A DNA stretch of 64,000 bases from Platerodrilus igneus (taxonomy: Eukaryota > Arthropoda > Insecta > Coleoptera > Lycidae): contig JARFIW010000453.1 of the NCBI GenBank assembly GCA_036346225.1, positions 3,968,001-4,032,000 on the forward strand, read 5' to 3'. Of this stretch, positions 1-64,000 are shown piece after piece. How positions within the stretch are numbered: position 1 is the stretch's first letter; each line of letters starts with the position of its first letter. The notes beneath the pieces were generated by a model. The model was not told where the DNA came from, ran no database searches, and saw only the letters and a list, made by a program, of their open reading frames with translations. A program made the translations under genes and the position numbers.

Positions 1-988
1 ATTCGAGCAAACTGTTTAAATTATTTAATATTAAAACCGGAAAACTAAAAAGCACTGTTTAACGCGTTCAATCAAGTCGAAGATCTAAGAGAGCTTGTTT
101 ATATTCACCTCGGTATATATAGCGGTTAGCCTGTCTGTCGGTCGAGTCTCCAAAACGGACAATTCTAAAGAATTTCGCTTGCTCTGTTCCCAGTCCGTAG
201 CCCGCGCGTCGGTTTTTACGAATTTTGCTCTCGCCCCAGTTAAATCTCAGAAAATTTCCACACGGCACGCAACGTCTGAGAATACCTAATTAAATTTTAT
301 ACAGAAATCGTTGTTTCTACCTCTGATATTTGCATCCTACTTTCAACCAATCGTGACCTTCGTGACGTTGTTTAAATCACGCCTTTTACTATATGTGTCT
401 CGGTCTTGTGCATATTATCTTTCCTTTTCTAACCTGTTCGTATTGGTGCAAATTGATATTCTTTATTATCGATTATATTTTAGTCCATGTGGACTATCTG
501 GGTTTAATAACCCCGTATCGCACCTTCTCGTGAATATTAAGCCACGGTTTCTTCAAGATTCTTTGAAACCATTTGTTATCTACACAATTTTCGCCGTACG
601 TGATATTTAAACTACGCAGGTGTTCAAAATAATATTAATTCTCAGAGCTTTATTTTCTGGTATTATAATCTTGGGTTTTCACAAGTTTCTATAGATATTA
701 TCTGTACGTTCTGTTCAATACCGGTTACTTGAAATAGAGTTAATTAAGATAAATTTTGCACGTAATTTCCATTTGTTTAGGAATAATTACATTACCCGTA
801 GAGCTTGTTAATACTGTTTCTTTTGATATAAAGCGTCTTGTACATGATTTAAATCTCTTATGTTTAATGAAACTAATAACCTTTTATGCTTCACGGTTTT
901 AATAAAGCGTACCTCTTCCCAAAGCTTCTACACGGTGATTAAAATTATTTGATGTGATTTTAATTTTCTACCCTGGTCTAAATATGAG

Positions 989-989
<1 letters not shown>
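1..989. other. Non-coding, AT-rich DNA, no gene recognised
   Basis: No reading frame here resembles a known protein. A TATA-box-like GTATATATAG at about 111-120 is followed by a moderately GC-richer 150 bp, and an AATAAA lies near 900, so an old promoter or LTR remnant is possible, but no partner repeat or coding region supports it. Confidence 0.4.
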
Positions 990-1035
<46 letters not shown>

Positions 1036-1050
1036 TATATATATAATTAT
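990..1050. repeat. (AT)n microsatellite
   Basis: An uninterrupted AT dinucleotide run from about 990 to 1030 grades into imperfect AT repeats. A spurious minus-strand reading frame of Tyr-Ile repeats crosses it. Confidence 0.95.
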
Positions 1051-1231
1051 TAATAATAATATAATTACATGTTTGTATTATCAAAACGTTGCAAAATGAG
1101 ATGATCAAGTTATTAGTACATGAATTATGTATATATCTAGATTCAATTCCCTTAAATGCAAGACGTAATTGAAAATCGGTAACCAGAGCCAAGCTTTAGT
1201 AGTATTCATTATAACAACATCTAAACAATTA

Positions 1232-1393
1232 GGCTAGATAGCTCAATTGATAAGAGCGCTGATCCGGAAAATCAGAGGTTGCAGGTTCAAATCCTGTTGT
1301 AGCCGTTCTTTTAGTGGTTTTCAATTACTAGTTCGATTTGAAATGGTAATTCAACTTTACATACAAAGTTGGGTTTTCATTTCATCTTAAAAC

Positions 1394-1431
<38 letters not shown>
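1232..1431 (+). repeat. tRNA-derived SINE-like copy with (TA)n tail
   Basis: Bases 1232-1305 fold as a tRNA: the acceptor strands GGCTAGA and TGTAGCC pair with one G:G mismatch, the D stem is GCTC/GAGC, the anticodon stem CTGAT/ATCAG, and the T arm CAGG/CCTG with the B box GGTTCAAATCC. The anticodon loop is CCGGAAA, so position 33 is C instead of the near-universal T, which argues against a working tRNA. About 90 bp of body follows, then a (TA)n tract at 1399-1431. The body carries a TTTTCAATTACTA block that recurs beside the tRNA-like sequence at 37406-37526, also next to a TA tract. I read both as copies of one tRNA-headed SINE; an isolated tRNA pseudogene is the alternative. Confidence 0.55.
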
Positions 1432-1432
<1 letters not shown>

Positions 1433-3270
1433 CTGTGATAAGGGGTTGCTTAAGGGTGCACGTTATAGTAAAGGTCGTTCGGGAAGGAGTAATTAGAATA
1501 GGCAGCAGAAAAACCACACTTATTTAAGGAAATAATTAAGAAATAGACATAGTTTGTAGATAGTAAGTAGTCAACACCCTGTATATAAAGTAGAAATAGT
1601 TTTTGGGCGACGCAGGTAAACATAGGAAGACGCATAGTTGGCGTAGGAATGAGAAGTACATGTATTAAGTAGATAGTAAATATTAAATACCCTGTAGATA
1701 AAGTTTAGTTAGTTTAGGTAAAACAAATAAGGATATTTTTCAGTGGAGGCACGCGTATATTGGGAAATGAATGATAAAGTGTAATTAGACACGCATTAAG
1801 AAGAAGAGTTCCAGACGATTAAATTAATACGGATATAGAAATAGAGCTTCAGGTAGCTAATATAAATGCGTACAAAGATTTAACCATTTTGATAAAAGAA
1901 ATGATTAAAAATTGTGTGAATCGCATGTAAACATGGAAATTTAAAGTCAGATTGCATCAGTTGTTTATAGAAAAGCAAGTAATCTATCAAAATACAGCAT
2001 GTTGATAATAAAAGACAGCTGCGGGCAGGTTGTGATTATGGGAAAGCGTGGAGCATTGCATCAGAAACTGCTGTAAATAAAATTATTTGATTGGTCAGAG
2101 ACAAGCGACGAGTTCTAGAACAAACCCACGGATGGAGTGGGAATTCGAGATTATATTAGCAAGCACCTTGATAAGAAAGTCAGTTTTGAACTCAATGAAG
2201 GCCGAAGTGCATAGCCATTAAACAAAGTATTACGTAATAAGTATAAAAGTGAAAAATAAAATGAGTGCAAATATGAAGATTACAATTACCGTTTAAACGT
2301 AAGTACGTTTTTAATGAATTTATTGTAAACTAAGACATAAAAATAATAGGGTTTCGAGGTCTGAGGGAAATAGACTAGGATTCTGATGTTAAGAAAAAAA
2401 TACAGTAATGCGATTTAAATGTCAAGGGAAAAAGAAGAATAATACAATCTTGAAGTACAGGGATGAAACAAACTACAATTTTAAGTCTGGGGCAAGAATG
2501 ATAAAAGTCTAAGTTTGAAGAATTGAAATAAATTGGGGTATATAATTTAATGGTGGTGGTCCATAGTGTAATAATTTGAATGGAATCCAGAATTGGGGAA
2601 GATCATTTTTATTCGAAGCGTCGATGTGAAAAAGATAAAACCAGGTCAGATTTTTAGTTATAAGACATTTGTTTTTCTATATGAATTTTTATTTTATTTT
2701 TAATATTGAATTTGCTAAATATGATATGCTTGTGAAGAAGTCAACAAAAGAGGTTGCATACGTATTGAATGAGTAATAAGAAAACAGGTTTAGAATATTC
2801 TACATTTTGTTGGTAAAGATAATAAATTTTCTTTGGTGACTTTGGGTTTTTGAGTACATACTAGATGGTTGTTAATAAATGAAATTTATAAGAAATGTAT
2901 TACAAATAATTTCAAAAGCTGTACATAACATATTGATTTCATTATATAGAATCTAAATTTACTGAATTTTATAATTGCAAATAAATGCTAGCCGAGGTCA
3001 TAAGATTTAAATAGTACAAAGGCGGAGCCACAAGTTGAATAGAAAAGTGATAACCCGCAAGGCGGTAACGTATCGAATTTTGCCATTGGTAGATAGAGTT
3101 GTTTAAAGATAAAGTCCAGTTGATAGCAACATTAAGAAAACAGCTGGAGGAAGAGATAACTACACTTAATCGTGAATATTAAAATGGTGGTCCAATAATT
3201 TAGAATTCATAGCAAAATAAATAATGCAGCTCAACGTAGGGGCATGATAATTCTTCTAATAGCATAGCAA
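1432..3270. other. Non-coding, G-over-C biased DNA
   Basis: No gene is recognisable. The plus strand is visibly richer in G than C. A short segment is duplicated about 112 bp apart (near 1553-1600 and 1665-1712, sharing GTAGATAGTAA and ACCCTGTA.ATAAAGT). The strand bias resembles that of the untranslated leader of Gypsy-2, so an old retrotransposon leader is possible. Confidence 0.4.
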
Positions 3271-3292
3271 TATATATATATATATAATATAT
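3271..3292. repeat. (AT)n tract at the Gypsy-1 insertion site
   Basis: An AT run directly precedes the left LTR, and another directly follows the right LTR at 10175. The element therefore seems to have inserted in an AT microsatellite, which hides the target-site duplication. Confidence 0.8.
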
Positions 3293-3820
3293 TGTTGCGA
3301 GCGACTATTAGGCAACCCGTCAAACACATAAGCGCCGCAAGCACTGTATATTCTCCATGGACCGGGAAGCTTCTAGCAATTACTGGAGGATGAGTCATTC
3401 TTTTTAATTCACGGCATAATAAGACCGATGATGAAGTACAGAGTTAGTCTATATCAAAATGTCGAATGTAAATTATATCGTGTAAACTTAAATAGTTGAG
3501 CTTTTGGAAGTCCAATAATATACATAAATGTTATATTATGTGTCTAATGTACATGCAGCTTGTAGAATACATAAATAGACAAAAGTGTAATAAATAAATA
3601 GTTTTGTTAGTGTTGTTAATGGACCTATGGTTAAGAAGTCAGTTTAAGAAGATATTAGTGCTTGTAAATTCATTAGTGTGATAGTGCTTCATTGTTAATT
3701 GGACTGAAAACATCTATAAATAAGGCATATACTGTTAATTATACTTGTGAACAGTGAGTAATAAAGACTATTGTTATTACTTGTTTTAAGTTAGTGCAAC
3801 GCGGTAGTAGTAGCCCGCTA
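3293..3820 (+). repeat. Gypsy-1 left LTR
   Basis: It starts TGTTGCGAGC and ends AGCCCGCTA; the next bases CA may belong to it, giving TGT...ACA ends. AATAAA signals lie near 3588 and 3762. It matches 9646-10174 over its whole length. I could not recognise a primer-binding site in the bases after it. Confidence 0.9.
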
Positions 3821-3930
3821 CACTGATGTCAGGTCTGTGTGGGGTATATAGTGATTAATTTAAAAGGAAAAACACAAGTCTAAAGACATTTAAGTAGTTT
3901 GTATATGCCTGTAACAAGAAGTCAAAGTAA

Positions 3931-5575
3931 ATGGACACAGAAATTTTAATGAATTTCCTTAAGGATATTAAATCTGGTATGCAAGAGAGGTCGGCTAAAC
4001 TAGAAGTGACACTTAGTGAAAATGCTGAGAAAATGGAGGAGAAGTCGGCTAAACTGGAAGTTACACTCAGTGAAAACTTAGTAAGGTCAGTTGAACTGGA
4101 ATCAACCCTTAAAGAGTTTAAATACGGTATGGAAGTGGCACTTAGTGAAAATGCTGAGAAAATGAAAGAAAAGTTAAGTGGAAATGCGGAGGAAATAGAA
4201 AAGTTAAGTGAAAATACAGCCACGTTACAAAGATTAATGGAAAGCTCCATTGCATTGAAAGAAGATTTCACTGAACACGTAAAAACAGTTGAGCAAAAGT
4301 TGGACAGAAAATTGGAAAAAATGGAAGAAGATGTGATGAGGCTGCAAGAACAAATGATTTCACTAACAACGGGGTCACTTGGATTAGCAAACCGAGCTGT
4401 AAATCAAAACATTCCAGAAATAAGAAGCATGGAAGGAAGCGAGTCATTACCGTCAAAATTTAAAGTGAAACCATCCACATTCGATGGTAAAACATCTTGG
4501 CCCACATATTTGAAACAATTTGAAGCTGCTGCAATAGCCAACGGTTGGTGCAACAAAGAGAAGGCTATCTCCTTAATAATAGCCTTACGGGGGGAAGCTC
4601 TTAACATCTTGCAAACTATTCCCGATCACCAACAGAATGATTACGGCCTTTTAACCTCGAAGCTTGAGATGAGATATGGAGACGCTCACCTTCAACAGCT
4701 TTACCATGCACAAGTTAAGAACCGCTCGCAAAAAACAAATGAAAGCCTGCAAGAATTCGAAGCTGACATTGCCAGATTAGTTAGAATGGCATATCCAACA
4801 GCACCAGATAGTTTCCTCGAACGACTAGCTGTTCAAACATTTGTAGATGGCGTTAAGGACAGCGAAATATAGCAAGCGCTAAGATTAGCACGGCCAAAAA
4901 TGTTAGATGACGCACTGGCTCATGCGCTTGAATTTGCAGCAGCTAATCAGACATCACACAGGATGAGTCACAAAGTTCGGTCTGCCTTAGAAGAACCTGG
5001 CGAATCGCAGAACAGCATAACAGAAATAATCAACCGTGTGGAAAAGCTTGAAATACAACGACCTTACATGTGATTTTCCAATGCTCCACCCGAAGGTACA
5101 TTGTCCAGGAAGCGAGTTTTTTTTAACCTGGAAAATTTGAAATTTTGCCGAACCCTTGCTGTTTCAAGCAAGGTAGAGATCTTTAACGTGCGTGACAACA
5201 CACACACGGGACCTCCATTTTACCTCTCATCCGAACGAGGGTGTATTTTTGTGAAAAATGCTCGCCTAACATTTTTCAAGCGGACCGTGTCGGGATTCGA
5301 TCCCGGGAGTAGTAGTCACACACATACCACTACGCCACAGAGCCGCCGAAAAACAACGACCGTGGAGATGGGGTCTACGATGCTGGAACTGCGATGAAGT
5401 TGGTCATATACAGAGACGCTGTATTCAACCAAAAAACAACCGGTTGAACAGCAGCAAAACTAGAGCAAGTCGACGTAAGGGGGCGAACGTCGACAGCACA
5501 ACGTACTGCCCCGGAGATTATCATCCGTTCTGCATCGTCGATGAGGAGTCTGAACAGCATTTATATCGATGGTAG
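3931..5575 (+). pseudogene. gag: Gypsy-1 gag, split by a SINE
   Basis: The ATG at 3931 opens a 313-codon frame. Residues about 20-110 are heptad-like and internally repetitive (LEVTLSENAEKMEEK and variants), predicting a coiled coil. Residues about 180-313 have the pattern of a retrotransposon Gag/capsid domain (FDGKTSWPTYLKQFE, LRGEALNIL, FVDGVKDSEI). A single TAG at 4870 interrupts it, and the same frame then continues to about 5060. A SINE occupies 5064-5352. Beyond it, 5381-5422 encodes a CCHC zinc knuckle, CWNCDEVGHIQRRC, and the frame stops at 5573. Gag would form the cytoplasmic particle and bind element RNA through the knuckle. The stop and the SINE disable it. Confidence 0.85.
5064..5352 (-). 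repeat. tRNA-derived SINE inserted in Gypsy-1 gag
   Basis: On the minus strand the right end reads as a tRNA-like head with A box TGGCGTAGTGG and B box GGATCGAATCC, the two internal RNA polymerase III promoter elements. A 200-bp body follows and the 3' end is GGAAAATCACATGTAA, with no poly-A. The insertion is bracketed by a 9-bp duplication, ACAACGACC, at 5055-5063 and 5353-5361. Three more copies lie in tandem at 50149-51043. The body block reading ATCTTTAACGTG and CGGGACCTCCATTTTAC on the plus strand resembles a central domain I recall from other invertebrate SINEs, but that was not searched. Confidence 0.85.
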
Positions 5576-5862
5576 AATTTTATGGTAGGGTTGTCCGATT
5601 ACTCGTGAATACAGGAGCGACAAGGACTATTGTGAAACCAGATTTGGTTGGTCGTGGGAAAGTGCTACCTGTATCGGTATGTCTTCGAACGGCAAGTGGT
5701 GAGAAAATTTCTACTCACGGAGAGACTGCCGTAACGTTGGGAATTGGAGACAAACTAATTAATCATCGGGTGTTGGTAGCTGAAATCACAGAACTGTGCT
5801 TGGGAATGGATCTCATGAGAGAATATGGGTTTCATGTGAACATGAAAGAAGATGTGCTATGA
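5569..5862 (+). pseudogene. pol: Gypsy-1 aspartic protease, active-site Asp replaced
   Basis: A 97-codon frame with the retropepsin layout: residues 11-20 read LLVNTGATRT where the family has Leu-Val-Asp-Thr-Gly-Ala, and residues near 85 read CLGMDLM, matching the C-terminal Gly-Met-Asp strand. The catalytic Asp is Asn here (codon AAT at 5608-5610), so the enzyme should be inactive. It would have cut the Gag-Pol polyprotein. It lies between the zinc knuckle of gag and the RT, as expected. The next RT frame begins after about 100 bp with stops. Confidence 0.8.
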
Positions 5863-5966
5863 ATAGATGACGACGACATGAAATAAAATGTGCTTCGGAT
5901 AGATGATGATGAGATTCCATTTCAAGGGACGAGTAACCAGACGATGCAAGTTCAAAAATCTGTGAT

Positions 5967-7710
5967 ATGAAAATACCCGAGAAGGCGGTAATGATAGTAA
6001 TGGGACGGCCGGATGGTATGCTCCGGGAAGGACAAATATGCATGATAGAAGCAACTGAATCGGGAATGGGTCAGGAGGGAAAACTGATTGGAAGAACGCT
6101 GGTAAAGTTTCGAAATATGATACCAGTAAGGGTGCTGAACATTAATCCGCATACGGTGACCCTGAAGAAAGACATGATTGTGGGAAGTTGCATTCCAGTA
6201 TACCATATCAAACGTTGTGTGGTCGACACGAAAGATAAACCAGCCAACGGTTGCTCACAGAAATTGCTGGATATGTTAATACCTTCGTGTCAAGGATTAG
6301 ACGGCGACCAACTGGTCAAGGTAAAAGAACTGGTCGGACGATATCAAGGTGTGTTTGTACTGGATGATAATGAGAAAGGAAGAACGAATGTTGTGCAACA
6401 TAAGATCAATACTGAAGATGCGCAACTGATAAGACAACACCCCAGGCGGCTTCCTTTGGCAAAACGTAAGGAAACCGAGCAAATTATCACAGATATGGTA
6501 GAAAAGGGAGTGATTGAACCCTCGAATAGTCCATGGGCATCCCCGGTAGTTCTTGTCAAGAAAAAAAAACGGGTCGACAAGATTTTGTGTAGACTACCGG
6601 CGGCTAGACATTGTGACAAAGAAAGACAGCTATCCTTTGCCCAAAATTGAAGACACCTTGGATACACTATCTGGATCTAAATGGTTTTCGACTTTGGACT
6701 TGAAAAGCGGATACTGGCAGGTAGGCTTGGAGCCAAACGATAAAGAAAAAACTGCGTTTACAATTGGAACTGGATTATGGCAGTTCAATTGATGTAGTCG
6801 GTACTGCGTGGACTGTCCTGGAAAACATGTCTGGTGTACCTAGATGACGTGATAGTGTTAGGCCGGTCTTTTGAAGAACATCTTAAGAACCTAGAGGAAA
6901 TATTACAAGATTACGCGGGGCAAACCTTACATTTAGCCCCAAGAAGTGTCATCCATTTGGAAAAGAGGTGAAATACCTAGGACATGTCGTTTTGGAGACC
7001 GGAATAAGAGCTTACCCTAACAAAATAAAAACGGTGCAAGAGTGGCCTACACCAGCAGATATACATCAACTACGCAGTTTTCTAGGATTGTGCACATATT
7101 TCCGACGTTTTATACTTGGGTTTGCGAACATTGTCAAACCGTTAACGAAATTAACCGAAGATGGACAAGAATATGTTTGGAATGACGACTGCAACAGTGC
7201 ATTTGAACAACTGAAACGGCTACTAGTTACAGCACCAATTTTGAGTTATCCACAGATGGAGGGGAAATTTGTGTTGGATACCGATGCCAGTAACACAGCT
7301 ATAGGAAGCGTTCTTTCTCAAGTGCAGGACGGACAAGAAAAAGTTATTGGGTATTTCAGCAAGGTCTTGTCGCGGCCAGAAAGGAACTATTGTGTGACAA
7401 GAAGGGAGCTGTTGGCCGTCATCAAATCCGTAGAGCACTTTTATAAATACTTATACGGCCGTAAATTCCTGTTGAGAACAGACCATGCTGCACTACAAAG
7501 GTTACTGCAGTTTCGAAATCTTGAAGTGCAAGTTGCAAGGTGGATAGAGCGGCTGCAGGAATTTGACTTTGACACAGAACATCGTGTAGGAACTAGCCAT
7601 CGGAATGCAGACCCTCTGTCAAGGAGACGTTGTCCGGTAGACTGCAATCATTGCTCCAAGATGGAAAAGAAAATAAGTGTCGTCCATAGAATGACGGTAA
7701 CCGATGATAC
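5967..7710 (+). pseudogene. pol: Gypsy-1 reverse transcriptase and RNase H, frameshifted
   Basis: Three frames cover one domain pair. 5967-6580 holds the RT start (KGVIEPSNSPWASPVVLVKK). A poly-A slip near 6561-6568 moves the frame to 6553-6792 (FCVDYRRLD, LDLKSGYWQ). The YLDD catalytic box is encoded at 6837-6848 in yet another frame. From 6968 the frame carries the RT thumb (FLGLCTYFRRFI) and RNase H, with its Asp (VLDTDASN), Glu (TRRELLAV) and Asp (RTDHAAL) residues in place, ending near 7650. RT copies element RNA into DNA and RNase H removes the template. At least three frameshifts make this copy non-functional. Confidence 0.88.
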
Positions 7711-8330
7711 GTGGCAACCCGAAAGATACGAGAAGACCAAGAGAATGACGCCGATTTGGGACGTATTATTGAGTGGAGAAGTAGAGAACAACGACCAGCT
7801 TGGGAAGAAATTAGTATTTCAAGTAAGAGCCTAAAGGCATACTGGGCACAGTGGGACTCCTTGGTGATTGAAACTAGAATCTTGAAACGACGCCTGGAAT
7901 GTGAAGATGGAACTGAGAGACTTCAAGTGATAGTGCCGAGAAGCAGAGCGCCGGAAGTGTTGCAGCACTTGCACCATAGTATTTCCGGAGGGCACTTTGG
8001 CGTGAAAAGAACTCTCGAAAGAGTGAGAGAAAGATTCTATTGGGAGAACTGCAAAGAAGATGTGAAGGAGTGGTGCCGGAAATGTGAGTTTTGTGCTTCT
8101 GAATATGGCCCGGTTACAAAACGAAAGCCCCAATGAGACAGTATAACGTGGGAATCCTTTTGAGAGGGTGGCCATTGATAGAGCTGGCCGGTTTCCCGAA
8201 TCAGAGAAAGGAAATAAATGAATCTTGGTTACAATGGATTATTTTACCAAATGGCCGGAAGCGTACGCTATACCTAACCAAGAAGCCGAGACGGTTGCAG
8301 ATGTACTAGTGAGGGAGTTGTTTTGTCGCA
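7711..8330 (+). pseudogene. pol: Gypsy-1 integrase, zinc-binding and catalytic part
   Basis: The frame 7711-8136 contains the HHCC zinc domain (HHSISGGHFG followed by CRKCEFC). Beyond a stop and frame change, 8137-8330 encodes the start of the DDE core: the first Asp in VAIDRAG and the second in HFDQGQ. About 14 residues normally found between the second Asp and the RTTPLHPQSDG segment are missing, together with a frameshift near 8355, so the core is broken. Integrase would join the cDNA to host DNA. The remainder is in the next frame, 8331-9464. Confidence 0.85.
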
Positions 8331-9464
8331 TTGGAGTTCCGTTGGAATTACACTTCGATCAAGGTCAAGATTAGAACCACGCCACTTCATCCCCAATCGG
8401 ATGGAATGGTTGAAAAAATAAACAGGACGTTAAGAAAGTACCTAGCGAAAGTTGTCTCTGAACATCAACGAGACTGGGACCAATATTTACATTTGTTCCT
8501 ACTGGCGTACCGATCTTCGGTACATGACAGCACAGGATACTCTTCCGCTTGCGTGATGTTAGGACGTGAATTGAGGCTACCATGTGATCTTCAGTTTGGG
8601 TTTAAACCTGGAGAAGATATCGCAGGTGAAGATTACGTTAGTAAGCTTCGTGAAAGATCAAATAGCATTCATGAAAACGTCCGAAAGAATATCCAGGCAG
8701 CAAGCGATCGAATGAAATCACAATATGACACGAAAGCACAAAAAGGGGGTTACCAACCTGGAGATTTAGTGTGGTTGTACAATCCACAAAGAAAACGTGG
8801 ATTGTCGCCAAAACTACAAAGACAATGGGAAGGCCCGTACGAAGTGTTAAAAAGAATTAATGATGTAGTGTACCGGATCAGAAGATCTCCCCGTGGTAAA
8901 CCGAAAGTGGTACACTTTGACCGTTTAACATCCTATGCTGGCAATAACCAGGAAGACTCGAGTAATAAAAATGCTGTTCGAAGAGTTATTAATCATGAGC
9001 CAAATGTAGATTTTGAGAGTTTCATGGCGGCGTATGGTGGTTCCGCTAAGGCGAGATTTGGCGTTGTTGTTGAAAAACAGCAAGACCTGTTTAGAGCACC
9101 AGAAGAGTATTCCCTTGCACATTGCGTAGCTCAAGAGCTGGAAATGTCCAAAGGAATGGCTGTTGTTTTCAAGAAAAAGATTAGATGTGTGGATAAATTA
9201 GTACAACAGCAGCCAACTGTAGGAAAAGCTTTGGTTCTTCAGGATAGAAATCGTTATGTTTACTATCTGGTCACCAAAAATTCTTCATGGCAGAGACCTA
9301 GTTATGGACATCTATGGGAGGCCTTGCTGAATCTTAAGGCTCAGATAATGGAAAATGGAGTAACGAGACTAGCGGTGCCCAAGCTAGGCTGTGGACTGGA
9401 TCGTTTAGATTGGAGAATAGTCCGAAATATGCTAGAAGTCATTTTCCAGGGAACCAACATCTAG
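8331..9464 (+). CDS. pol: Gypsy-1 integrase C-terminus fused to a macro domain
   Basis: An open frame of 377 codons; the first 10 or so residues are out of the original frame. From RTTPLHPQSDGMVEKINRTL it is the integrase core end, with the catalytic Glu, then the C-terminal GPY-type segment (WEGPYEVLKRI). Residues about 243-377 (9057-9464) form a macro domain of the TARG1/OARD1 subgroup: QDLFRAPEEYSLAHCVAQEL, GMAVVFKKK, YYLVTK and PKLGCGLDRLDW. In that subgroup a Lys and an Asp drive removal of ADP-ribose from acidic residues; both positions are kept here, Lys at codon 9276-9278 and Asp at 9399-9401. The fused frame is intact, so the domain was carried by the element at insertion. Its role in the element is unknown; countering host ADP-ribosylation is only an inference. 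Confidence 0.85.
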   Translation: MEFRWNYTSIKVKIRTTPLHPQSDGMVEKINRTLRKYLAKVVSEHQRDWDQYLHLFLLAYRSSVHDSTGYSSACVMLGRELRLPCDLQFGFKPGEDIAGEDYVSKLRERSNSIHENVRKNIQAASDRMKSQYDTKAQKGGYQPGDLVWLYNPQRKRGLSPKLQRQWEGPYEVLKRINDVVYRIRRSPRGKPKVVHFDRLTSYAGNNQEDSSNKNAVRRVINHEPNVDFESFMAAYGGSAKARFGVVVEKQQDLFRAPEEYSLAHCVAQELEMSKGMAVVFKKKIRCVDKLVQQQPTVGKALVLQDRNRYVYYLVTKNSSWQRPSYGHLWEALLNLKAQIMENGVTRLAVPKLGCGLDRLDWRIVRNMLEVIFQGTNI

Positions 9465-9633
9465 GTCCTTGTTTGTTGATATCATCCGGTTGTAAACCTA
9501 GACTAAGAAAAGAGTGTTGACTGTTATTTCCAACGACGTGGTGGATGCACCAGAGGCGATAGCTGCCGATACTGTCATCAGTCATCGAATTGGCGTCAAA
9601 ATGTATTTACAGTTACGAGACGTAACAGTTTTA

Positions 9634-9645
9634 AAGAGGGGGCAG
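9634..9645 (+). other. Gypsy-1 polypurine tract
   Basis: AAAGAGGGGG followed by CAG lies immediately upstream of the right LTR, the position and composition expected for the plus-strand DNA primer. Confidence 0.75.
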
Positions 9646-10171
9646 TGTTGCGAGCTACTATTAGGCAACCAGTCAAGCACATAAGCGCCGCAATCACTGT
9701 ATATTCTCCATGGACCGGGAAGCTTCTAGCAATTACTGGAGGATGAGTCATCCTTTTTAATTCACGGCATAAATAAGACCGATGATGAAGTACAGAGTTA
9801 GTCTATATCAGAATGTCGAATGTAAATTATATCGTGTAATGTTAAATAGTTGAGCTTTTGGAAGTCCAAGAGTATACATAAATGTTATATTATGTGTCTA
9901 ATGTACATGCAGCTTGTAGACTTCATAAATATACAAAAGTGTAATAAATAAATAGTTTTGTTAGTGTTGTTAATGGACCTATGGTTAAGAATTTAGTTTA
10001 AAAAGATATTAGTGCTTGTAAATTCATTAGTGTGATAGTGCTTCATTGTTAATTGGACTGAAAACATCTATAAATAAGGCATATACTGTTAATTAGACTT
10101 GCGAACAGTGAGTAATAAAGACTCTTGTTATTACTTGTTTTAAGTTATTGAAACGCGGTAGTAGTAGCCCG

Positions 10172-10174
<3 letters not shown>
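9646..10174 (+). repeat. Gypsy-1 right LTR
   Basis: It matches the left LTR from TGTTGCGAGC to AGCCCGCTA with about 20 substitutions and a one-base indel. An AT microsatellite follows directly. Confidence 0.9.

Positions 10175-10219
<45 letters not shown>
10175..10219. repeat. (AT)n microsatellite
   Basis: A pure AT run next to the right LTR of Gypsy-1. Confidence 0.95.
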
Positions 10220-10220
<1 letters not shown>

Positions 10221-10685
10221 ATTAATTGCAGCTGTGCTTTAGATATCAAATTCCTTTATAGTATGAATCTCACACTGTAGTCTGTTTCAATATACTAGTA
10301 ATGTTTAATATTGGTTGCCATTGTTAATTTGATACGCATACGTAACTATTACAATTCGTGCCATATCAATCACTAACCAACCTAATATCAAATGTAAATA
10401 TAATTGATAAAATTACATATGTTGAAAACTCTGACTAACAACATAAATAAACACTTATTTGATTATCACTTGTTCAAAGCATTCAAATGTATATTGCATA
10501 GGCTTCAAAGTGCCGCGGTTCTTAACCTATTATAGTTTGTTCAAACACGAAAGTCTTATTTAATTCTCCGATTACTTACCCTTTACTCGGCTACTTTAAT
10601 AAATTTAAAACTGGAATTGTACAGGATAATGGTTAGTATCTCACTACGTATGGGATAACTGTATTTGAAACCTTGACATGACACT
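10220..10685. other. Non-coding AT-rich DNA
   Basis: Nothing recognisable: no long frame, no repeat ends, no RNA fold that stands out. Confidence 0.5.
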
Positions 10686-10957
10686 ACTATAGTGCGTTTA
10701 ACGAACAGATTCAGTAAATGCTCCGCCCATAAATCAGCGCCAAGTTTAAATAAAGATTTTGTATTGGTTGGCAGGATTCACACAACCACACATTTCAATT
10801 TGTAACATTAACCTACAAATGTCAATTAGTTTTTCGTAGTTACAGTAAGGTGTTAAATTTGATCGCTGTAAATCAAGCTTATGCTCAGTTTGTACTGCGC
10901 AACTAAGCCCATCCTATTATTTTAATTACTGAATCTGTTCGTTAAACGCACTATAGT
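10686..10957. mobile_element. MITE with perfect 32-bp terminal inverted repeats
   Basis: Bases 10686-10717 (starting ACTATAGTGCGTTTAACGAA) are the exact reverse complement of 10926-10957. The 272-bp unit has no coding capacity. The outermost ACTATAGT is itself palindromic, so a TA target duplication, as in Tc1/mariner elements, is compatible but cannot be proved. Confidence 0.85.
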
Positions 10958-11689
10958 TACTATCATCAACTAGAAGCAAACACGTAATGCACCCTTCGGC
11001 GGCAAGTTTTAACACAGGCGGGGGTAGGTACTTCATGCCTGCGGTGAAACAGGCATATCGATGGTGGTTTGACGATAAGAATACCAAAAGCGTGACTAGC
11101 TGCTGTTGCTAGCCGTTCTTCGACTTTTAAACCACAAGTGGAAGCACGTTTTTAAAACTGAGCATCTTTTAACTAAAAACCTTATGATAAATTAAAGCAG
11201 CCAAAGATTTGCACTATATAAGTTTAATAAAAAATACTTCAAAAATTACCTGGATTTTTCTGGTAAAATTTATGATAGGACGAAGAAAACACTTATCTTA
11301 ATTTAAAAAAAGGTATCTTCGATAGTTCGTATATAAAGTATTAGTACGTTTTGCAAAATATATTTTTACAATTGTAAGGGGAAGTGTGCTAATGCTTAAT
11401 AAATCTTTTATTAAAACTAAAGAGTGAGACAACCCTTTCTGTTTTAGAAAGATGATAGGAGTGTTAACCCGAGTGAGGGTGTCTTAGAAAGGATTCTACA
11501 GAGGAATGCTGAGATGATTATACTATTAATGTTTGAAATTCAAGCATTTTATTCAGAAGGTAGCATTAATCTTACATTCAGAAGTGGGACTTGATACTGT
11601 ACGGTACAAAAATACAAACAATCTAATTACGGAAGATGCATTTGTAATTCGTAACGAATAAGTTGGGAAACACAAAAAAATGTAAGATG
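10958..11689. other. Non-coding DNA with one short foldback
   Basis: No gene recognised. Bases 11064-11135 can fold back: GTGGTTT pairs with AAACCAC at the base and CTAGC with GCTAG around a TGCTGTT loop, with imperfect pairing between. Confidence 0.4.
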
Positions 11690-12050
11690 CTTTAAACTAA
11701 CGGTTCTCAAACAGGGGGCATATCCCCCTTTAGGGGAGGGTGGCGTGGAAGAATTCCATGGGAGGCGTCAAGAAATTAAAAAAAATTAAATTAATTTGTA
11801 GTTTTTTCATGGATATTTACAAAAAAAATTGAATTTGTCATACGCTGAACAAAAACACACGAGTATTGCAATTGCTTTATAGTGCATACGCATGACTCAG
11901 TGAGCGTCCGGCCAGGCGTGAGAAACTAACTGACTCAGCATCGAAGGCCTTTGTTTATCTGTAGCGCGGCGTTCTACGCATGTCTGCCACAGTGGCACTG
12001 TCTTTGCCTGTGAATGTTGTTGATTGTAACGCCATAACAGTGACAATTAT

Positions 12051-12295
12051 TAGGGGAGGGCGATACGGGATTTTGCGTATCGAATATCGATACATATTCT
12101 ATATCGATATGTATCGATATATCGAATATCGATATATATCGATACGTATCGATACGTATCGATGCGTATCGATACGTATCGATGCGTATCGGTGCGTATT
12201 GATACATATCGATTCGTATCGATACGTATCGATGCGTATCGGTGCGTATCGATACGTATCGATTCGTATCGATGCATATCGATACGTAGCGGTAC

Positions 12296-12335
<40 letters not shown>

Positions 12336-12788
12336 CGATTCGTATCGGAACGTTTAGATGTGTAGATTAAGTATACATATCGAGACGTAGCGATACCTAT
12401 CAGTACGAATCGATACGCATCTATAAATTTTTCTACTCTTTATTTGGGAATAAAATCACAAGATCGTTTTAAAATAATGTATTTACTGACAATTCGATCT
12501 TTCACTTAAGATTGTTTGTTATCAAAATAATTAAAGTTTCAAGTTTAATATTTGTGACATGTATATAGGGTGTGCGATACGAATTTTGCGTATCGAATAT
12601 CGATACATATTCTATATCGAATATCGATACGTATCGATACATATCGATGCGTATCGATACATATCGATACGTATCGATACGTATCGATACATATCGAGTA
12701 TCGATATATCGATATTAATTTTTTGCTGTATCGGGGGGGTCGATACGGGGGTCATATCGATACGTATCGATACGCCGACCCAGCCCTA
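12051..12788. mobile_element. Nested hAT-like MITE made of TATCGATACG satellite
   Basis: Ends TAGGGGAGGGCG on the left and, on the opposite strand, TAGGGCTGGG on the right form a terminal inverted repeat. An 8-bp duplication, ACAATTAT, flanks it at 12043-12050 and 12789-12796. Most of the interior is a degenerate array of GTATCGATAC units with variants (GATGCG, GATTCG), plus a (TA)n run at 12299-12334. A second, near-identical left end (TAGGGTGTGCGATACG) starts at about 12566, so the element is either two nested units or a partial tandem duplication. The periodic frames (RYVSIRIDTYR) crossing it are repeat artefacts. Confidence 0.8.
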
Positions 12789-12827
12789 ACAATTATTGTG
12801 TGTTTTAGTGGTTAGTCGTTATTAAAA

Positions 12828-14500
12828 ATGGCTAAATCACTGTCGAAGAAAAACTCTATAGTGATGACTATATTAAATACGGGTTTACATTTATTGAGAA
12901 AAACGGTAGTCATTTACCTCAATGCCACCTGGACGTTTGGAACGCCATTTGACTACAAATCATGCTGCCCTGAAGGACAAACCTACAAAATTTGTTGTTT
13001 CTAAGAAAAGTTGCCTTAAGCGAATGAAACTTGATTCCAGTGGAAGTTTTTCAATGGAAAATGAAAAGGCCGTTGAGGTTTCTGACAAAATTGCCTTGTT
13101 GATAGCTAAAGACAAGAAACCCCACACAATCGGTGAAGACAGCTACAATAAAGTTACCAAAATTGCTTTATCAAACGACACTGTCAAACGTAGAATTGAT
13201 GACATGGCTATTGATTTGAAAAATCAATTGGTAGTAAAGCTAAAGAATTTCCCATTCTGTGCATTGCAGTGCGATGAAACAACAGACATTTCAAAACAAG
13301 CGCAGTTGTTGTTTTACTGTAGATATATAGATATAGATGAAAAGAAATTCCTTGAAGAAATACTATTTTCAAAAAAAATCTTGAAACAACAACTACACCA
13401 GGCGATACATTTTCCGCTCTTCAAACATTTTTAGAAGCTAATGATCTTCCCTGGGAGAGAGTTATTCGAATATGTACTGATAGAGCTCAAGCGATGATAG
13501 GATGTCGATCAGGATTTATTGAATTGGCTAAGAAAAAGAACCATAAAATAATTGGATTACATTGTATCATCCACAGACAAGCTTTGGCTTGCCAGACTCG
13601 CCCTGAATCACTCAACAATGCTTTGAACTTAGCAGTTAAAGTAGTTAATCATGTCAAATCCAGTGCGTTGAGTGTGTGTCAAGAACTGAACAGTGATCAA
13701 GAAACACTTTTCTTTCACGCCGAAGTCCGTTGGTTGTCCTAAGGTAATATGCTTGCAAGATTGTTCAACTTAAAATCAGAAGTTAAAATTTTTTTGATGA
13801 GTTCAAATGAAGAACTGTACAAGAAATTTACAGATGACAAATTTATCTTCTACTTGGCATATTTCTCAGACTTTTTCGAAACAATCAATCTTCTGAACCT
13901 AAAACTACAAGGTCAGAAGAGTACTTTGAAGAACTATGATTTAATTAAAAGTTTTGCTAGAAGATGGCTCTTTGACAACGCAGCCGTCGCCTTCAGAATT
14001 CGGAGCTAAACTTTTCTTCCTATTCAAACTTAAACAACCTCCTCGATGATACCCAAAGTCTTCCAAAGGACCTGATAAATGAAATGAAGGAGCTCATATC
14101 TGAGCATTTGGTATCAATGAAGAACAAAATCGGAGTCTATTTCCCAGATATAAGCTCAGACAACTGGGAATTCAAGTTAACAAGAGGCCCCTTTAAAATC
14201 AATGTTGATATACTTCCTAATCATATTCAAGAACAAACAATTGACTTGCAATGTGATTCTAAAGCTAAAGTGGATTTTCCAAACGTGGATCTCAAAGACT
14301 TCTGGCTCCTATATCTTCCAGTTTACCCAGAAGTAGCAATGGAAGCAGTGAAGTTGCTTGTACAATTTTCATCAACTTATCTATACGAGTCAGGATTTTC
14401 AGCCTTCGCTAATATAAAATTTAAATATCAAGTCAGACTAGATGTGGAAATTGACCTGTGGTGTTCTTTGTCAAAATTGCAACTAAACATACAAAAATAG
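12828..14500 (+). pseudogene. hAT transposase, ZBED5-like, broken
   Basis: Collinear pieces give one transposase. Near 12850-12920 lie codons of a BED zinc finger start (YSDDYIKYGFTF), then a deletion with frameshift. The frame 12922-13434 has the finger end (GRLERHLTTNH) and the first part of the RNase H-like core with a conserved Asp (LQCDETTDISKQAQLL). After a frameshift, 13494-13742 has CIIHRQALA and ends HAEVRWLS at a TAA; the same frame resumes with GNMLARLFNLKSEV at 13749. The last part, 14084-14500, has the C-terminal hAT dimerisation motif (STYLYESGFSAFANIKFKYQ). At least one deletion, several frameshifts and one stop disable it. The family cuts and pastes DNA through terminal inverted repeats. 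Confidence 0.88.
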
Positions 14501-14811
14501 TTGAATAGAAACAGTGCCAGCCCTCACACTAGTACTACAAAAGTAACGGACATTTTGATGATTTCATTATTGACGTTTTGTTGTAATTTTTTCGATGATT
14601 TGTATAATTAAAATTTTTTTGAACAAATATGATTTTATATTTCTTACAGAGTATGTCTAGCCTAAGTTCAAAGTCATTTTACCCAAACATAATGTAACTA
14701 AAATTATCATATACAAGTCTAAAAACTTATTCCATAAAGCGAGCGTGACCTCATACCAAAGTATGAAGGGGGGGCTCAGAGCCTGAAAGGTCGAGAACCC
14801 CTGCTTTAAAC

Positions 14812-15020
14812 AGTTAATCGTCAATTAAAATAAATTAAACTAAAAGCTTTTCTATTTAAACATATATTGTTAATATTAGAAAAAAGCAACAATCACAAAA
14901 GCAAAAAGAACTTAAAAATAAACTTACGTTACTAAATAAAAATTAAATAGGGTACATAGGTATGTACGTAACCGTATAATATAAAATTAATGTATGTATT
15001 TACAAACATAAGAAAAGAAA
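14812..15020. other. Non-coding AT-rich DNA
   Basis: AT-rich with no recognisable feature between the hAT element and the RT fragment. Confidence 0.5.
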
Positions 15021-15275
15021 CAATTCTCATTCCAATGCCTAAAACCAATAAGCCCACTAATTTCAATGACCTGCGACCAATTAGTATTCTGCCAGCGATA
15101 TAAAAAGTCTTGGAAAAAGTCTTTAGTCAGCAGCTAGCAACACCTCTGAACAATAATAAGATCATACTAGAATACCATTTTGGGTTTATTCCAGGACATA
15201 GTAGTGCGATCTTCCTGCCAAATGTTACAGATGATGTTCTTCAAGCTTGTACCGCGTTGGAATTACTTTAAATAT
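15021..15275 (+). pseudogene. Jockey-like non-LTR reverse transcriptase fragment
   Basis: Translation gives ILIPMPKTNKPTNFNDLRPI, then SILPAI, a stop, KVLEKVFSQQL and FGFIPGHSSA. This is the conserved start of the RT domain of Jockey/R1-type LINEs (the DLRPIS box and the GFRPGHS box). It lacks the catalytic ADD segment and everything after, and carries a stop in the middle. It differs from the LINE family of copies A-C, so it is a separate, older insertion. Nothing beyond about 15275 continues it. Confidence 0.7.
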
Positions 15276-15473
15276 ATACCAGATGGGAAACAGAAAAAAT
15301 TGAAGTTTGGATGAACAGACTAAATATAGACGCACCCTATATAGTAGATTTCACGAATAGTTCATATTAATAAAGCTTGGTATTTTAATCTTTTTGTTTT
15401 TAGAAAATATAATTTCAATTAGGGCAGTTAATATAATAAAAGCAATAAAAATTAATTTTTTAAAAATAAAATG

Positions 15474-17395
15474 CCATTCCGAATGGACCTGCACTTTGAA
15501 GAAGTTCTAGATTAGCAGAACAGGTGGAATGTTTCCACATTTCAATGATCTAAAGAGCCAAACTACAAGTTCAACCAAATTAGTAGGGTCTTTAGTGAGG
15601 AACCGGACTAAGACAGGTCTCCGAAATAGGGCAGCGGCTCTTTCGGTACTTAGATTGACAGAGACCGTAGGGGCCGGTATGGCAGTCTAAGATACACTGC
15701 CACGATGTGGAAGGCAACGAGAAACCACCACATTATCTCCCAAGTACAAAGCGTACCTAAATTGTATTTAAAATGATGGCATCCGGAGGTAAAATAGTCC
15801 CCCATTCGGATCTCCAGGAAGGGACTATTTCGGAGGATTTGATAGAAAAATTTAGAAAAAGAATCGAAAACATTCCGCGAGTCGGAGCGTGGAATGAAGC
15901 AAGTAGGTAAAAATTGAAATGGATAAGTTAGCACTAGACGTGGTAGGGATCAGCGAAGTGCGGTGGCCAGGAACGGGGAATTTTTGGAGTGGAAACATTA
16001 GGGTAATTCATACAGGATCAGAGGAAGGAAATCCTGATGTGGGGATAGTTATGCGAAAAAGATAGGGCACCGTGTAGAAAACTACTAACAAAAGAACGAT
16101 AGAGTACTCGTGGTTAGATTAGAATCTAAACCGGTAAATACAGTAATAATACAAGTATACATGCCCACCTCCAGCCACAGTGAGAAAGAGGTAGTAGCGA
16201 TCTACAAAGATATCGAAGACATATTAGGATACGTAAAAGAACATGAAAATTTAATAATTACGGGGGATTTTAATGCAGCACTAGGTGAGGGTAGGGAAGG
16301 AGCAGTAGTGGTTTATTTGGCTTAGGAACGAGAAACGACAGGGGAAATGGGTTGGTAGAATTTTGCGACAAAAACAATTTAACCATTATTTCAACATCAT
16401 GCTAGAAGACGATACACGTGGAAGATGCTAGGGGATATAGGAAGATATCAAATAGATTATATTCTTATTAAACAACGGTTTAGGAATCAAGTAAAAGACT
16501 GTAGAAGCTATCCAGAAGCAGATATAGGCACTGACCGCAACATCGTAATTATGAAGGTCGCTCTTAAATTTAAAAATTTGAAAAAAAGGAATAAAAAAGC
16601 ACTTTGACTTTGAGAAACTAATAGATAAAAATATCCACGACAGATTTGAAAAAAAGTCAAATGAATTGCTGAAAAATATCGAGAGAATGGAATAACATTA
16701 AATCCAACTTAGATATAGCGGCCAGTGATATTCTAGTGTATACACAAAAAGAAAATCAGAAACCATGAATTTAATAGAAGAAAGACGAAAATACAAAAAT
16801 AAATCGGACGAATGGGAAAACACAGATACAAAACCATAAAATGGGAATTTATTCGGAAATGCAGGAAAGATAGAGAACAATGGATTGATGAAAAGTGCAA
16901 AGAGGTACAAACTAAGATGGAAATAGGAAAGACAGACGAAACATACAAACCAATTAGAATGAATTTTAGGGATATAAAACCGTATAGCAAAAATATAAAG
17001 GCGCGAGAGGAAACGTCATTATAGAAAATGTAGACCGTGGTTAGATGGCAGGAATATATAGGGAATTTATATGCAGGAGAGGAACTAACAGCAATAGAAC
17101 AGGAATCCGACATTGAAAATGGATGACTTGGGATATCCTATACTTAGAGATGAGTTTGAATTAGACATTTAAAGTAGGTCTGATAAAAGATCAACGAAAA
17201 GGCGGCGGGTACTAGATACAGGTGCAAGCAGAAACTCATAAAGTCGCAAAATAAGCAGTAACAGAACTTCTTCTCAACATTGTACGACGCTACATATGTA
17301 TGCCACATAGGCGAGCGCATCCGCAGATTTCGAACGTAACATCATACGTAACATTATCACCAACAAAGAGAGCGCGCGATAGATGTACACGAATT
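15474..17395 (+). mobile_element. LINE copy A, 5' part, truncated at 3' end
   Basis: Begins CCATTCCGAATGGACCTG, the same 5' end as LINE copy C at 46767, and stays alignable through the 5' untranslated region, endonuclease and linker as far as about 17395 (the segment before the RT core). There it changes abruptly into unrelated C-rich sequence. Non-LTR elements usually lose their 5' end, so a copy that keeps the 5' end and loses the 3' end must have been cut by a later deletion or rearrangement. Confidence 0.8.
15860..17395 (+). pseudogene. LINE copy A ORF: AP endonuclease and linker
   Basis: Frames show an apurinic-type endonuclease: VGAWN near 15888, a stretch with GISEVRWPG near 15945-15975, then 16110-16325 with VRLESKPV, YMPTSS and the LIITGDFNA active-site box, and 16425-16607 with DIGRYQIDYIL and GTDRN where the catalytic Ser-Asp-His of the family would be. 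Several frameshifts and stops separate them. Downstream, 16616-17395 gives Lys-rich linker codons leading toward RT. The endonuclease would nick target DNA to prime reverse transcription. The layout is that of ORFs often labelled craniofacial development protein 2-like in insect genomes. Confidence 0.78.
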
Positions 17396-20300
17396 TTGCA
17401 AACGACATCCAAGTTGACAGGCACATTATAAACGTTAACAGCAATTGCACCGCACGCCGACATTCAGACAGACGAGCACTGAAGTCACAGCACCGATTGG
17501 AGAAGAATCATATGTCAGAGTTTAGCCAGTCCGAAACAGCGAGAACCCAACAAGCGGCATTTATGAGCTTAGTGAACTTGCATACAGAACCGATAGACAC
17601 AAGAACGTTCCATTGATCAGCGGCATTTTCCATGGAGAGCATTGACGCAAGATTCAAAACGATTTGGAAATATTCCATACATAGCTAAACAAGTTTCAAA
17701 GAATCTCGCACAGGCATTATTTAACTACGTAACGCAATAGCTTAATATTTCTAATAGCCACGCATTAATACGCACACCTGAATTAGATAGTAATTGTTAG
17801 CACAGACTACACATACTTAGAGCATGATACGCTGCAATTAGCACGACATTGTTAGCGCCACGTCTGACTACCTCGCGTAGCATCTCGCAATCAGTTAGCT
17901 CGCGCACCCGCACCATTTTGCAAGCGATCGAGACACGCATGTCTTCAGTCACCGGTCGCGCATTGTAAATCTCATCCACACAGACACGAAGATTAACCAT
18001 CGATGCTTAAAGATGTCGTCAATCACACTCATTACGAACCATGCCGTGCTTGATACCCATCTAGCAACGCACATATCTATGATCGCATCACATCCGGAAG
18101 CATACCACTTACATTTTAAGATACTCACCGTTAGCGATTTATTTAGTAGAATATTTGTTTTTCATCAATACGATTAACATTACGAATTTAACCAATCCCG
18201 ACTTACAGATTTACGACCACGCCTTATGTTACACATGTAACCTTAACACGCGCGCATACTTTCGACACCACACGAATTAACTTACCACGCTTTTATTCAA
18301 ATTATTTTCTGCTCCCAATCTCTTTAATTCGAAACACCACCAGAGACTTACGAAAAAATGATTTGAAAAACAACAACAAATAGAAAAAAATGTCGAAAAA
18401 AGAAATAATAATTCTTAAAAGATGCAAAATTTAGGCAAGGATTTCATTAAATTAGACTTAAGAAATGAAAATTAGAACAAAATTGAAGCCAGATTTATTA
18501 ATGAACCCCCAAACCTAATTCGTTCTGAACACCGAACATTTCAAACAACCCATTTCCGACTTCAAAATTCCGATTAGCAAATTACCAAAACCAATCAAAT
18601 TGACATTTTTAACACCCACAATTACCATCCCATACACCAAATTACCCTTTAAGACGGCTAAAATTTTTCATCACGCCCTTAAACTCCGCCCATTAATTTA
18701 AACCGCCATCCGCAAGTTACAAACCCACCGACGATTCACCATAATTCACCCATCACCTGGGCACCTTTGAATAGCCACAACCAATTTGAACCATTACCAC
18801 CCATTTCATAAATTAATTCACCTATATTTTAAAATTTATCAAACAACCCTTATTAAATTAAAAATTTAACCGAATTTCAATAGTTAATTACCCCCAAAAC
18901 AACCAAACACTGTCAACAAGCACACCTTTTTCCACATCCCGTCAAACCATTTATTAAATAATTTCACACCTTTAATCATATACTTCACGTTCCACCTTCA
19001 TTTTTAAACCCGAATTTACATCCACAAACCCCCATTAAATTCACTTCCATGCATTTACGAAACACATCCAACTTAGATACCGATCGCACCGTCCAACGTT
19101 CCAGGAACCACCTTTCCACTTTTCCACTTTCGCATTCATTTTAAAGCCCCTTTTCGCACCATTAAGATTGGAACCCGATTTAAAGCTGCACTAAACGTTT
19201 CGCTCCGCTATTTCTAACCCCAAACCGAACACCATTACCAACCATCCAACAGTCACCGTTTCCAAAATTTAACAACCGGGTTTTTAACCATTAACGATTT
19301 TCCACCATTTTTCCCCGATCTTAAGTTTAATTTTCCATTGACCAGTCAACCCCAGTAACCAAAAGCTCTCACGGATTATCCCCCTTAACCATTCTCTTTG
19401 AACATTTTAATTTAATTAACCCAAGCCTTTACCGCAACCTTTTCATTTACCACCTTAACCTTTCCATTGCAACAAATTCAATCTCCCGGTACCCAGTTAA
19501 AACCCCAAAATTTCCATAAACCTGTTAAAACCAAAAACACCATTAGCGCATTTAAAACCCATATTCACACTTTCCCATCCCCGAAACCACAAAACTGACC
19601 CATTTTAAAACCACAAACCGGAAACAATTCCCCAAATCCAACGCACTCAGCTGTCAATTATATTCTTTCCCAAAACCCCTTCATTCAAACCCGCAAACAC
19701 ATTCTTAAACATTACATTTACCCCTTTTAAAATAATTTCACTGGCCGAACGGTTGCATGAATTATCTAAAGGACCATTTCCACCAGAAACACAATTCATT
19801 TCCCTAACCATCAATCTCCGACATAACCCGAGAACCGAAACCCAATTGTTCCAAACACCGCACGGCCCATATTAACTTTCCACACAAATTTCATTTAATT
19901 GATATTTCGACCTATCCACCAATTTTTACGGGCCCCCGGAGATAATTTTTATCCCCCGTTAACAACTGCCCAGCAAGGTTCTTCAGCCTTTCCTCCCTAA
20001 AGCCATACGTTTTCCACTTTCAGAAACCATCCAACACTTACATACAGTCTCATTGGTTTTCAATTTCGATTTTTTTAACACCCTTTAACTTTTGCATTTA
20101 TTCCTTACAACTTTCCTTCACGTTAACAATTCCCAACATTTATTGCCGAGAGTTACCCCCATCACTTACCTCAAATTTACCATTAAATAACATTCACTTA
20201 AAACCCAACCATGAACATTTTGCACAAACTTAGCGATTAGGAACAACATACTAAGTACCCAAAATCCAACAGTACATTGATCCAAACCTTGAAACACCTT

Positions 20301-22328
20301 AAGCCCTTTCGCTTTCCACCCCGTTACCAAATTTTTCTCCCCAACCTTTAAACACAGTAACCCATCATTCACCACGTTGCCCCAAAATCCCGTTGAAGCC
20401 ACATTTTCCCACTATCTAAAATCATCATAATCACACATCAAGCATTCAACCCTCAATTTCACAATCGTTCCCCCCCATCCACTTTTCCATTTTTAATTTA
20501 TTTTCATTTACCACAATGATACCCTCCCCAAACCTCCCCACAGGACAAACCCATTTTAACTGCCTCGTAACCATCCATTCTCAACACAACCTGTAAAAAC
20601 CCTTGTATTCCCAATGCAATTTCCCCCTTTTTCGGCAGCCGACATCTATTTTTTTAACTTTAGAAACTAACCATTTCAATCTTCGGCAATTAACCCAAAA
20701 CCCCCTTTTTATAACCCTTTCCCCTTCACGAAGCCACAATTATCAAGTCATTGCCGCCCCAAGTGATTCCTTCCAAGCTCCTCTAAACCATTCCAAGTGC
20801 ACCAACCGCCCCCCGATGTTCTGCAACGTATTGCACCGTAGGCAAAGAATTTTAAATATTCATTGTCTCCTCCAACCATTAACAGCAATTTTTTACCCAT
20901 AGTTATTGGCCCGACATATCCATTCCGCAACTTAAAGCATTTCCCCCCGTAAACCCAAACCTCATTTAACGCGCATTTAAATCACGTGTCAGACGCCACA
21001 TTTGAACGGCTAAACGGTAATGACCAACACAACTTTAACCCGTGTACGCAACATGACGCACTGTCCATTTTAATAACACGTTTAGAATATTTACGACAAC
21101 ACATCTGACGCACATAATTTCACACCTGGAACAGAAATTGTCAGTTCATCGCAATTTCATTTCTCAAAATGCTGTTCACATCTGCCGACATGCACGATTG
21201 TGCATCCCAGCCTGCCACCAGTGTTTTTTCCTTCACAGCCAGCATTCCTTAACAGTTTTCATACACTCGACGACGTGGCCCATTAATTTTGAACAGGTCA
21301 GAGTCATACGTATCAAGATTTTAGATTTTAACTTCTTCCCTCTCAAACAAGAACAGTCAACCATCATTTTCTTGACCCGCGTCAATTTCACATTCCGCAC
21401 GGTTACACCACAGAGCCACTTGTCCGATCACCATTCCGAGTACTGGTTTCATACACACTTGTCAACGCAGCACCACCATTTCAGCGCCGCAATCGTCACG
21501 CGCAGACGCAACGTTTAAGACCCAACGAAAATCCAGACATCAGTTCACAACATCGCACTTTTGCAACATAGCATTTTATCGTCACCATCATTTCCCTGAA
21601 ACCGTGTTAACACTTCTCTTATCCCCGCACATCAAAGACCGACTTTCACTCACGTTCACATCGTGCACCACAACCGATTTCACGCATTCTTCTCCGATCC
21701 ACGCACGCATACGCAGTCACACGCAACAGCGCAGATCATCTAAATCGTTTGTAACAATCATTTTTCAATTCGCCAACAGCCGCTCGACAACCACGACATC
21801 AATACACTCTGTCGTCACCACAATACAACTCTCATCGTAACATCATTCGTCACAGCACGCTCGAGAACCATCCTGAGTATGCCGTATCACGCGATGAAGA
21901 TGTTCTACCACAATCCGAACAAGCAATCTTTGCCATGTAGGCTTCAACAACACCTATCCATTACAACTCCACTGCTCACACCAACTCTACACAGACACAT
22001 GTACGACCATCACCACACATGACCAACATTAGCATTTCATGACCACAGCTGAACATGACCGACACATGACACACCACCATGAATGACGCAGCGACATCGA
22101 CCACATGACTGCAGACACGACCACACCACGACGAGCACACGACAGTTTCGCCACTGTTCTCCACAGCATGACGCAGTTATCAGTGACAGGTGCGAAATTA
22201 GCCAGGTTACGGCCGCGGCGCTGGCCCAACCTATTAATTTTTCCTTTATCTAACCTAGGTCCACACTTGTTTTTAATGGAAAACTCATTGCAATTAGTAA
22301 TGGGTTTTAATGAGCCAAAAAGCAATTA
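17396..22328. other. Gene-free, C-rich and strongly G-poor region
   Basis: Nearly 5 kb with no believable gene. Between about 18360 and 20950 G is scarce on the plus strand while C is common, for example only a few G in most 60-base rows. Short frames such as 20603-20902 and 21138-21518 are translations of this low-complexity composition. From about 21100 to 22170 the sequence is rich in CAC/GAC words (CGACCACAC, CATGACC). The bias suggests an antisense retrotransposon leader or a region with strand-specific mutation, but I found no partner sequence. Confidence 0.5.
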
Positions 22329-22538
22329 GGTCATATGGTCATGGGTCATTGGTCATGGGTTGGCTGGTCATATTCTTTCATTGGTCATTGGTCATATGGT
22401 CATGGTCATGGTCAATTTCATGGTCATGTGGTCATTGGTCATATGGTCATGTGGTCATATGGTCATTGGTCTGGTCATGGGTCATATGGTCATTGGTCAT
22501 GTGGTCATGGTCATGTGGGGGTCATATGGTCATATGGG
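22329..22538. repeat. GGTCAT-based tandem repeat
   Basis: About 210 bp of irregular units GGTCAT, GGTCATAT, GGTCATGT and GGTCATTG. Because stops are absent from the unit, all three forward frames stay open across it (Trp-Ser-Tyr-Gly-His and similar), which is an artefact of the repeat. Confidence 0.92.
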
Positions 22539-22763
22539 TTTATTACAGGGAGATTAAATTTGGTATATAAGTAGTTTTGGGTTGAGCAGTTATAGTAAGA
22601 ATTTTAACAACATATTCGACTATTTTCGGTAATATAACGCCCCACTCTGTAGGATACATAAGAGAACAATTTTTTCGTATTCAATTTAGTATTTGACGGT
22701 AGCTAGAACGGTAAACATGAGCGTCTCCAAGGTGATTAACGTTTCTCAACTTCTGGGAATAAA

Positions 22764-25102
22764 GTGAAACCGACAAATGAGCGATTTGGATTATGGCTGT
22801 TGGCAGAAAATATGTGCAACAATAATCTGGTGACAGATATTGGTAATATTTGTTATGTCGAAGGCGAAAAGATGCTGACTGGCGGACTACACACACCAAT
22901 TACAGAACCATTTTGTGACAATATAATGTTGGTTAAAATTTGCGACCTTTCTGACACCGAACAAGCATCTGCAAACAAAAATGTTTATCCTAAAAAAGAA
23001 ATTTGTGGTGCATTTAACAGCTATCTACGAAGAAAGTTCACCGATTTGTTTCGCTAGGCATGGTGTTAAAGCTAAGCTTCCGTTTTCTTGGAAAGCAGTA
23101 ACAAGATAGGCCAGAGAGTAAAAGAAATTATCGGAAAGAAGACCTCGAATGCATTAATAAAAATTCCAAAATCCTATATGTGTTCCATACAAAGTGGAAC
23201 TAGCAGATGTTAAGTTGGAAACTTTATTGGAGGAACTACCAGATATATTAGACGAAGTCGAAAAGATTATTTCTATCTTTTGACATGGATGTAACCCAAG
23301 ATTTTGCAGGCATATTTAGCAAGATGGAGATGTGTAATTATTTAACTACAAAGCATAACTTTGCTATAAGGGAGAATACGAAGAAAAGTGTAATATTATA
23401 GTTGACAACGATAAACTGGGGATTGATTGTTTAACATGGCTAACAACCAATGCAAGAATTAAGATTTACAACAAATTTGTGTGCCAGATAACAAGTCCTG
23501 GTGTTAATAAACAACTTGGCAATCATATACTAGATTTTACGTTGTCCAGATGTACGTTTAAGGGAAACATTTGCGTCTACTTTGGCCAAAGAACATGGTA
23601 TTACCGATTGAAGCGACAATATACAACTGTGAATTAATTGTCAGTGCGGAACGGGTGTATAAACCCTTAAAAGACTGTTTAACCTTATTGGAAGATAGTA
23701 AGTTATACTTCCTAAAGGCGCCAATGTACTCGGTACCACTTACCAAAATGTGGAGTAAGCTATCGGACAAGCTACAAAATAGCTGCTGTTTAGTGTATAA
23801 TAACCTGCTACAGTACGTGTATTGGGGAATGGTAATACAAAGAAATTGACGGCTTGCAAATTAAGTTGTCCAAAAACCAGAGGAAAGGGAAAATTGATAA
23901 AGTATGTGCTTCGGCTTTTAGTTTTAACTATTTACCTGTAAATTATTTGAGATAGTAGAGGAGGAAGACAACCAAGATAAAATAAAAATCTTACACAAGT
24001 GCTACATTAAAGCAGGTAGTACATATTTTACACAATCTGCAACACCATATTCTACAATTCCAAAAGAAATAGTAATTTCGGATTGGGATTGATAGATACG
24101 CCTAACATTCGTCCAGAGGTTGTACGACAACGCGTAAATATTGGTAGTAAACTCTATCCGTTTACGCTAAAGGAAATTGCCCCATTATGTATACCATACG
24201 CTGTAAGTGGAAGGAAAAGACAACTGGAATTAGAGGAAATGGATGCAAAAGGCGAAAATTGACAATGGAAAACACTGCGACAATACGATCAATACAAAGA
24301 TGTGTTAGACAAAGAACATCTTATTAGAGAAAATGAGGAAGAATTAAAAGATTATTTTATGTGCCGATGGACTGACTTAGATACATCTGGTTTCTACAAG
24401 TTGTATGCATTTGTGGTTAGTAAAAAGACTCTTTAGTTATGTAGGGTCTTGCGGAAAAGGATGGTACTAAACCGTATATTTTTAAAAGGTTATTCTAAAA
24501 CGTATTTATCAAAATGGCAGATAACAAAGACGAACTAAGGAATGGGGTTTAATCTTTGCGTACACCACACGCAAAGGGGTCCGTTAAACATTGTATATTT
24601 GCCTAGTAAAGAACCTTGGATCATTTAAAACCGAGGGTCTTACAACCTATAACAACCATATTCCCAAAAGTGGTGGACATGCAACTACGCAACAGTCTGT
24701 GGGAGAATAAGGATTTCCCAATACCGACAAGAAGAAGTCGATCAAGCTTAACAAGATACGTATGCAGGATATAGTGGGAAAGCTGCGATTAAAAGATTGT
24801 CACAAGCTGCAAGAATTACACGAAGGAATGGATCTGGTTGTCGGCGGAATCAAAGACTTTAAATATAGAGGCAAACTTCGGTACATTTTACAATTGAAAA
24901 CCTAGACGGTCTCTATGTATCAAACTATTGGTTAGAAAAGGAGATAGAGGACTTGGGTATCGATTTAAATTTTAAGCTGCGAATAAAATTAGATAAAATT
25001 AAAGCCACCCAAACAAACATAAAGAAAGGACTGTCTTCTGTGTATAACTTTGTATTAAAATTAAGTTTAAATGACCCCATGCTTGGCATTAAATATTTTT
25101 AA
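22764..25102 (+). pseudogene. Large virus-like gene of unknown function, many frameshifts
   Basis: Collinear coding pieces in changing frames: 22764-23057 (RFGLWLLAENM, LHTPITEPFCDN, DLSDTEQ), 23180-23394 (LLEELPDILDEVEK, DVTQDFAGIF), 23451-23550 (KIYNKFVCQITSPGVN), 23571-23849 (LPIEATIYN, APMYSVPLTKMWSKL, LLQYVYWG), 23900-23950 (AFSFNYLPVNYL), 24001-24260 (GSTYFTQSAT, IDTPNIRPEVVRQRVNIG), 24264-24436 (RWTDLDTSGFYKLYAFVV), 24560-25102 (VYLPSKEPW, RLKDCHKLQELHEG, YWLEKEIEDLGIDL). The last frame stops at 25100 and an AATAAA follows at 25124-25129. Together they would make a protein of roughly 700-800 residues. I recognise the pattern as a repeat-borne gene seen in insect genomes but know no function for it. 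It is clearly dead. Confidence 0.6.
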
Positions 25103-25322
25103 ATTTGTTATGTATAATGTCAGAATAAACATTTTATAATAGTATATAACATTGTTCTTTATTTATAAAAGGCTGTGACGTTACCCCGAAATAGCAGTCG
25201 CACAGGAGGGGTGCGGGCAGCGGGGCATGGGCAGGTGTGACGCGCAGGGTGCCATGGGCGGGGTGTGCATGCCAGGGGTGCTCATGGGCTGGGATGTGTC
25301 TGGGCGTACACGAGGGAAGCGG
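25103..25322. repeat. GC-rich, G-run minisatellite-like patch
   Basis: Bases about 25170-25320 are far more GC-rich than anything nearby and consist of related words such as GGGCATGGGCAGGTGTG, GCCATGGGCGGGGTGTG and CTCATGGGCTGGGATGTG. Several G runs lie close together, which could support a G-quadruplex on the plus strand. Confidence 0.6.
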
Positions 25323-25506
25323 ATGTTAACAGTCACCAAGCATCCAATTTTTTATTTGGATGGTATCGAGTACTTGCTGCGGTATGTATCCGGAGTAAAA
25401 AATACGATTTGATACGCAGCTTATTAATAAAATTAGTTTATCGAGGGAAGATGACAAAAGGTACATCATTCCTAATAGTACAACAATCTACGCATGGGGC
25501 GTAAAG
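25323..25506 (+). pseudogene. Virus-like coding scrap with FYLDGIEYL motif
   Basis: One frame reads TKHPIFYLDGIEYLLRYVSG and an overlapping later frame reads LINKISLSREDDKRYIIPNS followed by TTIYAWGVK. The FYLDGIEYL motif recurs as FYLDDIEYL at 26895-26921, so part of this segment is duplicated within the island. Function is unknown. Two frames are needed, so it is broken. Confidence 0.4.
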
Positions 25507-25754
25507 ATATAAGATAGTTGTTTATATTTGTATATATTAGTTTTAAGATTCCATAATTTTAAGTTCTTCGCCCACCTTCCAAATCCTTCCCGGCTTCTAT
25601 CCTGGTTGACAGAGTATACGTGTTATCTCCACGTTGTGTTGCGGAACACGCGGTTTTAGATTTCGGGAAGATGGTTAAAGGCATATGTCTTGGGTAAAAA
25701 AGGGTTTTAAAGATGGTGTTAAATAAAGATGGGAAAAATTAGTCTTTAAAACGC

Positions 25755-25865
25755 ATAACTTTGTATGGGTGGTCCTATTTAAAATCTTTTACAGATTTGG
25801 GGTCCCTAGAAAATTTAATATTAGTTGATACCTAGCAAAATATATTTATCTTAAAAGAGTGACTA
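25755..25865. repeat. Diverged copy of the 28.7-29.3 kb repeat unit
   Basis: GGTGGTCCTATTTAAAATC followed by TTTTACAGATTTGGGG, and later AATATTAGTTGATACC, match the start and end of the units at 28703-29290 but lack the middle. It is the third copy of that unit and lies inside the island. Confidence 0.55.
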
Positions 25866-26140
25866 CCCCTGCGTATAATAAATACAATATAACACTTGTC
25901 GAAAAAAATTGTAGGAAAATTAAAGACGTATTTAATGGGGGTCCAGTATTAGAATTTGTTGGTAGTAATGTTAAGTCCTACTGTATTGTAGGCGAGAAAG
26001 ATACGATTAAAAAGATTAAAGGGGTCTCACGAATTGTAGTTATAAAACCGAGGGTCTTACAACCTATAACGAGCATATACTCCAAAAGGAATGAACATGC
26101 AACTACGCAGCAGTGGCGGAGAATAAGAATTCTCCAATAA
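25859..26140 (+). pseudogene. Virus-like coding scrap, partly duplicated
   Basis: An open frame of 93 codons beginning MTTPAYNKYNITLVEKNC and containing GPVLEFVGSNVKSYCIVG and KKIKGVSRIVVIK. Its last 90 bp repeat 24635-24722 of the large gene upstream (shared ACAACCTATAAC and ATGCAACTACGCA), so a recombination joined two parts. The EFVG...IKGV...VVIK pattern recalls a segment near the C-terminus of family B DNA polymerases of insect virus-like repeats, but I cannot confirm that without a search. Confidence 0.45.
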
Positions 26141-26239
26141 GAAATTAAAGTTTCCATGTACGTAGCACCAGCCATTGGGTAATGGTCGAAATGTGGAACC
26201 TATAAAGACGATTATTAATTGTGGTTTAGAAAATAGTAG

Positions 26240-26391
26240 TTTTCGTGGACTAAATAAAATAGCTTAGACTGGTTAATGTATATGGTTACATATTTCGACA
26301 CATCCACAAACATCTGTTTACGTCCACAATGGCGATACCGGTAGTTTTTGTTTAACAAATAGTAAGGAAAATACGTCAGGTGTTAGTGCGT
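26240..26391 (+). pseudogene. Short virus-like coding scrap
   Basis: The frame ending at the stop at 26389 reads THPQTSVYVHNGDTGSFCL then TNSKENT. It is too short to assign. GDTGS resembles the GDTDS box of DNA polymerases B only superficially (see rejected items). Confidence 0.3.
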
Positions 26392-26518
26392 AAGCCCATA
26401 GGATCGTTGGATTCAAAAGAACGGTGCGTATGGTGGTCTCCGTTAGAATAATCGAAAGTGGTTAATCAATCGTATTAGATGTTTAAATAAGCGAAAGTGT
26501 AAAGGCCTACATAAACAA

Positions 26519-26880
26519 AAATTTAATTATCCGACAAAAAGTACGCGATGTGCTACACTTATAAAGAAAGTATGGAATGGTGCTTTTAGCGGCCCTAGCA
26601 GTAAAAAGGGTGACTGACTTTTTCCAAGCAACTACAAGAATAGCAGTAGCGCAGAGAAGGGGTATGCATGTATTATACAGTTGCTCAAAATATGTTAGTT
26701 TACGCGTAGCTCGGATGTGTAATTGATCACGACTTAAAGATCCCTCGGAGGTTTAAAAATTCTCCCCATTGTCGTTTGAAAATGTTTGTAAATTATCAGA
26801 ACAGGAGCGGGTCGAAGTATAATGGATTATTGACTGAGTTTTTCTACCTTTACGAGGGAATTGGAAGTTGACAGACATCG
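26519..26880 (+). pseudogene. Virus-like coding scrap, first copy of a duplicated segment
   Basis: One frame with about six stops reads LIIRQKVRDVLHL, VKRVTDFFQATTRIAVAQ, RRGMHVLYSCSKYVSLR and FENVCKLSEQERVEV. The persistence of non-random codons across stops shows a dead gene. The segment from 26520 to about 26720 recurs at 26985-27190. Confidence 0.45.
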
Positions 26881-26882
26881 AG

Positions 26883-27190
26883 CATCTAATTTCTATTTGG
26901 ACGATATCGAGTACTTACCGGTTCTAGAAATCATTACATGCGGCCGACCGCTATGCGAAAGTGTAAAAGCAACAGAAGCATAATTATCAGACGAAAAAGT
27001 GCGCGATGTGCTATAGAAAGTATACAAAAAATGGTGCTTGCCCAGTCTTAACAGTAAAAAGGAGAGTGACTTTTTCAAGCAATTACAAGAATAGCAGTAG
27101 CGCAGAAAGGGTATGCATGTATTATACAGCGCATTGTTGCTATAAAATATGTTAGTTTACGAGAAGCCGAACGTGCACAAATTAAATTTT
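26883..27190 (+). pseudogene. Second copy of the duplicated virus-like segment
   Basis: It starts with HRASNFYLDDIEYLPVLEII (26880-26940), related to the scrap at 25323. Then 26985-27190 repeats the 26519-26720 sequence: shared AGTGCGCGATGTGCTA, AGTGACTTTTTCAAGCAA and TACAAGAATAGCAGTAGCGC. Here the end reads KYVSLREAERAQIKF in one frame. Small indels put the pieces in different frames. Confidence 0.45.
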
Positions 27191-27660
27191 AATCTATAAT
27201 TAACCATGGTCGTAAAATGGGAAATTAATGGTTAATTTAATACTGCTACATAACTTTCGTCGGTGATTCATTTGGAAAATATTCAAGCCACCTAAAATAT
27301 GACGTAGAAATTATTTAAAATTAAATTGTTTATTAGTAAGTATCCTGTAGACAACAAGTTGGTATTTCCTTAGTAATGGTTTAAAGTGTTTTTGGTTATA
27401 GTAGCACTGCATCTTCTACGACTTGCACACAATTGTGTGCGTGTGCTACCACCCTTTGGATTTTTAATATGCACGCGATCCGTATAACATGGAAGACGTT
27501 TTCCGGTGTTTTTACTAACGGCATTCGCAGCCATGGACAAAGCGAACCGAGCGCATACATTGGGCTAAATGTATTGGACGAGCGCAAGGATTAAATGACG
27601 TCATTTAGTTCTCGCCGAATCCTCAACTTCGTTCGGTGTCTTCGGAAACCTTCGGTTTGC
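27191..27660. other. Non-coding spacer in the island
   Basis: No coding pattern seen. The segment 27420-27660 is somewhat richer in GC and CpG than its surroundings and leads into the promoter-like stretch before the zinc-finger gene. Confidence 0.4.
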
Positions 27661-27765
27661 ATTCTATAGGGTACATAAAGCAGGTGCGCAAGAATAAACT
27701 CTTTAGTTATAAGTTAGTTCGCTTACAAGTCAAGTCTTATAGTGTGGATTTTGTTTTGTACTAAA
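27661..27765 (+). promoter_or_regulatory. Possible core promoter of the zinc-finger gene
   Basis: A TATA-like GTACATAAAG at 27671-27680 lies about 85 bp before the ATG at 27766, with GCAGGTGCGCAAGAATAAAC following. Spacing suits a short 5' untranslated region, but no start site can be shown. Confidence 0.3.
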
Positions 27766-28542
27766 ATGGTATCTGCAAACGTTTTTTGGCAACTTTGCGG
27801 TGCTTCCTATACCTGGAAAAATGTTCTCAAACGGCACCAGAACAAATGTCGTGGTGCAACATCGTCCACGGTTGCTTATACAACCGCCCGCAGCAAAGTA
27901 CTTAAACTGTGGGACTTGCGGTTTCGCTTTTACGAGAATGGATAACTTACAGCGACACAAGGAAAACAGCACGGCATGTCATTAAGCCGTAAACGTTCAG
28001 CTCCGCCAGCTGTTAAAGGGTCTTGTACGAAACAACCACGAATTATGTGTAAAGTATGCGATTTCGAAATGGAAAAAACTACGTATGCCGCACATTTAAG
28101 GAGCAACAGACATAAAAATGCATCAGTTACCGCTACTAGCGACGATGGTGTAGAAATGGTTAGCACTGCGTTTAACAACCGTATGGCTAGCTATCGCATA
28201 AAGAACGCCAGTGTCGACGATGGAGTGCCCGAGTTTCTTTGGAAGCAGAAAGAGCGATTTATTCGATTAATAAATGAAAAAAGAATACAACATACAGCAG
28301 TAAAAGTCTATTGCGAACTCTACGGCGTTTACATCAAAATGGGGGAAGAGGCTACCGATGTGAAATCCTTTAACACAAAAAATGTGGTTATAACGTCTTC
28401 TAGTAATCTGGAAAATACGTACGAGGTCTTAAGCGAAACCATGCGAACAAAATCAGAGGAATTTGAAACATGCGAGTCCGGTTGGTCTTTGGAAAAGGTG
28501 CTCTATTTAGAAATAAATATTAATAAGTATGACCCGATATGA
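27766..28542 (+). pseudogene. C2H2 zinc-finger protein, N-terminus of a polymerase-type virus-like gene
   Basis: The ATG at 27766 opens a frame with finger 1 (CGASYTWKNVLKRHQNKC). A frameshift near 27850-27900 moves to the next frame for finger 2 (CGTCGFAFTRMDNLQRHKEN). A second shift leads to 27976-28542, with finger 3 (CKVCDFEMEKTTYAAHLRSN, then RHK) and a helical domain (FNNRMASYRIKNASVD, KVYCELYGVYIK, VKSFNTKNVVITSSS, CESGWSLEKVLYLEININKY). The stop at 28540 comes where, in the insect repeat family I know, the frame runs on into a family B DNA polymerase; no polymerase domain follows here. So it is truncated as well as frameshifted. DNA binding through the fingers is the likely role. Confidence 0.55.
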
Positions 28543-28702
28543 CAAGTTCTAGGTTGAAAATAAAAAATTGTGAATATGTATTTAGAAATGTGGTTTTACA
28601 AAATTTAAACTGTATTAGTAAAAATTGTTTGTAAAAAAGTTTTAAGAATGGTTTTTAGATTTTCTTTATGTATAAGCCGCAGGAAATTTATAATTTAAAG
28701 GT
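28543..28702. other. AT-rich spacer
   Basis: Low-complexity AT-rich sequence after the zinc-finger scrap; nothing recognised. Confidence 0.4.
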
Positions 28703-29290
28703 TGTGTAAAATGGTGAGGGGTCGTTCGATTTTAAATCTATTTAGAGATTCGGATTGTGCATAAAATTCTAGACTAACAAGATGTGCTACATGTATAAAA
28801 ATTTATAAGAACGCTCAAAAGTCGCTACAGGTAAGAAATCTTAAAATGGGGTAGCTCTCTGGGGATGGTGCTATGAAAAATTTAAAGAGATTTGGTAGCT
28901 TAGAAAATTCTAATATTGATTGATACCAAACAAGGTAGGTTTATCTCGTGGGTGGAAATGTGGAGAAAGATTTATCTCGCAGAGGGTATATGTGTAACTT
29001 TGCAGGGCGTGGTCCGATTTCAAATCTGTTTACAGATTCGGATGCATAAAATTCTAAGCTAATTTAATGTATCGCATGTATAAAAAATTTATAAGAACGC
29101 TCAAAAGTCGCTACAGGTAAGAAATCTTAAATGAGGGTAGCTCCTGGGGATGATGCAATCTAAAAATTTTAGAGATTCGGGTAGCTAAGAAAATTCTAAT
29201 ATTAATTGATACCAAACAAGATAGGTTTATCTCGTGGGTGGAAATGTGGAGAAAGATTTATCTCGCAGGTGGAAAGAATGGGGTGTGATG
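28703..29290. repeat. Two tandem units of about 290 bp
   Basis: Unit 1 (28703-28998) and unit 2 (28999-29290) share long exact blocks, such as ATAAGAACGCTCAAAAGTCG, CTACAGGTAAGAAATCTTAA and TGGAGAAAGATTTATCTCGC. A shortened third copy is at 25755-25865. They contain no gene and mark the right edge of the island. Confidence 0.85.
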
Positions 29291-29436
29291 TAATCAAAAT
29301 GGTTGTGGGGTGTCCGAGCAAGGAGGGAGAAGGGAGTCAGGAGGAGATTCATCTAAAATAAGACTTTATAGTGGTTTTACATGTAAATTTGGTCCGTGTG
29401 TAAAGTATGTGTAAATTTCAAATCCGATTTACCTAC

Positions 29437-30363
29437 TGAGGTGAGACATGGATGTGCCCTATCACCATTAATATTTTACTTGTACATTGAAGAGGCAATG
29501 AATACTGTCAAATGCAAGAAGACATTTGGAATTATTATGCAAGGACAAAAGATGGATTTGCTTATATTTGCAGATGATAAAGCGGTTTTAGCATCTAGCA
29601 AAGAAGAACTAGAAGCTGCTCTTAATGAAATGGACAGTTCTAATAGAGAGATGCAGTATGAAAATTAACAAAAATAAAACTAAAGTTCTAGTATGCAAAG
29701 GAGAGGAAAATAAACCAAAAACAAAAATACAAATAGGTAATGAGAACCTGCAAGAGGTTCAGGATTTCTGCTACCTAGGAAGCCAAATAACGCAAGATGG
29801 GAAGAGCGCAAAAGATATAAAGCCAAAATTAGCACAAGATCGTGCTACGTTTGAAAAGTAAAAGCAATTACTGTGTTCAAAGACAGCAAACATGGAAACA
29901 AGGAAAAGATTGCTTAAAACATATGTGTGGAGCATAGCACTGTACGGCTGTGAAACTTGGACAGTAGGAGAAGCGGACAAGAAAAGATAGAAGCGTTTGA
30001 ATTTGGTACTACAGACGTATGATGAAAATATCATGGACAGACAAAGTTAAGAATAAAGAGGTACTAGAAATGGAAGGAGAAGAGAGAAGTATGTGGAAAA
30101 CGGTAAAAAATAGGAGAGATAGGACGATAGGCCACATACAAAGGCATGAGGGAATAGTGCGGAATATATTTGAAGCAGATATAGGTAAAAAGAGAGGTAG
30201 AGGTAGACTTAGGTTAGACTACTGCACACAGATAGTAAAAGATGTAGGCTGCAGGAATTTCAGGGAGATGTGCAGGCTTGCTCAGAATAGAAATGAATGG
30301 AGGTACGCATCCAACCAATTTGAAGATGGAAAACGTAATGACGAAAAAAATAACTGTACTTAA
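29437..30363 (+). pseudogene. LINE copy B reverse transcriptase C-terminal half
   Basis: Frames in order: 29396-29668 carries VRHGCALSPLIFYLYIEEAM and the catalytic box LLIFADDKAVLAS; 29625-29861 continues with NKNKTKVLVCKGEEN and FCYLGSQITQDGKSAKDIK; 29862-30020 encodes the YGCETWT region in another frame; 30019-30363 ends with KISWTDKVKNKEVLE, RRDRTIGHIQRHEG, RGRGRLRLDY and FREMCRLAQNRNEW. The FADD box is intact but three frameshifts break the ORF. The domain order and C-terminus fit the insect craniofacial development protein 2-like LINEs. Confidence 0.82.
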
Positions 30364-30940
30364 ACCTGATGATTATTATAAGCAACTACAGGTATTGGTT
30401 TTGCAATACTCTCAACTAATGTTAATTGTGCGAAAGGATTTACTGCAAAACTATTAATTCAGAAAATGTTTAAGTGTTGGGGGGCCCTTGGCAGCCACAG
30501 GCTGCTTAACCCTTTTCACATACCACTGAATCTTGGTGAAATAGGGCATATAATTAGGAAACAACAGAAGGGGAACCGAGCTGTATCTAGGTTGTGGTAA
30601 TATCAGGGAACGGTGTAGTGTAGCTAAGAATAGAAATAAGTGGAGATATGCGTCCAACCAGTTTCAAGACGGAAAACATAATGACGAAAAAAATAATTGC
30701 ACTTAAATCTGATGTTTATTATAAACTACACATGTTGGTTTTGAAATATCTTCAACTAATGTTGATTGTGCGAAAGAATATATTGTAAAACTATTAATTC
30801 GGCAAATATTCAAGTGTTGGGATCTTGGTAGCCACAGGCTGCTTACCCCCCTCTACATGCTACTGAATATCGGGGAAATAGGGTATATTTATAAACAATG
30901 GAAGGGGAACCGAATTGCATTTAACAAGAAAAAGCAGCGG
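30254..30940 (+). repeat. Tandemly duplicated LINE 3' end (about 340 bp x 2)
   Basis: Both halves contain AGAATAGAAAT, GGAAAACRTAATGACGAAAA, TTAATTGTGCGAAAG-like and GCCACAGGCTGCTTA blocks in the same order. The first spans the last RT codons and 3' untranslated region, and the second repeats them. LINE copy C carries the same duplication (49890-50133 plus 51059-51128, and 51129-51465). Confidence 0.75.
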
Positions 30941-30950
30941 CTATGTCTGG

Positions 30951-31884
30951 ATTAGTGCATACCCACCAGGACTTTAGCAGTGCACCCCGTCCCACCTTTA
31001 GAAGTAAGTTACAGACGACCAGATCTTCGGATGCTGGAGAATTTTATTATCGAGGTAAGACTTAAATTGTGGCGGCTGTACTCGCACAAGCATTGATTTA
31101 CATTAATTAGTAGTTTTGAAATAATTTAAAAGCACGTTTGGTGTGTAAAGGCGCTAACCGACATAATGCTTGTGCGAGTGCACCTGATAAATAGGGTGAT
31201 GCTTTCGCTATTTTGTGCACTGCTATATGCTTAACGCTTATTAAACATTTATTTATATATTTACATAATTATATTTATTTATATTTTATATTTACACTTT
31301 ATATTTATTTATATATAGCATGTATTATGTGGCTTATTTGTTTTGTTTGACGTTCTGTCGCCATTTTGGTTGCAGTATATATTTGGGAAGGACGAGCAGA
31401 ATTGCGAAGATTGTAATCATAATGTAAATCAGTTAGGGAACGATAGGGAAAGCTAGGGATGGATTTAAATTAGTTAGCTAGATTTGGATAGTTTTAAGAC
31501 GACCCTTCAGGTCGCACTGGTAAGCGGAACCGGCGTCTGCTATCCGGTATTACGGATCCCTCCCTCTCATTTTTGCTTGTTGATCGGGTACACTGAAAGT
31601 CAGCGCTAGGATACCATTATTTACAACCCTGTTTTTAGTTTTTGTTTTGTTTTTGTTCCAGTTTTGTCAGATTTTTAGGTTTGTTAGATTGTTAGAGTTT
31701 GTTAGGTTTGTTAGATTTTAGGTTTGTTAGATTTTTATTTAGTTTTTATTTAGGGTGAATCAACTATGAAGTAAGAATAAATTAGGAGCACGACTATTTT
31801 TCGCCTTTAAACCCAATGTAGTACCTCCGGGTGGAGCATTGGGGACGTGGCCGCAAGTATAGCGGCCCTAATTCAAATTATAAT
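30951..31884. mobile_element. 934-bp insertion of unknown class in LINE copy B
   Basis: The exact 12-bp word GGCTATGTCTGG stands at 30939-30950 and 31885-31896, bracketing sequence absent from LINE copy C at the equivalent place. A 12-bp duplication suits target-primed insertion better than an LTR or Tc1 element. The insert has no long frame. It has a perfect 15-bp inverted repeat (ACTCGCACAAGCATT at 31080-31094, reverse complement at 31165-31179), an AT-rich core and a TTTGTTAG-type repeat at 31680-31740. Its ends show no clear inverted repeat. Confidence 0.6.
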
Positions 31885-32345
31885 GGCTATGTCTGGAGAC
31901 AACAAACATAGAAACAAGGAGAAATTTGTTGAAAGCATATGTGTGAAGCACAGCAGTACGTCTATGAAATAGGGACAGTGGAAGAAACAGACAGAGAAAC
32001 GGTAGAAGCCTTTTGGAAAGTTGTGTTTCAGATGTATGAGGATGATAGCATGGACACACAAAGTTAATGACAAAAGAATAAACGAATAAAGATATCTGTG
32101 GAAAAAGTAGGAGAAATATAAGGGCAGGGTACGTTCTAAGGCATCTTTGGAACTAGTGCGGGATATATTACAAGCAGGGATAGGAAAAAGGAGGTAGAGG
32201 TAGACCTACATCAGACAATTCCTCACAGATAGTGAAAGATGCAGACTGGGAATTTCAGAGAAATGTGTAGGTTAGCAAGAATATGAAACAATGAGAGTAC
32301 GCGTCTAACCAGTTCCAGGGCTGAAGGCCTAATGATGATGACTAT
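31885..32345 (+). pseudogene. Additional LINE C-terminal fragment
   Basis: Matches 51465-51905 of LINE copy C: shared ACAAACATAGAAACAAG, TTACAAGCAG and AGTTCCAGG-like blocks, ending in a GATGATGA tail. It encodes the region around SWTDKV and the RHEG segment of the RT C-terminus but with many stops. It looks like the end of a second, related LINE adjacent to copy B. Confidence 0.65.
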
Positions 32346-35235
32346 TTCTTTTATGTGAATCAAAATCCTTTCAACACTTTGGTAATCTTTCAATTGATAT
32401 CTTGTAATTTAGCTGGATCTGGTTTTCATATGGTTGAACTCGTGTTCAAGAGTAGATTCCGCAATTGGAACAGTATTTAAAGTGTTGCATTAAAAAATGG
32501 CCAATCTGGCAACAGTGCAAATAACAAATAAAGGAAACTGCATATACATAAACTCCTTTACGCTAAATTTGGTATATTCGTAACAACCCGTTTTCGAAAA
32601 AATTAGGCGTTTCCAAACCTTTCTTCCACTCTGTATATAGACTTATAAATAATATTATATGGAAATTATTATACGTTTGAAAGAAACCTAGTAGGAAAAG
32701 TTTAACATTCCCAGACGACGTGAAGATTGCTTGTTGAGGAGGAATCCGAGACAAGCAACACGGAGTCCGGGAATGTTGCTTTTCCTACGTGGTATACATA
32801 CTATTTTTTCGCAAACCGTTAAAGAACGACAGAAATTAAAACAGTATTTAATTTTAAAAAGAATGAATAATTTTATTTCTAAATAAATGGTACCGTGAAA
32901 TTCTTTGCACAATTTGTTGCGGAACTATGGAAATATATCATGATATTTAATTGTCCAATTGACGCTGGAATTTCTCAATTTCTGTAGTGCGCAAATAATT
33001 TTCTTACGGTACATAAATGAACATTTTCTTACAGTTATTTTTCGTTGCTTGGCAACGACTAGACGTGGAAATATAAACCCTGTCTTCAAGAAGTTTGATC
33101 AGAAATGTCAACACTTCTGAATGATTTCAGGAAAAAGTATTTTACTGAAAACGTTAAATCTAATAATCTTACGCAACTGACCGAACAAAATTAACGATAA
33201 CGCATTAACTATAATAAACAACGATTAATTTTATAGCCAATTGTCTTGAAATGATTCAATATTGTGATTAAACAAAGCATGACCAGAAGTAGAAAATCGT
33301 GACGTGAGTATGCAATGAACATGATTCGCTTGTTTACTAGTAAGTCAAAACATCCTATGGAAGTTTGTGGTTAACCGCAGGTTTTGCCGAATGAACTGCT
33401 AAATTTTATTATTCAAGAAAAAGCATAAACATTTTTTTATGAAAATTAATATTTACGAGTAAAATAAACTAACCCACCTTAGTTATTTCAGTTCTCAAAC
33501 GATTCATCTCATTTTACTGGCAAGCAAATCAAGGACATCAAAGTATAAAGTGTATAGATGTTACATGTGCTTAATGCTAAACTTTCTAAAAGAATGTCTT
33601 GATAATTATGTTAAACTATTTATTTTCAAAATATTCAAAACATGATCTTGAAATATACGTTAACGTGCTAGAAAAATATTCATCTTTTTCCAAGTACAAT
33701 GTAGACATTTTCACCTAAATAGAAAAGTGAAAGCCAATATTTTTCACAAGGTTCGATTTTCCAACTATACAAAACTTGTATTATATTTTCCTTGTTATTC
33801 ACATAATACTATGGAATGGTGTAGAAAAATGTAGGAATTATTAAGGTAGGCAAAGGTAATTTAAATATACATTATGTTTGTTATGAATCTTCATGCAAAA
33901 ACGGTATTCAGGAAACTCTGAACTCTGAAGTGGGGCGAAGTCCGAATACAGATCTCTAGGGATATAAAGGCGCTAGTGTTGACTATATCAAAATGAACGA
34001 GCTGAACACAGAACAAACTAAAGAATCGCGAGAATTTCCAACTCATTTTTTGTGCTACTCAAAAATCTGCACGCTCATTGGTCAAACAGAATTTGGACAT
34101 TCTTTTACATCAGTAAATAATAAACGACCGTGTTTCAAAGACACTGTGTGCTACTATAAACTCATCGATTAAGACAAAATATATAGACAACAAACAGAAA
34201 ATCACTAACTTATAAAATTTTAACCTTAGCTTTAACCCAAGAATCCTTCTAAAAAATACCGCAGCCATTAACTTAATAATATTCAATACATATATACACA
34301 GCAAAGTACTAGGATGATGCATCAAATATTCTCGATCTATGTACAGGAAAACATTGGAATAGTGTATTAACATAGGGGCCTCCTTACTCTTTGCGGGACC
34401 TTGGGCAAATATTTTTGCTTGGGGAGATAGGTTTTGGGCCTTTGGGAGATTCTTTTTAAAAACATGTATTTCCCAAAAACACTTCTATCAAATTTATCTT
34501 TAAACAGTAATTACAAAAATGGTTTATTTCTTCTATAACAACTTGTACGTTATGTTCATTAACGTGACTTATTTAGTTGACAAAAATAATCAAAATTAAT
34601 ATTTTAATAATACCAATGAGTAGCTTGAACTACCAACAATGTTAAAGCTATGAAGTTCGAAGACTGACTGACTATCAGGGACTCCTCACAGTATTTATGG
34701 AATCCCTGCTCTCACATCATCTCGTGGGAAAGTGCAGATCTCACGTCTGCTACTTCTTGATAAACATACATTGTCTTATTCTAAGTAATTTTAATTAAGA
34801 CTGCTTTATTGCAGCTCATTGTGTCTGCACCCGCAGTATCAGGTTGCGTCTGGAATACAAAGTAGTTGCTTCCGTTCTCATGTCTGATATGAACTTTGAT
34901 TAACCTTTAATATTATAACCTTCAATTAATACATTGTAACATACTATTACTAAAACATAGTAAATGCGTTTAATTTTATATACATATTAATATGGAGGAT
35001 ATGTAACTGGGGCTCTTTACAATAAAAAAATTAAATCATTTAAAGCTATAATGTAAATTGCAGACTAAGTTCAACCGCGGATTTAAAGAGAAGCGATAGA
35101 AGCAATTGCTCCCTTAGAATTCCAAAGTTTATAATTGATATATGTGGTACTAATATCAATTCTTAAGGCTGCTTTTCAACTTTAGAAATATCGAGTTCAA
35201 TGCTCTTGTCTTAATATTTATAAAGTAGTTTTTAT
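32346..35235. other. AT-rich DNA without recognised genes
   Basis: Nearly 3 kb in which I find no coding pattern or repeat partner. The only structured element is the foldback at 32690-32789, listed separately. Confidence 0.4.
32690..32789. repeat. 100-bp foldback (hairpin) sequence
   Basis: GTAGGAAAAG..AACATTCCC (32691-32712) pairs with GGGAATGTTGCTTTTCCTA (32769-32787), and farther in, TTGCTTGTTGAGG-side bases pair with GAGACAAGCAA, leaving a short loop near 32739-32745. The arms are about 48 bp with few mismatches. It could be a small foldback element or a pre-miRNA-like hairpin. Confidence 0.6.
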
Positions 35236-35322
35236 TCCGTTCTGAACGAACCTACACTTTGAAGAAGTTCTAGAGTACTAGAACGGGTAGAATAGTTTGC
35301 GTGTTTCAGTGAGCTAAAGAGC
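35236..35322 (+). repeat. Small fragment of the LINE 5' end
   Basis: Roughly 85 bp match the first bases of LINE copies A and C (GAAGAAGTTCTAGA, ACTAGAAC, GAGCTAAAGAGCC). It breaks off before the endonuclease, so it is a relic. Confidence 0.65.
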
Positions 35323-36325
35323 CTGTGACGTTCCTTTGGAATACTTATAATCATATTTCATTTTAATAGTTTTTGCATTATAAAATCCCACCAAAAGGAC
35401 AAGGCAATTTCTTTTAAGAAATATAATTTTTAGGATAATACAATTTTGATCTAAGGTAAAATTATTTTGTATCGTATATGGTACATACTCAAAGGTTGTC
35501 AAATTCATTGTCAAAAAGTTAGAGACGACGTCATCATCGTAATTTCATTCTAAATTAGTACAGTTCCGTCATTTATGTTTTGATTAATAATGTATTACGT
35601 GACGTGCCGGTGACCTCATTGACTGGGTACGAAGACTTCATAGGTAGATTTGTGCTGATTCAAATAAATAAAAAGTCCCGGTTTTTAGTTTTAGTTGCCC
35701 TATCCGTAAGTTCATTAGACATACATACTAAACAGAGAAACAACACCACGTATTTTTATTTTGCCGTCTTAGTTCATCTGCCTGAAATTTGCCGAGGATG
35801 TCTTGAATTATTTTAAGAAGAGTAGGTCCATTTTTATAGAGCATTTCGTACCTAACATCGAAACAATCAACATGCTACATTAGTAGGCCAGTTACCTTTG
35901 ACTACAAGGTTATAAAACAAGACTGAAAAATAGGCTAATCATGTTCGGATAATACCCTACCAAGTGGGTAATTTTAAATGTTAGAGGCACATGGTTCCCA
36001 GATCAACTTTGTGCTGAACATAGGTTGATGATTGCGAAGTCACCATAGGCATCTTCTGGTATCCACCTTAACGACAGTGAATCACCCATCAGGTACTTAT
36101 GAATCCATCTAAAACTATACCAAAGAAAAAGTTTGTAGCTAAATAAACATTTTAAATTTATTGCACGAAGTGACGAAACGTACCTATAGTATGCTTGTGT
36201 GTTTAGGTTGAAGTTTTAGTTAAGCAAATTTGGGATATATTTGATTTTTAATACTTGCGTAAGACTGTATTATGTATTTGTATTGAAAGTGTAAGTGTGC
36301 TATGTAGTTAGTAACAAGTCGTGTA
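35323..36325. other. Non-coding AT-rich DNA
   Basis: No supported gene. A 78-codon frame at 35580-35816 has no recognisable motif. Confidence 0.4.
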
Positions 36326-36326
36326 T

Positions 36327-36389
<63 letters not shown>
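36326..36389. repeat. (AT)n microsatellite
   Basis: A long pure AT run. Confidence 0.95.
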
Positions 36390-36392
<3 letters not shown>

Positions 36393-37306
36393 GTTTATAA
36401 GATTACGATATGCAATAAGCATCGTAGAACTTTGCATAAATATAAAACATAAATTTGAGTAGTTTTAAACACAAAAGTTATAGAATGTGATTATTTGATG
36501 AAACATTCTTTGTTTTGTAAAAAATATTATGAAGATTGAACATTCTTTGGTACAAAAACTGCTCTAAAGTTGGTTAATTAAAAATAGAAGATGCACTTTG
36601 AAATTAATATTCTAAATGGAGAATTAAAAAATATGGATTATCTTATACACTGAGATTTTAATGACAACGTAAAACGGAATCAGAAGGTATTTAATGTCAT
36701 TAATTTGGAAATGAAATTTTGAGAAACGCTATATTCCGCAAGTATAAAATTTTGGTTCTTGGTTTGTTAATTATAAAAATAGTTGAATTTTTGGTAATTT
36801 AAATATAGAATAAGTTCTCGTTTTATTATTTGTAGTAGGGATAATTTGAATCAAATTTTGAAGTCAGAGTTAACAGCATCTTGATCTTTAATAAATTATC
36901 CGTGACAGTTATTGACCAATCACATTCATGAATGCGGTAATGATCAGCGAATTACCCACCTATTAATGAAAAGGATTGTGTGGCAGTTAATAAAGATTAG
37001 GTAAGAATTTCAATTATATTCTGTATGAACTGGAACTATGAATTGTTTTATAAACTATTTTGTACGAAAGAAAAATGTTTTTGAATGTACAGATGTTTTT
37101 GAGATTGCTGTGTTTTATGTCATTTTGTAAATTACGCAACTTCCGTTGAGCTAGCCAAACAAAGAAATGAAAAGGAAGATAAGATAATAATTCCATAATC
37201 TTCTAGTGCATCCCAAATTTAATATTCCCCAATTGGGCCGTTGTCGCAGCATTTTTTTAGCGCCGTCCAACGCGAGACGTTGTCATAGCACTATAAATAA
37301 ATATTT
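36390..37306. other. Non-coding AT-rich DNA
   Basis: Nothing recognised. Confidence 0.4.
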
Positions 37307-37366
37307 TATATATATATATTTATGTGTGTGTGTGTGTGTGTGTGTGTGAGTGTGTGTGTGTGTGGT

Positions 37367-37405
<39 letters not shown>
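37307..37405. repeat. Compound (TA)n-(TG)n-(TA)n microsatellite
   Basis: TA runs flank a (TG)n block at about 37323-37365. It is the tail side of the SINE-like copy on the minus strand. Confidence 0.93.
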
Positions 37406-37526
37406 GTTAAGAGAGTTAGTAATTGAAAGATGGAAAATATAAGGTTCCGGGCAGGACTCAAACCTGTATCTTAATCTTTCACGAGCCATAAATCTTGCGA
37501 ATTTACCTAGGATGCTGTAAATAACG
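37406..37526 (-). repeat. tRNA-derived SINE-like copy, minus strand
   Basis: On the minus strand a B box GGTTTGAGTCC lies within CAGG/CCTG T-stem arms, preceded by a degenerate tRNA-like segment. Downstream is CTTTCAATTACTAACTC, matching the body block of the copy at 1232-1431, and then a TA/TG microsatellite. The A box is not clear, so this copy is more decayed. Confidence 0.4.
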
Positions 37527-39834
37527 CTTCATCTAACTGCAACCTTGCTGCAATTTGAAAATACTTCCTTCAATCCTATCCAAAAAGAAAATGCAACTAC
37601 CAAAATTCATCACATTCTATTTACACAGAAAAATTATTACTTCCAAAACCTTTTCAATTATAACGGTTCACATACATAAAATTACATATCCTCGTTTAGG
37701 AAACAATTCATTTTCAAAATTGTTACTAGGTCAAAATTTTCTCATTATACAAATACCCTATTTAAAGTAAGCGGACTAACCTCATACCTGACTTTAACTC
37801 CTATCTTAATATAAGCTCACAGTAAAACCCTTTTAAACATGTGTGCAAAATTATAGCACAGCAACAACAAAAAGTCCCATTTACTTTGTACATAAACAAC
37901 CTTTATACAATTATTTTAAATATTCATCTTTACGTAAACATATTTTCATTTAATTATAAAGTTGAATAAATTCTTAAGTACATAAAATTCAAACAAATGC
38001 ACACCAAAGGCACAAAATGTCAAAACACATCAAATAAGCTCAACAAAAATGTTTAAAAAAAATCAGTTACCTGGAAAACATCACACCGCAAGTACCTGCA
38101 ATCCATCCATTGATAATGTTGCCCTCGACAATGACTATAAGTTTTGAAATCCCTCCCAGGTTGAGTCATACCATTCCTATCAGCACACAACTATCCAAAT
38201 CTCTCCAACTAACCATCGATAATATTCAAACTTCCCAAGCTCCTCTACTGTTCCATACACCATCAGTAAACCGGTACTCGATGCATTAAGAATCGCTAAT
38301 CCATCTTAGGACGCCTTGCAAGCCTAACAACCAAAGTAAACTGTAGTCACTACTTACATGAATTTGACTACTACTTGTATTAAGGTTGATGACAAGTAAA
38401 GAAAAGAAGAGAGAGCCTCGCACCACCAAAAAGTACCCCCCTATCTCAAAATTCACCACCTTACATGAACTAGCTTTCTTGGTAACCTCATAGCTGTTGC
38501 ACACTTCTCAAAACTCAAAATCTCAACCGAAACAAAATTCTGAAAATCCCAAGTTAGTCTTCAATAATTCTTAGTATTTTATAAACAAACATCAAACGTT
38601 TTGAAACTCCCGGAATCTTAACACTTGAAAACAACAAATTACCGAGAAAATAACTTCTAACCGTTCAACGGCTGTGTCGCTTTTCCGAAACTAGCCTCAA
38701 CCGACATCAATTCTTATTAGTTTCACCCACATGTGAGACGAATCTAGCTTGATCTTTCTCTATATTACAAACGAAAATTTTCCCTCTCATGTTTCGTTTA
38801 CGAATGCCCATCATACATACCCTCTCTTACTCTTAAACTGTCGCGCATCGCACTCTTACTTGTGAAGTCCAATTACTTTTCTTTGTTTCTCAAATGCACG
38901 CTAAATCAGTCGTTGAAACTATTCACCACTCCTAAATAATATAAACCCTACATCTGTCTTATTCTTATTAATACCCGATCTAATACGCTTTCTTCGTTCA
39001 TCCTTAATAACTTGACTATAGCTTCCCTACCTTAATTCTTATCCTCTTTAAACTGTTGTCTTATACAAACATTCTTCGTCTTATTCTTACCTATAGCCTT
39101 GCATCTATCCTTGTTTCCTAGTTCACCCAACACCTGACAATTTCATCCCCCTCGTTTATATGCTAAAACACTCTTTGTTTTCATATCGATCCCTGGCTGC
39201 TTTAATATCCATTTCCATTCGTAGAAATTATTGATTTTATTCTGATCTTGTTTACAACGCTCCTTAAAATAAATCGTTACCCAGAACGTGCCTATCGTAA
39301 CCGTCGAGTTTTGTTTATTGAAAACACTTTTATACTCAGAAACTATCTCCTTCCATCAACCTCATGTTTTTAAATGCTATCTTATGCTAAATTATCCCCT
39401 ATAATATTTACATACGCTACACGATACTAAAATAATGTTTCTACTTCACTAAAATTATGCCCTTAAAGTTATTGATTTTACGCTAACGTAAAATGAAAAA
39501 GCTTTTTGACCATTATACGATTATTCTACTATAATTAAAGCTGCATCCTTACACTGTACATTAATGAATTGACCTTTATGATAAATTCTTAACATTAATT
39601 GTTTCTGCTCCCTAATATATTATGAAAATTCCTTGCAAATAGCGGCAAAGCTGAAATTGAAGTAAAATTAACTTTAAGTTCCTACTCTAAACTAATTAAT
39701 TGTTACACCAGATTTTTAAAACATTTATTTAGCATTCTAATAAATGGTATTTACACACGGTAGCCTACCCTAAATTGACCTATGACCTATCTAACTAATT
39801 TTAACCTACAATTATACAATTACATAGAATACAT

Positions 39835-39838
<4 letters not shown>
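37527..39838. other. Gene-free, C-over-G biased DNA
   Basis: More than 2 kb with C clearly above G on the plus strand and no supported gene. The bias reverses after the TA tract at 39839-39867. Confidence 0.4.

Positions 39839-39867
<29 letters not shown>
39839..39867. repeat. (TA)n microsatellite
   Basis: A TA run at the point where strand composition switches from C-rich to G-rich. Confidence 0.9.
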
Positions 39868-39871
<4 letters not shown>

Positions 39872-42800
39872 TATCTTGTAATTAAGGGGTCATGGGAATA
39901 CATAAAGGCACACGTTAACTCATAGGTTAAAAGCTATAGGATAATATAAAATAAATTTATTCGGTTAGGAAATTAGAATATTTTTAACAATTATTTTAGA
40001 GCTTAAGTAGTGTATAATAATGTAGGTTCAATTTAATTTAGCTAGGAATCATGTAACATAGTACTTGTGTAAAGATAGGGCATAATAAATAATAATTGGG
40101 GTAAAATTATAACGTATTTAAATTTGTAGTGAAGTATTACAGGATAATCTAAAAGCGTTGAGCATATGTTAATATAACATTTATATCTTCAAACGTAAAA
40201 CCCAACACGTTTAAAACCGAACACAACAACAAGAGGAGATAATATTTCTCGGTAACATGGCAACAAACAAAATTTAATGGGTTATTGGAAAAGAACAGCC
40301 GTTAGAATTAATGCAGTCAATTTGTAGCAAGGACAAAAGCAAAATTACACAATATTAATGTAACCGCGGTTTGTTGGTTAAAATATTGATTTTAATCTTG
40401 AAGGTAGTATAGGATGGAACCAAGAAAAGACCAAGATAGAATAAAAATGTATTGAGTAGATGCATATAATTAATTCAGAAATAGTATTGTAGGGAGACTT
40501 GAATAAAATCAATAATTTCAAGAATATTTAGAAGCAGGCAAGCGTCGGTTAGAAAGTGGGAGAAAGAAGCCAAGCAAGGTGATTGGTGTACATTGGGCAA
40601 CAAGGGCAGATATTCAGCTGCTGGAGGCATATGTGTAGATAAAGCTATAGATACAAGGGAGATGAAAGATGTTTGTTCAAGTTGAAGGAGTGGATCAATT
40701 GTAAAGTAGAGGCTAAAATCGGAGAACTAAAAGTGACGGTTGACAGTTTTGAAACGGTTTACCGAGTATTGGCGTGTTTCTTATGAAAATTCTGGAGAAA
40801 CCAATGTTCGTTAGAGCTTTTTCGTAGAAACAGAGGACGGTTGGAAAACAATTTCAAGAATTATAGGAACGGGTTCACAAGTGTACGTGCCATTTGCAAA
40901 TAAGTAGGCGAATTCTTACTTATTTAAAGATTAGCAGAGAGGAACCGAGCTCTCTCTTTGATTTCATCTATCATTCGTGATAGATATAGTTACTTGCAAG
41001 TGAATTAGTGCAGTTTAATACAAATTTATGTAGAAGCTAGTAGAGCATCTTGTTGTTAAAACTTTAAAGTGGTATGTAAGTACAAAGCTTATTATTTTGG
41101 TATCGGAATGCACGGAAGTATTCGAATTTGAAATTGTTTGGATGATGGAAAAAGCGATGTTTGAGTAATAAAAGTTAATTTGGAATAAAAGGAACGAAAT
41201 TTTGGAGATTGGAATTTTTGGGTTGGATGCATGGCAGATATGGTGATTCGACCGAGGAGTTAGTTGATGGACTGGGAACCTACTAGACGGCAGCATCTCC
41301 AAGGGGCTAGTTGGTGGATCACATTTAGAAGATAGAAACCAGGTAGGCGATAGAATAGAACATTGAGTTGTGAATATTTTCATGGTGTTTGTGATTATTT
41401 GGATTTGTGCTTTGATGTGTTTTATTAGTATTTGATATTTTATGAACAGACATTTATGGGACATTAAAAGGAAATTGATTTTAGGAAATAATTAATTAAT
41501 TTACAGATAACCAGATGTTGTAAAGAGATATAGAGGGCTTATTGATATTTGGTAGTGCAGGAAATTTATATGCACAGTTGTAGAGTTTTACTATGAGCTC
41601 ATGCTAAGACACAGGGTTAACGTAAGGTACCAAGAACGCCCCCTTACCTTAATAAAAATATGTTTAAAAGGTTATCGATTTTCATTATTATTGTTATAAA
41701 ATTATTGACCATTATGAATGTACATTAAGGAATGGTGTTTTTGAAATGTAATATGGATCTAATTTAAATAGAGTGTGATATATTTGGTTAATTGAGTTAT
41801 TTTTGAGTGTGTGATTGGTATGAAATTCTATTTAGGTTTCAGCATGGGGATATTGAGAGGAAGTTTTTGGATGTAACAGGTAGGTGTAAATATTAATTTA
41901 GGAAATTTGAGCAAATAGGAATTAGTAGAAGAGCAGCTGAGGGCAAGATCCAAGGGTAACTACACGGTAATATATATAGGTCAATATCTTTACAATTCTG
42001 CCGGCAGAGTAGTTCCATGCTCAACATAGTTTCAGAGATAGTTCAATTTGAAGGTTATTAGATTAACTACGAGCAAAATGTACAAGATCTTTCAAATCTT
42101 AAATATATTAATCTATCCATCACATACAAATAGAAACAGCTAATAAATATTACAAACTCCGCTTATTTCAGATAACTTTCCTTGTCTTCTAAGAATTTGT
42201 AACTTAAAGATAGACAAAATAACCCAAATAAAACAGATATGGCAATCAAAAACACCAAACAAAAATAAAATAACATGACCTTTGTTATTATTAAGTTCAA
42301 TGTTTATTTGCGCGTGGCGTTAAAAAAATAAATATACTACTCTAAAATGGATTGCAATAATTTTAAACATAAGAAAATTCTGACTATTAATATGCCTTTT
42401 TATTATACCATATATCGATTTTTTTAAGCATTGATAAGGAAAAATTTTTAAACTTCAAAATCAAAAGAATTTTTCACACTGTGCTTGTCTTATTATAAAC
42501 CTGGGTCAATTTTCAGTCTGTTTTGAGAAAGTGCAACTGTTTTAAAGAGACGACAAAGTTATATTTTGACAAATTTATATATACATAAAACACTAATGTA
42601 CCGAGTGATGCCCGAAATGACTTACGGAAAATGTGTAATTCTAATTAAGGCTATTGCATGGTAATACTCACCAACAAAATCCGCGAGTAGTGTCGGCATT
42701 TTGGTAAGTGCATTATAATAAATCAACCGAGGTTACGCACATTGATTTGATTTGGCTTATTGACGACACTTTCAAATCTGAGTAGCTTTTACACTTGACA

Positions 42801-43041
42801 GTGTTAATGATTTAAGAATTGAAAAGAGACTTTGACTTACGATCAAACATTCCAATCAGTTGTTTTTTCCTTTATCGTATGTTTATATTTAGTCTTAACA
42901 ATTTTTAAGAATGCGGCAAGACAAATTAGTTTTCATCTTTGCCGATTCGAACAAACTAATTAGGTATTTAAGAAAATTATCCGTGTTTTCAAAGTCAACA
43001 AAATGTAGTTTTAATAGATACAGTAAATATAAGACTTATAG
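39868..43041. other. Gene-free DNA, G-over-C biased in first half
   Basis: From 39868 to about 42000 G exceeds C on the plus strand; later the bias fades. The 149-codon minus-strand frame at 41015-41464 is Ile/Ser/Thr-rich without domain motifs and I do not regard it as a gene. Confidence 0.4.
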
Positions 43042-43043
43042 TA

Positions 43044-43215
43044 CAGGGTTATTTTAAATGATAGACCCAATTTTAAAAATTCGTATTTATTAAAATACAA
43101 ATCCAAAATGAACAATCATTATACCAATGAAAAGAGCAAGTTTCAGTTTTTTTAATACATTATAAATGTTCAATGTGTCCACCGTTTGCTGCACGGCAAA
43201 CATCTACATACGAGA
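43044..43215. repeat. Left inverted end containing transposase C-terminus in reverse
   Basis: Read on the minus strand, 43160-43205 encodes YVDVCRAANGGHIEHL and a stop, the transposase C-terminus, with further C-terminal codons up to about 43270. The same end is found in forward orientation at 43895-43943. The TIR-like arms therefore include coding sequence. Confidence 0.7.
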
Positions 43216-43360
43216 AAGCGTATCTGCTGTTACTGAGTGCACGGCAGCAGTGATACGGTTCCACATACCAATGAAAAGAGAAAGGCAGCCGGTTAAGGTT
43301 CCAGAAGCGGCCGGTAGAGTTCGCGCAGCAATAGGCCGTCATTTCGTTTCACCGTCAGTT

Positions 43361-43943
43361 ATGAGTGAGATGGCTGCCGTGGAGCATATGGTTGTCAGCG
43401 TTCTTGAGTTCGCAAAAAGTGAATCACAAATTGTAGTGCAGCGGGCATTTCGTATCAAATTTGGTATTGGACCACCAACTAGAGGAAGCATTAACCGATG
43501 GTTTAAGCAATTTTGACAAACTGGAAGTGTGTGTAAAGGAAAAAGCACAGGCCGACCGCGTGTTGCAGAAGATGATGTCAGATGGATTGAAGAAAGTTTT
43601 GTTCGCAGTCTACTAATAGAGCTAGTAGAGAACTTGGAATATCCTAACCAACTGTATAGAAAGTTCTAAGACGGCGTTTGCACAAGTCCTACCGATTACA
43701 ATTGCTGCAGGCTCTCAAGTCTAATGACAAAGAGAAGCGTCTTGAATTTTATGGTTATGTGCTACAAATGATGGAGGATGACGCGTTTTTACGGCGTATA
43801 ATTTTTAGCGATGAAGCGACTTTCCACCTTAGTGGAAAAGTCAACAGACACAATATTCACATATGGGGTGGGATAAGTTTACCTACCGCGTAGATATTTG
43901 CCGTGCAGCAAACGGTGGATATATTGAACATTTATAATGTATT
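43361..43943 (+). pseudogene. Mariner-like transposase, deleted and frameshifted
   Basis: From the ATGs at 43361 or 43370 the frame gives a helix-turn-helix N-terminus (MVVSVLEFAKSESQIVVQRA, GIGPPTRGSINRWFKQF), a TGA at 43515, then in-frame-like TGSVCKGKSTGRPRVAEDD. The frame 43678-43893 continues HKSYRLQLLQALKSNDKEKR and the first DDE Asp in IIFSDEATFHLSGKVNRHNI. After HIWGG the frame runs into VDICRAANGG and EHL, the C-terminus; about 200 residues with the second and third catalytic residues are missing. The family cuts at its inverted ends and inserts at TA. This copy has a large deletion, a stop and a frameshift. Confidence 0.82.
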
Positions 43944-44054
43944 TAAAAACTTTGAAACTTCCTCCTTTCACTGCTATAATGATTGTTCATTTTGGATTTG
44001 CACTTTAACAAATACGAATTTTTAAAAATGAGTCCATCATTTAGAATAACCTTG
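43885..44054. repeat. Right inverted end of the mariner-like element
   Basis: It contains the forward transposase C-terminal codons, stop codon TAA at about 43936, and then the outer inverted repeat. It pairs with 43044-43215. Confidence 0.7.
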
Positions 44055-44056
44055 TA

Positions 44057-44956
44057 TTTCAAAATTCATAGTTTATTTCTTGACATGGCTTCATATACCC
44101 TGTTTTTATTTCAGAACAAACCACTGTAATGATCCATAGTGTTTATAAGTCGATTTCTCATTGGTTGATAATTATTGCAAATATTATAGTATACATTTCG
44201 ATATTTGAAGGTATTTGTTAGAATAGCTCAGTAACCACTTTCAGGTTTCTGAACGCATTCCGTTACGTCAGAATTTATGTTATAAGGGGCGCACGTGTAG
44301 GGACGAACGATCTAGTCGACAGGGTTAAACGACTTTGTTTTTAGATTTCAAGATGACAGGTTGAAAGATTTCACTTGGAGGTTTTTTTTATTAAAGGTAA
44401 TATTTTATGTTGATAACGTAGTTGCTATTTAATGTAATCTAATGACATCTGGTAATTCCAGCCTTGTTTTGAGTGTGATGTTGGTACTTATTGTAAAACC
44501 GTTAGTTATTTGACCTTTGAAAGAAATATTTGTGTTACCTATTGCTTTTGACTTAGAATTTGATGTTGATTGTTTAATATGTAATTGCAGGTGAATTTAC
44601 TATTTTATTGAATATGTTTTATGTATAAAGGTGTGTTGTTTGATTTAACAACCGAAAACTAATATTTATTTATTTAAATTGTTTATTTAGTATCTAAATC
44701 AGAGTGAGACTAATATTTATTTATTTGAAATAATGTTGATTTTGGATTTAATGCAGAGTTGGAATTACAATTGCGTTGCACTTATTGCAGAATCAATAGT
44801 AGAGATACCATTACTGTAATTTTACGACAAACAATGAAAAGTACTGACATCATATTAAATCAAATTATTGGGCAAGCTAGAACCTGAACAGTATTATATT
44901 TCTATGTTACCTTTGTTTGATATTTGTGATGCATTTGACATTTTATTTATGTGTAA
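44057..44956. other. AT-rich DNA without recognised genes
   Basis: No coding pattern. A donor-like AAG|GTAATA occurs at about 44395, upstream of the acceptor-like site at 44961-44970, so an intron is possible, but no upstream coding exon is visible. Confidence 0.35.
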
Positions 44957-44970
44957 TTGTTTTATTTCAG

Positions 44971-45264
44971 CATATTAATCACATTTACAACTGCACTGCT
45001 CACATCTGGGTTTAACTTAATGATATGTTTGTTGTTTTGTTTATCCTATTATCTAGCCAACGTATTTAACGTTTGTGATTTAATTAAATTGAACCTCTGG
45101 TATGATCGACCATCTCGTGCCTTCGTGTTTGCATTTATGACTATGTTTGAGATAGTCTATACAATAATAAGTGCCTTCTCAACCATGCGCAACCATACTA
45201 TAAGTTCATTTCAGCGATTCATGTCATCTTGTCAAAGTACTGTAGTGGTATCCTTTTGCAAATA
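44971..45264 (+). CDS. Multi-membrane-span exon-like ORF, possibly chemoreceptor-like
   Basis: A 98-codon open stretch directly follows a good splice-acceptor sequence (TTTTATTTCAG, ending at 44970). It is strongly hydrophobic, with about two to three predicted membrane spans (LITFTTALLTSGFNLMICLL, CLSYYLANVF, AFVFAFMTMFEIVYTIISAF). The arrangement of spans and the short charged loop LNLWYDRPSR recall late transmembrane exons of insect gustatory receptors, but I cannot identify a signature motif with certainty. It ends at a stop at 45262 without a clear donor. It may be a single orphan exon, a decayed gene or a chance frame. Confidence 0.3.
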
Positions 45265-45295
45265 ATAGAAGTCGGCTAGCCTTTGTAAAATATAT

Positions 45296-45856
45296 TGTAA
45301 CACGGGCTGGAAACTGTTAATGTATGTATGTCGGCGCGTGTGTTCGAGCCTTGTTGAATATTACTAACATTTTATGTCCGTGCGGGGAGGAACATTGGCA
45401 GTCAAGGTGCAGGTCATCTTCCTGGTGTCACCTCTTTTCAACTTTAGCTGGGTAGTATTGGCCTAGCCGACCTCAGTACCTACCAGAAAAGACTAGCTAG
45501 TTTACACTAACGTTTCTTCAGTTGTCATGTGTGGTATGTCTGGGTAACAGTTGACATCCCGTCAAATTCAATGTTGGTGATCTGGGGTGCTTGCACGTCA
45601 CCTGCCCTTGTCGAGATGTGCCAAATGCAGTTGGAAGTGTGAGGGCAGTTTGCGGTTTTTTCTGCCGTGCTCTTTCCTCGTATGCCCAGGTTGAGTACGG
45701 CACTGTTTGCTTTGAATGACATTTTTATATGCTTTCATGCCAATAACCTGTTTAGTGGTTATTGTTTTGATTAAAAGTTAAGTTAGATAAATTCTGTAGT
45801 TTTCTTTCAAACCTTCCCGCTTTAACGCCATCTTCCCAGTGTGAATTTGGGTTACA
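45296..45856 (+). repeat. Possible orphan LTR
   Basis: The segment begins TGTAACACGGGCTGG and ends GGGTTACA, giving the inverted TGTAAC/GTTACA termini common to LTRs; 561 bp is a usual LTR length. Following bases (TTATAACAACACAACGTAGG) could be an element leader. No second LTR or matching target duplication is visible in the window, so this rests on form alone. Confidence 0.35.
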
Positions 45857-46766
45857 TTATAACAACACAACGTAGGAGTCGCCGAGCCACTGCCACTAGA
45901 TGTTAGTTCATAAAGCCCGGTGTGCCGTTTATAGAGGGCGTTTGGTCCAGCCTTTAGGTCGGTTACACTACACCACGCTTAATAACAACGTTTTATAATT
46001 TTTATTTTAAACCAAAAGAGGAAGTTTAAAAAAGTATTCCATTAATTTCATATTTAACCCCTTCGACCACAGCTGCCCCCAACTTTGAAATTTCAAATTA
46101 TACCTACAGCTTGTGATATATAATTTTGAAGGGCAAAATTAGTTCCATCTAACTAAAATAAAATGGTTTAATTAAGCGTATCCGTCGTTAGCAAGTTAAA
46201 AATAATGAAGTAATAAAATTTTGGAATTAAGACAAAAACTATTTAACCTTTCTTTAGTGACATCCGGTCCTTGAGATTGGCCGTACAGTTTTTCTTTGAC
46301 ATTGTATAATCGATTGTACCGACATGCTCGATCGTATCAGTACCTACGAGCAACAAACCGATTCAACCCCGTGCACAAAGACTGCTCGATCAGATCACTC
46401 ATTTGCGTTGTATTGTCAATTTCGGTCCAATACACCGACGTCACTAATTTTGTTTTAAAATTTACTTTTAGGTAAGTATCTAAAACATGAGAGCATATAC
46501 AACAATATATAACAATAATTATGCCAAAATTAATAACAATATTTAAGCCAATTTTTTTATTTACTTAACTTTTCTAATGTGTATTGTTAGGTTATTCCGT
46601 GCGGACAAGAAAGAATAGTAAGGTAAGCAAAGAAAGTCGCCCGCACCGAGTGCTACTACAAAAAAAGGAATCCAAAATAGCAGTGCTAGCTAAAAAGAGT
46701 GGGGTGGGTCACAAAGGAAGAAAAAGGGAAATCTCAAGAAAGGAATGTTTTTATAAAACCCTTAAT
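45857..46766. other. Non-coding DNA without recognised genes
   Basis: Nothing recognised apart from the possible leader after the orphan LTR. The basic 75-codon frame at 46584-46811 runs into the LINE 5' end and has no motif. Confidence 0.4.
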
Positions 46767-47164
46767 CCATTCCGAATGGACCTACACCTTAAAGAAGTTC
46801 TAGATTACTAGAACAGTGGAATGGATTGCGTGTTCCAATGATCTAAAGCGCCAAACTACAGGTCCAACCAAAGTAATAGGGTTTTTAATGAGGAACCAGA
46901 CTAAGACAGGTCCCCGAAAGAAGGCAGCAGCTTTTTCGGTACTTAGAGTGGCAGATACCATAGGGGTCGGTATGGCATTCTAAGACACACTTCTACGATG
47001 TGGAAGGCTGCGGGAAACCATCACATTACCTCCCAAGTACACAGCGTACTTAAATTGTTATTAAAGATGATGGTACTCTCTAGGGTAAAAAATGGCGGAC
47101 TTAGAAGTCCGCCATTCGGATCTCCAGGAGGGGACTACTTCGGGGGGTGTAATAGGATAGTATA

Positions 47165-48001
47165 AAAAAAGAATCGTGAACATTCTGCGAGTCGGAGCGT
47201 GGAATGTCGAAAGTATGAAGCAAGTAGGTAAGCTAGAGAACTTGAAAATTGAAATGGATAGGTAGCATTATACATAGTAGGGATCGGAGAAGTTCGGTGG
47301 CCAGAGACGGGGGATTTTTTGGAGCGGAAACTTTAGGGTAATTCATACAGGATCAGAGGAAGGTAATTCGGGCGTGGAGATAGTTATGCAAAAAAAGATA
47401 GGACAACGTGTAGAAAACTACTTACAAAAGAACGAAAGAGTATTCATGGTTGGATTAGAATCTAAACCGGTAAATACAGTAATAATACAGGTATACAAGC
47501 CCACCTCTAGCTAGAGTGAGGAAGAGGTAGAAGTGATCTGCAAAGGTATCGAAGACATACTAAGATACGTAAAAATTTAATAATTACGAAGGATTCTAAT
47601 GCTGTGGTAGGCGAAGGTAGGGAAAGCGCGGTAGCAAGTTTATTTGGTTTAGGCACGAGAAATAACAAGGGAAATAGGTTGGTAGAATTTTGCGACAAGA
47701 ACAATTTAACCATCACAAACACATTATTTCTATATCATGCTAGAAGAGGATACACGTGGAAGATGCCAGGAGATATATGAAGATATCAATTCTTGTTAGA
47801 CAACGATTTAGGAATCAAGTAAAAGACCGTAAAAGCTACTTAGAAGAAGATATAGACACTGACCACAAAATCGTAATTATGAAGACCGCTCTTAAATTTA
47901 AAAATTTGAAAAAAAGAAACGGAAAAAGGCACTTTGACTTTGACAAACTAAAAGATAAAGATATCCACGAAACATATGAAAAACGTCAAATGAATTGCTG
48001 A
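47165..48001 (+). pseudogene. LINE copy C endonuclease domain, frameshifted
   Basis: Pieces include ILRVGAWNVESMKQVGKLEN (47178-47240), GEVRWPETGDF near 47290, NTVIIQVYKPTS near 47470, and 47756-48001 with RQRFRNQVKDRKSYLEEDID followed by TDHKIVIMKTALKFKNLKK, which keeps the terminal Asp-His of the catalytic set. This is the AP-endonuclease fold that nicks target DNA. Compared with copy A it retains the TDH where A has TDR, while A better retains the GDFN box. At least four frameshifts. Confidence 0.78.
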
Positions 48002-49960
48002 AAGATATCGGGAAAATTTCTGATACTAAGGAAGTAGAAACAGAATGGAATAGCATTAAATCCAGCTTAGACATTGCGACCAGAGATATTCTGGGGTATA
48101 CACTAAAAGAAATAAAAAACCACCGAAAACAAAAGATATCCTGAATTTAATAGAAGAAAGACAGAATTACAAAAATAGATCAGACAAATCAGGAAAACAG
48201 AGATACAAAGCTATAAAATGGGAAATTATTTGCAAATACAGGAAAGCTAAAGAACAATGGATTAATGAAAAGTGCAAAGAGGTACAAACTAAGATGAAGC
48301 ATACAAACTAATTAGAATGAATTTTAGGGATATAAAACCATATAGCAAAAATATAAGGGACGCGGAAGCAAACGTCATTATAGAAAATGTAGAGAAAGTG
48401 GTTAAATAGCAGGAATATATGGGGAATTTATATGCAGGAGAGGAACTAACAGCATTAGAACATAAATCAGACATTGAAAATGATGATTTGGGACATCCTA
48501 TACTTCGAGATGAGTTTGAATTAGCATTAAAGAGTCTAAAAAATGGTGAGGTGCAAGCAGAAACTCTAAAACCGCTGGACAAGTAGTAACAGAACGTCTC
48601 TGCCAACTTGTAAGCTATATGTATGAGACAGGCGAGATACACAAAGATTTCAAACGTAATATTATAGTAACTATACCAAAAAAGACAGGCGTGGATAGAT
48701 GTGAAAATTTTTGAACAATAAGTTTGATAGCATATTAACTTGAATTGTAAAAAGACGAATGGAAAAACGAGCTGAAGAAATAAGGATAAGGTAATTTGAG
48801 TTTAGGCGAAACAGGGGAACATGAGAGACTATTTTAGCTCTGAGGGTGACAATGGAGAAAACAATAGAAAAGGGAGAAAGCATGTATACAGGGTTTGTAG
48901 ATCTGGAAAAAGCATTCGACAATGTAACATGGAAAAAAATGTTGGAACTACTCAAAAACATTGGAATGAGTTTTAGGAATAGACGGGTATTACATACCTT
49001 ACACAAGGAGCAAACAGCGGTAATAGAAATAGAGCAGGAACGTAGAAAAGTGGATATTAGGAAAGGGGTGAGACAGGGGTGTGCCTTATCCTCATTAATT
49101 TTTAACTTGTACATTGAAGAAGCGATGAATACTGTCAAATGCAGGAAGACATTTGGAATTACTACACAGGGACAAAAGATTAATATGTTTAGATTTGCAG
49201 ATGATATAGCGCGATTAGCATCTAGCAAAGAAGAACTAGAAGTTGCCCTTAATAAAATGGAAATAGTTTTAAGAGAGATACGGTATGAAAATTAACAAAA
49301 ATAACACTAATGTTCTAGTATGCAAAGGAGGGGAAAATAAATCAAAAACAAGAATACAAATAGGTCATGAGAACTTACAAGAAGTTAAGGGTTTCTGCTG
49401 CCTAGGAAGTCAAATAACGCAAGATGGGAAAAGCACAATAGAGATAAACAGAGATTAGCACAAGTTCGTGCTGCATTTAACAAGAAAGAGCAACTACTGT
49501 GTTCAAAGACAACAAACATAGAAACGAGGAAAAGATTGCTTGAAACATATGTGTGGAGCACAGCACTGTAGGGCTGTGAAGTCTGGACAGTAGGAGAAGC
49601 GGACAAAAAAAGGGCAGAAGCTTTTGAAATGTGGTGTTTCAGATGTATGATGAAGATATCATGGACAGACAAAGTTAAGAACAAAGAGGTTATGCAAATA
49701 GTAAGAGAAAAAAGATATCTGTGGAAAACAGTACAAAAATAAAAGAGATAACATGATAAGACACGTTGTAAGACACGAGGGACCAGTGCAGGATATGTTA
49801 TAAGCAGAGATAAAAAGTAGAAGTAGAGGTAGACCTAGGTTAGGCAATTGCGCACAGATAATGAAAGATGTAAGATGTGGGTATTTCAGGGAAATGTGTA
49901 GGCTAGCTCAGAATAAAAATCAATGGGGGTACGCATCCAACAAGTCCAAAGATGGAAAAG
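48002..49960 (+). pseudogene. LINE copy C reverse transcriptase and C-terminal domain
   Basis: 48002-48845 encodes the linker and RT start with stops (ITVTIPKKTG-type codons near 48660). The frame 48846-49295 is open and holds YTGFVDLEKAFDNVTWKKM (first catalytic Asp), KGVRQGCALSSLIFNLYIEE and MFRFADDIARLAS (the Asp-Asp pair). After a frameshift, 49289-49960 continues with NTNVLVCKGGEN, LGSQITQDGKS and, with many stops, the Cys-rich C-terminus and REMCRLAQNKNQWGYASNKS. The enzyme would copy the LINE RNA at the nicked target. The catalytic residues are intact though the ORF is not. Confidence 0.85.
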
Positions 49961-50148
49961 CAAATGATTAAAAAAATATCTGTACTTAAACATGATGATT
50001 ATTATAAGGAACTACAAGTACTTGTTTGACAGTATTCTCGAATAATCTTAATTGTCTGAAAAGTTTTACTGGAAAAGTATTAATTCGGTAAATGTCTAAG
50101 TATTGGGGATCCTAGGCAGCCACAGGTTGCTTAACCCCCTTCACATAT

Positions 50149-50430
50149 CCTACATTTGATTTTCCAGAAGGTACTACATTGTCCAGGAAGCGAGTTTTTT
50201 TACCTGGAAATTTTGAATTTTGTCAAATCCTTGCTGTTGCATGCAAGGTAAGGATCTTTAAGGTGCGCGACAACACTCACACAGACCTCCATTTTACCTC
50301 TCATCCGAAGGAGGGCGTATTTTTGTGACAAATGCTCGCCTAACATTCTTCAAGCGGACCGTGTCGAGATTTGAACCCGAGACGTTGGGCATAATAGTTA
50401 CACGCACACCAACTACACCACGGAGCCCCC
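50149..50430 (-). repeat. SINE, tandem copy 1
   Basis: Same family as 5064-5352: plus-strand left end TACATTTGATTTTCCAGAAGG, right end with the inverted tRNA head (CCGTGTCGAGATTTGAACCC ... CACCACGGAGCC). The B box here is changed (GGTTCAAATCTC). Target sequence CCCCCTTCACATATCC precedes it. Confidence 0.85.
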
Positions 50431-50437
50431 CTCCCAC

Positions 50438-50738
50438 CCTACATTTGATTTTCCAATGCTCCACCCGAAGGTACTAAATTGGCCAGGAAGCGAGTTTTTT
50501 TACCTGGAAAATTTGAAGTTTTTCCAAACCCTTGCTGTTCCAAGCAAGGTAGGGATCCTTAACGTGCATGACAATACTAACACACGGGACCTAAATTTTA
50601 CTTCTCATCCGAAGGACGGTGTTTTTTTATGAAAAATGCTCGCCTAACATTTTTCAAGCGGATCGTGTCGGGAGTTGAATTCGGGACCTTGGGCATAGTA
50701 GTCACACGCATACCAACTACACCACGGAGCCGCCCCCT
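50438..50738 (-). repeat. SINE, tandem copy 2
   Basis: A full-length unit from ACATTTGATTTTCCAATGC to CCACGGAGCCG in the same orientation. It is separated from copy 1 by about 7 bp and from copy 3 by CCCCCTCTCACATACC, which resembles the host target sequence. Confidence 0.85.
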
Positions 50739-50747
50739 CTCACATAC

Positions 50748-51043
50748 CTTACATGTGATTTTCCAATGCTCCACCCGAAGGTACTACATTGGTCAGGAAG
50801 CGAGTTTTTTTTACCTAAAAAATTTGCAATTTTGGCGAACTCTTGCTGTTCCAAGCAAGGTAGGGATCTTTAACGTGTGTGACGACACTTACACACGGGA
50901 CCTCCATTTTACCCCTCATCCGAACGAAGGTGTATTTTTGTGAAAAATGCTCGCCTACATTTTTCAAGCGGACCGTGTCGGGACTCGAACCCGAGACCTT
51001 GGGCGTATTAGTCACACACAAATCACTACGCCACGGAGCCTCC
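50748..51043 (-). repeat. SINE, tandem copy 3
   Basis: Best-preserved head: on the minus strand the A box is TGGCGTAGTGATT and the B box GGTTCGAGTCC, a perfect polymerase III match. CCCCCTTCACATACC follows at about 51044-51058, repeating the sequence left of copy 1 (50134-50150), so the whole trio shares one target duplication. Confidence 0.87.
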
Positions 51044-52138
51044 CCCCCTTCACATACCGCTGAATCTCGATGAAACAGGGCATATAATTAGAAAACAATA
51101 GAAGAAGAACCCAGCTGTATATAGGCTGTTATGGGAATTTCAGAGAACTGCGTAGGCTAGCTCAAAACATAGATAAGTGGAGGTACGCGTCCAATCAGTT
51201 TCAAGACCGAAAACCAAATAATGAAAAAATAAGTGTAATTAAATCTGACGATTACTATAAACAACTACAACTTGTGAAATATTTTCAACTAATGTTGATT
51301 GTGCGAAATGATATATTGGAGAAACTATTAATTAGACAAATGCTCAGTGCTGGAGGAACTTGGCAGCCGCAGGCTGCTTACCCCCCTTCACATACCATTG
51401 AATATTGGGGAAATAGGGTATATAATTGTAAAACAATAGAAGGCAACCGAACTGCATCAACAAACATAGAAACAAGAATAGAAGTGTTCAAAGAGTGTGT
51501 GTGGAGCACAGCACAGTTCTATGAAATAGGGGCAGTAGGAAAAGCAGGCAGATAGAGATAGAAGCCTTCTGGAATGTTGTACTTTAGATGAATGAGGATG
51601 ACAGCATGGGCAGACAAAGTTAATAACAAATAGGTTATAGAAATAGTAGAGAAATAAAGATTTCCGTGGAGAACATAAAAAAAATAGGAGAAATAGAAAG
51701 GCAGGATACGTTCTAAGGCATTTTTGGGGAATAGTACGGGATATATTACAAGCAGAGATAGGAAAATAGAGGTGAAGGCTGGCCTAGATCAGACTTTCGT
51801 ACGTAGATATTGATAGATGCTGACTGTGCAAATTTCAAGGAAATGTGTGGGAAACAATGAGGGTACGCGTCCAACCATTTCCAGGACTGAAGATCTAAAG
51901 ATGATGATGAAAACCTTTAATAAAAAAAACCATGTTACAAAAAATGAAAACTAACCCGCGAAGACAACAATATTTATCCAACATCCTGGAGGATTTAAAT
52001 TTATACACTCCTTAATTACCTCAAACTAATTTTTAACCTTAATCCTAATATTTACATAAAACAAAATTAAACAAAAACTATAGTGGATTGTTTTCAATCA
52101 CCCACTTTTTAAATACCCTACATTCCCATAAAACAACA

Positions 52139-52141
<3 letters not shown>

Positions 52142-52187
<46 letters not shown>
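52142..52187. repeat. (AT)n microsatellite at the Gypsy-2 insertion site
   Basis: An AT run directly before the left LTR of Gypsy-2. Confidence 0.93.
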
Positions 52188-52188
<1 letters not shown>

Positions 52189-52189
<1 letters not shown>

Positions 52190-52759
52190 GTAGTGTATAA
52201 GGGAGATACCAAGAGTTCTAAGGGTTGTTTAGTACAAGGTAGTATATGCCAAGCAAAATTATACACATATTTGATCACATAAACTTAAAAATGTATGTTT
52301 GCCATATTTTTCATATACTAAAATACCATTCAAAATGGTAGTTGAAATTAAGTGCCAAAAGGTAATATTAAAATGACTAAATGACGTAGTAAGATGTACA
52401 GTGCTCAAGGGTTTATACCGAGTTTGAATTTTAAAGGCCATTGAAAGTACATTTGCCGTCCAAAAACCGGATGCGTCTATGGACGTTTACTATCAACCAC
52501 GCATCCAGGTTCAAGTGTTATTTGTTTTGGTTTTGCATTTTAAATAGAATCAACTTTTGGACAATATTTGTAAACTCAAAATTATTAGTTATAACAATGT
52601 CAAATATGATTGGTGAACTGTAAATATTTAGGACAAACACTAGAATTTTATGTAATTAAGGAAAGTGTAAAAGGACATGAACTATGGTATGTGCGACACA
52701 AACGAAATGTTAGGATGCTATTGGACGATTTTGTTATGTAATTTAAGATTTAGTAGGCA
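52189..52759 (+). repeat. Gypsy-2 left LTR
   Basis: TGTAGTGTATAAGGG to TTTAGTAGGCA. It is essentially identical to 58374-58944. TG...CA ends. The shared similarity extends three bases further (GGA), so the right boundary may be 52762. Confidence 0.9.
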
Positions 52760-54059
52760 GGAAAGTTAAAATGGTCGCCTTGGAAAGCAAACAACGGAGA
52801 TTATTTCGAATTTATTTAGTATAAAGACGTGTTTTAATAGTACTGCGCTAATTTGTATAAAGATTTAAAAGTTAATAAATGTGTTTGATTTTGGAAATGG
52901 TTTTAATTGGTTAAAGAAAGGTAAAAGAGTAGCAGCGAGACATTAATAAGTGATAGCGACGTAAAAGAAGTGGAAAGATTTTCAATAGTGCGACGGCGAA
53001 GCAACGATAAATGAATTAGATTTGAAACGATATATGGTAACGGCAGTAGGCATCAGAGTGGAATAAAAAGCAGGACGAATATTGGGGATAGATTTGGATA
53101 GAGATTAATAGGTAGCAGGACATCGAGTGGTTAACAAAAAAGGACGACGATTGATTTGGATTTATTGATTACGGGCATTGAGTGATTTTGTACAAGACGG
53201 CGATTAGATTTGGATTGGATAATAAAAGGCGGACGGATTAATTGGGAACACAAGGAGCGGAACTAGGAGAGCGGCAGTTACAAGTAGAAGAATTAGCGCA
53301 GGGGAAGTAACACAATCGGTTTTTTCCAAATTCTAAATTAGGGTTAATAATTTCAGGTATTGGGGAGCAGACAAAATTAAAGGACGACACCTGGAAGCGG
53401 TACTAAAATTAAATCAGTAGGACATCAGTGTAAAGACGCATACGGTGACAAGGATTTTGAGCCAGCAGTTAGAGCGGCCAAGAACGGAGTATAGACCAGG
53501 TGAGTGCTGATATACCTTAAAACGTCAAAAAATAGTCATATAATTTGGTAGTAATTTAATTTGGCACAAAGCGACTTTGATCGTAGTATAATTTTGGCAT
53601 ACAGAAAAGTAGAGTAAAAATTTTGTACTAAAACAAAAGAGTGTGCACGTTGGTTGGGCTTTGCACATCTACTTATAACAGAACTCACTATAAGTAGTTT
53701 GAACACCCTGAGATTTAAGAGCTTAAATAGTCGAGGCATTGAAATAAATAATTAATTAAAGAACCAACCAAACGTTGCAAGTCCGGGGCGTGCATTAGGT
53801 GTGCACATTGCATAAAAAAAGGCGCGACAAAAAAGGGGTAAAATCAAATAAAATTTTATAGAATAAAGAGAGTGATTACATAGTAAAGTAGTAAAGTAAA
53901 AGAGAGATTTAATAGGTGGCAAACCCAATGTGGGGCTGAAAAAAGGCTAGATCGAGTGAAATTAGACAGAAATAGTAGTAGGATACGGGATCCTGAGATT
54001 AGGTGGGGCTCGTAGTTTAGATATTTTCAGGCAAAGGAGTTCAAAAACAGGCTGCAGGG
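52760..54059 (+). other. Gypsy-2 untranslated leader
   Basis: 1.3 kb rich in G and A with no frame, between the LTR and the gag start. Leaders of this kind carry packaging signals, which I cannot locate. Confidence 0.6.
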
Positions 54060-56306
54060 ATGACGGACGCGGACATATTACGACTCATAATGAGTTTAAA
54101 AGACGATATTAAGACTTCACACACGGAACTAATGAACCTATTTGACGGATGGCGGACAGAGATTAAGACGACACGCACGGAACTAAAAACGGGTTTGACT
54201 GACACAATTACAGAGTCACACACGGAACTACAAACGGACCTAACAGACAAAACTGAACAGTCGCGGACAGATGTAAAGACATCACACACGGAAAAACAAA
54301 CGGAGTTAACAGACCAGATTGCAGAAACACACACGGAACTACAAACGGACCTAACAGACAAAACCGAACAGTCGCGGGCAGATGTAAAGACATCACACAC
54401 GGAAAAACAAACGGAGTTAACAGACCAGATTGCAGAAACACACACGGAACTACAAACGGACCTAAAAGACAAAATCGAAGAGTCGCGGACAAAGGACGAA
54501 TGCAGGACGGAGATACAAGACAACAGACGACATGCGTACCACGAACAGCGACACAACCACAGACAGGACAATTTCAATCACGAACATCGACCCAACTACC
54601 GACAGGACTATTTTAACCACGGACACCGAAATCACTGGAGACACGACGGAAACAGACGACCATACTACAATAGGGAACACCGGGGGAACGACGTACAAGG
54701 ACAAAATAGGTACCAGCACGACGACAACGCGGATGACGGCCGGACGACGGGAGGCGGAACACAGCACGGATATAGCCGGACGGACAGGGACGCTAACGTC
54801 CACCACATGACAACTAGCGCAAGGACTCAAGACACGGATAAAATTGAAGTGGTGCAGATACACGAGGCACCCTCAGGAGAAAAAAAAAACGCCAATTTTT
54901 GGAAGAATGAATGTTTAGGATTAAAGATCGACGTAGGTTATAGTTTAAAAGACTTATTGTTAAATAATTATAATTTGAATAAAAAGAACCTTTTGTTTAT
55001 TAATATTAGTTTAAGGGATTGTTTATATGTTGCTTTAGTTGATAGTGGTTCACAGTTGTCGCTGGTTGACGAGAAGGTGGTGGTAAAACATGCTGATTTT
55101 TTAAAAGAAAGAATAGAAGCGATTGATGGGGTTAATTTATGGTCGGCAGTGAATAAAAAGTTAACTACGATTGATAGGATCATCCGTGTACCGATATTTG
55201 TAGGGGATAAAAAGGCAGGAGTGGCAGAATTTTTAATTAAAAAGGGGTTGCAGATAGATTTCATATTAGGAATGGATTTTATAGAGGATTTTGGATTGAA
55301 TATAGATGGTAAGGATAGGTCGATTCGAATAATTGATAAAGATAAGTTATGGATGGTGTCTACGGTTAGTGAGGAAAATAGGAATGGAGATAATATAGAT
55401 AAGTCGGGATTAGGAATGGATAGGACAAGTGATTATAGACAGGTTCAAGTACGATTATGTAATATGTTTGCGAGATTAATTAATGATGAACAGATTGGAA
55501 AAGTGAGTATTGAGATAAAGGCGAAGCTAGGAGAATTATTTCATAAATATATAGGGTTATTTAATGAAGAACCAAGATTAGCGAGGCGATATGTGCATAA
55601 GTTAGAAGTCACGGAAGACAACGGTTTTAATACAAAGGTGTATCCAATTCCGTTTGCTATTAGAAATAGGGTTAAAGCCGAGATTAACAAGATGTTACGA
55701 GAAGGAATAATAGAACCAGCGAAAACTCCATATGTGAACCCGGTAGTTATCGTACCTAAACCCAACAAAAGGGATATTAGAATTTGTTTGGATGCGAGGA
55801 AGTTAAATTTGATTACGAAGCCGCAGTATGAACAACCACAAGGGTTAGATAATTTGTTGTATAAAGTATATGAGATGAAGATTTTCAGTAAATTAGATTT
55901 AAAAAATTCATTTTGGTTAATTCCGTTGCATGAAGACAGTAAGAAGTTTACAGGGTTTAGCATTGAAGGGGAGATTTACATGTTTTCTGTAGTTCCGTTT
56001 GGGTTAAGTAGTTCTTCAGCAGCACTTGTAAGGGCCATGCAGAAGCTGTTTAACGAGTCTGAATGTTTCTGTTCGCACTATGTAGATGATTTGTTGATTT
56101 TTTCAAGGAACGAGCAAGAACACCTGGAGCATTTAGAAAAGGTGATCCAGAGGCTGGACGAAGGGGGTTTGAAGTTGAACGTGGAGAAATGCGAGTTGTT
56201 TAAGAACAAAGTTACGTATTTAGGGTTTGAAATCAGTGAACATGGGATGAAAATTTGCAATAAAAGGTTGGACGAGTTGAAAATATTGCTCAACCAAAGA
56301 ATGTGA
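54060..56306 (+). CDS. gag-pol: Gypsy-2 Gag-protease-reverse transcriptase polyprotein
   Basis: The ATG at 54060 opens 748 codons without interruption. Residues 1-145 are a coiled-coil-like segment made of 37-residue repeats (TELQTDLTDKTEQSR, TSHTEKQTELTDQIAETH). Residues about 150-255 are rich in His, Arg, Asn and Asp (HRHNHRQDNFNHEHRPNY), probably nucleic-acid binding, and no CCHC knuckle is present. The protease active site VDSGS has its Asp at residue 328, with ILGMDFI later. RT follows: GIIEPAKTPYVNPVVIV, LDLKNSFW near 612, PFGLSSSSA and the YVDD box at residues 674-677. Gag and RT share one frame, so no frameshift signal is needed. The frame ends at a TGA at 56304 in the RT thumb, where sequence similarity continues in another frame. 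Confidence 0.9.
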   Translation: MTDADILRLIMSLKDDIKTSHTELMNLFDGWRTEIKTTRTELKTGLTDTITESHTELQTDLTDKTEQSRTDVKTSHTEKQTELTDQIAETHTELQTDLTDKTEQSRADVKTSHTEKQTELTDQIAETHTELQTDLKDKIEESRTKDECRTEIQDNRRHAYHEQRHNHRQDNFNHEHRPNYRQDYFNHGHRNHWRHDGNRRPYYNREHRGNDVQGQNRYQHDDNADDGRTTGGGTQHGYSRTDRDANVHHMTTSARTQDTDKIEVVQIHEAPSGEKKNANFWKNECLGLKIDVGYSLKDLLLNNYNLNKKNLLFINISLRDCLYVALVDSGSQLSLVDEKVVVKHADFLKERIEAIDGVNLWSAVNKKLTTIDRIIRVPIFVGDKKAGVAEFLIKKGLQIDFILGMDFIEDFGLNIDGKDRSIRIIDKDKLWMVSTVSEENRNGDNIDKSGLGMDRTSDYRQVQVRLCNMFARLINDEQIGKVSIEIKAKLGELFHKYIGLFNEEPRLARRYVHKLEVTEDNGFNTKVYPIPFAIRNRVKAEINKMLREGIIEPAKTPYVNPVVIVPKPNKRDIRICLDARKLNLITKPQYEQPQGLDNLLYKVYEMKIFSKLDLKNSFWLIPLHEDSKKFTGFSIEGEIYMFSVVPFGLSSSSAALVRAMQKLFNESECFCSHYVDDLLIFSRNEQEHLEHLEKVIQRLDEGGLKLNVEKCELFKNKVTYLGFEISEHGMKICNKRLDELKILLNQRM
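54221..54480 (+). repeat. 111-bp coding tandem repeat in Gypsy-2 gag
   Basis: Units start at 54221, 54332 and 54443, each with CACGGAACTACAAACGGACC. The period of 111 bp is 37 codons, so copy number can change without breaking the frame. The first two units are nearly identical and the third is partial. Confidence 0.9.
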
Positions 56307-56880
56307 GAGGATTGCGAGGATTTTAGGGTTCTAAATTATTATAAACGGTTTATACCGCGATATTCCGAGTTGTGTGTGCCATTGGTGAGTTTATTGAAGA
56401 AAATGAAAGATGGAAATGGACTGCTGATCGAGAGAAGGCGTTCCAGGATTTAAAAGTGCGTTTTATAACGAGTTGTCATTAAAATATCCCAATTTCAAAG
56501 ACGAATTTATTTTAAGAACGGATGCGTCGAAATATGCGATAGGGGCTGAGTTGGTGCAGATACAGGATGGAGCTGAGGTACTAATTGTATTCATTTCGAG
56601 GGTATTAAAGACTGCGAAACGAGATATGCGACAGCAGAGAAGGAGATGTTGGCGATAGTATATGCAGTGAAAAAGTTGCGTTTTATCTACTAGGTAACAA
56701 ATTTTAATAGAATCCGACAACACGGTGGTAACATTTATGAAGAAAAAGGAGTTTCTAAACAGCAGGTTGTACAGATGGGCGTTAGTATTACAGGAATACG
56801 ATTTCGAAATCAAGCACAAACCAGGAAGGGAGAATGTGACGGCGGATTTTCTAAGCAGACCGCAGGTGGAAGCGAATAAA
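56307..56880 (+). pseudogene. pol: Gypsy-2 RT thumb and RNase H, frameshifted
   Basis: 56300-56470 encodes RGFLGFLNYYKRFIPRYSEL-like codons in two frames. 56473-56658 gives the RNase H start with FILRTDASKYAIGAELVQIQ, then the frame is lost at a small deletion near 56615. A third frame has EKEMLAIVYAVKKL, and 56725 onward has the end (YRWALVLQEYDFEIKHKPG, then ADFLSRPQ). The Asp and Glu catalytic residues are still visible. Three or more indels in this short segment stand out against the intact upstream frame. Confidence 0.8.
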
Positions 56881-58130
56881 GACATGAAGGATCGTTTAGT
56901 AGCTGTGCAGGAGTTCAGGGATGTTGGTCGGTGGACAAATGCCAAGCTTATGGAGACGCAGAGGCATAGTGAGGTGAGCTCGATCCGCGAGAGATTAACA
57001 AGCGAAAATGTGGAGGAGTACCGGGGATTTACCATCGTAGGGCAGTTTGTGGTCAAAAGGATAGGTGATGCAGAGCTGGTAGTGGTATCCAGAGAAGCGG
57101 CTGTGGAAATTATAGATGAAATTCATTTAAATTTTGGTCATATAGGCATAAGAAAAACATTTTTGGTATTCAGGGAGGCGTTTTATGCACGTAACGATAT
57201 CACGGTGGTCAAAGAAAGGATTAATCGGTGTAAAATTTGTATATTAGGGAAAGACAAGAACGTGGTGTTGCAGAAGTACCGATGAGTGTGAACGTGAGCG
57301 GACCGTTGGAATTGGTAGCTATTGATTACTTAAGCAACCTGATTACGAGTGAACAGGGGTATAGGCACATATTAGTAATGGTGGACGTTTTTTCAAAATT
57401 TGTTAAATTATTTCCGGCAAGGCGAAGTAACACGGTGCATGCATTACAGTCGATTAAAGAATTTGGAAGCCAGGTCGGGAGAATGGAAAGGATTTTGGTA
57501 GACAACGCAACTTATTTTAACAACCAAAGATTTAGGAACGGGTTAAATCGAGCGCACATTAAGGTGTCATTTAGCAGTATACGGCATCCGAAAGCAAATC
57601 CATGCGAACGATATATACGGGAGGTAATAAAATATCTACGGTTAGCGACGCAAGAGCACCATAATAGATGGGTTAGATATCTGCCGCAGATAGAAAATTT
57701 CATGAATGGTGTACCGAGTTCAGTTACGAAAACGTGTCCGGTAACATTGATTCGAAGGATTATACCAGCTAGGCCATGGAGGGAAGAAGTTGAAGTACAA
57801 GACATCACAGAGTTGTTGGGTAGTGTTAGACATAGGATCGAAAGGATGCAGCGTAGGGATATCGAGCGAAGATGTAGCAGGATCAAAAAAAGGACGACTT
57901 TTGAAATAGGGGATTTGGTGGTTGTAAAAAGGTTGAGAGTTTCGAACCGCGACAGGAACATTTGCGCGAAGTTGTTATTTCCTTATGAAGGGCCGTACAA
58001 GATCACGCGTATTTTTGCGGAAGGAAATACATTTGAATTAGCTAATATGACAGGGGAATATCGTGGGCGTTTTCATTTGGAAAATCTATACCCATATAAA
58101 GTTGTACAGGAAGAGGGTTTAGTAGAATAG
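56725..58130 (+). pseudogene. pol: Gypsy-2 integrase, one frameshift
   Basis: The frame 56725-57285 ends with the HHCC zinc domain (HLNFGHIGIRKTF, then CKICILGKDKN at about 57232-57260). A frameshift near 57255-57270 joins it to the frame 57237-58130 with the DDE core: Asp in LVAIDYLS, Asp in ILVDNATYF, Glu in KANPCERYIRE. The C-terminus has LFPYEGPYKITRIF and FHLENLYPYK, a GPY/chromo-like end without a chromodomain. It stops at 58128. Integrase would insert the cDNA; a single frameshift is the main visible defect. Confidence 0.85.
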
Positions 58131-58373
58131 TTGTTATATAGTTCATGCGACGGAAAGTTTAGTTTTTGTTTTTGTTTTGATTTAGTTTATAGTGTAGGTT
58201 AGTATGTAGCATAGTTAGACAGACATGTTGAGAAAGAAAAATAGGGGTTGAATAATTACAATATGTAGGAATACGAGAGGGGGTTTGATTTTAAATAAAA
58301 TTAGAAATTATGCACACCAGGAAAGAGTAAAACCGACGAAATTTCGAATTTCATTCAAACTCAGTGGGGCCAA
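58131..58373 (+). other. Gypsy-2 3' untranslated region
   Basis: Short non-coding stretch between the integrase stop and the right LTR. No envelope-like gene fits here. Confidence 0.6.
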
Positions 58374-58944
58374 TGTAGTGTATAAGGGAGATTCCAAGAG
58401 TTCTAAGGGTTGTTTAGTACAAGGTAGTATATGCCAAGCAAAATTATACACATATTTGATCACATAAACTTAAAAATGTATGTTTGCCATATTTTTCAGA
58501 TACTAAAATACCATTCAAAATGGTAGTTGAAATTAAGTGCCAAAAGGTAATATTAAAATGACTAAATGACGTAGTAAGATGTACAGTTCTCAAGGGTTTA
58601 TACCGAGTTTGAATTTTAAAGGCCATTGAAAGTACATTTGCCGTCCAAAAACCGGATGCGTCTATGGACGTTTACTATCAACCACGCATCCAGGTTCAAG
58701 TGTTATTTGTTTTGGTTTTGCATTTTAAATAGAATCAACTTTTAGACAATATTTGTAAACTCAAAATTATTAGTTATAACAATGTCAAATATGATTGGTG
58801 AACTGTAAATATTTAGGACAAACACTAGAATTTTATGTAATTAAGGAAAGTGTAAAAGGACATGAACTATGGTATGTGCGACACAAACGAAATGTTAGGA
58901 TGCTATTGGACGATTTTGTTATGTAATTTAAGATTTAGTAAGCA
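58374..58944 (+). repeat. Gypsy-2 right LTR
   Basis: 571 bp, matching the left LTR with about five substitutions and no indel. Confidence 0.92.
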
Positions 58945-60391
58945 GGATGTAACAATTTTATTTTAGCAGTAAAGGAACATACTCATTAAACGTACCATGA
59001 ATATTGAAATACCTTTATTAACTAATATAAAGATTCAAGTAACAACCAAATTTTTATAGTATTGCTATATCTAGGATTAGTAGTCTATTTGTTTCGGAGT
59101 TCGGTGCAAATCCACAAGCCACTAGCGCGCGCGTGAGAGGTTCGAGAACCACACTTATGATCCTCCCACCTTGCAGGAGCGCGGCGAGCGCACTCGTCGA
59201 TAGTTTAGGGCAGCGTGAAGATGCATTCGAAGAGAATGACGAGTGACCTCCGGGTCGCTTTGATTTGGTGAAGCACTTCCTGAGTAACGGTTAGTACTTA
59301 ATCCATATATTGCATATTCGTTATCATATTAGCTAATTTAAAATTTATTTAGCGCAAACAACCATACGTTAGAAAAAACAACCATACGTTAGAAAAAACA
59401 ACCATACGTTAGAAAAAGCAACCATACCTTAGAAAAAGCAACCATACGTTAGAAAAGCAACAATACGTCAGAAATTGCAACGATAAATTAGAAAACCGCA
59501 CGACCACTTTGAAATAAAATTAGACAACGGAGGAGTACGCTGTGAATAAAAGATGCCGTGAACCAATGTAAGAAATCCGCTTCGCTCTTGCATCTGTAAT
59601 AAAGCATGGAAAACAAACATATTTAACAGCAGGCCCCGCTCTGCGAAGTTGTTTCCATTGCAACCAAGGACGACAGCCGGTATTTGGGTTCGTAATAGAA
59701 TTAAGAATTTCCTCAGTACTTCCTTCTGAAAGTACATTATTTCGTTTTGTTTGTTAGATGTACAAAATTGTTATTCAGTTTACCTGTAATTAAGCTGGTT
59801 TTCCCCAGTATCAAAATTTGATTTCACTTAGTTTTGTAAAGATGTGACTACATATGGCTGCAACGTAAATTAACAGCTGCTATTACGTCACCTGTTTATT
59901 TGAACAATGCCGTCAACAATTGCATAATGGCTAACAGATGTTTAACATTACAGTACTGCCACTTTTGATAAAATTAGAGAATATCTTGGTGATTCTATTA
60001 ACTTCAAACTAATTTTAATTTTGTTAAATTAATGAGAAAATTTCATATATTCATTTGTAAGTGACCTACACAGATCTGGTTGGGTTATAAAGAAACTTAA
60101 TATTGTTAGTTACACTGAAGTGTTATATATTTGAGTAAGGATCAGTTGTTAAACCTTACAACAATTTTGCAAGAATATCACATATTTATTTTATTTAATT
60201 ATCATGAAATTTTATTTACTGAAACAAAGAAAATTCTTTCTAGTAAATTAATTATCTACATTTAAAGTTTTTATTCTGATCTGGTTTGATCAGACCTGAT
60301 AGACAAAACACAGAAAGAGTTAAATTTTATGATTCCATTATGTAAGAAATATTCTCTATGCATTTTAGATATACTTGAGGGACGCAAATAG
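58945..60391. other. Non-coding DNA between Gypsy-2 and Gypsy-3
   Basis: No gene recognised. A GC- and CpG-richer patch lies at about 59120-59280 (GCGCGCGCGTGAGAGG, GAGCGCGGCGAGCGC). The minisatellite at 59356-59500 is listed separately. Confidence 0.4.
59356..59500. repeat. 20-bp minisatellite
   Basis: Units of CAACCATACGTTAGAAAAAA, with A/G variation in the last bases, repeat about five times from 59356 and then decay (CAACAATACGTCAGAAATTG). Confidence 0.9.
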
Positions 60392-60739
60392 TGTTCCCAT
60401 TTTTTTAGGTAACCTAACTATATTCTTTCTTACAGGAGCAGTGTCTTATTCTGTTAAGACAAGTTTGTATGTCAGCGAAGGCGATCTTTTTCTTTGGGTC
60501 TCCAAGTCCGCCCTTAGAAATTTGCTATGCCATTAATATAAATCAATCTGGACTTGGTGGCGCCTGTTTGTTTTAGTTTGAGTGTGACCCCCACAGATTT
60601 CGACTTACCCCCATTGCTCATAGCTCTACCCAAGGAATAGACCCTAGTTACGTCGGAAGATTTCGTTTTGCAGACACCTAACTTGAAGTATGGTGTTAAT
60701 AAAGTAGTGTTTTAGTAGGCCTTTGAATAATACGTTTCA
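60392..60739 (+). repeat. Probable left LTR of Gypsy-3
   Basis: TGTTCCCATTTTTTTAGG to CGTTTCA, 348 bp, placed by the primer-binding site that follows; AATAAA occurs near 60697. The left boundary is a guess because the partner LTR is outside the window. Confidence 0.5.
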
Positions 60740-60740
60740 C

Positions 60741-60758
60741 TGGCGCCGGCAACGTTTG
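60741..60758 (+). other. Gypsy-3 primer-binding site
   Basis: TGGCGCCGGCAACGTTTG starts one base after the LTR end; TGGCGCC is the usual start of a site complementary to a tRNA 3' end carrying CCA. Confidence 0.65.
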
Positions 60759-61140
60759 GGGCGTCGAAATTTGTTTGTTCAACGCTAGGGGCGTCGAAAT
60801 TTGTTTATTCAACGAGTGATTCGTCGAAATTCGTTCGTTCATAATTTAATTTAGCTCGAAATTTGTTTGTTCATAATTTGATTTACCTCGAAATTTGTTT
60901 GTTCAAAATTAATTTTACTTCGAGATTCGTTCGTTCAAAAATTATTTTTTTACTCTGAAACTTGTTTGTTCAAAAATAATTTTACTTTGAAATAGTCTGT
61001 TCAAAATTTATTTTTGCTTCGAAATTTGTTTATTCAAAAATTTAATTTGCTTTAAAATTTGTTAGCTTAAAATTTATTTTGCTTTGAAATCTATTTGTCC
61101 CAAAATTATTCTGCTCCGAAATTTGTTTACTTAAAGTTTA
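60759..61140 (+). repeat. Degenerate tandem repeat in the Gypsy-3 leader
   Basis: About ten units of 33-40 bp on the theme TCGAAATTTGTTTGTTCAAA followed by AT-rich spacer; similarity decays toward 61140. Confidence 0.85.
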
Positions 61141-61415
61141 TTTGACAGTTAGATTTGTTGGTTTGCTTTTGATAAAGGATTGGTCGTAACGCTAATCCCA
61201 ATACAGTCAATTAATTAATCTGGCCAAATTTACTTTTGACTTTAATTTTTTTTGACCCCTTAAATTTTTTTTGATATTGTTTTGGCAAAAATAATTTTAC
61301 CAAAAACTTTTTTTTTGTGATTTTTACCTTTAGCAGTACGAATTTGTTTTGATAACTTTTATAAGATTCGGATCAGTTAGATTTATCGGTTTGATTCCAT
61401 TAAGCTGTTGTAATC

Positions 61416-62790
61416 ATGTCGGAAAAATTCCAAATTGTTTGTCTACTTAAAGAAGAATTGGAGTATGAACTAAGAATTAGAGGAGTGTTGAGTGAGAGGC
61501 CAGTGTTGGAGAAAAGGAAAATTTTAGGTAGATTGTTAGCTAAAGAAATAGATAAGCCTGGTTGTTTGATAGATCTTTCGTGTTATGAAGTAGATTTTGC
61601 AACGGAAAGTAAAGAAATTTCAGTTTCAGTCGAGTCAATTCGTAATGTTGTGTCTGAATTTGAAGGCGACTCATCAGACTCAATTTTTAGAAGAGCTTGT
61701 TCAAGGTTAAACCACCTTTCAGGGCGAGTTAAGCGCATGAAAATTCCTTCAATAAATTCAGATGAAGCAAGTAAGTTCAGAAATGAGACAGTAGCAACGA
61801 TATTAACTCTTGAAGCTGACTTATACGATAAAATCAATAAAAGTACAGAGTCCACCCATTTGGATCGGTCCGTTGTAGTATCTCCTTCAGTTGCTAGTGC
61901 ACCTATTCATTCGACTTCGTATATAACACCTTCAGTACCTATAGGTTCATGGCCTGTAAAATTCTCAGGTGACCCCAAACAACTACATTCATTTTTGATA
62001 GAGTTAGTGATTTAGCACAATCACGTAAGGTATCCGAAGCTGATTTATTTGGATCAGCATGTGAACTTTTTGTGGGTGACGCTTTGGTTTGGTTTAGAAC
62101 AGTGAAAAATTCCTTGAGAGACTGGAACTCCTTGTTAGAACGTTTAAGAGAAGATTTCCTACCTGGTTCTTCAGATGATGACATTTGGGAAAAGATCAGA
62201 AATCGTCGTCAAGGTAAAGACGAAAAATTATTTTATTTGTCGCACATATGCAAACCCTCTTTAGTAGACTGACCAACGAGCCAGCTGAAGTTACTAAAGT
62301 TAAGATGATAAAAGAAATTTGGTTCCTGAATATATTTCAGCACTTGCATTGTCGGACATTCAAGATTTGTCTACCTTAGTAAATTTGTGTAAGAGGTTAG
62401 AAGAGGCTTCTTTGATGAAACTAAATTTGGTTTCAGCATCTTCTAGTAAACCTAACAAGAATAGCTACCCCTCTAAACATCCATTTGAGAACAAACATCT
62501 TGGGTTGAATGAAAAGTTTGTGCTGTTAGGAGTAGAGTGTTTCAGAATAAATTAGTTAATCCTCACGTAACAGTACCGGATAAGAGCTCTTTGAGTCCTC
62601 AGTTTGTAATTCCTCTAGTCCCGATAAAAGGAATCATTTTGTTTGTTGGAATTGCTCCCGTAGTGGACATTGGTTTAGAGATTGTAGAGCAGCTAAAAAA
62701 TTTTTGTTTTGGATGTGGTCGAAAAGGCGTTAAGGCAACGTCATGTCCACAATGTTCAAAAACCAGTAAGGCGGCAGGTACATAGTGGTC
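61416..62790 (+). pseudogene. gag: Gypsy-3 gag, frameshifted
   Basis: The ATG at 61416 gives 199 codons (SEKFQIVCLLKEELEYELRI, GRLLAKEIDKPG) ending in WPVKFSGDPKQLHSFLIEL, the start of the capsid-like domain. Overlapping frames carry it on: 62072-62272 (DALVWFRTVKNSLRDWNSLL, LREDFLPGSS) and 62319-62555 (YISALALSDIQDLSTLVNLC). At 62644-62685 a CCHC knuckle reads CWNCSRSGHWFRDC, followed by a second Cys cluster (CFGCGRKGVKATSCPQC) near 62707-62755. Four or so frameshifts. The protein would package element RNA. Confidence 0.8.
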
Positions 62791-62964
62791 GGTATCCTGT
62801 TACGCGTCATAAGGCTACGGTTATGATTTGTAAACAAGAAAAATATTTTGTAAAGACGAGTGGTCGAGATGGCTTACAGTTGTTAAAAATTTTGTCAGGA
62901 CTCTCCGAAGCCTAAGAATAATACTCTGTTTATTGAGAAGCAGTGTGATAATCGACCTTATATT

Positions 62965-64000
62965 ATGGTGAAATTAATGGATAGAGACATTACCGGTCTT
63001 CTAGATTCGGGATGCACTACCTCAGTAGTAGGATCCTTAGCACTTTCAATTGTTAGAGAATTAGACTTGAAAATTTTTAGTTCAGCAAAAACGCGTATCA
63101 CTACAGCTGATGTTTCAATAAAGTCTGTTGTAGGCTCAGTAGATTTGCCAATTTGTATAGGTAATGATTGCCGCATCCTTAATGCATTAGTGGTTCCATC
63201 CCTACCGCATACATTTATTTTCGGTAGTGACTTTGCAAAATTATTTGGTGTAGTTGCTGATTTTAGAAGTAATAATTGGTTTATCCAAAGTAATGCTGGG
63301 AACAACATAGGGTATATAGATTCGTTTTCCATCCCTTTGAACACTGAAGATTCTCTATGTGGGTTACATGACCTTTCAGATACTCAATGTGCGCAGGCAC
63401 AAGAGTTAATAAATTCATTTAGTGAGATTAGCAGCGAAGAAAGATTAGGACGAACTCACCTAATCGAATTGGACATAGACACAGGCAATGCCAAACCCTT
63501 CCACAAGAAACCATATGTCATGTCACCATATATGGGTAAGATATTGAATGAGGAATTGGACGACATGCTTAGACTTAAAGTTATAGAACCGTGTACTAGT
63601 CCGTGGTCCTCTCCAGTTTTGTTGGTTAAGAAGGCAGATGGAGAATATCGCTTCTGTTTTGATGGTAGAACCCTGAACGACTTAACTGTTCATGATTCGT
63701 ACCCCCTTGCGAACGTAGATAGAATTCTCAATATGTTGAGAGGTGCGAACTACATTTCGTCACTGGATTTGAGAAAATCGTTTTGGCAAATCCCTCTTAG
63801 TGAGTCGTCTAAGGATAAGACTGCCTTCAGTATTATTTCACGAGGACAATTTAGATTTACATGCATGCCATTTGGGTTGAAGAATGCTGCGCAGACGCAA
63901 CAACGTTTAGTAGATGTAATTTTGGTCCACGTTTTGAACCCCATGTATTTTGCTATTTGGACGACATAATTTTATGTTCGTCATCTTTTGAAGAACACCT
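62965..64000 (+). pseudogene. pol: Gypsy-3 protease and reverse transcriptase, partial
   Basis: The frame 62965-63969 begins with the retropepsin site GLLDSGCTTSVVG (catalytic Asp at residue 14) and FIFGSDFAKLFG. RT follows: KVIEPCTSPWSSPVLLVKK, YRFCFDGRTLNDLT, SLDLRKSFWQIPL and MPFGLKNAAQTQQRL. Just before the active site the frame slips: YLDD is encoded at 63954-63965 in the next frame (with IILCSSSFEEH after it), while the original frame stops at 63967. So the catalytic Asp pair is lost by one indel. The gene continues past the window. Confidence 0.88.

Follow-up and report, generated by a model that had tools for sequence, protein, structure and literature searches.

The window, a stretch of 64,000 nucleotides from the lycid beetle Platerodrilus igneus, contains an LTR retrotransposon copy in which the coding sequence of the integrase continues in frame into a macro domain. 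The features of this copy are as follows:

3293–3820, + strand: 5' LTR, with TG start and (TA)n upstream; 95.8% identity to 9646–10174
3931–4872, + strand: gag-like ORF with short internal repeats; gag suggested by position
5554–5862, + strand: protease (Pfam gag-asp_proteas, 4.3e-07)
5937–6792, + strand: reverse transcriptase split across two frames (ORFs 5937–6650 and 6550–6792), by eye
6887–7834, + strand: RNase H region (Pfam RT_RNaseH_2, 2.6e-34)
7708–8136, + strand: integrase H2C2 zinc-binding domain (Pfam Integrase_H2C2, 1.6e-20)
8313–9056, + strand: end of integrase core, C-terminal SH3/p58 domain, and linker (Integrase_p58_C, 4.2e-14; SH3_Tf2-1, 3.7e-07)
9057–9461, + strand: TARG1/OARD1-type macro domain in frame with the integrase (Pfam Macro, PDB match to human TARG1, predicted fold)
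9276–9278, + strand: putative catalytic Lys codon (YYLVTK), aligned with the human TARG1 Lys
9399–9401, + strand: putative catalytic Asp codon (GCGLD), in line with the acidic dyad residue of human TARG1
9462–9464, + strand: premature stop of the window copy; relatives and other copies stay open here
9477–9479 and 9504–9506, + strand: two more in-frame stops, read from the sequence
9522–9578, + strand: CCCH zinc finger remnant, a pattern in the frame of the macro domain
9633–9645, + strand: polypurine tract, read from the sequence; translated in copies with an open frame
9646–10174, + strand: 3' LTR, 95.8% identity to the 5' LTR; (TA)n downstream

The domain order along the window (protease, RNase H, and integrase by Pfam, with the reverse transcriptase placed by eye between the first two) and the presence of an LTR pair and a polypurine tract identify the element as a member of the Ty3/Gypsy group; in a related protein (P0047) Pfam recovered RVT_1, RNase H, H2C2, rve, and the integrase C-terminus in this order. 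Pfam matches of the gag-like ORF were weak and all below cut-off, and the canonical TGG start of a primer binding site was not recognised after position 3820 in a reading by eye. The copy is decayed, with pol spread over several frames and the integrase core not contained in one open frame (8136–8313). A single open frame of 383 codons on the forward strand (8313–9464) holds the macro domain; the integrase C-terminal models of Pfam match its residues 150–206, and no Pfam match to a chromodomain was obtained in it up to an E value of 0.1. Since the two LTRs enclose the macro domain, it is located inside the element. TA repeats border the element on either side (3269–3292 and 10175–10218), which suggests insertion into a TA microsatellite.

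Elsewhere in the window, three consecutive stretches at 50175–51040 share 86–89% identity with an internal stretch of the element (about 5061–5347 of the window), and two more sets of retroelement-like ORFs with the look of protease, reverse transcriptase, and integrase by eye occupy 54021–58130 and 61404–63969. Two blocks of decamer arrays of the TATCGATACG type lie at 12087–12731, and the broken ORFs at 12910–14500 have, by eye, the look of a hAT-type or ZBED-type transposase.

The first-pass annotation had described a macro domain with a lysine (YYLVTK) and an aspartate (GCGLD) at the end of the integrase frame and had placed it in the TARG1/OARD1 subgroup. Both statements are borne out; the roles that it proposed, countering PARP-based host defence or acting at DNA breaks in the course of integration, are conjectural. 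Within the ORF at 8313–9464 the Pfam Macro model matches residues 295–372 with 21.2 bits, just below the 22-bit cut-off, and when 9057–9461 was scanned separately the score of 23.1 bits lay above it, which rules out a profile search without any macro domain hit, the outcome named in that annotation as contrary. Human TARG1 was the PDB match of the 135 residues, with an E value of 6.5e-34 over 128 residues that excludes a chance match, and is the closest macro fold. In the alignment with human TARG1, the counterpart of human Lys84 is present in the window domain, and its Asp aligns with the Asp at position 125 of the human chain; available text of PMC7050489 gives Glu125 as the acid of human TARG1, whereas the human chain aligned here has Asp in that motif. 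Membership in the TARG1 subgroup is thus supported by sequence, predicted fold, and dyad. The structure model of a related Harmonia protein (P0002) had a mean pLDDT of 59.6 and was of low quality except in the macro domain and in parts of the C-terminal integrase region.

The dyad is widely conserved. Across 118 macro segments, which include the window and non-element relatives and in whose second match list nearly two thirds are from Aromia, 109 of the 110 that have a letter at the site retain Lys, and 106 of 110 retain Asp. Exceptions are a Diabrotica protein (P0076; Arg and Glu), P0101 (Glu, truncated), P0054 (Gly), and P0094 (Asn). Lys and Asp are both kept in all 28 macro-selected copies of the genome described below, the window included. 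Judged from the sequence, the domain is probably an active (ADP-ribosyl)hydrolase. In the Diabrotica member both dyad residues are replaced and the CCCH finger is retained, which indicates that catalysis is not kept everywhere.

The claim that the domain ends the frame just before the polypurine tract was correct as to the in-frame fusion, but the end is a premature stop located 168 bp before the tract, and the cargo proved larger than the macro fusion then recognised, since a CCCH finger and the run of the frame across the polypurine tract into the LTR had been missed. Beyond the stop at 9462, the same frame continues with VLVC, two further stops, and a C-x7/8-C-x5-C-x3-H pattern at 9522–9578; three relatives (P0002, P0005, and P0006) read without interruption from the macro domain through ILVC into the CCCH finger. 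Among the 28 macro-selected loci, window included, which are not a random sample because 19 of them (L009–L027) were chosen for long frames, the frame passes the polypurine tract in 23, staying open to position macro+606 nt or farther in 23 and to macro+645 or farther in 21. The 3' LTR starts 587–590 bp past the macro start in 16 of 17 LTR-paired copies and 546 bp past it in the remaining one. With the frame open past the tract and the LTR starting at this distance, the native product appears to be an integrase–macro–CCCH protein whose stop lies inside the LTR. A CCCH pattern follows the macro motif within at most 140 amino acids in 68 of the 103 relatives obtained by protein search (see below); the Pfam zf-CCCH model reaches its cut-off of 20.5 in P0002 (20.5) and P0076 (21.3) and scored lower in the other proteins scanned.

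The 2.71-Gb assembly (1,723 contigs) was searched with the macro domain, and of 11,620 first-look candidates the best 150 were scored. Among these, 144 lack a stop within the domain, and seven stop-free loci sit in open frames of more than 1,400 codons. The macro-selected set consists of L009–L027, taken for their long open frames, L002–L008 as best-scoring loci, and L028, which was added as short; owing to the choice of long frames it is biased to intact copies. Because the best 150 were ranked by protein score, copies also lean to low dN in the search piece, for which an integrase-selected set served as control. Here the query was the integrase C-terminal piece, the best 150 of 27,752 candidates were scored, and the 30 best loci, the window among them, were used. 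Of the 29 other copies, 27 carry the macro domain at the same place (L047 partially), L043 runs off its contig, and L045 is the only integrase-selected copy found without the domain; the frame is open from the integrase through the entire macro domain in 11 of the 29. The fusion is thus conserved among copies of the family, and a test of the second contrary outcome named in the first-pass annotation, absence of the domain from this position in other copies, did not refute the observation. Of 20 copies examined in separate pieces, 17 had an LTR pair, with 98.1 to 100% identity over 450–587 aligned bases; in the other three none was found within the fetched piece. These identities indicate that the family has been mobile recently, and the window copy, with LTRs of 95.8% identity, is older than the 17 LTR-paired copies.

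Purifying selection on the domain, also suggested beforehand as a check, was found in both sets. Among the 27 macro-selected copies, dN/dS was 0.16 in the macro domain (codon bootstrap 0.08–0.27), 0.12 in the integrase, 0.39 in the linker, and 0.26 in the CCCH region. The corresponding values in 26 integrase-selected copies (leaving out L029, which is the window again, L043 at a contig end, L045 without macro domain, and L047 with its macro end lost) were 0.18 (0.10–0.31) for the macro domain, 0.29 for the linker, 0.12 for the CCCH region, and 0.03 for the integrase, the latter being itself the piece selected on. Compared with these 26 copies, the window had a dN/dS of 0.23 both in the macro domain (0.11–0.48) and in the CCCH region (0.07–0.70). 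Changes in the macro domain common to at least two copies comprised 19 silent and 8 replacement changes, as against 25 silent changes, 35 replacements, and 4 stops among the private ones (Fisher p 0.011, or 0.020 without stops; both approximate, as linked changes were counted as independent). Such an excess of silent changes among the shared ones is expected if the domain is selected during replication and decays after insertion. The macro domain is almost certainly element cargo under selection.

Single-base deletions numbered 49 in the macro domain of 27 integrase-selected copies (L029, L043, and L045 excluded) and 17 in the integrase of 18 macro-selected copies taken without length choice (L165 and L174 of the 20 were too different to align); the integrase of the 27 macro-selected copies, mostly picked for long frames, had 2 single-base deletions and 2 other indels. 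Across L030–L058 and L159–L178, different copies carry such deletions at the same short runs, and their combinations form no nested pattern. An inherited frameshift subfamily that dropped the domain is disfavoured, since the deletions do not nest and deletions of the same kind occur in the integrase of length-unselected copies; for the same reasons they are read as long-read error or as repeated slippage and independent decay. Relaxed keeping of the macro domain is another reading of its denser deletions.

A first protein search yielded 9 kept relatives from 42 candidates, and a second search, for which the query was the C-terminal half of P0002 from Harmonia, yielded 103 from 622. The 95 named records among these 103 come from Aromia (n = 66), Molorchus (n = 14), Callosobruchus (n = 6), Exocentrus, Gonioctena, and Diabrotica (n = 2 each), and Harmonia, Holotrichia, and Diorhabda (n = 1 each); Pyrocoelia was found in the first protein search and Aquatica in another one. 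According to their taxonomy, the eleven species are all Coleoptera, belonging to the Cerambycidae, Chrysomelidae, Coccinellidae, Scarabaeidae, and Lampyridae. Many of the Aromia and Molorchus gene models look like spliced predictions over element copies, with unreliable upstream parts. By motif count, integrase C-terminal sequence precedes the macro motif in 85 of the 103 relatives, and element proteins from several beetles are on average 56% identical, with the dyad kept. The first search also returned proteins of Aromia, Zophobas, and Drosophila in which Pfam detected no element domains.

In a tree of 37 macro rows, 17 element rows together with P0094 and P0119 formed one clade with 100/100 support, which was separate from the vertebrate and mosquito OARD1 and the Drosophila rows and thus did not group with cellular OARD1 orthologues. 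Elsewhere the tree had little resolution, with stars on 7 of 34 inner branches, and a clade of the 17 element rows only, without P0094 and P0119, was not rejected by the AU test (p 0.279). The single element clade fits one capture of the domain by a beetle element lineage. The element domain is best called TARG1-type, as orthology to OARD1 is unsupported by this tree.

Several other proteins carry related domains. Four beetle proteins (P0007, P0008, P0105, and P0106) with a macro domain and without element domains form a clade of their own; their C-terminal part looks conserved and has no Pfam match, and the proteins are apparently not elements. P0110 is a Gypsy pol fragment and in this resembles the beetle element, but its TARG1-like macro domain (residues 97–231) follows RNase H and precedes the integrase zinc finger; it falls outside the beetle element clade on a very long branch and probably represents a separate capture. 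In P0109 and P0107, where Pfam finds Macro alone or nothing, a TARG1-like macro domain is joined to other parts that we take to resemble a non-LTR retrotransposon (a part like the C-terminus of a reverse transcriptase, and a PHD-like ORF1). Viral contigs yielded no relative with the window protein as query and 97 with the alignment, of which 80 were retained as loci (L079–L158); these 80 metagenomic relatives have 28–48% identity, and many of the contigs exceed 50 kb.

Human TARG1/OARD1 (C6orf130) and the insect OARD1/Targ proteins are cellular proteins without element domains, whereas the beetle domain forms a separate clade and lies in the C-terminal region of a retrotransposon polyprotein, together with a CCCH finger. 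Chromoviruses, which also belong to Ty3/Gypsy, carry a chromodomain fused after the integrase C-terminal domain, and the chromodomain reads histone marks; the beetle element likewise has an extra domain after the integrase C-terminus, but shows no chromodomain. The macro domain of the DarG antitoxin is part of a bacterial toxin–antitoxin pair (DarTG) and has only the Lys of the dyad (PMC7050489, excerpt). Macro-domain ORFs have also been reported from epsilon-like endogenous retroviruses of fish (Basta et al., 2009, cited in an excerpt of PMC4977317), which are likewise LTR elements with a macro domain; these are, however, vertebrate retroviruses, and the domain is described there as additional open reading frames. 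That LTR elements capture extra domains is already known: according to available text, an orchid Ty3/Gypsy element carries an m6A demethylase domain, likewise a captured eraser of a nucleic-acid modification, but is a plant element with a separate additional ORF and another chemistry (PMC9289625), and bdelloid LTR retrotransposons likewise have captured enzyme ORFs, their ORF3s being a GDSL esterase and a DEDDy exonuclease, with the word macro absent from the excerpted text (PMC5408684). Among the matches listed in the open-licence PMC literature, no macro domain was found in a Gypsy element or in any element of insects, nor was an integrase–macro–CCCH fusion.

The reading we favour, with moderate confidence, is that a Ty3/Gypsy lineage of beetles captured a TARG1/OARD1-type domain and kept it after the integrase, followed by a CCCH finger, as a hydrolase that is anchored on RNA or cDNA and erases ADP-ribose. 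The presence and the conservation of the dyad point to a hydrolase and not to a reader alone. Fingers of the CCCH type often bind RNA, and the single finger of the element is, by analogy, a putative RNA binder. The macro domain, presumably an active (ADP-ribosyl)hydrolase produced together with the integrase, would be anchored by this finger on element RNA or cDNA, where it would strip ADP-ribose placed by host ADP-ribosyltransferases on bases, on ends, or on element proteins, and its removal would let reverse transcription and integration complete. Bound to the integrase and anchored on RNA, such an eraser would work in cis, with the RNA, cDNA, or proteins of the element as its targets. Each link in this chain (that the dyad confers activity, that the finger binds RNA, and that hydrolysis benefits the element) is inferred. 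The RNA-recognising N-terminal domain of PARP12/13 includes four CCCH fingers (PMC10450202, excerpt). TARG1-type enzymes take ADP-ribose off Glu/Asp and nucleic-acid ends (PMC6582358 and PMC7050489, excerpts), and a 2026 paper reports the removal of uracil ADP-ribose by such enzymes, including Drosophila Targ1 and Targ3 (PMC13036486, excerpt). The chances that element nucleic acid, and not protein or chromatin, is the main substrate fall somewhat short of even. A narrower version, in which the integrase–TARG1–CCCH protein is an RNA/DNA-guided eraser of base-linked ADP-ribose (on uracil in RNA and thymine in cDNA) on the element's own nucleic acid, is tentative and rather doubtful.

The main rival is a chromatin role, because of the position of the domain, which is that of the chromodomain in chromoviruses, and the loss of the dyad in one Diabrotica member. 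The macro domain would then read, and perhaps edit, ADP-ribose on chromatin or at breaks and so steer or ease integration. That it directly follows the integrase C-terminal domain, that the Diabrotica member without the dyad has still retained it, and that the window copy sits in a (TA)n tract are all in line with such a role, as is the existence of readers among ALC1-like macro domains (PMC7050489, excerpt). However, nearly all other members have retained the dyad, for which a pure reader would have no use, and a single insertion site is uninformative on targeting. The attached finger is moreover of a type often binding RNA, as described for PARP12/13 in part of PMC10450202. A chromatin role is considered unlikely, if still worth weighing.

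Less probable still is an action on host proteins, in which the hydrolase would act on PARP-1 substrates, histones, or stress-granule proteins and relieve PARP-dependent repression, as proposed for viral macro domains, which reverse ADP-ribosylation (PMC6582358, excerpt). In Drosophila parp-1 mutants most misregulated mobile elements are up: five of the eight differentially expressed ones increased, and ten more, nine of them of the gypsy superfamily, were up below the authors' thresholds (PMC7712786, excerpt). The same authors allow an indirect effect, however, and a domain made within pol, together with the integrase, would suit action in cis better than action throughout the cell.

That the domain is a passenger without present benefit, carried along since loss of a polyprotein C-terminus is slow, appears very improbable. 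Many copies are broken within the macro domain, one lineage has lost the dyad, one integrase-selected copy (L045) has no domain, and single-base deletions are denser in the macro domain than in the integrase; but the macro dN/dS of 0.16–0.18 among copies and the silent excess among shared mutations largely refute it, and element proteins from several beetles, at an average identity of 56%, retain the dyad. An exon of a host gene or an assembly chimera is rejected, as had already been held when the domain was called element cargo: no evidence in favour was found, the LTRs enclose the domain, the best 150 scored places in the genome and the copies fetched by the integrase only show it many times over and at a fixed position, LTR pairs flank 17 of 20 copies, and the same fusion recurs in records of other beetles.

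The preferred reading, an eraser of ADP-ribose anchored on RNA or cDNA, suggests that ADP-ribose tags hinder these elements. For the ADP-ribosylation of nucleic acids in animals there are candidate writers and erasers, and its natural targets are unsettled (PMC13036486, excerpt); that an element family has kept a TARG1 dyad under selection in beetles of several families points to the life cycle of an element as a site of ADP-ribose harm. If the nucleic acid of the element were the substrate, insects would be defending themselves by attaching ADP-ribose to retrotransposon nucleic acid, and TARG1 domains would have been captured repeatedly, by the beetle Gypsy lineage, by P0110 (before the integrase), and possibly by the non-LTR-like P0109 and P0107. 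A probably enzymatic domain occupies the position of the chromoviral targeting domain, and the macro domain, with or without its CCCH finger, would be a ready reagent for finding the substrate.
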